Shown piece after piece: positions 1-37,903 of a DNA stretch of 37,903 bases. The stretch is taken from positions 1 through 37,903 of the forward strand of contig JAJRXF010000173.1 in assembly GCA_024276425.1 (NCBI GenBank), given 5' to 3'. Made by a program: the position numbers and the translations under genes. The notes below the pieces were generated by a model. The model searched no databases. It was given only the letters and a program-made list of their open reading frames with translations, and was not told the DNA's origin. How positions within the stretch are numbered: position 1 is the stretch's first letter; every line of letters starts with the position of its first letter. The stretch is from Actinomycetes bacterium (GTDB lineage: Bacteria; Actinomycetota; Acidimicrobiia; Acidimicrobiales; SZUA-35).

Positions 1-284
1 ATGACCACAGCGGTCGAGTCGGCGAGTAGTCCCATGACCGCGATGAGTACTGACATTGTCATGAGGGCGGCGAACCGCTTGGCGAATCGCATGAATCTGG
101 GACCCTCATGGAAGAGTCCTCGGAAGATCCGCTCGCGATCTCGATCGCTCAAGTCAGCCAGTTCCCACTGACCAAGTAGCCGTATCCCCCGACTAAACGG
201 GCCAGGGCTGACCGGTGAATGAGCTGGCTCGGCGGTTGGTTGGCGCCTCTGCTTCCGTGTGGTTCCCGGTAAAGAGATCCCCAT
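1..284 (-). CDS. DUF389 family membrane protein, N-terminal part (cut by window start)
   Basis: The minus strand reads open from an ATG at 284 to the window edge (about 94 residues). After a basic, Pro-rich N-terminus comes LSDRDRERIFRGLFHEGP, then a hydrophobic stretch MTMSVLIAVMGLLADSTAVV that closely resembles the first membrane segment of DUF389 proteins, where it is usually followed by IGAMLxxPLM. The ATG at 284 has a purine-rich GGAAGG sequence about 5 bases upstream, which supports this start, though conserved similarity only begins near WELADLSD. DUF389 proteins are multi-pass membrane proteins of unknown function, so no role is assigned. It is divergent from the response regulator at 673 and shares the 388-bp intergenic region. 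The bulk of the gene lies outside the window. Confidence 0.7.
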   Translation of the reverse strand, partial: MGISLPGTTRKQRRQPTAEPAHSPVSPGPFSRGIRLLGQWELADLSDRDRERIFRGLFHEGPRFMRFAKRFAALMTMSVLIAVMGLLADSTAVV

Positions 285-672
285 TTTTCCTTCCCCCAAG
301 ATGGCCGGTAAACCCACTCTGACATATTTCCGTAATAATTGTAATCTTTTTGTTATATTTGCCTTCCAGTTCATCTGGTCCACTACGAAGGGGCGAACGC
401 GCCAGATCATGACTTTTTGCCAATTACTAACCTTCTACTGTCCTCTCTCTGAGACGGGCCGACTTAGCCTCAGGCAGATCCCAATCCGACCGGTGACCCT
501 CACCCCGTTCTCCCCTCCGAGCAACCAAGTCAGCCCCTCAGACACAGGATGCAACGTCCCGCATGTGCGCAATCGATCCAACTCCCTCTGCACTGCCTCC
601 ACCAAAGCCGACCCCATCCCTCATTGGGTTTCCCATTCCGCCTCAGACCACCACGCCTAGGAGGTTGAGAAC
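285..672. other. Intergenic region between divergent genes
   Basis: This 388-bp gap separates the DUF389 gene from the two-component genes. It holds an AT-rich patch (about 320-365) unlike its surroundings, which is the likely promoter zone for both directions. Open frames crossing it in either strand show low-complexity, Pro/Ser/Cys-rich translations without recognisable domains and were judged non-coding. An AGGAGGT ribosome binding site at 659-665 lies at its right end. Confidence 0.5.
319..347 (+). promoter_or_regulatory. Candidate sigma-70-type promoter for the two-component operon
   Basis: CTGACA at 319-324 is followed after 17 bases by TAATCT at 342-347, a good match to -35/-10 elements in the AT-rich patch. 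If used, it would give a leader of about 320 bases before the response regulator start at 673, which is long; other promoters closer to the gene are possible. Confidence 0.35.
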
Positions 673-1323
673 ATGATTCGAGTATTGGTCGCCGATGATC
701 ACCACCTCATCCAGCAAGGAATCGAAGCCCTCCTCTCCGATACCGATGGCATCACCCTGGTAGGTCAGGCCAGCACAGCCCAAGAAACGCTCTGGTTGTA
801 CGGAGAACTTAAGCCCGACGTCATCTTGATGGATCTTCGCCTAGGAACCGACTGCGGAATCGAGACTGCTGCTGAAATCTTGCGAACCCATCCCGAGGCA
901 AGAATCGTGGCTTTAAGTGCTCATGGAGGGCGCAAGCTGACGCGAGCCACATACGAAGCGGGAATGATTGGCTACATCATGAAAGACGCCCCGCCAGAAC
1001 AAATCATCACCGCTCTGCTCGCGGCCGCCCTACCCATCGATCTCAGCGGAGTTGAGAAACCAGTCGTCGACCTCCGCCACACCGACACAATGCCACTCAC
1101 AAACCGAGAGGCCGAAGTCTTTCAGCTAGTCTCAATCGGATGGAGTAACCGACGGGTTGCCAAGGAGCTTGGGATTTCCGTTAAAACAGTGGAATCTCAT
1201 CTCAGCAAGAGCTACCACAAAACGGGGGTGACGAACCGCTCGCAGGCCGCCTTGTGGGCCCAAAGGCATCTCGGACCGCAACTGCAGAACGCGCCCCAGC
1301 CCAGCGAACCAACACAGTCGTGA
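673..1323 (+). CDS. LuxR/NarL-family response regulator (first)
   Basis: A 216-residue two-domain response regulator. The receiver domain (about 1-120) has the acidic pair D8/D9, the phosphoacceptor D54 in ILMDLR, S82 at the switch position and K104 in the YIMKDA motif. The C-terminal LuxR-type helix-turn-helix (about 138-200) reads LTNREAEVFQLV, then ELGISVKTVESHLSK, the DNA-recognition part. The start is well supported by AGGAGGT seven bases upstream. It overlaps the following kinase gene by GTGA, so kinase and regulator are very likely co-translated. Its partner is expected to be that kinase. It is a transcription factor acting in the cytoplasm; its target is inferred to be the biosynthetic promoter at 3317-3345 rather than shown. 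Confidence 0.92.
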   Translation: MIRVLVADDHHLIQQGIEALLSDTDGITLVGQASTAQETLWLYGELKPDVILMDLRLGTDCGIETAAEILRTHPEARIVALSAHGGRKLTRATYEAGMIGYIMKDAPPEQIITALLAAALPIDLSGVEKPVVDLRHTDTMPLTNREAEVFQLVSIGWSNRRVAKELGISVKTVESHLSKSYHKTGVTNRSQAALWAQRHLGPQLQNAPQPSEPTQS

Positions 1324-2621
1324 ACCAGCCAGTTTCTACCCGTCGACTCCTCTACCAATTCGCCCTCGCTGCTCTGGCCATTCTGGGCACCGTTGCCATT
1401 ATCACCATCTGGGCCACCCGACGACTCGCCCTCCAACAGGCCCTCGGCGATGCCTCCCGAAATACCGTGGAGTTGGCCGAGATGTACATACGGCCAGCCA
1501 TTCCTGAGAATCTCCAGACCACCAACGCAGACCTCAGGGACCTAGACCGCACCGTGCACCAAGACGTACTCTCCGACGAGATAACCCACGTACGCATCTG
1601 GGACCGAGGCGGACGCATTGTCTACAGCGACCAGTCCGACCTGATTGGAAGCTCTCACGAACTTGACGAAGCCGCCATCGACGCCTTCGCCACGGGACTC
1701 CCGCAAAGCAAGGTGAGCGACCCCGAACGAGAAATAGACGAAGGAATTGTCGGGGCCATCGAAGAACTCGAGGTCTACCACCGGATCAGCGACGGTAACG
1801 GCACCGAGTTCCTGTTTGAGACCTACCGACCCTATGCCGCGGTTGATGCCCGTTCCAGCGACCTGTTCTTGTCCATGGCCCCGCTCGCCCTGGGTGCCAT
1901 TCTCGGCCTGTTCAGTCTGCAACTTCCGCTCACCTATCTTCTCGTTCGTCGTCTCAACCAGGCCCAGATTCAGGAACGACTTGCTCTTCGAAGTTCGATC
2001 GCCGCCGCGGACCAGGAGCGGCGAGTCATTGCTGGCGACCTTCATGACGGCACGGTGCAAGACCTCGCCGGCATTTCCATGTCTTTAGCCGTTCTGGGAG
2101 ATCGAGCCGAGCGCGTAGGCAATCAGCGCGACGCTGAGGTAGCGAGACACGCCGCCACCGCCACTCGTCAAGCCGTTCGATCGCTCCGTTCACTTCTTGT
2201 GGACATTTACCCTCCGAATCTCGACGAAATCGGGCTGCAGCGAGCTGTGGCCGACCTCGCATCGGAAAACGTCTCCGACACTGCTGTCATCTCGGTCGAA
2301 ATCGAGCAGGGCCTACAGGTTTCCAATGCCATTGTGATGCTCGCCTACCGCACAATTCGGGAACTCCTCCGTAATGCACGGAGGCACGCCCAAGCATCCA
2401 AGATCGAGATCTCCGTTCATCGCAAGAACAATCAACTCCTCATTCGGGTCGCCGATGACGGCAAGGGGATCGATGCCAAACAAGGACCAGAGGATGACCG
2501 TCCACGGCTCGGCCTGCGTTCGCTCGCCGACCTCTTAGCTGCGGCAGGTGGAATTCTCGAATTGAACTCTCCCGCATCGGGAACCGGACTGGTCGCCACC
2601 GCCCAGGTACCGCTGTCATGA
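1320..2621 (+). CDS. Sensor histidine kinase, NarL/DesK-type (HisKA_3)
   Basis: A membrane sensor kinase of 433 residues from the GTG at 1320, which overlaps the upstream stop as GTGA. A GTG at 1254 is in frame but lies deep inside the regulator gene, so 1320 is preferred. A first TM helix (about 10-32) is followed by an extracytoplasmic sensor domain of about 150 residues with no recognised fold, then a second TM (about 180-203). The dimerisation domain carries DLHDGTVQ with H242 as the phosphorylated histidine, typical of HisKA_3. The ATPase domain shows the N-box region ELLRNARRHA, the G1 box VADDGKGID and a C-terminal GTGLVATAQVPL. It overlaps the next regulator by ATGA. The signal sensed is unknown. 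Confidence 0.92.
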   Translation: MNQPVSTRRLLYQFALAALAILGTVAIITIWATRRLALQQALGDASRNTVELAEMYIRPAIPENLQTTNADLRDLDRTVHQDVLSDEITHVRIWDRGGRIVYSDQSDLIGSSHELDEAAIDAFATGLPQSKVSDPEREIDEGIVGAIEELEVYHRISDGNGTEFLFETYRPYAAVDARSSDLFLSMAPLALGAILGLFSLQLPLTYLLVRRLNQAQIQERLALRSSIAAADQERRVIAGDLHDGTVQDLAGISMSLAVLGDRAERVGNQRDAEVARHAATATRQAVRSLRSLLVDIYPPNLDEIGLQRAVADLASENVSDTAVISVEIEQGLQVSNAIVMLAYRTIRELLRNARRHAQASKIEISVHRKNNQLLIRVADDGKGIDAKQGPEDDRPRLGLRSLADLLAAAGGILELNSPASGTGLVATAQVPLS

Positions 2622-3262
2622 TCCGGGTCGTGCTAGTTGACGACCACTGGGTTGTCCGCGAAGGACTCATGGCTGTCTTGGAAGAAGCAGAAGGGATGAA
2701 ACTCGTTGGTACCGCCGAGGGTGGCCACGAGGGCGTAGAGGTCGTGGCCGACACCAAGCCAGATGTCGTCCTCATGGACCTATCCATGCCGAAGGGAAAT
2801 GGTGTGCCAGCCATTGCGGAGATCACCAAACATCATCCCGCCACTCGGGTTGTGGTTCTCACCATGTTTGGGGAAGAGGGAAGCATCCTGGCCGCACTTG
2901 AAGCTGGCGCCAGTGGATTCCTCCTGAAGGACAGTTCCCCTTCCGAAGTCGTTGACGCCATCCGTTCCGCAGATGCTGGGCACTCCCCACTGGACCCCCG
3001 AGCTGCCAGCGCAGTCATCTCCGCATTGCGGACCGACAGTTCACTTCCGACACAACATGAGCTAAGCCAGCGAGAACTCGAGGTACTCAGCCTTGTCGCC
3101 CAGGGACTGCTCAACAAACAAATCGCAAGACAACTCGGGATTGCGGAGGCGACAGTCAAGGCTCACCTAACCCAAATTTACAGCCGCATTGGAGTTTCTG
3201 ACCGGCTTCAGGCCACCCTTTGGGCCCAACGAAACGGCATCGGAGGACCCACAACTGCTTAG
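2618..3262 (+). CDS. LuxR/NarL-family response regulator (second)
   Basis: A 214-residue regulator with the same layout as the one at 673: acidic pair D8/D9, phosphoacceptor D54 in VLMDLS, T82, K104 in FLLKDSS, and a LuxR HTH with LSQRELEVLSLVAQG and QLGIAEATVKAHL. It starts inside the kinase stop (ATGA overlap), so all three genes form one transcription-translation unit. Two regulators flanking one kinase suggests either a branched phosphorelay or regulators with different promoters; both receiver domains look intact. Its stop lies only 6 bases before the tandem palindromic repeats upstream of the biosynthetic operon, making it a prime candidate for their binding protein (inference). Confidence 0.93.
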   Translation: MIRVVLVDDHWVVREGLMAVLEEAEGMKLVGTAEGGHEGVEVVADTKPDVVLMDLSMPKGNGVPAIAEITKHHPATRVVVLTMFGEEGSILAALEAGASGFLLKDSSPSEVVDAIRSADAGHSPLDPRAASAVISALRTDSSLPTQHELSQRELEVLSLVAQGLLNKQIARQLGIAEATVKAHLTQIYSRIGVSDRLQATLWAQRNGIGGPTTA

Positions 3263-3268
3263 TTGTCC

Positions 3269-3306
3269 TCGCAGGGTCCTACGACTGGATCGCAGGGTCG
3301 TACGAC
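3269..3306 (+). promoter_or_regulatory. Tandem palindromic operator-like repeats
   Basis: TCGCAGGGTCCTACGAC (3269-3285) and TCGCAGGGTCGTACGAC (3290-3306) are direct repeats differing at one base and offset by exactly 21 bp, two DNA helical turns. The right half of the second copy, GTCGTACGAC, is a perfect 10-bp palindrome; the first differs by one base. The array ends 10 bases before the -35 of the next promoter, an activator-like position (palindrome centres near -50 and -71 from the proposed start). Confidence 0.6.
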
Positions 3307-3316
3307 CTTTCTCCGA

Positions 3317-3345
3317 TTGAGCCGGGCACGCACCTGTCTTAGGTT
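3317..3345 (+). promoter_or_regulatory. Promoter of the biosynthetic operon, predicted leaderless
   Basis: TTGAGC at 3317-3322, a 17-base spacer, and TAGGTT at 3340-3345 make a good actinobacterial sigma-70-type promoter. Six bases separate the -10 from the ATG at 3352, so transcription would begin at or next to the start codon. No Shine-Dalgarno site is present, in keeping with leaderless translation. Confidence 0.55.
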
Positions 3346-3351
3346 CGGCTC

Positions 3352-4665
3352 ATGGCATTCTCCACAGTCGACGACTTGACCGTCTCCATGACCTATGAGC
3401 CAAACGCGTACCCCTTCGAGCGAGAATCAGAGGTGCGGAGCTACTCACGTTCCTTTCCAACCACGTTCGTACGAGCCGCTGGAAGCACCATGACCGACTC
3501 ATCCGGTCGGACCTATATCGATTTCTTAGCTGGTTGTTCAACCTTGAACTATGGCCACAACGATCCGGACATGACCGAGGCATTGATGAGCTATCTGTCT
3601 CGCCAGGGTTTAACCCACGGGCTAGACCTACAAACCGAAGCGAAAGCCGAGTTCATCCAGACCTTCATCGATCTCATCCTTGATCCGCGGGGCTTGCCCT
3701 ACCGCCTGCAGTTCACCGGACCTACCGGGACCAACGCCATCGAAGCCGCTCTGAAGCTCGCCCGCAAAGTCACGGGCAGAAGTACGGTAATTTCCTTCAC
3801 CAACGGATTCCACGGGGTCACAATCGGGGCGCTGGCCGCAACCGGCAACCGACAACATCGCATGGGTCCAGCCATAGCTTTGCCTGGGGTCACTCGGGCA
3901 CTCTATGACGGCTACCTGGGGGCCTCTGTTGATACCGCCGAAATGCTTGACCAACTCCTCAGCGACCCATCGAGCGGCTATGACGCTCCAGCCGCCATCC
4001 TGGTTGAAACCGTTCAAGGTGAAGGAGGTATAAACACCGCTCGCGCATCATGGATGCGTGACATAGATGCCATTGCCAAGAAGCACGGTGCCCTTCTGAT
4101 AGTTGATGACATCCAGGCCGGGTGCGGCCGCACAGGAACGTTCTTTAGCTTCGACTCCATGGGGATCAAGCCAGATATTGTCACCCTGTCAAAATCGCTC
4201 TCCGGCTTCGGGCTGCCAATGGCCCTCGTGCTCATCCACCCCGACCACGATCAATGGCTGCCAGCCGAACACAACGGCACGTTCCGAGGGAACAACCTGG
4301 CATTTGTGACCGCAACCATCGCCCTGAAGAAGTTCTGGAGGAATGATGACCTCCGTGAGGATGTACGACGCCGAGGACGACTCGTCACCGAAGCCCTCAC
4401 AAACATGTCTCTCCATGTGCCCGGATCGGTCGTCAAAGGGCGCGGACTATTTCTTGGGCTAGACGTTGGTTCCGGAGAACGAGCTGGGGCCATATGCCAT
4501 CAGGCCTTCCACCATGGTCTGGTTATCGAAACATCGGGCGCCCGAGGGGAAGTGGTGAAGGTCCTTGCTCCGCTCACGACACCTGACGTTCTCCTAACCA
4601 GTGGTCTTGAAATCTTGCACCGGGCCGTCGAGGAACACCTCGACCTCCGGTTCACAACAATATGA
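3352..4665 (+). CDS. Class III aminotransferase, diaminobutyrate--2-oxoglutarate transaminase-like
   Basis: A 437-residue PLP-dependent class III (fold type I) aminotransferase. Family features are FLAGCSTLNYGHNDPD near the N-terminus, GPTGTNAIEAALKLAR, the LLIVDDIQAGCGRTG block with the PLP-pyridine aspartate, and K281 in TLSKSLSG as the Schiff-base lysine. The start SEVRSYSRSFP is characteristic of EctB and its relatives, which make L-2,4-diaminobutyrate from aspartate semialdehyde and glutamate. No ectA or ectC follows, so this is unlikely to be ectoine synthesis. Instead it overlaps (ATGA) a poly-lysine-synthetase-like NRPS, suggesting that it supplies diaminobutyrate as monomer. An ATG at 3388 is an alternative start, but the promoter fits 3352. 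Confidence 0.88.
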   Translation: MAFSTVDDLTVSMTYEPNAYPFERESEVRSYSRSFPTTFVRAAGSTMTDSSGRTYIDFLAGCSTLNYGHNDPDMTEALMSYLSRQGLTHGLDLQTEAKAEFIQTFIDLILDPRGLPYRLQFTGPTGTNAIEAALKLARKVTGRSTVISFTNGFHGVTIGALAATGNRQHRMGPAIALPGVTRALYDGYLGASVDTAEMLDQLLSDPSSGYDAPAAILVETVQGEGGINTARASWMRDIDAIAKKHGALLIVDDIQAGCGRTGTFFSFDSMGIKPDIVTLSKSLSGFGLPMALVLIHPDHDQWLPAEHNGTFRGNNLAFVTATIALKKFWRNDDLREDVRRRGRLVTEALTNMSLHVPGSVVKGRGLFLGLDVGSGERAGAICHQAFHHGLVIETSGARGEVVKVLAPLTTPDVLLTSGLEILHRAVEEHLDLRFTTI

Positions 4666-7600
4666 AGTCCCGGACCAGCATCCTTAGCAATGGCCACTTC
4701 CCAGGCCTGCATCGACCCGAACCTATGCCGACCTGGTCAACTCGTTCCTTCCCCGTCTCCGAGCTGAACACCTCCCAACCAAACGGGGCCGCCACTGCCC
4801 TGGTCAGCGCGGACGATCAGGCTCCAACGTGGAGGCCCTCAACTCGCTTTCACGACATGTTTGATCGGCAGTGCCTGCGCCTTGGCCCGGACGCTCCAAG
4901 CCACCCAGCTCTGGACTACGGCTCGGTCGTTATCAGCTATGCCGAACTGGCCGCTCAATCTAACCAACTCGCCCGATTCCTTCATGCAGAAGGAGTGGAG
5001 ATTGGCGATCATCTAGCCGTCCTGCTCGATCGATCCCAACTTGGGCCAGCGTCCGTCCTTGCACTCTCTCGTCTCGGTGTTAGTTATGTACCTCTCGATG
5101 CTGGCTTTCCCGAGACAAGAATCGCACATATCGTGGCCGACAGCGGAGTCACCGGCATCCTCACCCAACGTCGTCACCTCCACCTCTTCAAGAATCTCAG
5201 CGTGCCGGTGGTTGCTATTGATGACTATCTTGACTCAATTCGCCGCTATGCCCGAGACATCTTCGAACCAGACGGACTTCGAAACGCCCCGGACCCAACC
5301 GCATATGTGATCTACACCTCGGGAACGACCGGGCTACCAAAGGGCGTCCCCATCCGTCACTCGAGCATCTGCAACTTTCTTGATGTCGCAAGCTCGGCCT
5401 ATGGCTATCGACAAGAGGACCGGGTCTATCAGGGAATGACAATCGCGTTCGACTTCTCCGTGGAGGAACTGTGGGTTCCCCTCTGCTCCGGAGCGACGGT
5501 GGTTCCGGCTTCTTCTGACCGCCAACTTCTTGGCAGAGACCTGCAAGACTTTCTGGCAGGCAAGCACATCACCGCTCTTTGTTGTGTGCCGACCCTTTTG
5601 GCCACTATTGAACCAGACCTTCCGGACCTTCGCTTTCTCCTAGTATCCGGCGAAGCGTGCCCTCAAGAGCTCATCGACCCGTGGTTTTCCGACGGGCGTA
5701 GAATCCTCAATGCCTACGGTCCAACTGAAGCAACCGTCACCGCAACATGGTCAGTACTTCGGCCAGGCGAACCCATCACCATCGGAGGACCGCTGCCGAC
5801 CTACTACGTTGTCGTGCTCGATCCAGACATGCCCCTCGCGCTCGCTCCCGGGCAAGAGGGGGAGCTGTGTCTCGCCGGAGTTGGTCTAAGCGACGGCTAT
5901 CTGAATCGCCCGGAGCAGTCCGAACAGTCATTTATTGACGACTTCATCGGCCTCCCGAACAATCCATCTGGCCGCATCTACCGGACTGGAGACCTCGGGC
6001 GAATCAATTCCGACAACGAAATTGAGTATTTGGGAAGAATAGACACCCAGGTAAAAATCCGGGGCTACCGGATTGAGCTCGGCGAAGTCGAATCAGTCAT
6101 TAACTCGGTGCCTGGGGTGGGCCAATGTGTCGTTGAACCTTTTACTCCATCTGGGTCCGGCACAAAACTTGTTGCGTACCTGACTCACGACTCCTCCGCC
6201 GAAGCACCCGATCTGACCCTGCTCGATCGCCAACTGCGAAGTCAGTTGCCTGCGTATATGGTCCCGAGCTTCTATGAAACGTTGGAGGAGCTACCCCTAC
6301 TTCCCAGCACCAAGGTCGATCGGAAGGCTCTCCCCCCGCCAGCCACGAACCGATTTGTCGATAACACCCAGCCAAGCGTTCGCCCGGCAAACCATATCGA
6401 GTCCCAGCTTGAACAGGCTCTAGCTCAGCTTCTTCAAATGGATCAAGTCTCGGTCACAGCCAACTTCTTTGAAGAACTCGGTGCCGATTCTCTGACACTG
6501 GCTAGCTTCGCCAATCGCATTCGAGAAGACCTCGGCGTGCGAACCATCTCCATGAAGCAACTCTATCAAAACCCATCGATTGCCCAGCTCAGCCCGCTCA
6601 TCCAAGCATCACAATCGGCCGGCACCAAAGATTCAAACCAACGTGAGACCGTCACCCAGACCCGGAGTCCGCTGTTAGGACAATCTCCCGGACCCCAAGT
6701 ACACATCCCCTCAAGACGCAGCCATCTGAGCGTCGCTGCGCTTCAACTGGTGGCTTACATCCTCTTCGCCCTTGTTTCGCTGATCGGAATCAGCGAGATC
6801 TTCAGCTTCATTGATCGAGCCGATGGCGCCATTGGACTCTACCTGGCAGCAGTAATCGCAGGTTTGACCAGCCTTGTGAGTTCCTCGGTGGCCCTTGTCA
6901 TCGTCAAATGGATCAGTGTCGGATCCTTCGACTGCGACCCAATTCCGATTTGGAGTCTCCGCTACTTCAGGTTCTGGTTGGCCAAACAAGCCATCACCCT
7001 CAACCCCCTGAATCTCTTCGTCGGCACACCTGCCTACAACTCCTACCTTCGGCTCCTTGGGGCCAAGGTTGGGCCGGGGGCCGTAATCCTGGCACGGCCC
7101 CCGGTTTGCACCGACCTTGTGAGCATCGGCAATGGAGCCGTGATACGTCAAGACTGTTCCTTTCAGGCGTACAAGGCCGAACGAGGACTCATTCGTCCAG
7201 GACCGATTCTAATCGGGGACAACGCCCTTGTGTGCGACGCCACTGTCCTGGACATCCACACCTCAATTGCCCCGAATGGCCAACTCGGAAACTCATCCGC
7301 CCTACTCCAAGGACAAGAGATACCCGACCGCCAGGTGTTCCACGGGTCGCCGGCCGAGCCAACAACGACCTCCTATGACCGAGTCGAACCCCTCACTCAT
7401 TCACCATGGCTACGGTGGGTTTCAGGTCCGCTTCGATTCCTCAGCGTTTCACTGATTGGCCTGCCGCTGATCCTGCTCACAATGACAGGCGCCGTTCGAA
7501 TCACCCGCTCGCTCGCAAATTCGCTCACTGACGGCTCGTCAACCGGCGCCGCGCAAGCGCTACTCGGCACCGCGGCTGTGACCACCATTTTGTTTCTTGG

Positions 7601-8873
7601 ATCCATCGTTGTCGGCCTAGTGTCAGTGACACTCGTGCCAAGAGCCCTACAGCGCTTTGTCAAAGCCAACCAGGTTCACCCACTGTTCGGACTCCAATAC
7701 ATGCTGGCTCGAGCCATCACTCGGTTCTCCAACTCGCCACGCTTTAACATCATCCTTGGTGACAGTTCGCTCATACTGCAATACCTCAAACTCTTGGGCT
7801 TTCAAGCCAAAACAGCGGTACAAACCGGCTCCAATTTTGGCTCCGACCAGCGGCACCACTCTCCCTTCCTATGCAAGGTCGAAGGCGAAACCATTGCCTC
7901 GGATGGACTGGTTTTTCTCAACAACGAGTACTCCTCAACATCCTTCATAAGCCGGGAAGTCTCGCTGCCTCCTTCCACCTACATCGGCAACTTTGTCCAG
8001 GTTCCCGCCAATGCGGCAATTGGTCCAAACTGCCTCATTGGGACCAAAACGGCCGTCCCTCTGGAAGGCCCAGTTCGATCTGGGGTCGGTCTACTCGGCT
8101 CACCAGCATTCGAAATTCCCCGATCGGTTGAGCGAGACCTAACGATAAATCGCTACGACGACCCCCAAATTCGGGACGATCGAATTCGGCTCAAGCTTCG
8201 CTCGAACCTGCTGTCACTGGCCCTCTACCTCGCCCGCTCCTGGATACTGGCCTTCACCGGAATCCAACTAGCGCTCTTGCTAAAGGGCACCATCCAGCCA
8301 AACACCGGACTAGCTGCGCTGGATCGCACGCTTCCTTTCCTGGTTAGCCTCGTCTTCTGGGTACCAGCGGCGGCGGGCTTCATGGTCCTCACCGAACGAT
8401 TGACATTGCGTTTCCGGCCCCTCAAGCCCCTCTACTGCTCGCTCTATGACCAACGGTTCTGGGCCCACGAGCGATTCTGGAAATCCAACTACAACGGGTT
8501 TGCACGGCTTTTCAATGGCACCCCGTTCAAACCCCTGCTCCTGCGAGGCCAGGGAATCCGAATCGGGTCGATGCTCTTTGATGATGGAGCGTCAATGTCA
8601 GAGCCAACCCTGATCTCTATTCGCGACAATTGCACCCTCAACAATCGGTCCTGGATAATGTGTCATTCCCTTGAAGACGGAACCTTTAAGTCCGATCGAG
8701 TGCGGGTCGGACAATCTTGCACCATCGGAGTTGGTGCCTTTGTTCACTATGGGACAGTAATGGGGGCCGATGCTGTGTTGGCAGCTGATGCCTTCTTCAT
8801 GAAGGGGTCCGTCGCCCAGCCCGGAACCTACTGGGCCGGTAACCCAGCGACCGAGGTGGCGCCACTCGAGTGA
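4662..8873 (+). CDS. Single-module membrane NRPS, poly-amino-acid (Pls-type) synthetase-like
   Basis: A 1403-residue protein with no condensation domain. An adenylation domain (about 65-560) has YTSGTTGLPKG, NAYGPTEATVTATW, YRTGDLG and KIRGYRIELGEVE. A carrier domain follows with S610 in GADSLTLAS as the phosphopantetheine site. The last 700 residues match the NRPS terminal domain TIGR02353: six TM helices in three pairs (about 690-755, 920-990, 1185-1246), each pair followed by a left-handed beta-helix/hexapeptide-like domain (about 790-880, 1030-1160, 1285-1400), ending in YWAGNPATEV. This is the layout of epsilon-poly-lysine synthetase (about 1300 residues), which polymerises one cationic amino acid at the membrane. 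With the diaminobutyrate aminotransferase overlapping upstream, the predicted product is poly-diaminobutyrate; lysine, ornithine or a short oligomer are alternatives. An ATG at 4725 is a possible later start. Confidence 0.85.
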   Translation: MKSRTSILSNGHFPGLHRPEPMPTWSTRSFPVSELNTSQPNGAATALVSADDQAPTWRPSTRFHDMFDRQCLRLGPDAPSHPALDYGSVVISYAELAAQSNQLARFLHAEGVEIGDHLAVLLDRSQLGPASVLALSRLGVSYVPLDAGFPETRIAHIVADSGVTGILTQRRHLHLFKNLSVPVVAIDDYLDSIRRYARDIFEPDGLRNAPDPTAYVIYTSGTTGLPKGVPIRHSSICNFLDVASSAYGYRQEDRVYQGMTIAFDFSVEELWVPLCSGATVVPASSDRQLLGRDLQDFLAGKHITALCCVPTLLATIEPDLPDLRFLLVSGEACPQELIDPWFSDGRRILNAYGPTEATVTATWSVLRPGEPITIGGPLPTYYVVVLDPDMPLALAPGQEGELCLAGVGLSDGYLNRPEQSEQSFIDDFIGLPNNPSGRIYRTGDLGRINSDNEIEYLGRIDTQVKIRGYRIELGEVESVINSVPGVGQCVVEPFTPSGSGTKLVAYLTHDSSAEAPDLTLLDRQLRSQLPAYMVPSFYETLEELPLLPSTKVDRKALPPPATNRFVDNTQPSVRPANHIESQLEQALAQLLQMDQVSVTANFFEELGADSLTLASFANRIREDLGVRTISMKQLYQNPSIAQLSPLIQASQSAGTKDSNQRETVTQTRSPLLGQSPGPQVHIPSRRSHLSVAALQLVAYILFALVSLIGISEIFSFIDRADGAIGLYLAAVIAGLTSLVSSSVALVIVKWISVGSFDCDPIPIWSLRYFRFWLAKQAITLNPLNLFVGTPAYNSYLRLLGAKVGPGAVILARPPVCTDLVSIGNGAVIRQDCSFQAYKAERGLIRPGPILIGDNALVCDATVLDIHTSIAPNGQLGNSSALLQGQEIPDRQVFHGSPAEPTTTSYDRVEPLTHSPWLRWVSGPLRFLSVSLIGLPLILLTMTGAVRITRSLANSLTDGSSTGAAQALLGTAAVTTILFLGSIVVGLVSVTLVPRALQRFVKANQVHPLFGLQYMLARAITRFSNSPRFNIILGDSSLILQYLKLLGFQAKTAVQTGSNFGSDQRHHSPFLCKVEGETIASDGLVFLNNEYSSTSFISREVSLPPSTYIGNFVQVPANAAIGPNCLIGTKTAVPLEGPVRSGVGLLGSPAFEIPRSVERDLTINRYDDPQIRDDRIRLKLRSNLLSLALYLARSWILAFTGIQLALLLKGTIQPNTGLAALDRTLPFLVSLVFWVPAAAGFMVLTERLTLRFRPLKPLYCSLYDQRFWAHERFWKSNYNGFARLFNGTPFKPLLLRGQGIRIGSMLFDDGASMSEPTLISIRDNCTLNNRSWIMCHSLEDGTFKSDRVRVGQSCTIGVGAFVHYGTVMGADAVLAADAFFMKGSVAQPGTYWAGNPATEVAPLE

Positions 8874-8935
8874 AAGGAACACCTAGAGTAAGCCAACCCT
8901 CCAACCCTCTCTCAATACCGAAAAGGTCCGCTACC

Positions 8936-10495
8936 ATGACATTGCATCGCCGAGAGGCCCTCGAACTCCTACTTGGAGCCGGTGCCCTTGTGGCATTGGG
9001 TGGATGTCGATCCGATGCGTCCGATTCCGCTGGCAGTCTCTCGAGCGCACTTTCCAGCCCCGAGGCGACCGCCCCTGAGGTGGTGTCGCTCGAAGCCGAG
9101 GTTAGAGATCTGAAACTAAGCCTCTGGGCAGAGGCATCGGTGGCCACGATCGCCGCTGGCCTAACCAGCGATGTTTATTCCTTCGGAGCGAAAGTTATCG
9201 AAGGCGATCCAGGCAGCATCACCCCCGGTCCGTCCTATCTTGGGCCAACAATCCACCTTCGGCCCGGCCAACGGGTTCAGATCAGTTTTGAGAACCGTCT
9301 TGAGGACGAGAGCATCGTTCATTGGCACGGACTGGTGGTGCCTCAGGACCAGGACGGCCAACCCGCCGACTCGGTGGACCCGGGAGAGACATATGACTAC
9401 GACTTCGTAGTCGACAACGATCCCGGCACCTATTGGTACCACCCGCATCCTCATGCCAAGACTGGTGAACAGGTGTATCGAGGTTTAGCCGGGATGCTTC
9501 TCATCCATGGTGATGAACCAGACCTTCCAAGCGGGGCAAACGATCTCTCCCTTGTTCTGCAGGACCGGACCATCGGGGCAGACGGCCAGCTTCAGTATGT
9601 CGGAAACATGCGCGACCAGATGGCCGGGTTTGTCGGGTCGACCCTGGTCACCAATGGGGTGGCCGACCTCGTCACAATGGTGAACCCAGAGCCGTATCGT
9701 CTTCGCATACTCAACGGCGCCAACTCGCGAACCTCCTATCTCACCCTGTCCACCGGAGACCCAATCACCGCCATAGCCGTCGATGGCCACCTTCTCCCCG
9801 AAGCTCGCACCATCCCCGGCCTAGTAATCACACCAGCCCAGCGCACGGACCTTTGGATCGATTTCTCCAACTATGAAGCTGGTCAACGGATCGAGCTACT
9901 AAGCGCCAATACATTCAACGAGGCTGGAAACATGATGGGCGGGGGTATGGGTGGCGGCGGTGAACTCTCGCTCGACCCACAAACGGCGATGACCTTCGTG
10001 GTCAGTGACGCCCCGTCAAGTAAAGGAGAACTCCCGGCATCGCTCGGACGGCCCGTCGACTTTGGTCTCGACGACGCCATCAACCCGACCGAGCCCAAGG
10101 AGTTTGTTCTTACCACCCGTCGAGGCTCCCATTGGATCAACGACCTTCAATGGGAAGGGCGCAAGTCGTCCGAACCAGAACAAGTCAAGGCGGGAACCAT
10201 CGAGGTGTGGGACTTTGTCGGACAATCCCCGCTCGCCCACCCTATGCATGTGCACGGAAAGTCCTTCAGCGTTATCGGTAGAACCTGGGATGATGAGTCT
10301 GCGGCCGATTCTTGGGCCCAGATCTCTGATGGAATAATCGACGACGGACTCCGCGACACGGTCCTTGTCTGGCCGGGACAACGCGTCAGAATCGCTGTTC
10401 CGATCGCCGACCACCTTGGCTACTTTTTGTACCACTGCCATATCCTCGAACACGAAGACGACGGCATGATGCGCAACTTCAACGTAAGCGCCTAA
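8936..10495 (+). CDS. Multicopper oxidase, Tat-exported lipoprotein
   Basis: A 519-residue laccase-like oxidase. The N-terminus MTLHRREALELLLGAG has a twin arginine and hydrophobic core, and ALGGC fits a lipobox, so it is probably Tat-exported and lipid-anchored outside the cell. Copper ligands are visible: HWHG (H129, H131), YHPHPH (H169, H171), HPMHVHG (H435, H438, H440) and HCHILEHEDDGM (H500, C501, H502, H506, axial M511), completing type 1, 2 and 3 sites. A short Met/Gly-rich loop (NMMGGGMGGGG) recalls copper-responsive CueO-like enzymes. The ATG at 8936 has AAAGG nine bases upstream; an in-frame GTG at 8870 overlapping the NRPS stop is an alternative. It shares the operon with the polymer genes, but its substrate is unknown. 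Confidence 0.9.
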   Translation: MTLHRREALELLLGAGALVALGGCRSDASDSAGSLSSALSSPEATAPEVVSLEAEVRDLKLSLWAEASVATIAAGLTSDVYSFGAKVIEGDPGSITPGPSYLGPTIHLRPGQRVQISFENRLEDESIVHWHGLVVPQDQDGQPADSVDPGETYDYDFVVDNDPGTYWYHPHPHAKTGEQVYRGLAGMLLIHGDEPDLPSGANDLSLVLQDRTIGADGQLQYVGNMRDQMAGFVGSTLVTNGVADLVTMVNPEPYRLRILNGANSRTSYLTLSTGDPITAIAVDGHLLPEARTIPGLVITPAQRTDLWIDFSNYEAGQRIELLSANTFNEAGNMMGGGMGGGGELSLDPQTAMTFVVSDAPSSKGELPASLGRPVDFGLDDAINPTEPKEFVLTTRRGSHWINDLQWEGRKSSEPEQVKAGTIEVWDFVGQSPLAHPMHVHGKSFSVIGRTWDDESAADSWAQISDGIIDDGLRDTVLVWPGQRVRIAVPIADHLGYFLYHCHILEHEDDGMMRNFNVSA

Positions 10496-10526
10496 CCGGG
10501 GCTGTCAGCCAACCTGCCAACCCCGG
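10496..10526 (+). terminator. Hairpin after the multicopper oxidase gene
   Basis: CCGGGG (10496-10501) pairs with CCCCGG (10521-10526) right after the stop codon. No run of T follows, so it is at best a weak or factor-assisted terminator between convergent genes. Confidence 0.35.
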
Positions 10527-10547
10527 GGCAGCCTATTGCCGAGAGCG

Positions 10548-10880
10548 CTAGTGGAGATCGGAAAGAACTCCGTAGTTCTCAGCCAAGAGATAGTAGAAGA
10601 CCACACGGCCCTTTCGACGGTCGTCCTTCATCGTTTCGCAAACCGACTTGATGGCACCATCAAGCTCCGCGTCGGATTCGCTGCGCCCAAGCTTCTTCTT
10701 TAGCCAACTATTTCGGACTCGCTCAAGCTCGGAGGGATCGCTGCATGAGACCAAAGCCGAGTCGCCATTCGGGTTAGCGAGAGCGATTCCGAGGTGCTTC
10801 ACGATCCCGGCTACTGCCGCCTCATCGGCGTCGGGACGGTATTTCTTCACTCCGGGGAGGAAGTCTTGTACCTTTGCCAT
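10548..10880 (-). CDS. DUF2853 family protein
   Basis: A 110-residue soluble protein, the full length of the DUF2853 family. Recognisable are ALVSCSDPSELERVRNSWL, KKLGRSESDAELDGAIKSVC and the end RRKGRVVFYYLLAENYG. The family is a small all-helical protein of unknown function found across proteobacteria and actinobacteria. AAAGGAG about 8 bases before the ATG supports the start. It is convergent with the multicopper oxidase and lies behind a hairpin that separates it from the DUF6159 gene, so it is probably monocistronic. Confidence 0.88.
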   Translation of the reverse strand: MAKVQDFLPGVKKYRPDADEAAVAGIVKHLGIALANPNGDSALVSCSDPSELERVRNSWLKKKLGRSESDAELDGAIKSVCETMKDDRRKGRVVFYYLLAENYGVLSDLH

Positions 10881-10933
10881 GTTGTCATGCTCCTTTAGTT
10901 GGAGGGCCTGTCACCCGTCTACAAGCTAGCAAA

Positions 10934-10957
10934 GAAATACCCTGGCATCGGTATTTC
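10934..10957 (-). terminator. Inverted repeat between DUF6159 and DUF2853 genes
   Basis: GAAATACC (10934-10941) and GGTATTTC (10950-10957) form a perfect 8-bp stem with an 8-base loop, 20 bases downstream of the minus-strand DUF6159 stop. On the minus strand it is followed by TTTGC, a weak T run. It may end DUF6159 transcription, or act as an operator for DUF2853. Confidence 0.4.
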
Positions 10958-10977
10958 GCAAAGACGCTCATACCGAC

Positions 10978-11811
10978 TTAGCGTGGCCGAAATGCCTGTT
11001 GCATCAGGCTGGATTCAAAACTTGGAACAACCTGGTTGGTCGCAAACCGATAGAGCGCCGTCTGATAGACCACCGACAGAGCCGACATCACGATCATCAC
11101 CATCACGATGCCAACAACCGCAAGCACTAGGGCAAGCGCAGTGACCGCCACCGAGCCAACGATTGCCCCCAGAACCCCAATGGCAATGAAAGGAAGCATG
11201 GCCAAGAACCCGACCAATCCAAGTCCGACGTGGCCAGCCAACCCTTCTCCCCATGCCTTGCGCAGGAGACCGGCCGAGCGTTTCACCGCATCGATCGGCC
11301 CAACATTTTCCAGCACCAGAATAGGCAAAACCAAGAATGTCACTGCGGCCCAAGCGAGGCCGCCCAAGAACCCAAGCAGGCCACCCAGGAAGCCGGCACG
11401 CTGCTGAAGGGTACGAATGAGATGAGACACAGTGGCAGAGACAAGAGCCCACGGAAGAATCCGACCGAGCCGGCTGGTTGCTCCTCCCAGAGCTGACCCG
11501 AGGGTCGGGTCTCCCCCGGACATTCTCTGGTTGGCGGCATGAACCAAGGCCGAATTGAAGAAGATGGTTACGAAGGCCAAGACAAAGTAGATCAACGCTG
11601 CCAGAACATAGGTGACCGGAGTGGTCTGAAAGCTGGCGTTGGTCAGATCGCCTTGAACGCTGACCGACAGCCAAAGAGGATACGCGAATAAGCCAATCAT
11701 AAGCAATGAGGACAAGGCCGACAGGACGGGCAACACAAGGAGTTCTCCATCCTGTCGAAGCACTGACCACGACGACTTGAATAGTTCGATGGATGTAGAT
11801 ACTCGTCCCAT
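10978..11811 (-). CDS. DUF6159 family integral membrane protein
   Basis: A 277-residue polytopic membrane protein from the ATG at 11811. The start MGRVSTSIELFKSSWSVL and the pattern of about six hydrophobic segments fit DUF6159. It includes a FFNSALVHAANQRM segment after the second helix, and VLENVGPIDAVKRSAGLLRKAWGEG, a conserved amphipathic block shared with DUF4013/DUF6159 glycerophosphoryl-type membrane proteins. In-frame upstream starts would add an unconserved basic tail of about 50 residues, so the shorter form is preferred. No strong ribosome binding site is seen. Function is unknown. It is divergent from the PI-PLC-like gene at 11946. Confidence 0.8.
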   Translation of the reverse strand: MGRVSTSIELFKSSWSVLRQDGELLVLPVLSALSSLLMIGLFAYPLWLSVSVQGDLTNASFQTTPVTYVLAALIYFVLAFVTIFFNSALVHAANQRMSGGDPTLGSALGGATSRLGRILPWALVSATVSHLIRTLQQRAGFLGGLLGFLGGLAWAAVTFLVLPILVLENVGPIDAVKRSAGLLRKAWGEGLAGHVGLGLVGFLAMLPFIAIGVLGAIVGSVAVTALALVLAVVGIVMVMIVMSALSVVYQTALYRFATNQVVPSFESSLMQQAFRPR

Positions 11812-11945
11812 AACCGACCAGCTTGGCAGAACGCGACCCATTCGGCCAGCACAACTAGCCAAAGGACCAATGCGGACCACACCAAATCTCGGCATCCTTA
11901 GGGGGAGGTGAGTACTCTTGGCCACAATGAAGAAGCGGCACAATA

Positions 11946-14276
11946 GTGGATAGCTCAACTCGTCGACGTCTAAGAATCTCCCGAATTCTTTATGCGGCCA
12001 CCTTTGTTCTGACCCTCATTTCCGGGCCAATACTCTACGTCTCATCCGTGATTGATGACGAGGACGCCTTCGTTTCCGTAGCAGATCAGATCGTCGCCCG
12101 CCCCGAGGTTCGGACCGTCATCGCAGAGTCCGTCACGACCATCACCTTCGAGGCCCTAGCCGCAGATGAGGCCCTGGCCGACGTTCTCCCCGACCAGGCC
12201 AAGACCTTTGCTGTGCCTCTGACCAGAATCGCCACCAGCCAACTCACCGACGCGGCCTTCCGGCTACTCGATACCGAAATTGCGGTTGAAGTTCGCGACA
12301 CCGCCCTGCGTGAGGTGCACAGGCAGATCACGGCCGATACCGACGAGGTCACCATTGACCTGCGAGCGGTACTGGTCCGCACCAGTAGAGAGATTGGTGG
12401 GCCCACCATTGGGGCCGGAGTGGCCAAGTTTGTTTCCGGTCGGGACACCGGACGGTACACCCTGGCCCCGGCCGGAAGCTCAACCGCCAAGCTTGTCGCC
12501 GCCGTCCGGCTCGTTCCCACCTTGGGGGCTCTAGTTGCCTTCGCAGCCCTTGCCTTCCTTGTTCTGGGCATCTTGGTTGCCCCCGACCGACGCCGCGGTC
12601 TCATCGTTGGTGGTCTAACTCTTGCGGCGAGTGCGGCGGTATCCACACTGGCCATCTGGGTCGTGCTGTTTGCCGTCCTTGGTGCCAGCGGAGCCGAATC
12701 CGGGATTGGCGTGGCTGTGGCCGAAATTGTGGCCAGCGACTTTGCCCAACAAGAGCGCGGCATCATTGTCAATGGAGCGGTGCTGGCCCTGATTGGACTT
12801 CTACTGGGTGAACGGCCCTCCGCGGTGGCCATTCGGTCGTTACCCGGCCACCTCTGGTCTAGAAGGCCAGGACTCTCCCAGAGCATTGCCAACATCATCG
12901 GCGACAATCCTCCTCTTGCTCGGGCCGGCGTCTGGTTTACCGGGCTGTTCGCCATCAGCTTGTGGTCATCACCGACAAAGCGAATCCTCCTGACCATTCT
13001 GGCGTTGAGCATCGCAAGCCAAATCGGGATCTGGCTTGCCACCAATCCGGGCGAAGCAGCCAACCGCTGGAGGAAGCAAGTCGGCTTCTCCATCAGCCCA
13101 CCAAGGCGGGCCGAAGACAACTCCTCCCGCATCCGAATCAACCTTGGTGTGATCACCGCTGTGCTGATTCTCTTGTGGCCAGCATGGAGCACCAGTGTGG
13201 TGACCGTCATCGTCGCCCTTGGTGCCTTGGCCCAAGCTCTGGTCGATCTGCCAGCCGCTCGCAGGATGGCCCGCCAGACGAAACCGACCACCACCGAGCA
13301 GGTTGCGACCCCGAAGCGTCAGCGAAGGTATCTGGTGGCCGGAACAGCGGTTGGTGCCTTTGCCATTCTCGGCGTGCTCTCAACCAGTGGGGCAACCGAA
13401 CGAACTGCGGCATCCTCTGACTGCAATGGTTTGGCACAACTCTGCGATCGGCGTATCGACGAGGTTGTGTTCGCCGGATCACATAACTCCATGTCCTCCA
13501 CCGAACTCGGCTGGGAACTCGCCATGCAGACCGGTGACATCGTCGCCCAACTCGACGACGGTATTCGTGCCCTGCTCATCGATGCTCTGTACTGGAAAAA
13601 GCAAGGGTCGCTCGATGGTGGGGATGAGGCCGCGGCGGCTTCCATCATCGAGGCAGCCCTGAGCGAAGACGAACCGATGCCGGGAGCTTGGCTTTGTCAC
13701 GGATTCTGCGCGCTCGGTGCTACCGATCTGACTGGAGGTCTGGCCGATATCGCATTGTGGCTTGAGACGAACCCTCGAGAAGTTCTCCTCATCATCGTCC
13801 AGGATGAGATTTCTGAATCCGATCTGATGGAGGCGTTTGAGGCCAGCGGATTGCGTCGATACGCCTACACCCACGAGCCCGGCTCTCCTTTCCCAACCCT
13901 GGGAGCGATGATCGAGGCTGATCAGCGAATTCTCGTTTACGGCGAGAACGGTGGCAGTCCGACCAGTTGGTTCCAAAATGCATGGGACACTGCCTTTACC
14001 GAGACCCCCTACACCTTCTCTCTCCGCAGCGAGTTCTCCTGCGCCCCCAATCGGGGAGTCGAAACCAACCCTCTCTTCCTCATCAATCATTGGCTGACAA
14101 CGGGAATCCCGGTCAAGGAGGCGGCCGCCACCATCAACAGCCGGGAAGCCCTTCTCAAGCGTGTCGAGGATTGCCGCTCTGAGCGAGGCAGGCTGCCAAC
14201 GGTTCTTGCCACCGACTTTTCCCAGACCGGAGATCTTGTCGCGGTGGTTGATGAACTTAATGGCTTGGCCAACTAG
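11946..14276 (+). CDS. Membrane-anchored PI-PLC X-like phosphodiesterase
   Basis: A 776-residue protein from a GTG. The first 480 residues hold a TM helix (about 17-38), an extracytoplasmic region of about 140 residues, and then seven or eight further hydrophobic segments up to about 480. The C-terminal 290 residues resemble the PI-PLC-X/PLC-like phosphodiesterase barrel: H513 in VVFAGSHNSMS is the first catalytic histidine, ALLIDALYW follows the second strand, and H585 in WLCHGFCALG is the second catalytic histidine. Several cysteines (SSDCNGLAQLCDRR, CHGFC) suggest an extracytoplasmic catalytic domain with disulfides. The substrate, probably a phospholipid or glycolipid headgroup, cannot be told. 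An 8-codon ORF (ATG 11927) overlaps the start. Confidence 0.82.
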   Translation: MDSSTRRRLRISRILYAATFVLTLISGPILYVSSVIDDEDAFVSVADQIVARPEVRTVIAESVTTITFEALAADEALADVLPDQAKTFAVPLTRIATSQLTDAAFRLLDTEIAVEVRDTALREVHRQITADTDEVTIDLRAVLVRTSREIGGPTIGAGVAKFVSGRDTGRYTLAPAGSSTAKLVAAVRLVPTLGALVAFAALAFLVLGILVAPDRRRGLIVGGLTLAASAAVSTLAIWVVLFAVLGASGAESGIGVAVAEIVASDFAQQERGIIVNGAVLALIGLLLGERPSAVAIRSLPGHLWSRRPGLSQSIANIIGDNPPLARAGVWFTGLFAISLWSSPTKRILLTILALSIASQIGIWLATNPGEAANRWRKQVGFSISPPRRAEDNSSRIRINLGVITAVLILLWPAWSTSVVTVIVALGALAQALVDLPAARRMARQTKPTTTEQVATPKRQRRYLVAGTAVGAFAILGVLSTSGATERTAASSDCNGLAQLCDRRIDEVVFAGSHNSMSSTELGWELAMQTGDIVAQLDDGIRALLIDALYWKKQGSLDGGDEAAAASIIEAALSEDEPMPGAWLCHGFCALGATDLTGGLADIALWLETNPREVLLIIVQDEISESDLMEAFEASGLRRYAYTHEPGSPFPTLGAMIEADQRILVYGENGGSPTSWFQNAWDTAFTETPYTFSLRSEFSCAPNRGVETNPLFLINHWLTTGIPVKEAAATINSREALLKRVEDCRSERGRLPTVLATDFSQTGDLVAVVDELNGLAN

Positions 14277-14291
14277 CCGCCGAATCAGAAC

Positions 14292-15611
14292 CTAACCATG
14301 GACAGACATTGATGAGTCTGGATGACGATCTCGATTTCGACTGAAGAAGCCGACGTCGATGTCGCAGCCGGTGTAAGGGCCCCGCACCACCAGGGGATTT
14401 TGATCATGGTCAAGCCCATCCTCTACCTCCTCGATGAGCTCCGCCATCACATGACCGGCAATCCCAGCGTTCTTGAATTGATTCCCGCTGGTTCCAATAG
14501 CGACATAAAAGCCGTCCAAGTCTGTTCGGTCATAAATGGGAATCCAATCACTACTGACGTCATAGAGGCCGACAACCCCCAGTTTCTTGTGAGGCACTCC
14601 GAGGCTCGGAATCCGCTTGTTGGCCCGGTACACCTGGGCCTCCCAGCGCTCACTGGTGACTTCCGGATTAAAATCGTCGGGATCGGCCCAGTCTGGCTCG
14701 TCACACTCGGGATCGGTTCCGCCAATCAGCACATTGCTTCCAAGGTGAGGGCGCAAATAGATGCCGTTGTCGTCATCGGCGATATTGGTCCCGCTATGGC
14801 CGAAACCAAAGTCCTCCGGGGCTGGCACCTGATGGATCTCGTGTCGCATTGGCCGGGTCGAAATAGCCATTGATCCGGCTAGACCCGCCATCTCGTTGAC
14901 GATGGCGCTATGGGGTCCAGCCACGTTCACCACAACCTCGCTCGACATCTCGGTCCCATCGCGAAGTACCACTCCTTGACAACGGTCATCGCGTCGAACG
15001 ATGGAAGCGATTTCTGTACCAAACCGAAACACCGCGCCTTTTGCCTCGGCCGCTCGCATCAGATTGTGAGCCGCTAGCGTTGGGTCATCGACATAGCCAG
15101 AGTCTGGGCTGTATAGCGCTCCGGCTAACTGGCCGGTGGCCGGCTCCCAAAAAGCTTCATCAGTCGGGCTGATCGGTGGTCCGTACCGCCCAAGGTCCAA
15201 CGACGGATAACGATCGGCTAGATCGGCGGCCGTCCACTCCTCATAGGGAACACCAATGTCATCCCACAGTGGCTTGACACGCTCGGAATGATCACCAGGA
15301 CCAACCGACAAGGTTGCCATCCCGCATTGGATAAACCGGGCGAGGCCATTCTCGTCTGGTACTTCCAAGTACTGTTCCCAATTCCGCCAGTAATGCATGC
15401 CCTCCCAGGCCATCATTACTCCAGCCGTAGTGGAATAGCTGAACCGAATGATCGACCCCGAACTGCTGGTCGATCCGTAGCCTGCTCCGGCTCCCTTGTC
15501 CAGGTTTAGCGTCCTCCATCCTCGCCGCGCCAGTTCGTAGGCAACCGCACAACCAATAACTCCGGCGCCAACAATTATTGCGTCGTACTCCGACGCTGTT
15601 CCCTCGGCCAT
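14292..15611 (-). CDS. FAD-dependent oxidoreductase (DAO family, sarcosine/glycine oxidase-like)
   Basis: A 439-residue soluble flavoenzyme. The N-terminal dinucleotide-binding motif is DAIIVGAGVIGCAVAYELARRG, ending with LDKG rather than the usual acidic E. GYGSTSSSGSIIRFSY near residue 50 is the FAD-contacting loop of DAO-family amine oxidases, and VYRANKRIPSLG plus GLYDVSSDWIPIYDRTDLDGFYVAIGTSGNQFKNAG form the C-terminal FAD segment. These enzymes oxidise secondary or N-methylated amino acids. It is divergent from a LysR regulator at 15750 and close to a DMGDH-like gene, so a methylated-amine substrate is likely. Convergent with the PI-PLC gene, 15 bases apart. Confidence 0.85.
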   Translation of the reverse strand: MAEGTASEYDAIIVGAGVIGCAVAYELARRGWRTLNLDKGAGAGYGSTSSSGSIIRFSYSTTAGVMMAWEGMHYWRNWEQYLEVPDENGLARFIQCGMATLSVGPGDHSERVKPLWDDIGVPYEEWTAADLADRYPSLDLGRYGPPISPTDEAFWEPATGQLAGALYSPDSGYVDDPTLAAHNLMRAAEAKGAVFRFGTEIASIVRRDDRCQGVVLRDGTEMSSEVVVNVAGPHSAIVNEMAGLAGSMAISTRPMRHEIHQVPAPEDFGFGHSGTNIADDDNGIYLRPHLGSNVLIGGTDPECDEPDWADPDDFNPEVTSERWEAQVYRANKRIPSLGVPHKKLGVVGLYDVSSDWIPIYDRTDLDGFYVAIGTSGNQFKNAGIAGHVMAELIEEVEDGLDHDQNPLVVRGPYTGCDIDVGFFSRNRDRHPDSSMSVHG

Positions 15612-15647
15612 TGATGGATACTGGCAGATCGAGTAGCGCTTCGTCCA

Positions 15648-15691
15648 TGACGGTGACGCGGTTTGGCTCCGTCAGACCTGACATTTTGTCA
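15648..15691 (+). promoter_or_regulatory. LysR-type operator region between divergent genes
   Basis: TGACATTTTGTCA at 15679-15691 is an interrupted palindrome with the exact T-N11-A form of LysR boxes. A second dyad, TGACGG (15648-15653) with CCGTCA (15669-15674), lies next to it, nearer the FAD oxidoreductase start. The pair fits the two-site layout LysR regulators use to control a divergent target gene. Confidence 0.55.
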
Positions 15692-15749
15692 TGGACCATG
15701 CAGTCCCGTCGCTGCCCATCCCCAAGCCACACTCTGCCATACTTCGTCG

Positions 15750-16595
15750 GTGCGCCTTGACATCGAATCCCTCCGCACCTTTCGAGCATTGGTGGAGACC
15801 GGAAGTGTGACAAGCGCGGCCAAGCAACTGCATTTGACTCAATCGGCCGTGAGTTGGAAGATCAAGCGCCTGGAAGAGCGGGTGGGTGCTCCCTTGACTT
15901 CCCGAGACGGCCGAGAGCTGGTTATCACCGAACTCGGAGTGGAGTTGCTACACCACGCAGAACTCCTCGTCTCGGCCCACGACGTCGCGGTGGACAGCCT
16001 GCAGCGGTCGAAACTCCAGGGAACCATCCACCTTGGCATGAACGATGAACCCGATGCGATGGATGTTGCCGGTGTGCTCTCGCGATTCACCCGCCGCCAC
16101 CCACTGGTCCGCCTCCATATCAGGGTGGGACGAAGTGACCCGATTGCCAAGGAGATCCAAATCGGTCAGCTAGATCTGGGTTTAATCCAGACGCTACACC
16201 GGAGGAAAACCGATGAGGTGCTTTGGACCGAAACGCTGCAGTGGGTTTGTTCACCAACCTTCGAGTTGGCCGAGGATGCCCCCGTTCCGCTGGTGGCCTT
16301 CGGACCTGAATCGATGTACATGCCCACCATGGTGGAGGGTCTCGGCCGAGCTGGCCGGTCCCACTATCTGGCCTTCGAGGCCGAGTACAGCCCAGCGGTA
16401 CGCAACGCCATCATGGCTGGCTTCGGAGTCGGCATACTCCATGAGCGCAGTGTGGATCAGGGACTACGCCCCTGGACCACACCAGGCCTCGTCCACGACC
16501 TCCCCATGCCTGCGTTTGTTCTGCGGGTTTCTTCTCGATCCCGATCCCAAGCAGTCCGGGCACTGGTGGATGAGATCTTGAGTTCTGCCCTCTAG
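15750..16595 (+). CDS. LysR-family transcriptional regulator
   Basis: A 281-residue regulator. The HTH occupies residues 1-62: VRLDIESLRTFRALVETGSV, then SAAKQLHLTQSAVSWKIKRLEERVGAPL and the linker helix. The effector-binding domain follows (about 90-281), slightly short at the C-terminus. The GTG at 15750 is chosen because LysR proteins begin right before LDIESLRTF; an in-frame ATG at 15663 would add an unconserved Cys/Pro/His-rich tail. CATACT sits 6 bases before the GTG and there is no Shine-Dalgarno site, suggesting a leaderless mRNA. It probably controls the divergent FAD oxidoreductase. Its stop overlaps the convergent DMGDH-like stop in a CTAG. Confidence 0.88.
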   Translation: MRLDIESLRTFRALVETGSVTSAAKQLHLTQSAVSWKIKRLEERVGAPLTSRDGRELVITELGVELLHHAELLVSAHDVAVDSLQRSKLQGTIHLGMNDEPDAMDVAGVLSRFTRRHPLVRLHIRVGRSDPIAKEIQIGQLDLGLIQTLHRRKTDEVLWTETLQWVCSPTFELAEDAPVPLVAFGPESMYMPTMVEGLGRAGRSHYLAFEAEYSPAVRNAIMAGFGVGILHERSVDQGLRPWTTPGLVHDLPMPAFVLRVSSRSRSQAVRALVDEILSSAL

Positions 16596-19066
16596 CCGCG
16601 CATTCTCTTTCCCTCTGGGTCGAAAGGAGCCTGCCCGAGGATGCTCGCGGCACGACGAACACCAAGGATTTCGATCTCGAATCCTGAGCGAGACCCCGCC
16701 TTGTCTGTTGGAACATAACCGAGCGCCAAGGAGCGAGCGCTGTGGTGGGCGTAGTCTCCCGATGTCACCCAGCCAACAACCTCGCCATCGTGCCAGATTG
16801 GCTCATCACCTATGGCATCGGCCGTTTCGGTTCCGTGAGCGACCTCCACCTCAAACAAAACCAGAGACCGAGATCGAACCGATGAGGCGGCCACAGCCGC
16901 GGCGTCGCGTCCAACGAAGTCCTTATCGAGCTTGACTGCCCAACCCATATTGGCCTCATAGGGGTCATAGATCGGACGGAACTCCTGAGACCATGTCCCC
17001 CACCCTTTCTCTATCCTCATGGACTCAAGAGCCCGGATTCCAAACGGGCGTATTCCCAAGGGCTTGCCCGCCTCCATCACCGTGTCAAAAAGTTGGGGAA
17101 GATAGCTAGCTCGACACCACAGTTCATAGCCAAGATCTCCGGTAAAGGTCACCCGACCGAGGGTGACGGGCACCATGTCAACCCAAGTCTCCAAAACCTG
17201 ACGGAAGGGAAAACCCTCGTTAGAGATGTCAAAGTCGACAAGACCCTGCAAGAGTTCTCGTGAACGAGGACCGGCCACACACAGCCCCGCTAACTCTGGA
17301 CCAAGCGCTCGAATGTGGGCTGATCCATCGTGTGGTGCGTAGGCATCGAACCAACGTTCGTGATAGCGCTGCGCTGACCCCGAGCCAATGATCATGAACC
17401 GGTTCGTGTCCAAACATGCCACCGTAAAATCACCAACAAGCTTTCCTCCCTCGTTGAGCATGGGAGTAAGCACCAGCCGCCCCAGATCAGGCATGTGGTT
17501 GGTCATCATCGTCTCCAACCAGTTCCGGGCCCCCGCACCCGTCACCTCATAGTTTGCGTAGCTGGTGATGTCCAGGATGCCGACCCGATTGCGGACGGCG
17601 GACACTTCTTGGCCAACCATCTCAAATGCATTGGAACGACGGAACGTCGGTGTTTCGTACGGCTCCTCACCAGGGGCCTGGAACCAACGCGGATACTCCA
17701 TGCCATAGGCAGCACCGAACACAGCATTGAGAGCAGCCAGGCGACCATGAATCGGTGATCGCATCAAACCTCGGGCCGCTGGCAACTCCTCATTGGGAAA
17801 GCTAATTCGGAATCGTCGACTGTAGTTCTCCCTCACCTTGGCATTGGTATAGCGAGGTGTTGCCCAATCACCGAAACGGGCGTTATCCATCCCCCAGACA
17901 TCAAACCCTGGGTCGCCCGTAGTCATCCAGTTCGCCATGGCCAAACCAACACCACCGCCTTGGCTGAGGCCAGCCATGACCGCGCAGGCCAGCCAATGCC
18001 CTCGTTGGCCACGAACCGGCCCAATGAGCGGATTGCCATCTGGGGCAAAGGTAAAAGGTCCGTTGATGGTCTTCTTGATTCCTACTTCCCCAAAGATGGG
18101 AAAGTGTTGAAATCCAACATCGAGATTGGCGGCAATCCGTTCCAAATCGGGGGGCAAAAGTTGGGCACCAAAATCCCACGGTGTTGTTTGCGGTGACCAG
18201 GGCACACCGTTGGGCTCATAGGTGCCAAGGAGCAGACCATTGCCCTCTTGTCGAAGGTAGATCTCGCCTCCGAGATCCATGACGTGGAAGCCACTCAGGG
18301 TGGACTGCTCCACCCAACCCTCCAACTCGGGGCCCTCCTCGGTTAATAGATACATGTGCTCCATCGCCAACACCGGAATCTCGATTCCAGCCATTCGGCC
18401 AACCTCCCGGGCCCACAGACCCCCGGCGTTGACAAAGTGCTCGCAACGAATCGTGTCGAGATCCTCATCCGTCTTGGTGTCATGAAGGTGAAGTTCCCAC
18501 TCACCCTCTGACGTCTGAGTAATGGCGTGAACCCAAGTGTTGCGGTAGATTTCGGCCCCGCCAATCTGAGCCGAGGAAGCATAGGCATGAGTTACCCCCG
18601 AGGGATCGACGTGGCCTTCCTGGGCATCAAACATTGCCCCTTCAAAGTATTGAGGCTCAAGGAACGGAACCATCTCGTGCGCTTCGGCGGCCGAGATCAG
18701 ATGGGAATCGATTCCCAAGTAGCGGGCTCGGGCGTTGGCCATGCGCAAGAAGTCCATCCGCTCCACGGAATCCGCCAAGACCAGGCCACCAGTCAGGTGA
18801 ATGCCACAATCACGACCCGAGATCCGCTCTATCTCGGCGTATAACTCGACGGTGTATTTTTGGAGGGCTGCGACATTGGGGTCACCGTTAAGGGTGTGCA
18901 TGCCCCCAGCCGAATGCCAGGTTGAGCCATGGGTGAGTTCACGACGCTCAACCAGAACGACGTCTTTCCAGCCCGCCTTAGTGAGGTGATAGAGGACCGA
19001 GGCACCAACGACCCCACCACCGATTACGACGACCTGGGCCTGGTTCTTTCGCTTCTTCTGAGTCAT
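16592..19066 (-). CDS. FAD-dependent dehydrogenase with GcvT domain (dimethylglycine/sarcosine dehydrogenase-like)
   Basis: An 824-residue two-part enzyme. Residues 1-400 are a DAO-type flavin domain with VVVIGGGVVGASVLYHLTKAG and LTHGSTWHSAGGM; the histidine of STWHSAG matches the covalent FAD attachment site in mammalian dimethylglycine dehydrogenase. Residues about 430-824 are the tetrahydrofolate-binding GcvT/aminomethyltransferase domain with YANYEVTGAGARNWLETM, FTGDLGYELWC, FGIRALESMRIEKGW and a C-terminal GYVPTDKAGSRSGFEIEILG. Such enzymes oxidatively demethylate dimethylglycine or sarcosine and pass the methyl carbon to folate. AGGA five bases before the ATG supports the start. It lies 23 bases behind the MttB-family gene, with which it probably forms one transcript. 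Confidence 0.9.
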   Translation of the reverse strand: MTQKKRKNQAQVVVIGGGVVGASVLYHLTKAGWKDVVLVERRELTHGSTWHSAGGMHTLNGDPNVAALQKYTVELYAEIERISGRDCGIHLTGGLVLADSVERMDFLRMANARARYLGIDSHLISAAEAHEMVPFLEPQYFEGAMFDAQEGHVDPSGVTHAYASSAQIGGAEIYRNTWVHAITQTSEGEWELHLHDTKTDEDLDTIRCEHFVNAGGLWAREVGRMAGIEIPVLAMEHMYLLTEEGPELEGWVEQSTLSGFHVMDLGGEIYLRQEGNGLLLGTYEPNGVPWSPQTTPWDFGAQLLPPDLERIAANLDVGFQHFPIFGEVGIKKTINGPFTFAPDGNPLIGPVRGQRGHWLACAVMAGLSQGGGVGLAMANWMTTGDPGFDVWGMDNARFGDWATPRYTNAKVRENYSRRFRISFPNEELPAARGLMRSPIHGRLAALNAVFGAAYGMEYPRWFQAPGEEPYETPTFRRSNAFEMVGQEVSAVRNRVGILDITSYANYEVTGAGARNWLETMMTNHMPDLGRLVLTPMLNEGGKLVGDFTVACLDTNRFMIIGSGSAQRYHERWFDAYAPHDGSAHIRALGPELAGLCVAGPRSRELLQGLVDFDISNEGFPFRQVLETWVDMVPVTLGRVTFTGDLGYELWCRASYLPQLFDTVMEAGKPLGIRPFGIRALESMRIEKGWGTWSQEFRPIYDPYEANMGWAVKLDKDFVGRDAAAVAASSVRSRSLVLFEVEVAHGTETADAIGDEPIWHDGEVVGWVTSGDYAHHSARSLALGYVPTDKAGSRSGFEIEILGVRRAASILGQAPFDPEGKRMRG

Positions 19067-19089
19067 TTCATCCTGCGGTTCAGTGGCTG

Positions 19090-20652
19090 CTAGTAGTCGG
19101 TTTCGACCCCGCCCTCGGCGATGCGACGGTCGACATATTCCCGAAGTTCGGCTTCGATCGCATCGTCGAGTGGGGGTTTCTCATAGGCCTCAAGGACCTC
19201 ACGAGCAACGGCATTGGCCTTGGCCTTGGCCTCTGGCTGACCGGCTTCGGTCCACGATTCCCAGTTGCGCCAATCGGAAACCATCGGGCTGTAGAAGGCG
19301 CTGCGGTATCGCGCTTGGGTGTGGGGCTCACCAAAAAAGTGGCCTGCGGGCCCGACCCTGGCAATGGCATCCACTGCTAAGGCGTCCTCGCTGAGATCGA
19401 GGGGGGCGAGCATGACCGACACCATTTGGAGCAGGTCCGCATCGATCACCATCTTCTCAAAACTGGCGTGGAGACCGCCTTCCATCCAACCGGCTCCGTG
19501 CAGCATGAAGTTCACCCCTCCCTGGACCGTGCCCCAGAGTGAAAGCATCGATTCATATCCGGCCTGGGTGTCGATTGCGTTCGCGGCGTTCACATTGGAT
19601 GACCGGTACGGAATCGCATACCGGCGAGCGAGCTGGCCGCCAAGCATGCAGGCCTTGGCGTACTCCGGGGTGCCAAAGGCCGGTGAGCCAGAGCGCATAT
19701 CCACATTGGATGTAAACCCTCCATACATCACTGGCGACCCTGGCCGCACCACCTGAGTGAGGGTGATACCAGCCAGAGCTTCGGCGTTTTGTTGAACCAC
19801 CGCACCGGCAATCGTGACCGGGGCCATCGCCCCAGCCAGGGTGAAGGGGGTGATGATGATGATCTGGTTACGGGCAGACATTTGCAGAATGCCCTCAATC
19901 ATCGGATGGTCAAAACGAAGGGGGGAACTGGCGTTGATGACCGAACTCAGGCTCGGCTGACTTTCGAAGGTCTCGCGGTCGACCCCGCGAGCAATCCGAG
20001 CCATTTCCATTCCATCAAGGTTTCGCTGCTTGCCCAGACTGTAAACGTGGAATGCCTTGTCCGTGAGAGTATGGGCGTCATAGGCCGCCTCGAGGTGACG
20101 AATCGAGGGGTGGAGATCGATGGGCTCCACCGGGTAGCCGCTCACGAAATGCACCGCGTTAAGCATCTGGGCCAGTCGAAGGAAGTCTTGGTAACCGCGT
20201 CGGTCACCGGAGACGCGCTCACCGTCGAGGTTCACATAGTTCGGGGCACTTCCAACAGTCCCGAATGCCAGCCGGTTGCCTCCAATTTTGAGGTCGCGGT
20301 GCTTGTCGCGACCATGAAAGGTAAACGAGGAGGGAGCAAGGCCGACATAGTGTTCGACCATTTCGGGATCGAATCGCACACGTTCTCTGTGCTCCTCTAA
20401 CCCAATTTTCGCCCCAACGCCTCCAAGCATGGACAGCGCTTCGGGATGCAGAAAGTCGACGCCGACCTCGCTCAGGACACGAAGGGAAGCGGCATGAATC
20501 CGATCCAGGTCTTCGGCCGACACCACGGTCGTTGGAGCGGCCAGCAACCGAGGTTGGGAAAAGGGAGGCTGTTCGTTCACAACACTTCGAACTCGTTTTT
20601 CACCACGGCTTCCACCACGGCTTCCACTACGGCCTCGCCGACGGTTTGTCAT
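19090..20652 (-). CDS. MttB-family (non-pyrrolysine) trimethylamine/quaternary amine methyltransferase
   Basis: A 520-residue member of the MttB superfamily, shown by DRIHAASLRVLSEVGVDFLHPEA near the N-terminus, NASSPLRFDHPMIEGILQM, IITPFTLAGAMAPVTIAGA, NAEALAGITLTQ and SPVMYGG, and a C-terminal GPAGHFFGEPHT block. There is no in-frame amber codon, so this is the non-Pyl type; characterised relatives demethylate glycine betaine and similar quaternary amines. The first 25 residues are an unusual Arg/Gly/Ser-rich tail coded by a small DNA repeat (about 20602-20640). No corrinoid (MttC-like) partner is in the window. The ATG overlaps the stop of a 10-codon leader ORF, and the gene has no good ribosome binding site of its own, suggesting translational coupling. 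Confidence 0.88.
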   Translation of the reverse strand: MTNRRRGRSGSRGGSRGEKRVRSVVNEQPPFSQPRLLAAPTTVVSAEDLDRIHAASLRVLSEVGVDFLHPEALSMLGGVGAKIGLEEHRERVRFDPEMVEHYVGLAPSSFTFHGRDKHRDLKIGGNRLAFGTVGSAPNYVNLDGERVSGDRRGYQDFLRLAQMLNAVHFVSGYPVEPIDLHPSIRHLEAAYDAHTLTDKAFHVYSLGKQRNLDGMEMARIARGVDRETFESQPSLSSVINASSPLRFDHPMIEGILQMSARNQIIIITPFTLAGAMAPVTIAGAVVQQNAEALAGITLTQVVRPGSPVMYGGFTSNVDMRSGSPAFGTPEYAKACMLGGQLARRYAIPYRSSNVNAANAIDTQAGYESMLSLWGTVQGGVNFMLHGAGWMEGGLHASFEKMVIDADLLQMVSVMLAPLDLSEDALAVDAIARVGPAGHFFGEPHTQARYRSAFYSPMVSDWRNWESWTEAGQPEAKAKANAVAREVLEAYEKPPLDDAIEAELREYVDRRIAEGGVETDY

Positions 20653-20681
20653 TGCTCTACGTTAAACGAAGTAATCGTCAT
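20649..20681 (-). CDS. Ten-codon leader ORF coupled to the MttB-family gene
   Basis: ATG at 20681 opens a reading frame coding MTITSFNVEQ and ending in TGA, whose first two bases are the last two of the MttB-family ATG (ATGA overlap). A strong Shine-Dalgarno AAGGAGG lies about 5 bases upstream, better than anything before the MttB start itself. The peptide has no run of one amino acid that would suggest attenuation. It may simply deliver ribosomes to the downstream start. Alternatively it is a chance start next to a misplaced SD. Confidence 0.45.
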   Translation of the reverse strand: MTITSFNVEQ

Positions 20682-20798
20682 CCCTTCCTCCTTGGTCATG
20701 ACAAAACCTTGGTGGTGGCTGACAAAGCTGAGCCGCCCTTCGTGCCAGCCTCGCCACGTAACCATGACTCGGCAACTAGTTGGGTCTTCGCTCGCTGG

Positions 20799-20827
20799 AT
20801 GGCATTCGTTTTCTCATCGACTATTGT
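20799..20827 (+). promoter_or_regulatory. Promoter of the DUF2752 gene, predicted leaderless
   Basis: ATGGCA (20799-20804), a 17-base spacer, and TATTGT (20822-20827) lie six bases before the GTG at 20834, with no ribosome binding site between them. Confidence 0.4.
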
Positions 20828-20833
20828 GCAGAC

Positions 20834-21268
20834 GTGACCCTTACCACTCCCCCGCCTCCACGGACTTCGAGCAGCGGGCCCGGCGCGTCAAACAACGAGC
20901 GGTCTAGTGCACTCAAGGGTTGGCTCCCGTTGGGTCTTGGCGCAGGCGTCCTCCTGCTCTTCAGCAGCGACAACGGCCCAATTCTTTGCCCCTACCGTCG
21001 CTGCACCGGCGGCTACTGCCCCTTGTGTGGGGCGACTCGCTCGGTCGGCTCAATGGTTCGTCTCGACTTTGGCGAGGCATTGCGACGTTATCCAGCACTT
21101 CCGTTGCTGGCCATCGTGGCCTTCTTGCAACTGGCCCCCATCGGGATTCCGGCCAGAGTTTCCAATCGAATACTCATCGCAGTTGGCGCCGCGGTGATGG
21201 CCATCTGGGCCGTGCGCATGCTCGTTGGCGATATCCCAACGCCAACGACGCTGACCTTGCCCTGGTAG
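20834..21268 (+). CDS. DUF2752 family membrane protein
   Basis: A 144-residue small membrane protein from the GTG at 20834. Its core CPYRRCTGGYCPLCGATRSVGSMVRLDFGEALRRYP is the DUF2752 signature (a Cys-Pro start, then CPxCGxTR and a short stretch ending in the helix before the next TM). Three hydrophobic segments follow the pattern of the family: about 28-42, 90-106 and 114-132. Function is unknown; family members are commonly found in actinobacteria and bacteroidetes. An upstream GTG at 20780 is in frame but adds an unconserved tail. It is divergent from the MttB unit and convergent with the RDD gene. Confidence 0.8.
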   Translation: MTLTTPPPPRTSSSGPGASNNERSSALKGWLPLGLGAGVLLLFSSDNGPILCPYRRCTGGYCPLCGATRSVGSMVRLDFGEALRRYPALPLLAIVAFLQLAPIGIPARVSNRILIAVGAAVMAIWAVRMLVGDIPTPTTLTLPW

Positions 21269-21321
21269 GGCCAAGCCAGCGTCGCAGCAACGAAGAATCT
21301 TCTTGGTGTATCCGGTGGGGA

Positions 21322-21894
21322 TTACTCTTGAACTACCCGCATGGTCAGGATTTTGTCTGAAAGCCGACGGTTCTCCTCATCAATGAAGATCCAGATGTAG
21401 TCAAGCAAGCAGATACTTCCAAGGAAGCCGCCGAGGAAATAGCGGGCCACGGCCATGCCGATTCCGACTGGTTGGCCAGTTTCATCGGATATCAGGCGAG
21501 TGTTCTGCTGCTTCTTGCCAATGGTTTGGCCCTCGGTTCCTTGCAGGTAGATGTAGTTGTAAATCGAAAACCCGAGAATTCCTAGCCAGCCAAGGAAGAG
21601 CACCAATCCTCCAAGGGTGTCCGAAATCGCGCTCAAAATCGCGACAACGATTATTAAGGCAATGTACAGACCAATGAGGATGCCCCAATCAATGAGGAAC
21701 CCGATGAAGCGTGGCCCATATTCGGTTGAGGATTTCAGCCCGGTCGCCGCTCCGTCAGTGGACGCGGCCCCTCCACCACCAACTGGTTGGGGGGCGCCTT
21801 GCCATTGGGTTCCGTCCCAATAGCGCTGTGTCCCTGGGGGGTCCCCGGCGGCGTAGTACCAGCCCGCTGGCTGTCCAGCTCCACTATCTGTCAT
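21322..21894 (-). CDS. RDD family protein with N-terminal DUF2510 domain
   Basis: A 190-residue membrane protein. Residues 8-30 (PAGWYYAAGDPPGTQRYWDG) are a DUF2510 motif, common at the N-termini of actinobacterial membrane proteins. The rest is an RDD domain: RFIGFLIDWGILIGLYIALI holds the Arg and Asp of the name, two further helices follow, and TIGKKQQNTRLISDETGQP ends in the typical GK motif region, with EENRRLSDKILTMRVV at the end carrying the last Asp. RDD proteins are thought to be transporters or membrane accessory proteins; the substrate is unknown. GAGGG about 8 bases upstream supports the ATG. Confidence 0.9.
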   Translation of the reverse strand: MTDSGAGQPAGWYYAAGDPPGTQRYWDGTQWQGAPQPVGGGGAASTDGAATGLKSSTEYGPRFIGFLIDWGILIGLYIALIIVVAILSAISDTLGGLVLFLGWLGILGFSIYNYIYLQGTEGQTIGKKQQNTRLISDETGQPVGIGMAVARYFLGGFLGSICLLDYIWIFIDEENRRLSDKILTMRVVQE

Positions 21895-22010
21895 TTCTTG
21901 TCCCTCTGTTCGTGGGTCTCAGGACCCGATTCAATGGGACAGGATGGCACAAAACTCGACCAATTGCGGCCCCGAAGCCCAGAATGTGGTTTTGATCGGC
22001 CGGTTGCCTC

Positions 22011-22757
22011 CTACATGAGTTGTGTCAGACCGCCGTCGACGACGATCACCTGACCGCTGAGGTAGCCGTTGCGGAGGCAGGCCAAGACCGCCTCGGCACA
22101 GTCATCAGCGGTGGCCGAGCGGGGCACGGGGGCCATGGCCCCGACCGCGGCATGCTGATCGTCCCAGTCCTGGGTCCAAGGGGTGGCCACCAGGCCAGGC
22201 GCTACGGCGTTAAATCGGGTCGGCCCATAGGACTTGGCCAGCAAGAAGGTCATCTGGTTGAGCGTCGCCTTGGCCATGGAGTAGGCCATTGAGCTACCCA
22301 CTGGTCGGACTCCGGCGATTGAGGTAATGGTGACGACGTTGGGATTGTCGGACTTGGCGAGTAGCGGGATTGCAGACTTGGTTAGCCACCAGGTTCCGAA
22401 CACATTGACCTCAAAGGTCTTGAGAAATACCTCGTCGGTCAACCCGTCGAGGTCGCCGTGGGCGACACGGGTGGTCCAGCCCGCGTTGTTAATAAGGAAG
22501 TCCAGTTGGCCGAACTCTGCCATGGTGGCATCGAGCATGGCTTGTCCCTGCTCTTGGTCCGAGATGTCCGCCTGGACGTAGATGGAATCGGTCGGCAATT
22601 GAGCGCAAAGTTTTTGTCCGGCCTCGACTGAGCTTGAGGAGTTGACGACGACATTGCACCCTAAGGCGGCGAGGCGACGAGCGGTCTGTTCACCAATGCC
22701 ACTGGTGGACCCTGTTACCAGCGCGACCTTGCCTTCGAATTCGTTACTGTTCGTCAT
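22011..22757 (-). CDS. Short-chain dehydrogenase/reductase (SDR)
   Basis: A 248-residue classical SDR. The cofactor motif is TGSTSGIGEQTARRLA (TGxxxGxG); NNAG is present, the catalytic serine is in SIAGVRPVGSSMAYSMAKA with the YxxxK motif, and APGLVATPWTQDW follows. GQVIVVDGGLTQLM ends the protein as in fatty-acid and hydroxysteroid-type SDRs. It will be an NAD(P)-dependent alcohol/ketone reductase, but the substrate cannot be read from sequence. TAGGGT lies seven bases upstream of the ATG (22765-22770), and there is no clear ribosome binding site, so the mRNA may be leaderless. Followed on the same strand by the luciferase-like gene. Confidence 0.9.
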   Translation of the reverse strand: MTNSNEFEGKVALVTGSTSGIGEQTARRLAALGCNVVVNSSSSVEAGQKLCAQLPTDSIYVQADISDQEQGQAMLDATMAEFGQLDFLINNAGWTTRVAHGDLDGLTDEVFLKTFEVNVFGTWWLTKSAIPLLAKSDNPNVVTITSIAGVRPVGSSMAYSMAKATLNQMTFLLAKSYGPTRFNAVAPGLVATPWTQDWDDQHAAVGAMAPVPRSATADDCAEAVLACLRNGYLSGQVIVVDGGLTQLM

Positions 22758-22811
22758 GGCTCGGACCCTAGCCTGGTCCGAGACGTCCGGTGTCGACTGT
22801 TCAGGCGAGTT

Positions 22812-23837
22812 CTACGGCAGATCAGCCGCGAATGCATCGGCGATGAGCCGATAGCTCTCCACCCTGGCGTGGTGATCCCAGGTAATGGAAACAATCACCA
22901 CCTCCTCAGCACCGTAGGCCGAGGCCAAATGAGTGAGACCCTCCTTGACCGTTGGTGGATCGCCCACGATCATCGGCTTGCGCCCAGGCATAACCGTCAG
23001 GGGATCAATTGGAGAGTCATCGACATCACTCAGCGAGGGAATAGGGCCGGCCAGACCCCGCTGACGCCATAACCGAACGCTGCTCGCCAACCGTTCCGCT
23101 TCGGCACCGCTTTGGGCACAAATGGCGCCAACCCCAATGCTGAGGCGCGGTTCGGGGTGACGTTCGGAGGGCTGGTATTGACTCCGGTATGCCTCACAAA
23201 TAGCCGGGCCGTCACCAACGGCGATGAAGTCGGCAAAGGACAAGGGCAGGCCAAAGTGAGCGGCAAAGCTGGCGCTGCCGGCGCTTGATGCCAAAACCCA
23301 AAGCTCGGGGGCCTCACAATCGGAGGCGGGGAGAGCGAGAACGCGACCAGCAAATGGGCTGTCTGAGTGGAGATCGTTATGCAGCCAACCATCGAGGTCT
23401 CGCAACTGATTCGGGTAAGTGTCAACCGGAAGTGGGTGATCTCCGGCAGCCAGGGCGTACATGGTGATCTGGTCAGATCCCGGGGCCCGACCGACCCCAA
23501 GGTCAATGCGCTCAGGAAAGAGCGTGGCCAGGGTGCGGAACGTTTCGGCCACCTTGTAGGGAGAATAGTGGGACAACATCACCCCACCCGAACCCACTCG
23601 GATAGTCGAAGTCGAAGCAGCAATCTGGCCGATGAGGATCTCCGGAGCGGCGCCGGCCAGGCCACGAGAATTGTGATGCTCGGCCACCCAGTAGCGGTGA
23701 TACCCCATGGCTTCGGTCTGCCTCGCCAGGTCGATCGAGTTGCCAAGGGCAATGGCCGCGCTCGACCCGGCTGGAATGGGTGACTGATCAAGGACACTCA
23801 AGCGAAGGGGCACGAGCAAATTCTGTCCGGTTGTCAT
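22812..23837 (-). CDS. LLM-class flavin-dependent oxidoreductase (luciferase-like)
   Basis: A 341-residue TIM-barrel flavin monooxygenase-like protein of the MsnO8 type. Evidence: the opening PLRLSVLDQSPIPAG, then RYWVAEHHNSRGLAGAAPEILIGQIAASTS and SGGVMLSHYSPYKVAETFRTLATLFPERIDLGVGRAPG. These are hallmarks of the bacterial luciferase-like family, which uses FMNH2 or F420. The C-terminus GDPPTVKEGLTHLASAYGAEEVVIVSITWDH fits as well. It lies 8 bases behind the rhomboid-like gene and 54 bases ahead of the SDR, so the three may be co-transcribed. Substrate unknown. Confidence 0.9.
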   Translation of the reverse strand: MTTGQNLLVPLRLSVLDQSPIPAGSSAAIALGNSIDLARQTEAMGYHRYWVAEHHNSRGLAGAAPEILIGQIAASTSTIRVGSGGVMLSHYSPYKVAETFRTLATLFPERIDLGVGRAPGSDQITMYALAAGDHPLPVDTYPNQLRDLDGWLHNDLHSDSPFAGRVLALPASDCEAPELWVLASSAGSASFAAHFGLPLSFADFIAVGDGPAICEAYRSQYQPSERHPEPRLSIGVGAICAQSGAEAERLASSVRLWRQRGLAGPIPSLSDVDDSPIDPLTVMPGRKPMIVGDPPTVKEGLTHLASAYGAEEVVIVSITWDHHARVESYRLIADAFAADLP

Positions 23838-23845
23838 TGGGTTCG

Positions 23846-24742
23846 CTACTTGCCCTTCCGTCTGCCTTTGGAATAAGCCTCCAGCTTCTTACGTTGGGCC
23901 GCGTTGAGGCTGTCCATTCCAAAGGCAGAGATCTGGTCAAGAATCTCGTCTATGCCCATCTCTTCGAAACTTTGATCGACGGCCACGATTGGTGGAGCAC
24001 TTTTCTTGGAGCGTCCGCGCCTGGGCCGTTTAGGAGACTTTGCTCTAGTTGGGGGCGACGGGCGGCTGCCACCGGATACTCCACGGTGGGTTGATCGAAG
24101 GTCGGGGATCCAAGGTATTTCGTTTGCCAAGCCAAAGGCCTTGGTCACAATCAGGACCCCTCCGACCCAGAAAAAGAGAAAGAGAAATCCCACCGCACTT
24201 CCGAGTGAAATGTATTGCAGTGCCTCGAGCCCGAGGAATACGGCGGCGATGACCCAACCCGGGATGCCAAAGAAGAAACGGGCCCCGGGGTGCATGGCAA
24301 CGAAGGCGTAAAACAGGGCAGAACTCATGAACCGGGCCCCGACGAGGACAAAGGAGCCGACCCCAAACAGATAGAGCGCTAGGACAACCACGCCAGGGAG
24401 GACAATAAGTACGCCCAGGAACTTTGCCATCCTTTCACGCCCGAGGGCACTCTCGACTTGAGACCCAAAGAAGTAGATCATGACAATGGACAAAATCGTC
24501 CAAATGCTCGGATCGTTCGGAATGACCCACGTCAGGAAACGCCAGAACTCTCCCCGAACAACCTCACCGCCGCGAAAGAACAAAAACTCAGTCACCGGGT
24601 GACCGCGCCCCTCGAAGGAGGTGAGAAACAGTCCTAGCAGACTGAGCGCGCTGAGAATGCCAGCAGAACCAATATCAAGGGTTCCGATCCGGAACCAGGG
24701 TTCTTGACCGCTACCGAATCGTCGTGAGGACTGGCTGAACAT
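23846..24742 (-). CDS. Rhomboid-like membrane protein lacking protease motifs
   Basis: A 298-residue protein with six hydrophobic segments and the rhomboid order. It has TMs at about 25-40 and 60-90, then a QVESALGRERMAKFLG cytoplasmic loop. The usual GxSG serine motif in the fourth TM is replaced by VGARFMSSAL, and no AH motif is seen in the last TM, so it is predicted to be a pseudoprotease. After a basic, Pro-rich linker (about 215-250) the C-terminus has IDEILDQISAFGMDSLNAAQRKKLEAYSKG, a DUF6576-like tail found on rhomboid proteins. The ATG at 24742 is preferred; TAGGCT lies 7 bases upstream of it. An ATG at 24811 would add 23 Ser/Pro-rich residues. Confidence 0.75.
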   Translation of the reverse strand: MFSQSSRRFGSGQEPWFRIGTLDIGSAGILSALSLLGLFLTSFEGRGHPVTEFLFFRGGEVVRGEFWRFLTWVIPNDPSIWTILSIVMIYFFGSQVESALGRERMAKFLGVLIVLPGVVVLALYLFGVGSFVLVGARFMSSALFYAFVAMHPGARFFFGIPGWVIAAVFLGLEALQYISLGSAVGFLFLFFWVGGVLIVTKAFGLANEIPWIPDLRSTHRGVSGGSRPSPPTRAKSPKRPRRGRSKKSAPPIVAVDQSFEEMGIDEILDQISAFGMDSLNAAQRKKLEAYSKGRRKGK

Positions 24743-24819
24743 GACTCCAAGCCTAGACACCAGCCCCGTGCTTGGGGCCGACAGTCTGGGTGAAGGGTAA
24801 GATCGGCTCATGTCCCATC

Positions 24820-24848
24820 TTGGAGAACTGCAAGCTGGCTGCTAGACC
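24820..24848 (+). promoter_or_regulatory. Promoter of the ABC exporter operon, predicted leaderless
   Basis: TTGGAG (24820-24825), a 17-base spacer, and TAGACC (24843-24848) are followed by six bases and the ATG at 24855, with no Shine-Dalgarno site. The -10 match is imperfect. Confidence 0.4.
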
Positions 24849-24854
24849 GACCTG

Positions 24855-25814
24855 ATGGATGAACCCATTGTGGCTGTCGACCTCTGCCGTAGTTTCGGAG
24901 AGATCAGGGCCGTGCGGGAAGTAACCCTCTCCGTGAATCGGGGAGAAATTTATGGCTTCCTTGGGCCTAACGGAGCGGGCAAGTCGACCATTGTCCGAAT
25001 GCTGACCACTCTGCTGCGTCCCACCTCCGGACGGGCATTGGTCGCTGGATTTGATGTCGCTACTCAGGCGAGTGAGGTTCGACGACGTATCGGTGTTGCT
25101 CTCCAGGACGCCGCCATTGATCCGCTCATGACCGGAAACGAGCTTCTGCAGCTTCAGGCCACCCTGCACGGAATCGGCCGAGCCGACGCCAGAAGGCGTG
25201 GCGTGGAGCTACTGGAGCGAGTTGGTCTCAGCGACGCAGCTCACCGGCGGGTTCAGACCTATTCGGGTGGTATGCGACGACGCCTCGATTTGGCCATGTC
25301 ACTCCTCCACCAGCCAGACGTCCTCTTTCTGGACGAACCAACCACTGGGCTAGACCCCAGCAGCCGACAGAATCTCTGGGAAGAGGTGAGGCGGTTGAAC
25401 AACGAAGGAACGACGGTTTTTCTCACCACCCAATACCTGGAAGAAGCCGACGAACTGGCCCACCGGGTTGGCATCATCGACGGAGGAATCATCGTTCGAG
25501 AGGGAACCCCGGCGGATCTTAAGGTAGCTGTGGGTTCGCCAACTCTTCGGATAGACGTGAACCCCAATCAGTTTGTGTCGGCACAATCGATTTTGAGTGG
25601 ATTCGGTGAGCCCAGACCAGCACGCCAGGGACGTCTGGCCATCGGTCTCGATGATGGAGCCAGTCGTTTGGCCGACGTCGTTCGGTCATTGGACGAAGTG
25701 GGTGTAGGTGTTGTGCACATGCAACTTGATGCGCCAAGCCTGGACGATGTCTTCGCCGATGCCACCGGGCGTCGACTTGAAGGGCATTCTGAGGACTCGG
25801 GTGACTCCCAATGA
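24855..25814 (+). CDS. ABC transporter ATP-binding protein, DrrA-like
   Basis: A 319-residue ATPase of the drug-resistance/lipid exporter type. Walker A is GPNGAGKST (37-45), the Q-loop is in IGVALQDAAIDPLMTGNELL, the signature is YSGGMRRRLDLAMSLLHQP, Walker B is VLFLDEPTTGLDP, and the switch region is TTQYLEEADEL. The extra 100 residues at the C-terminus (from about 215) are the regulatory tail of DrrA-type proteins. It overlaps the first permease by ATGA, so the three genes form one operon. It powers export of a lipophilic or peptide substrate across the membrane, but the substrate is not identifiable; there is no evidence that it belongs to the polymer cluster 14 kb away. Confidence 0.93.
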   Translation: MDEPIVAVDLCRSFGEIRAVREVTLSVNRGEIYGFLGPNGAGKSTIVRMLTTLLRPTSGRALVAGFDVATQASEVRRRIGVALQDAAIDPLMTGNELLQLQATLHGIGRADARRRGVELLERVGLSDAAHRRVQTYSGGMRRRLDLAMSLLHQPDVLFLDEPTTGLDPSSRQNLWEEVRRLNNEGTTVFLTTQYLEEADELAHRVGIIDGGIIVREGTPADLKVAVGSPTLRIDVNPNQFVSAQSILSGFGEPRPARQGRLAIGLDDGASRLADVVRSLDEVGVGVVHMQLDAPSLDDVFADATGRRLEGHSEDSGDSQ

Positions 25815-26632
25815 CCGGTGCGGTGACCTCGACCATCCCCCACGAAGGGACCAGGTCGGGGGATTTGCGGGCCTTCTTAGCCATGTCCCGCAGAGCAGTG
25901 GTCGGGTTCTTTCGCCAACCTTCCAACTGGGTGGTCGGCACCGCGTTCCCGTTGCTCATCACTGCAGTATCTGCTTCGGCTTTCAGCCGCTCGACTTCCC
26001 TTCAGGGATTTCCTGACACCGATAGTTTCCTTCAGTTCTTGATGGCGGGCACCATTCTTCAAGGGACTTTATTCGGTTCCATCACAGCATCGACCGACTT
26101 AGCTCTCGACATCGAGAAGGGGTTCATGGACCGATTGTTAGCCTCACCGGTTTCTCGGACTGTCATCCTGATCTCTCGTCTTGCCGGAGCGGCTGCTTTT
26201 GGTGCTGGGCTAACCGTGTTTTACATCGTGGTCTTTCGCCTGTTCGGAGCCAAGGTCGAGGGCGGGCTCGGGGGAATGGCGGTAATGGTTGTGCTTTCAA
26301 CCGTCATGGCCATCGGGGTTGGCGGCTATGGAGCCGCCGTTGGCCTACGCACCGGGTCGGCTGAAGCCGTTGGCAACTCTTTCCCTCTCATCTTCATCCT
26401 GCTCTTTATTTCTTCGGCGTTCTTCCCCGTTGAGACCATGTCTGGTACCTATCAGGCCATGGCTCAGGCCAACCCGGTGAGCTTTGTTATTGATGCATCC
26501 CGCTACCAGGTTCTTGAGGGTTTCAGCTTGGCAGAGGCAGCGACAGGGTTCGCGGTTGCCATTGGCTTTGCCGCAATCATGATTGCCCTTGCCCTTGTCC
26601 AACTGCGGAGGCGGTTGGAGGACCACTCATGA
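25811..26632 (+). CDS. ABC-2 type permease, DrrB-like (first)
   Basis: A 273-residue membrane permease with six hydrophobic segments. The N-terminus has the helix RAVVGFFRQPSNWVVGTAFPLLITAV, and SITASTDLALDIEKGFMDRLLASPVSRTVIL is the conserved ABC-2 coupling region (the E-x-G-x-x-D/R-L-L block). SSAFFPVETMSGTYQAMAQANPVSFVIDASR is the conserved loop before the last helix. Family members move drugs, lipids or O-antigens together with a DrrA-type ATPase. It overlaps the ATPase (ATGA at 25811) and the next permease (ATGA at 26629). Confidence 0.93.
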   Translation: MTGAVTSTIPHEGTRSGDLRAFLAMSRRAVVGFFRQPSNWVVGTAFPLLITAVSASAFSRSTSLQGFPDTDSFLQFLMAGTILQGTLFGSITASTDLALDIEKGFMDRLLASPVSRTVILISRLAGAAAFGAGLTVFYIVVFRLFGAKVEGGLGGMAVMVVLSTVMAIGVGGYGAAVGLRTGSAEAVGNSFPLIFILLFISSAFFPVETMSGTYQAMAQANPVSFVIDASRYQVLEGFSLAEAATGFAVAIGFAAIMIALALVQLRRRLEDHS

Positions 26633-27447
26633 CCATCGCATCTTCGGCCAGCACCAAGACCGGTCGTCTTGCCTTGTCCGAACGTATTCCACTCGTTCCC
26701 GTTGTTCGAGCCCTGGTTCGACGAAGCCTCGTTGCCATCACCCGAACTCCATCCGCCTTGGCCCCGATCCTGTTGATGCCGATTTTTTTCATGATTTCGT
26801 TTTCTGGTTCATACTCGGCCATCACGCGTATCCCCGGCTTTCCAACCGACAACATTTACAACTGGTTTGTGCCCTACGCATGTGTACAGGGAGCGGCCTT
26901 CTCTGGAATCGGAGTAGGTTTCACCACCGCCAGAGACCTTGAGAATGGGTTCTTTGACCGGCTTCGGCTGGCTCCCTCGGGTCGGCCAGCGCTCATCATT
27001 GGTCCTCTCGGGATCTCGGTGATCCGGGCCTCGTTCCCCTTCGTCACCGTACTTCCAATCGGGTTCCTGCTCGGCGCAGACTTCCCCGGTTTCGGTGGTC
27101 TTTTCATGTTGGCCATGGTCAGCGCAATGGTGTCTGGAATAAGCGGGCTTTGGGCCCTTGGGGTCGTCTTTCGACTGCAGTCCCAACGCTCGCTCGGTCT
27201 GGTGCAAATTGGAATCTTTTCCACCCTGTTCTTGTCCATCGGACAGGTGCCTCTTTCTGTCATGGATGGCTGGCTGCATGGCGCTGCCAGGGTCAACCCA
27301 ACAACAAATCTGTTGCGAATGGCTCGCCAGGGTTTCCTTGAGGGAGTGACCTGGGAGATGACTTGGCCGGGCCTGATCGCCGGAATTGCCATGCTGAGCC
27401 TGCTAGGCCTCTTTGCCATAACCGGGTTTCGCAAGGTCGAGAAGTGA
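26629..27447 (+). CDS. ABC-2 type permease, DrrC-like (second)
   Basis: A 272-residue ABC-2 permease similar in layout to the preceding one but different in sequence: RRSLVAITRTPSALAPILLMPIFFMI leads into the first helix, TTARDLENGFFDRLRLAPSGRPALIIG is the coupling region, and DGWLHGAARVNPTTNLLRMARQG is the late loop. With the other permease it probably forms a heterodimer, fed by the DrrA-like ATPase. Its last codons, GTC GAG AAG TGA, are repeated downstream in a 16-bp tandem array at 27438-27501, so the end of the gene has been duplicated several times. Confidence 0.93.
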   Translation: MTIASSASTKTGRLALSERIPLVPVVRALVRRSLVAITRTPSALAPILLMPIFFMISFSGSYSAITRIPGFPTDNIYNWFVPYACVQGAAFSGIGVGFTTARDLENGFFDRLRLAPSGRPALIIGPLGISVIRASFPFVTVLPIGFLLGADFPGFGGLFMLAMVSAMVSGISGLWALGVVFRLQSQRSLGLVQIGIFSTLFLSIGQVPLSVMDGWLHGAARVNPTTNLLRMARQGFLEGVTWEMTWPGLIAGIAMLSLLGLFAITGFRKVEK

Positions 27448-27501
27448 GACCGCCGAGAAGTGAGACCGCCGAGAAGTGAGACAGTCGAGAAGTGACACAG
27501 C
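27438..27501 (+). repeat. Four tandem 16-bp repeats spanning the permease stop codon
   Basis: Four units beginning CGAGAAGTGA follow head to tail: 27438-27453, 27454-27469, 27470-27485 and 27486-27501. The first two are identical (CGAGAAGTGAGACCGC), the third ends in AGT, and the fourth has drifted further. The gene's real stop is the TGA inside the first unit; the later copies carry it too but in shifted frames. The intergenic space between the convergent permease and hydrolase is almost entirely this array. Confidence 0.85.
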
Positions 27502-27506
27502 GATAC

Positions 27507-28298
27507 TCAGAGACCATCGGCGAAGTCAACGATGAGTTCCAAGATCAAATCGGGAGCCTGGCGGTTGAGCATGTGCCCAAGCCTGGGGAGAATTAGCCCT
27601 TCACTTCGCTCAGATCCAATGGAGTCCACGGTCTGATCAACCATGGACTCCGTGGCGTACTCATCGTTCTCCCCCTGTACCACCAGTACTGGACACCGGA
27701 TCTCCCTAAGGTCAGGGCGGATATCCCAATCGGCAAATTCCGGATCGGTCCACCCTCCACTCCAAGCGTCAAAGAGGGCTGACGCGTCACGGTGATAGGG
27801 CGCCAACGCGTCCACCATCGCGCTTGGATCGCTACGCAGATGCGCAATAGCAGAGACGCATCGTGCCTCGACAAAGCTGTGGGGGGCGAGCGCCACAACG
27901 CCACGAGACCGGGTTGGGGACTTGGCCGCATGATGGAGTGCAATCGACCCCCCATCAGAGTGACCAATAAGAATCGGTGCCTCGATCGAAAAGGCGTTAA
28001 GAAGACCAGGAAGAAGCGAAGCCTGATCTTGCATCCATGAGGGCCCCCACGGCCCGGTTGGCGAAGGTGAGGAGAAGCCATGCCCCGGCCGGTCATAGGC
28101 CAATACTGCGACTCCAGTCGCGTCGGCCAAGCGAGCGGGCAGGCTCCGCCACAACTCGACAGATCCGAGCCCATCGTGGAGAAAAACGAACTGTGGAAGG
28201 CCGCTCCCCCAGATGGTCACCCAAAGACGGCAATGGTCGAGGTCAATTTCCTGGACCTTGGTGTTTACGTTCAGAGAGTCGCCATCGCTGCTCACCAT
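27507..28298 (-). CDS. Alpha/beta hydrolase
   Basis: A 263-residue soluble alpha/beta-fold hydrolase. The oxyanion motif is FVFLHDGLGSVELWRSLP, the conserved YDRPGHGFSSP segment follows, and the nucleophile serine lies in LIGHSDGGS (the GxSxG elbow). D and H of the triad are probably in VVQGENDEYAT and LPRLGHMLNRQAP. The closest family resemblance is to esterase/haloperoxidase-like hydrolases; the substrate is not predictable. It is the last gene of a minus-strand set starting at 30902 (gap 19 bases to the preceding gene), although the other genes concern sigma-factor signalling and a link is only inferred. Confidence 0.88.
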   Translation of the reverse strand: MVSSDGDSLNVNTKVQEIDLDHCRLWVTIWGSGLPQFVFLHDGLGSVELWRSLPARLADATGVAVLAYDRPGHGFSSPSPTGPWGPSWMQDQASLLPGLLNAFSIEAPILIGHSDGGSIALHHAAKSPTRSRGVVALAPHSFVEARCVSAIAHLRSDPSAMVDALAPYHRDASALFDAWSGGWTDPEFADWDIRPDLREIRCPVLVVQGENDEYATESMVDQTVDSIGSERSEGLILPRLGHMLNRQAPDLILELIVDFADGL

Positions 28299-28317
28299 GG
28301 GTTTCGACCTTAGTCAC

Positions 28318-29355
28318 TCAGCCGTTGGGTACCGCACTCACTTGTACCTGGTTGCTCTCGGTGAGTACTTCGCCACTGTCCAATCGAGCGACCACCCAAT
28401 AGCTGACGTTACCTTCGACTGGGCGTTCGATCGTCAATTCTCGGCTTGTATGGTCTCGAAGAATGGCCACGGTCCGAGCCGGACCATCTGCTCGAGCCAG
28501 CACCACCCAGCCTGCGACCCGGCCGGGTGTGTTGATGGTCCAAACCAAACGGACCCTGGTCTGAGACACCGTGACCTGCTCGAGGGTCGCACTTGGGTCT
28601 ACCGGGGCAGTGGTCGAGGTTGAGGGGCCTTGGCCGACTTCGTCGACTGTCGATCCGACCAGCGTCGTGGCGGGACCCAAGGAAGTTGTTGGTTGATCGC
28701 CTCGAATTGTCGTTGGTGGTGAGACTCTGGTTGTGGACGAACGATCAGAGTCGACTGTGGTCGGTACCGGCTCAGTCCTTCGATCGGTTTGGTCTGGCGC
28801 TAGGGCCGTGGTCGAAGTCGGAGTCGCACCATCAGGGCTGCTGTCTTGGCCCCTATCTGGGGAAGGCCTCGATCCAATATCTGGGGAAGGCCTCGATCCA
28901 AAGTCTGAATTCAGAATCTCGACTTGGCCACCAACAATGAGCGCCGCGGTTCCAGGAGGAAGAAAAAGATCATCAATGACGGCTCCGCCATTGCTACCAA
29001 CCATGATGCGAGTGCCCTCGCTGAGCACCCATCCGTCGGTGGCCACGGCCTGTGAGCCGTCTGGCAAGACCAGGGTGGTCGACTCCGCGCTTGACATGAC
29101 CAATTCGGTCGCTTGCGTTCTCCGCCCCAGACCGGAACCAAAAACAAGCGCTCCAACAAGAAGAAAGAGGCTGACTAGGCCAACAACCGGCTGCCAGAGA
29201 GGGCGCTTGACCGTAGTCTTCCGATCAAATCCAAGTCGAAGTTCGGTCTCAAGCCTGTTGGCGAAGGCCGGATCGGGCCCGGGATACTCACTGGCGCCCA
29301 GGTCTCGAAGCCGTTGCTCTAGTTCATCATTCACTTCTTCACCCCCGGCCCTCAT
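28318..29355 (-). CDS. Anti-sigma-factor-like membrane protein with FN3 domain
   Basis: A 345-residue protein from the ATG at 29355, overlapping the sigma gene stop as ATGA. The cytoplasmic N-terminus (1-50) is followed by one TM helix (about 55-75), a region with LVLPDGSQAVATDGWVLSEG and VEILNS resembling FecR-like repeats, a Ser/Thr/Pro-rich linker (about 150-255) and a C-terminal fibronectin type III-like domain (about 258-345). No HxxxCxxC zinc motif is visible, so it is not a ZAS-type anti-sigma. Position right behind an ECF sigma factor suggests that it holds the sigma at the membrane. The linker contains two identical 24-bp DNA repeats at 28854-28901 that encode SRPSPD-type units. Confidence 0.75.
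   Translation of the reverse strand: MRAGGEEVNDELEQRLRDLGASEYPGPDPAFANRLETELRLGFDRKTTVKRPLWQPVVGLVSLFLLVGALVFGSGLGRRTQATELVMSSAESTTLVLPDGSQAVATDGWVLSEGTRIMVGSNGGAVIDDLFLPPGTAALIVGGQVEILNSDFGSRPSPDIGSRPSPDRGQDSSPDGATPTSTTALAPDQTDRRTEPVPTTVDSDRSSTTRVSPPTTIRGDQPTTSLGPATTLVGSTVDEVGQGPSTSTTAPVDPSATLEQVTVSQTRVRLVWTINTPGRVAGWVVLARADGPARTVAILRDHTSRELTIERPVEGNVSYWVVARLDSGEVLTESNQVQVSAVPNG
28854..28901 (-). repeat. Two tandem 24-bp repeats within the anti-sigma-like gene
   Basis: Two identical 24-bp copies (28854-28877 and 28878-28901) start with TATCTGGGGAAGG on the plus strand. They keep frame and encode two GSRPSPD-type octapeptides in the extracytoplasmic linker. Confidence 0.9.
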
Positions 29356-30041
29356 CCGTTGACTTCCTTGCGACTGTTGGCTTGGTCATGCCTGGTTAGT
29401 TTCTCGCTGGCCCCCGGCACTTCACGGCGGAGGGCTTTCAACGCCCGGGAGAGGACCACGGCAAATGCTGGCTTAGCTAGACCCATGGCAGTGGCTGCTT
29501 CATCCTGATCCAGCCCGGCGAGATATCTCAGCGAGATCGCCCGCTGGTAGCGAGGGTTCAACCGGCACAGGGCAAGGCGTAGGTCTGTGGCCTCTGATTG
29601 GTCGATCCGGTCGATCACGAGATCTTGCTCGTCATGTTCGGGGACGTGAAGACGAGCAAAGGCGGCCTGGCCGCGCTCACCCTGACCTCGCCCCTCACGT
29701 CGATAGTGGGCAATGGTCTCGTTGGCGGCGATTCTCATCACCCACGGGGCGAATCCTCCCCGCTGCCAACGGAACCGATCAAGCTTGGCGTAAACCCGCT
29801 CGAAGGTGGCCGAGGTGATGTCCTCGGCCACCTCGCGACTTCCCGTTCGTCGTGCCGCGTAGGCGTAAACCTCAGGGAGATAGCGTCGATAGAGTTCTGC
29901 GAATGCCTCAGGATCCTGGCGCGCCCGTTCAACAAGCAACCTCTCCTCGGACGCATTGACCGGACCAAATCTCACAGGAGAAAGCCTGGCCGCCCCGGCA
30001 AGGGTGAGGGTGGACGCTCCAAAGCGAATCACTGAAACCAC
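29352..30041 (-). CDS. ECF/sigma-70-family RNA polymerase sigma factor
   Basis: A sigma factor of up to 229 residues. The conserved part begins at ASEERLLVERARQDPEAFAELYRRYLPEVYAYAARRTG (region 2), with ITSATFERVYAKLDRFRWQRGGFAPWVMRIAANETIAHYRR in region 2.4, and region 4 with ALCRLNPRYQRAISLRYLAGLDQDEAATAMGLAKPAFAVVLSRALKALRRE. The start is uncertain: GTG 30041 and GTG 30032 are both possible (AGGTG precedes the latter), and GTG 29975 is also in frame. The next gene, an anti-sigma-like membrane protein, overlaps its stop. The module is expected to respond to an envelope or surface signal; its own targets cannot be read here. Confidence 0.9.
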   Translation of the reverse strand: MVSVIRFGASTLTLAGAARLSPVRFGPVNASEERLLVERARQDPEAFAELYRRYLPEVYAYAARRTGSREVAEDITSATFERVYAKLDRFRWQRGGFAPWVMRIAANETIAHYRREGRGQGERGQAAFARLHVPEHDEQDLVIDRIDQSEATDLRLALCRLNPRYQRAISLRYLAGLDQDEAATAMGLAKPAFAVVLSRALKALRREVPGASEKLTRHDQANSRKEVNG

Positions 30042-30059
30042 ACCTGGCGACGAACTTCG

Positions 30060-30902
30060 CTAGACGTGCCGGTTGGGAGCGGCCCGAGTTGGCACCACCG
30101 TCCAGAGGCGAACCACCGATGGCCGGGACTGGCCGACTACCACGCCGTCCGCGCCGAGGGCCAGAACAACATAGGTCGCACGAGAGACGTCGTTGCCAAC
30201 CCGGTCTCGTACGGCCGTGGTGTCCATGCCGCCACGCCAGACAAGTTCGCGCTCATCACCGTCAACTATCCGCCACAGTTGATAGCCGACCGCATCCGGA
30301 TGCTCCCCGGCACGCCACTCGCATCGAACCGTCTGGCCATCTCTGCCCCCAAATGCGACGTCCGGCCTTACCTGTTGACATCGAAGCTTCAGAACTTCAA
30401 GATCGGTGTTTGGCGATTCGACACCGGCCTGAACTTGGCCGCTGGTCCCGATGGTCCGTCCCTGGGCGTTGAGGACCTGGACGATGTAGCGGTAGCGGAC
30501 ATCGAATCGAATCGAGGTATCCAGGACCGAAGTCGTCGCCAGGTCACTGGTGCGCAGGATGATCTCGCGAACGTCGCCATTGGTACGAGTCACCACATAC
30601 CCGGCCGCATCTCGGCGTTCGGAGGGCGACCACTCACAACCAACAACCGGAAGGCCATCGTCGCTTCGCCGCCCGTCGCACATCAGTCGGAGATGCTCAA
30701 GGTCAGGCTTGGAAACCACGGGTCGAGGGCCGACTGGCACAGGATTAGCCGGTACAGGATTGGCCGGTACAGGTTTCACGGCTTCGTCTACAAGAACCGG
30801 GGGCAGTGGCTCCGGGCGCTTCTCAGGAATGGCGTTCGCTGGTAGGACCATGATCCCGCTCAGGGTCAGGCTAAGTCCAGCAGTGAGGATTGTTCTTCGC
30901 AT
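30060..30902 (-). CDS. Secreted two-repeat FN3-like protein
   Basis: A 280-residue exported protein. The ATG at 30902 (a GTG at 30911 is also in frame) begins a signal peptide, MRRTILTAGLSLTLSGIMVLPANA, ending at an ANA-type signal peptidase site. A short Pro-rich stretch follows (VKPVPANPVPANPVPVG, coded by three 15-bp repeats at 30736-30780). Two homologous repeats of about 100 residues come next (about 65-160 and 165-275), each starting LxxLRxxC and containing CEW before a fibronectin type III-like fold; the cysteines at the same place in both probably form a disulfide each. It lies 18 bases ahead of the sigma factor gene and is probably its co-transcribed extracellular partner. Function unknown. 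Confidence 0.75.
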   Translation of the reverse strand: MRRTILTAGLSLTLSGIMVLPANAIPEKRPEPLPPVLVDEAVKPVPANPVPANPVPVGPRPVVSKPDLEHLRLMCDGRRSDDGLPVVGCEWSPSERRDAAGYVVTRTNGDVREIILRTSDLATTSVLDTSIRFDVRYRYIVQVLNAQGRTIGTSGQVQAGVESPNTDLEVLKLRCQQVRPDVAFGGRDGQTVRCEWRAGEHPDAVGYQLWRIVDGDERELVWRGGMDTTAVRDRVGNDVSRATYVVLALGADGVVVGQSRPSVVRLWTVVPTRAAPNRHV

Positions 30903-30923
30903 GGTAGGCACGCTTTCAGTACG

Positions 30924-30946
30924 GGAGCCAACCCGCCGTCGGCTCC
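30924..30946 (-). promoter_or_regulatory. Inverted repeat upstream of the FN3-like gene
   Basis: GGAGCC (30924-30929) and GGCTCC (30941-30946) form a 6-bp stem with an 11-base GC-rich loop about 20 bases before the start of the secreted FN3-like gene. It could be a 5' leader hairpin or an operator; no clear promoter was recognised next to it. Confidence 0.3.
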
Positions 30947-31008
30947 TTCACCCTGTTCAACGCGGCACGGTGCCAAAGATTGCACTTACGGAAAAAGTTT
31001 CTGGCGTA

Positions 31009-31055
31009 CTATCGCTATCCAGGTTCTATCGCTGTCCCGGTTCTATCGCTGTCCC
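31009..31055 (-). repeat. Three 17-bp-spaced repeats spanning the hydroxylase stop codon
   Basis: Copies of CTATCGCTGTCCC lie at 31043-31055 and 31026-31038, and a variant CTATCGCTATCCA at 31009-31021, spaced 17 bp; the two identical full units read GGTTCTATCGCTGTCCC (31022-31038, 31039-31055). On the minus strand each copy ends in a TAG; the first is the stop codon of the hydroxylase gene. A still weaker copy may reach 31072 inside the gene. Confidence 0.8.
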
Positions 31056-31756
31056 AGGGTTCTCGCTGTAGGCGACAACGGAACTTCGGATTTCTCTGGA
31101 AGTGTTCCGAGCAATCGATCGCCAGAGTTCATCGTCACCCCCAGCCAGTACTTCTCATTCCGATAGTGATGGAGGCGATGGTTACGGGTTAAGCGACCGT
31201 AGTAGCGAGAAGTTGGTCGGTAGCGGGTATGAACCAGGAGATGCACCCATTCGTAGTGGGACAGCGAAATCGCCGCCGCCGCATAGGCGGTTAGAAAGCC
31301 CGGAAGCACCTTCAGGCCCATGAGCCACAGCAGGGGCATAGACCACGCGGCTGTAAAGGCGCCGAACATGACCACGAATATGGTCGCGTCGATCGGGTTC
31401 AGCAGGAGCCACTGCATATTGGTGGGGTCAAGATGGTGGTTCCGGTGACCGGTTCCGGTCTTCAGTTTCCGCATCCGAAAGGAATCCTCCGGGGCATGAA
31501 GCAGAAACAAATGAATCACCCACTCAACCAACCCGGTCAGGGCCAGAGTCACCCCGGACACAACCACATCGGCCCAACCCCACTGGCCAACCATAATGCG
31601 GGCCACGACCAGGAGCATTGCCGTCACCAAAAGGATTCGAGGAGAGCCAGCTCTGAGGTAGGCAGCCAGAATCTCGCCTCTGGTGCGAAGGGAGTCACTC
31701 CGCTGGGTTTTCCGTCGTCCAAACTCCGGAGTGAATCCGTTTCGGTTGGCTACCAC
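31043..31756 (-). CDS. Fatty acid hydroxylase / sterol desaturase family protein
   Basis: A 237-residue integral membrane di-iron enzyme. Histidine clusters are in place: EWVIHLFLLH after the second helix, GTGHRNHHLDP, then HYEWVHLLVH and NHRLHHYRNEKYWLGVT near the end. TM segments lie between them (about 40-60, 62-80, 110-130, 135-158). Family members hydroxylate or desaturate lipids (carotenoid, sterol or fatty acid hydroxylases), using Fe and molecular oxygen in the membrane. The start is a GTG and no ribosome binding site is clear. The substrate is not identifiable. Its last codons (TLGQR, stop) lie in the first unit of a 17-bp repeat array. Confidence 0.85.
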   Translation of the reverse strand: MVANRNGFTPEFGRRKTQRSDSLRTRGEILAAYLRAGSPRILLVTAMLLVVARIMVGQWGWADVVVSGVTLALTGLVEWVIHLFLLHAPEDSFRMRKLKTGTGHRNHHLDPTNMQWLLLNPIDATIFVVMFGAFTAAWSMPLLWLMGLKVLPGFLTAYAAAAISLSHYEWVHLLVHTRYRPTSRYYGRLTRNHRLHHYRNEKYWLGVTMNSGDRLLGTLPEKSEVPLSPTARTLGQR

Positions 31757-31863
31757 TGGATCATCGCCTCAAATTCGGTGCGGGTTTAGAACAAGACTCT
31801 GCATGGCCAAGATAGCAACGACGAATCGTTCAATCTGCCTCGCCGGATTTAGGATCGACTCCT

Positions 31864-32916
31864 ATGTCGAAACCCGAGCAAACCAACCAGAGGCTCCAGG
31901 CTCCCCCAAATCAAGTTCCCACAGACATTGTTCCCACAGACATTGTTCCCACCATTGACCTCTCCGACTCGCCCGCAAAGGTTGGGGCCGAATTCGACAC
32001 CGCCTACTCTGAAGTCGGATTTTGCCAAGTCGTCTCGCACAACCTCGACCCTCAGATTGAGCAGACGGCCCATCAGATGGCCATCGAGTTCTTTGCCCTC
32101 CCCGAGACACAAAAACGTGCCCTGACCATACGTCATGGCGAAGCCTATGGATATGGACCATTCCAAGCAGAGCGTCTCGCTGCCAGCCTCGGGACAACCA
32201 CACCCCCCGACCTAAAGGAGACGTTTTCCATCGGTCCTCGCCAACGGCCAACTGGTGGTACGGCCGGAGAAGCCGCCGACTTCGTATATTCCCCAAACCG
32301 CTGGCCCGCCGCTTTACCAGAACTGCAAGTGGCCCTCGAGGCCCACTATGACCAACTCGCTGAACTCGTCGGTCGGATAATGTCAGCCATGGCCGTCGGC
32401 CTAGGTCTCGAGTCCAACTACTTTGACCCCTACATTGATAAACACACCTCCGCCCTCCGGGCGCTCCACTACCCAGCACTCGCGAGTTCGGTGGATCAAT
32501 CCTGGCAACGTGGCCAACTTCGAGCGGGAGCCCACGCCGACTACGGCACTATTACTCTCCTGCACCAAGACAAGGCTCCTGGCGGCCTCGAGGTGCTTGG
32601 GATGGACGGCCAGTGGCATCCAGTAACCCCGATACCCGGGGCCTACGTTGTCAATGTTGGCGACACCCTGGCCCGGTGGACCAATGATCGGTGGCGAAGC
32701 ACCATCCACCGGGTAGTGCTGCCACCCACTCAACAAGGCAACGAAGACCTGACCAACGAGCGCTTCTCCATGGCCTTCTTCCACAACGCGAACTGGGACG
32801 CCAGGATTGCGTGCCTACCGACGTGCCTCCCCCGTGGGTCAAGTCCCACCTACGAGCCAATCACGGCCGGCCAACACCTGATGGAGAAGTTTCGCAGTAC
32901 CCAAGATTATGGCTAG
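31864..32916 (+). CDS. 2-oxoglutarate/Fe(II)-dependent dioxygenase, isopenicillin-N-synthase-like
   Basis: A 350-residue cytosolic dioxygenase. The N-terminal DIOX_N part includes VPTIDLSDSPAKVG and FDTAYSEVGFCQVVSHNLDP. The iron-binding triad is visible as H and D in RAGAHADYGTITLLHQD and H in RWRSTIHRVVLPP, followed by NERFSMAFFHNANWDARI with the conserved R-x-S for 2-oxoglutarate. The start of the gene carries 15-bp tandem repeats (31915-31944 plus a partial copy) that encode VPTDIVPTDIVPTID. TAGGAT lies 8 bases before the ATG, so the mRNA may be near-leaderless. Substrate unknown. It converges on the nitroreductase gene, sharing a CTAG at the stop codons. Confidence 0.9.
   Translation: MSKPEQTNQRLQAPPNQVPTDIVPTDIVPTIDLSDSPAKVGAEFDTAYSEVGFCQVVSHNLDPQIEQTAHQMAIEFFALPETQKRALTIRHGEAYGYGPFQAERLAASLGTTTPPDLKETFSIGPRQRPTGGTAGEAADFVYSPNRWPAALPELQVALEAHYDQLAELVGRIMSAMAVGLGLESNYFDPYIDKHTSALRALHYPALASSVDQSWQRGQLRAGAHADYGTITLLHQDKAPGGLEVLGMDGQWHPVTPIPGAYVVNVGDTLARWTNDRWRSTIHRVVLPPTQQGNEDLTNERFSMAFFHNANWDARIACLPTCLPRGSSPTYEPITAGQHLMEKFRSTQDYG
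31915..31944 (+). repeat. Tandem 15-bp repeats at the start of the dioxygenase gene
   Basis: GTTCCCACAGACATT occurs at 31915-31929 and 31930-31944, followed by a partial copy. The repeats keep frame and insert VPTDI units just before the conserved N-terminal strand. Confidence 0.85.
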
Positions 32917-33485
32917 GGCTCCGGAGGCCAGTTCGACACAATGTCGACCACTGATGCTCGCCGACGTTCCTCCGGAGCCGACTCGGTCGAACCAATATGG
33001 ATCCAGCCAATGGTTTTGACCCCCTCTGGGTGTCCAAGTGCCGCTCGAATCGTGTCATCGGTGGTCGGCCACTGGGTGAGCCATTGGCCAACATAACCCA
33101 AGGCGTGGGTTGCCATCAGCAGATTCTGACAAACCGCTCCCCCGGAGAGAACCTGTTCAGACACTGGAATTCGATGATCCCGCTCCAACCGGTCGGTGAC
33201 AATGAGCAGCAGTGGGCTCCGAGAAGGCCGCAGGCGCTCAAGTTCAACCTCGGTCTCACCGAGCGAAGGGTCGCGTTGCTTGGCAACCGAGGCGCACAAC
33301 TCACCAAGCATCTCCTGGCCCGCTTTCTCCACCACCTGAATTCTCCACGGAGCAAGCTTGCCATGGTCCGGAACTCGGATACCTGCAGTCAGAATCTGCT
33401 CAAGTTCGCTCTCACTCGGACCAGGCTCGACCATTGCCTTAACCGAACACGACCGTCGAGACAACAAAAGATCTATGGCTTCCAT
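32913..33485 (-). CDS. Nitroreductase family protein (YdjA-like)
   Basis: A 190-residue flavin-binding protein. MEAIDLLLSRRSCSV at the start, VPDHGKLAPWRIQVVEKAG, SPLLLIVTDRLERDH and LSGGAVCQNLLMATHALGYVGQWLTQWP are the typical order of the small YdjA-like nitroreductases, which bind FMN as dimers and use NAD(P)H to reduce nitro or quinone compounds. The start ATG at 33485 is only 14 bases from the 25-bp repeat array that fills the space up to the SulP stop, and no clear Shine-Dalgarno site is present. It is likely downstream of SulP on the same strand. The stop codon overlaps that of the dioxygenase gene. Confidence 0.88.
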   Translation of the reverse strand: MEAIDLLLSRRSCSVKAMVEPGPSESELEQILTAGIRVPDHGKLAPWRIQVVEKAGQEMLGELCASVAKQRDPSLGETEVELERLRPSRSPLLLIVTDRLERDHRIPVSEQVLSGGAVCQNLLMATHALGYVGQWLTQWPTTDDTIRAALGHPEGVKTIGWIHIGSTESAPEERRRASVVDIVSNWPPEP

Positions 33486-33499
33486 CCAGCCACGCTAAC

Positions 33500-33599
33500 A
33501 ACAACCTCAGTGACCTACGGCCACAACAACCTCAGTGACCTACGGCCACAACAACCTCAGTGACCTACGGCCACAACAACCTCAGTGACCTACGGCCAC
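33500..33599 (-). repeat. Four tandem 25-bp repeats spanning the SulP stop codon
   Basis: Four identical 25-bp units (33500-33524, 33525-33549, 33550-33574, 33575-33599) begin AACAACCTCAGTGACC on the plus strand. On the minus strand, the last SulP codons (VAVGH and TGA) lie in the unit at 33575-33599 and the other three follow in the intergenic space up to the nitroreductase start. There are no differences visible between units, unlike the other two arrays, so it looks recent. Confidence 0.9.
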
Positions 33600-35111
33600 T
33601 TTGCCCGTCGCTTTGCTATGGAGGCTTTCGGCATGACGATTCAGTCCAACGAGGTGAGCCTCGATGCCCCGCTCGGCGAACTTCGCCACCACCGCATCCA
33701 AGGCAACCACGGCCGAAGTATCCCAAATTCGAGCATTGCTCAGGTCAATCTCAACCCGCTTGACTCGCACAGCGTCATAGTCAAATGAGTGAACCAGATC
33801 ATTAGTCGAGGCAAAGAACAGTTCCCCGGTGACGGCATATAGACGCTCCACGTTGTCTGGGTCCAGCACGCTGGTCACCTTCACCACGTGAGAAACGTGA
33901 CGGACAAAGAAAACCGCTGACAGCAAGACCCCCACACCAACCCCGTAGGCAAGATTGTGAGTCAGAACAACAATGCCAACCGTGGCCAGCATGACCGCTG
34001 TCTCTGGCCTGGGGAGATCACGAACCAGTCTTGGCCTGATACTGGACCAGTTGAAGGTGCCAATCGAAACCATGATCATGACAGCCACCAAGGCCGCCAT
34101 CGGAATCTGAGCAACAAGGTCTCCGAGCACCATGATGAGGACTAGAAGGAACACACCAGATGCCAGGGTGGAGAGTCGTGAGCTACCCCCAGTCCGGTAG
34201 TTAATCATCGACTGGCCGATCATGGCGCAGCCGGCCATCCCCCCAAGGAATCCCGTTGCGATATTGGCGATGCCTTGACCACGAGACTCTCGGTTTTTAT
34301 CCGAATTCGTGTCGGTGAGATCATCAAGAAGCTGAGCGGTTAGAAGCGACTCCAACAAGCCGACCAGAGCCAACGTGATCGAGAAGGGAAGAATGATGCG
34401 CAAGGTCTCAATGGTGAAGGGAATCTCAGGAAGGCTCACAAACGGCAGTGTCGATGGCAACTCGCCCATGTCCCCAACCGTTGGCAGATCGATGCCAAAG
34501 TAGGCCGTTGCCAGACCAAGAGTCACGATAGCAACCAGGGGTGAGGGCACCGCTTTGGTGAGACGTGGCAGCCCATAAATAATGCCAAGCCCCAGGCCGA
34601 TAAAGATCAGATTCATGGTGAGAACGCCAGGTGCCTGCTCTCCATCAGACAGCAGAATGTGGGGAACTTGAGCCATGAAGATCAGGATCGCCAGAGCATT
34701 AACGAAGCCGACCATTACCGTCCGGGGAATGAACCTCATCAAGCTGCCAACTCCCAGGTAGCCGAATCCGATTTGAAACAGTCCGGCCAATACGGTGGCC
34801 GCGAATAGATAAGCAACACCATATTCCGCCACCAGCGGAACGATGACCAGAGCCATAGCCCCGGTTGCGGCCGAGATCATGCCCGATCGGCCCCCAGAGA
34901 ACGAAATGATGATGGAGATCGAGAACGATGCGTACAACCCGACCTTAGGGTCAACCCCGGCGATGATCGAGAACGAGATTGCCTCAGGAATAAGGGCCAG
35001 GGCCACGACCAGCCCCGCAAGAAGGTCTGCCTTGGGGTTCGTGAACCACTCACCGTTGCGAAACGGAGGCCGACAGCGCGGCCGGTCAACGCTGAGAGAA
35101 TTTTGAGACAT
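33582..35111 (-). CDS. SulP family anion transporter with STAS domain
   Basis: A 509-residue membrane transporter. The start of the transport domain is [35 protein letters not shown], the signature of SLC26/SulP proteins, followed by [23 protein letters not shown]. About twelve further membrane segments run to residue 400. The C-terminal STAS domain (about 410-500) has [52 protein letters not shown], ending early. SulP proteins move sulfate, bicarbonate, chloride or similar anions; there is no clue to which. AAGGG seven bases upstream of the ATG supports the start. Its last codons lie in a tandem repeat array. Confidence 0.92.
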
Positions 35112-35418
35112 GCACTACCCTTGTTCTAGCCCCGAATGGATCGAAGCTCTGTTTTGGCCCGATGTGGGCCGAATCGGATCTTGGGGTCGGATCTTGCGCT
35201 GAGAGGCAGTTGCTCCGGGACATCCAGATCACAGCAAAGCTGCTGATGCTAGAGGACCTACAGCCAGCTACCTCTGTTCAATCGGTCACACCGACCGGGC
35301 GATGAGGAGTTCGCTTGCCGCCCCATGACTGGTCAAGATGGGGGCGCCTGATCTCATGGGCTTGAAAGAGGCCGCACAGGAACTACCAATAGAACGAACC
35401 GGTCTTACTGAGTCGGAC
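35112..35418. other. Intergenic region upstream of SulP
   Basis: A 307-bp gap between the SMI1/KNR4-like stop and the SulP start, both on the minus strand. It holds an inverted repeat GGCCC (35156-35160) / GGGCC (35166-35170) and a 10-bp direct repeat TCGGATCTTG (35174-35183, 35187-35196). These may be regulatory for SulP but no clear promoter was recognised, and no credible gene is seen. Confidence 0.4.
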
Positions 35419-36090
35419 TTACCGGGCAGGCGAAGTCCGACCATTGGCAAGCTGCCAATGTCGTGGCCACGTCGCTGGCTGGTCCATGTCAACGCGACGC
35501 TCCTGCGGTGAGGCCACAATCTGACGGCTAAATTCCTCGGCCAGGAGAGCCAAGATTCTAAGATCAATCCACTCGTGGTATGGATCAAATGGACTAGCAC
35601 CGGTGCGAACATATGCCTCGGAAACAAGATCAAGCATGTCAACAATGCCAACACCCAGCAGTCTCAAAACCTGGTAGTGCGGCTCAGCCAGATACAACCG
35701 TGTTCCAGGATGATCGTCACACGCCAACTCGATATACAGCGTGTGATCACCCATTGAGCAGACCAAGAACAAGATGTTTGGCAGGGACGACGCTTCCCAC
35801 TCTGACAAGGTCCGCTCCATCGTCGGTAATCCATCACCAACGAATAGACCAAAGGTCGAGGGATTCCACTTGATCCAAAAGTCACGAAGATCGATTGGGA
35901 CCCGCAAGTCACCCGGCAAAAGTTCGTCAACCTCGTCCAAGAGCGCCGCGATATGTCTCGGTTGGCGATTCCGTCGAGGACGAGCCCCGAACAGTCCAAC
36001 CGAGTTGGCATATCGCTCAACTGCCTCATCGACCAGGATCATGCACCATGCATCGACAAGATCAGAGATGACCTTGAGAACCGCCCGCAT
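35419..36090 (-). CDS. SMI1/KNR4-like (SUKH) family protein
   Basis: A 223-residue soluble protein. The central part is SUKH-like: DLRDFWIKWNPSTFGLFVGDGLPTMERTLSEWEASSLPNILFLVC, then MGDHTLYIELACDDHPGTRLYLAEP, resembling the LxxF/W-x-N-G and W...I beta-strand pattern of the SMI1/KNR4 fold. HYQVLRLLGVGIVDMLDLVSEAY and the last region end the protein. These proteins are often immunity proteins for polymorphic toxins, but here no toxin or RHS/CDI gene is seen next to it. Assignment is by pattern only and is moderate. TAGAGT lies 5 bases before the ATG, so near-leaderless translation is possible. Confidence 0.5.
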   Translation of the reverse strand: MRAVLKVISDLVDAWCMILVDEAVERYANSVGLFGARPRRNRQPRHIAALLDEVDELLPGDLRVPIDLRDFWIKWNPSTFGLFVGDGLPTMERTLSEWEASSLPNILFLVCSMGDHTLYIELACDDHPGTRLYLAEPHYQVLRLLGVGIVDMLDLVSEAYVRTGASPFDPYHEWIDLRILALLAEEFSRQIVASPQERRVDMDQPATWPRHWQLANGRTSPAR

Positions 36091-36142
36091 GCAGAACTCT
36101 ACTCGTGCGCGGTTGGCTCTCGATTGTTAGTATTGAGCCGCT

Positions 36143-36496
36143 TCAACCAGTGACAACCATCGTACCCGTCATGCTCGGATGGATCGAGCAAAAGAAGGGG
36201 TAGGACCCAGCTTCGGTGGGAGCAACAAAGGTTGAGGTTCCGGCTTTGGCATCGAGAACCTCGGTATCGAAAAGCCCGTCGGCTGAGGTAAGGGTGTGCT
36301 GTGCACCATCGATGTTGTTCACCGTCACCATCTCTCCGGTCGAGAACGTCAGGTTTCCGCCATAGGCAAACTGATCGATAACAATCGGGGCCGCGTCCCC
36401 AGCGTCGGCCTCTCCAGCCGGTCGCGTTAGCGCGACACTAACAGCAATGGCGAGAACTACGCCGATACCAACGGCTACTGCGATGCGCTTGTTCAT
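36143..36496 (-). CDS. Small cupredoxin (plastocyanin-like)
   Basis: A 117-residue exported blue-copper-type protein. The ATG at 36496 has GAGAGGG about 8 bases upstream. An N-terminal hydrophobic segment, IAVAVGIGVVLAIAVSVALT, is a membrane anchor or signal peptide. The beta-sandwich carries IDQFAYGG and the type 1 copper ligands H in GAQHTLTS, and C, H and M in FFCSIHPSMTG. It would act as an extracytoplasmic electron carrier or copper-binding protein. In-frame upstream ATG at 36568 would add a 24-residue unrelated tail. It is divergent from the molybdenum hydroxylase genes and 52 bases from the SMI1-like start. Confidence 0.88.
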   Translation of the reverse strand: MNKRIAVAVGIGVVLAIAVSVALTRPAGEADAGDAAPIVIDQFAYGGNLTFSTGEMVTVNNIDGAQHTLTSADGLFDTEVLDAKAGTSTFVAPTEAGSYPFFCSIHPSMTGTMVVTG

Positions 36497-36638
36497 GACC
36501 AATTCCCTCTCGGGGCACAATAGTCTGGTTTGGCATCGACCTTCAATGACAACCGGGAGTTTCGCCACCGCCTTTTACCCACCACCCGAATCTCGCGCGA
36601 GCGTGACCAGGCGCTCAGAGTATGAAAAGGTCTTGAGG

Positions 36639-37529
36639 ATGAAGAATCCGCCTTTCGCTTTCCACCAACCCGAGACTCTCACCGAAGCCCTTTCGCTTCT
36701 TCACGATCTCGGTGAGGGGGCCCAAGTCCTCTCTGGTGGTCAAAGCCTTCTTCCGGTGATGGCCTTGCGGCTCGCCCACCCCGAACACCTCATCGACGTT
36801 GGTCAGATCACTGGCCTCGACTCCATCGACACCGCTAGCAGTGGCCCCAACGGTGGTGTTGTTTCGATTGGAGCACGAGTAACCCACAGCCAGGCCGAAC
36901 AGTCAGCCGTTGTGGCCCAGCATCTGCCATTGGTATCCCAGGCAATTCCTTACATTGGTCATCGTGCAATCCGCAACCGCGGGACCATTTGTGGAAGCCT
37001 GGCTCATGCCGACCCCGCAGCCGAACTCCCAGCGGTGGCCCTGGCTCTGGGAGCTGAGGTTGCGGCCTCCTCGGTTGACGGGGTGCGAGTTATCCAAGCC
37101 AAGGATCTATTCACCGGTTTCTTGTCGACAAGTCTGAGAACCAACGAGTTAATTACAGCTGTCCGCTTCCCCCACTTTCCACCGCGAGCAGCCGCCTCGG
37201 TTAAAGAGCTAAGTCGACGCCACGGCGACTACGCCATGGTCGGATTGGCCTGTGCCATCGCCCTCGAAGAAGACGGCTTAGTCCGTGATGTAGCCCTATC
37301 GTTCCTTGGCACCGCTTCGACGCCCATCCGCGCCACCGAAGCTGAGGAACTCATGATTGGTGTCGCTCCAACACCCGAACTCATCGAAGAAGTAGCCACC
37401 ATGGTGACGGCCGAACTTGATCCACCGAGTGACAATCACGCGTCGAGTGCCTACCGGCGCCACGGCGCCGGAGTCCTTACTCGTCGGGCCCTTAACCACT
37501 GCCTCGAGCAGATAGAGGTTGCCGCATGA
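36639..37529 (+). CDS. FAD-binding medium subunit of a molybdenum hydroxylase (CoxM/XdhB type)
   Basis: A 296-residue flavin subunit of the xanthine/CO dehydrogenase family. The start MKNPPFAFHQPETLTEALSLL is typical of CoxM. GAQVLSGGQSLLPVMALRLAHPEHLIDVGQI is the FAD-binding motif (the family AGGQSLxPxM), IRNRGTICGSLAHADPAAELPAVALAL is the second motif, and the C-terminal CO_deh_flav_C domain follows from about residue 180. The ATG at 36639 has AAAAGG eight bases upstream; earlier in-frame ATGs at 36447 belong to the divergent cupredoxin region. The small subunit follows with an ATGA overlap. Confidence 0.92.
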   Translation: MKNPPFAFHQPETLTEALSLLHDLGEGAQVLSGGQSLLPVMALRLAHPEHLIDVGQITGLDSIDTASSGPNGGVVSIGARVTHSQAEQSAVVAQHLPLVSQAIPYIGHRAIRNRGTICGSLAHADPAAELPAVALALGAEVAASSVDGVRVIQAKDLFTGFLSTSLRTNELITAVRFPHFPPRAAASVKELSRRHGDYAMVGLACAIALEEDGLVRDVALSFLGTASTPIRATEAEELMIGVAPTPELIEEVATMVTAELDPPSDNHASSAYRRHGAGVLTRRALNHCLEQIEVAA

Positions 37530-37903
37530 CCCTTTCGAGCGAAAGTCAGACCATGGTTGACCTCACCTTGACGGTAAACGGAACGGTCCACAACGCCTCG
37601 GTAGAGGTTCGTCAATCGTTGTCTGACTTCATACGGGAGGACCTTGGTCTGACGGGGACTCATCTGGGCTGCGAACACGGGGTCTGTGGCGCGTGCACCA
37701 TCTTGTTGGATGGGGAGGCCACTCGTTCCTGCCTTCTGTTGGCGGTCCAAGCCAATGGGACAGAAATCACCACCATCGAGGGGCTAGCAGGACCCGACGG
37801 GCAGCTTCATCCCATTCAGCAGGCCTTCCACGAATCACATGGTTTCCAATGCGCATTTTGCGCCCCGGGCTTCATCATGACAACCATGGCTCTCCTGGAT
37901 CAC
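37526..37903 (+). CDS. 2Fe-2S small subunit of a molybdenum hydroxylase (CoxS/XdhC type), partial at window end
   Basis: The first 126 residues are within the window, starting at the ATG that overlaps the CoxM stop as ATGA. Plant-type 2Fe-2S cysteines are present in GCEHGVCGACTILLDG with RSC further along; the second cluster begins at FQCAFCAPGF, where CxxC is followed by the helix of the C-terminal domain. These subunits pass electrons from the molybdenum site to the flavin. The order M-S is typical of CoxM-CoxS-CoxL operons, and a large molybdenum subunit would be expected beyond the window edge. Confidence 0.93.
   Translation, partial: MTLSSESQTMVDLTLTVNGTVHNASVEVRQSLSDFIREDLGLTGTHLGCEHGVCGACTILLDGEATRSCLLLAVQANGTEITTIEGLAGPDGQLHPIQQAFHESHGFQCAFCAPGFIMTTMALLDH

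Follow-up and report, generated by a model that had tools for sequence, protein, structure and literature searches.

The window, i.e., the whole 37,903-nt stretch of DNA analysed here, very probably carries a regulated operon for gamma-poly(or oligo)-L-diaminobutyrate. The mechanism that we propose starts with an EctB-type transaminase, which would aminate aspartate semialdehyde to L-2,4-diaminobutyrate (Dab). A synthetase of the Pls/PosA family would adenylate L-Dab and load it onto its own carrier domain, and its membrane domain would then repeatedly join Dab units via the side-chain amine to a cationic isopeptide chain, made at or across the membrane. The upstream genes for two response regulators and a sensor histidine kinase (RR1-HK-RR2) would probably control ectB-pls through the site GGTCGTACGACC; an oxidase gene behind the synthetase would probably be co-transcribed and would be dispensable for the polymer. 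All features are collected in Table 1.

Poly-Dab biosynthesis is a known, rarely described kind of antimicrobial polymer pathway, and few poly-Dab loci are described in the literature covered; the window adds one with its own sensor-regulator genes in front. A search for literature on polylysine biosynthetic gene clusters in Acidimicrobi- found no match, and six papers mention both epsilon-poly-L-lysine and multicopper oxidase. The transaminase-synthetase pair is now placed in a little-studied actinobacterial family and, via its relatives, extends to Crenothrix, Skermanella, and Rhodobacter-type proteobacteria.

Table 1. Features of the putative poly-Dab locus; positions refer to the window.
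Feature	Position	Strand	Evidence
RR1, NarL/LuxR-type response regulator	673..1323	+	Pfam Response_reg and GerE
Sensor histidine kinase, two TM helices, ~145-aa acidic extracytoplasmic domain	1254..2621	+	HisKA_3 and HATPase_c; hydropathy
RR2, NarL/LuxR-type response regulator	2618..3262	+	Pfam Response_reg and GerE
GGTCGTACGACC palindrome, likely operator (predicted)	3296..3307	unstranded	Unique exact copy; position kept in genus
TAGGTT, possible -10 element before ectB	3340..3345	+	Kept in 3/3 genus copies; putative -10 reading
EctB-type L-2,4-diaminobutyrate:2-oxoglutarate transaminase	3352..4665	+	TIGR02407; solved EctB sequences
Pls/PosA-family homopolymer synthetase	4662..8873	+	TIGR02353 above cut-off
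Adenylation domain, residues 79-557, pocket DFECLSAVTK	4896..6332	+	Pfam AMP-binding and AMP-binding_C; pocket alignment
Carrier (T) domain, LGADSL Ppant serine	6405..6593	+	PF00550, 46 bits; motif at residue 606
Membrane polymerisation domain, three TM pairs and beta-helix-type soluble segments	6738..8849	+	TIGR02353 span; model; fold search; hydropathy
Multicopper oxidase, predicted Tat lipoprotein; accessory or passenger	8936..10495	+	Cu-oxidase_2 and _3; His motifs

Architecture of the synthetase

According to the ORF list, ectB (437 aa) and the synthetase gene (1403 aa) have the four base pairs ATGA in common, at the end of the former and the start of the latter. With mechanically chosen starts, the two genes also overlap by 4 bp in both same-genus copies and in Crenothrix. 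An earlier note, made from the sequence alone, had described an EctB-like aminotransferase overlapping a single-module NRPS by 4 bp, and both the coordinates and the family cut-offs agree with this description.

The synthetase scores 507.6 bits against TIGR02353 over residues 693-1396 (NCBIfam, cut-off 423.1; 510.3 by genome search) and 376.5 against the adenylation-domain model TIGR01733 (cut-off 317.4). The comparison with TIGR02353 and the Pls family, which the earlier note had proposed, thus places the protein above the cut-off and inside the Pls/PosA family, and by sequence no non-polymerising TIGR02353 enzyme was seen to be closer. It is the sole match above the cut-off in its own genome. 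The family is uncommon: among 61 near genomes, which include its own, 6 have a match of this quality, as do 24 of 396 genomes sampled from the phylum.

Pfam reveals one A-T module (AMP-binding and PP-binding) and no match to a condensation or thioesterase domain. Six transmembrane segments, arranged as three pairs, are predicted both by hydropathy and by an AlphaFold2 model of moderate confidence; the previously claimed combination of A, T, and six TM segments, with neither C nor thioesterase domain, is borne out. The model of the C-terminal part, built from 7 sequences (pTM 0.72, mean pLDDT 64.2), is composed of three long-helix pairs; after each pair comes a soluble portion that contains beta-helix-like strands. 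Three hexapeptide-like domains had been claimed as well, and this is borne out in part. The strands are well modelled in the first domain, of fair quality in the third, and poor in the second (pLDDT <50, model residues 368-487); the single Pfam Hexapep match is sub-threshold (26.7 vs 27). The best 50 solved matches listed by Foldseek are mainly hexapeptide acyltransferases and gamma-carbonic anhydrases, all of them local matches with TM-scores by query <=0.14. By sequence, the membrane domain matches only hexapeptide-type proteins among solved structures, at the beta-helix ends, with a best E of 0.0023. The membrane-domain model and the fold matches agree with the description of the published PosA model in the covered parts of PMC10522769; no solved Pls structure is among the literature matches listed.

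Dab supply and the adenylation pocket

EctB scores 581.7 bits against TIGR02407, whose equivalog cut-off is 552.2 (NCBIfam). Three solved EctB sequences align with it over nearly the full length (E 3.5e-142 or better), and the alignment to these enzymes reveals conservation of the SKSLSG lysine. In its own assembly (G000) it is the sole EctB at E 1e-90 or better. A score above the cut-off of the ectoine EctB equivalog would also fit an enzyme of an ectoine pathway that is a chance neighbour of the synthetase, and genome G014 does combine a synthetase-linked EctB with ectC elsewhere. However, ectoine synthase (EctC) has no match in the 96% complete G000 assembly, although the same search was positive in four of the nine genomes given, i.e., in four of the eight others, and EctB-synthetase adjacency is found in nine loci of different phyla. 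The ectoine reading is therefore disfavoured and, in our judgement, extremely improbable; as the genome search detected no ectoine synthase, the Dab from EctB most likely goes to the polymerase. A gene of the phosphopantetheinyl-transferase family (PF01648) is present in the genome as well.

The alignment of the adenylation domain yields the ten pocket residues DFECLSAVTK, with columns set by hand after the PheA convention. Three readings served as a check of these columns. They give DMEHNGTVTK in a Sphingomonas plasmid protein, one residue off the PosA code DMEHNGTVSK (PMC10522769, parts covered), DSECYGGVTK in a relative, identical to a published Bdellovibrionales code, and DAESIGTVVK in further relatives, which carries the alanine reported for poly-lysine enzymes. 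In the covered parts of PMC10522769, pocket position 2 is given as Phe in PDAP/PDAB synthetases, Met in PosA, and Ala in Pls, and Asp at position 1 and Glu at position 3 are described as essential in PosA. Both acidic residues are present here. On account of Phe at position 2, the pocket is of the Dap/Dab class (2,3-diaminopropionate/Dab), not of the Lys or Orn class. The adenylation-code check suggested in the earlier note hence returns a diamino-acid type, and the neutral or aromatic amino-acid pocket that this note had held against a cationic polymer was not seen.

Among characterised relatives, PosA of Acinetobacter baumannii shares the A-T-membrane architecture as well as Asp1 and Glu3 with the window protein; it differs by Met at pocket position 2 and by its substrate ornithine, the product being delta-poly-L-ornithine (PMC10522769, parts covered). 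The PDAP synthetase of Streptomyces albulus PD-1 has the same architecture (PMC4668381) and Phe at position 2 (PMC10522769). It differs in its substrate Dap, in precursor genes that are not near the synthetase gene, and in the seven TM domains counted (PMC4668381; both papers in the parts covered). Phe at position 2 is common to Dab and Dap enzymes and does not separate them. Furthermore, pocket and product need not agree, since the PDAP synthetase adenylates Dab weakly and makes no Dab polymer, as far as the covered text of PMC4668381 goes.

Recurrence of the pair and comparison with known loci

In nine distinct loci of actinobacteria and proteobacteria, the gene immediately preceding that of the synthetase encodes EctB; these loci are those of the window, one same-genus copy, Crenothrix, two Rhodobacter-type genomes, a Skermanella plasmid, G014, and two loci of G003. 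A second same-genus copy, truncated at the end of its contig and left out of the nine, likewise has EctB upstream, and its first nine pocket residues, DFECLSAVT, are those of the window.

Among loci with an intact synthetase and a readable pocket, the motif D[FY]E[AC][LI]S is found in all nine with EctB and in one of the 32 without, where absence of EctB refers to the fetched flanks. The corresponding Fisher p of 2.9e-8 overstates the association, as rows are related, 23 of the 32 read DAESIGTVVK, and the sample of 41 loci is not random, some having been collected by scanning with peptides of the window and near-relatives of the poly-lysine type making up many of the 32. The comparison includes L083 and L087; left out were duplicate loci and the incomplete second copy from the genus (L043, L061, L063, L064), together with 14 split or partial rows (L048, L058, L070, L071, L077, L089, L096). 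The contrast inside the Phe class is sharper than the overall count: without EctB, four Hyphomicrobiales synthetases read DFEALGTVTK and one of Rhodococcus reads DFEYLGTVTK. An exception is given by a Paenarthrobacter plasmid synthetase (L051), with no EctB in the fetched flanks and the pocket DFECLSVVTK.

These pockets bear on the alternative that the window protein is a poly-Dap synthetase and that EctB serves another need. Such a reading is compatible with Phe at position 2, by which PDAP and PDAB synthetases are hard to separate by sequence. Against it, EctB makes Dab, overlaps the synthetase gene by 4 bp, and recurs beside synthetases across phyla, and the four EctB-less Hyphomicrobiales enzymes of the Phe class have another pocket. 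In addition, the Dap maker uses cysteine-synthase-like and ornithine-cyclodeaminase-like enzymes (PMC4668381, parts covered), both of which are absent among the ten proteins at 673-16595 that were scanned with NCBIfam and Pfam. We consider a Dap polymer distinctly unlikely. Dab supplied by EctB and a cationic isopeptide homopolymer, as first suggested in the earlier note, gain support from family scores, pocket, and comparative context.

A usable rule is suggested by these loci, according to which EctB linkage and a D[FY]E[AC][LI]S pocket would point to Dab. Two genomes speak against its simple form: G014 carries ectC on another contig, its synthetase-linked EctB is the sole one at E 1e-90 and might also serve ectoine, and G040 has an EctB apart from a Lys-type synthetase, with no ectC found.

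In a tree of 24 synthetases (the L049 row trimmed at the N-terminus), the window protein and its same-genus copy form a group, which is joined next by Crenothrix and one G003 protein (100/100). This grouping crosses phyla and suggests horizontal transfer. EctB-linked synthetases do not form one clade and two changes are needed, yet a single origin of the linkage remains compatible with the 24 sequences.

Closest in kind are the known poly-Dab loci. In Streptoalloteichus hindustanus, the transaminase PddC and the aspartate kinase PddD supply Dab to PddA, and the racemase gene pddB is translationally coupled to pddA, according to the covered parts of PMC8225329. This gamma-poly-D-Dab system PddA-PddD is like the window in that a Dab transaminase feeds a Pls-type synthetase. 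It differs by the PddB racemase and the PddD aspartate kinase; neither a DapF-like racemase nor a pathway-specific aspartate kinase is among the ten proteins scanned here. The Streptomyces gamma-poly-L-Dab synthetase PldA is also of the Pls type, and a figure legend in the covered text of PMC8117764 lists dat and ask genes among the pldA and pddA contexts. The aspartate kinase gene in this legend is a difference to the window, where the pair is flanked by a two-component system and an oxidase gene. Given the published PddC-PddA neighbourhood and the listing of dat together with pldA, a Dab transaminase beside the synthetase is already known and does not distinguish the window locus.

A D-Dab polymer as in S. 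hindustanus would involve the same enzyme family, and the PddA context likewise holds a Dab transaminase. In the known cases, as far as the covered text tells, a PddB-type racemase gene is coupled to pddA; here, EctB overlaps instead, and the ten scanned neighbours include no DapF-like protein. We therefore regard the D-polymer as very unlikely. The lack of a racemase among these neighbours favours L over D, and the window pair appears most like the L-polymer type of the known poly-Dab loci.

Two-component genes, palindrome and oxidase

RR1-HK-RR2 is kept within the genus. In the copy on contig C6 of G001 (L101), the trio lies upstream of EctB with identities of 50, 69, and 77%. At the end of contig C2 of the same genome (L106), it is found with 59, 77, and 84%, followed by an ectB-like promoter region and the first codons; this contig probably continues into the other copy on C137, as we infer. 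In all three genus copies, RR-HK-RR is followed by GGTCGTACGACC, which ends 44-45 bp before the ectB ATG, and by TAGGTT just ahead of the start codon. If TAGGTT is read as a -10 element, a leaderless ectB start is possible. Outside the genus, the flanks fetched for EctB-linked loci yielded no such trio.

Exact GGTCGTACGACC occurs once in the own 3.95-Mb assembly and twice in G001, each time at the position before ectB. It is not present in G014 or G030 and occurs once in G003, away from these genes, with a response-regulator-like stretch 5 kb off. A control pattern with the letters of GGTCGTACGACC reversed gave 0, 1, 1, 0, and 0 copies in G000, G001, G003, G014, and G030, respectively. One chance copy per genome is thus not unusual, and the conserved position carries more weight. 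With up to 2 mismatches, four copies were found in the window, one of them with 2 mismatches at 3275-3286, which is not above chance (1.62 expected); the arguments for GGTCGTACGACC are the exact site, how rarely it occurs, and the position that it keeps. Promoter and terminator scans gave counts not above shuffles. RR1-HK-RR2 probably controls ectB-pls via GGTCGTACGACC, to which RR2 would bind. Being compact, regulated, and equipped with a specific candidate operator, the locus would make control of such polymers directly testable.

The sensor domain of the kinase has a net charge of -16, and its genus homologues have -8 and -16, over ~145 residues. An acidic domain of this kind would suit a cationic ligand, but proves nothing. 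It is an unlikely, speculative extension that the sensor detects a cationic polymer, own or a competitor's, or the envelope state, that RR2 and the palindrome close a poly-Dab loop, and that this species has gained, with the exported multicopper oxidase, a tailoring or copper-handling step.

The oxidase ORF (8870-10495) matches Cu-oxidase_2 and _3 of Pfam and has complete copper His motifs; the nearest solved structures are chains named bilirubin oxidase and multicopper oxidase. Translation probably starts at ATG 8936 and not at GTG 8870, because a twin-arginine signal with lipobox (RREALELLL...LGGC; start, signal, and lipobox all read by eye) begins there, ~60 bp past the synthetase stop. Of the Tat-type multicopper oxidase previously placed behind the NRPS, the enzyme family holds and the Tat signal is predicted; the start probably moves from 8870 to 8936.

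A working part of the oxidase in the system, be it oxidative tailoring of the polymer or the handling of polymer-bound copper outside the membrane, could be argued from its gene lying on the same strand ~60 bp after the synthetase gene with no terminator-like site in the gap, and from complete copper motifs and a probable export signal. Along this line, oxygenases are found behind other synthetases of the family, TauD in two Pseudonocardia plasmids and a cupin/JmjC protein in Crenothrix. Conservation argues against it. No blastp match at E 1e-10 was obtained in 51 fetched family loci (duplicates counted, flanks mostly 6-8 kb). Neither same-genus copy has the oxidase behind it, and the flanks fetched for the remaining eight distinct EctB-linked loci contained no match; tblastn gave one weak match (31% over 166 aa), ~7.5 kb from an EctB-less synthetase (L048). 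The nearest homologue (60%) neighbours an acyl-CoA dehydrogenase in G030, where no synthetase exceeds the cut-off. To our knowledge, aliphatic amines are not usual substrates of multicopper oxidases, which also counts against such a part. We consider it unlikely and reject the oxidase as a conserved partner; most simply, it is a lineage-specific neighbour that may share the transcript. While the earlier note had named both the oxidase and the two-component system as setting the locus apart, the latter, kept in three of three genus copies, is better supported, and the former was not borne out.

A conserved third partner of the EctB-synthetase pair did not emerge from a scan of about 19 proteins picked from mechanical ORFs in EctB-linked loci, as the adjacent genes scanned differ between these loci. 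In L060, EctB is preceded by a relative of the membrane protein at 11946-14276 (40% over 297 aa), which has no counterpart in the remaining EctB-linked loci of this comparison.

Split synthetases

At four loci, L058, L070, L071 and L077 (genomes G013, G425, G220 and G187, respectively), the Pls membrane domain is encoded on one ORF, adjoining a second NRPS ORF. No adenylation domain was found on the membrane-domain ORF at these four loci; a carrier domain precedes the membrane domain in both such ORFs scanned (L070 and L077). The second NRPS ORFs of L058, L070 and L077, which were scanned likewise, contain A and T domains, accompanied by a thioesterase in L058 and L070. All four second ORFs have the specificity pocket DIWQSTADDK in common.

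Genes following the synthetase

On plasmids of Aureimonas (L091) and Sphingomonas (L093), the synthetase gene is followed by genes for a GNAT acetyltransferase and a phosphopantetheinyl transferase, and the carrier-activating enzyme thus travels with the synthetase there. Oxygenase genes lie immediately 3' of the synthetase on two Pseudonocardia plasmids (L053 and L096; TauD family) and in Crenothrix (L044; cupin/JmjC family), possibly for hydroxylation of the monomer or the polymer.

Further genes in the window and at L060

Features in the window and at L060, the locus of genome G014
Feature	Location	Coordinates	Position
Membrane protein	window	11946-14276	near EctB-synthetase operon
Membrane protein	L060	4401-6470	directly upstream of EctB
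MTTB-family (trimethylamine methyltransferase) gene and adjoining FAD oxidoreductase/GCV_T protein gene	window	16592-20652	

Pfam and NCBIfam scans gave no match for either membrane protein, whose C-terminal part presumably resembles a PI-PLC-type phosphodiesterase. The FAD oxidoreductase/GCV_T protein is dimethylglycine dehydrogenase-like, and together with its MTTB-family neighbor it likely serves methylamine or betaine use.
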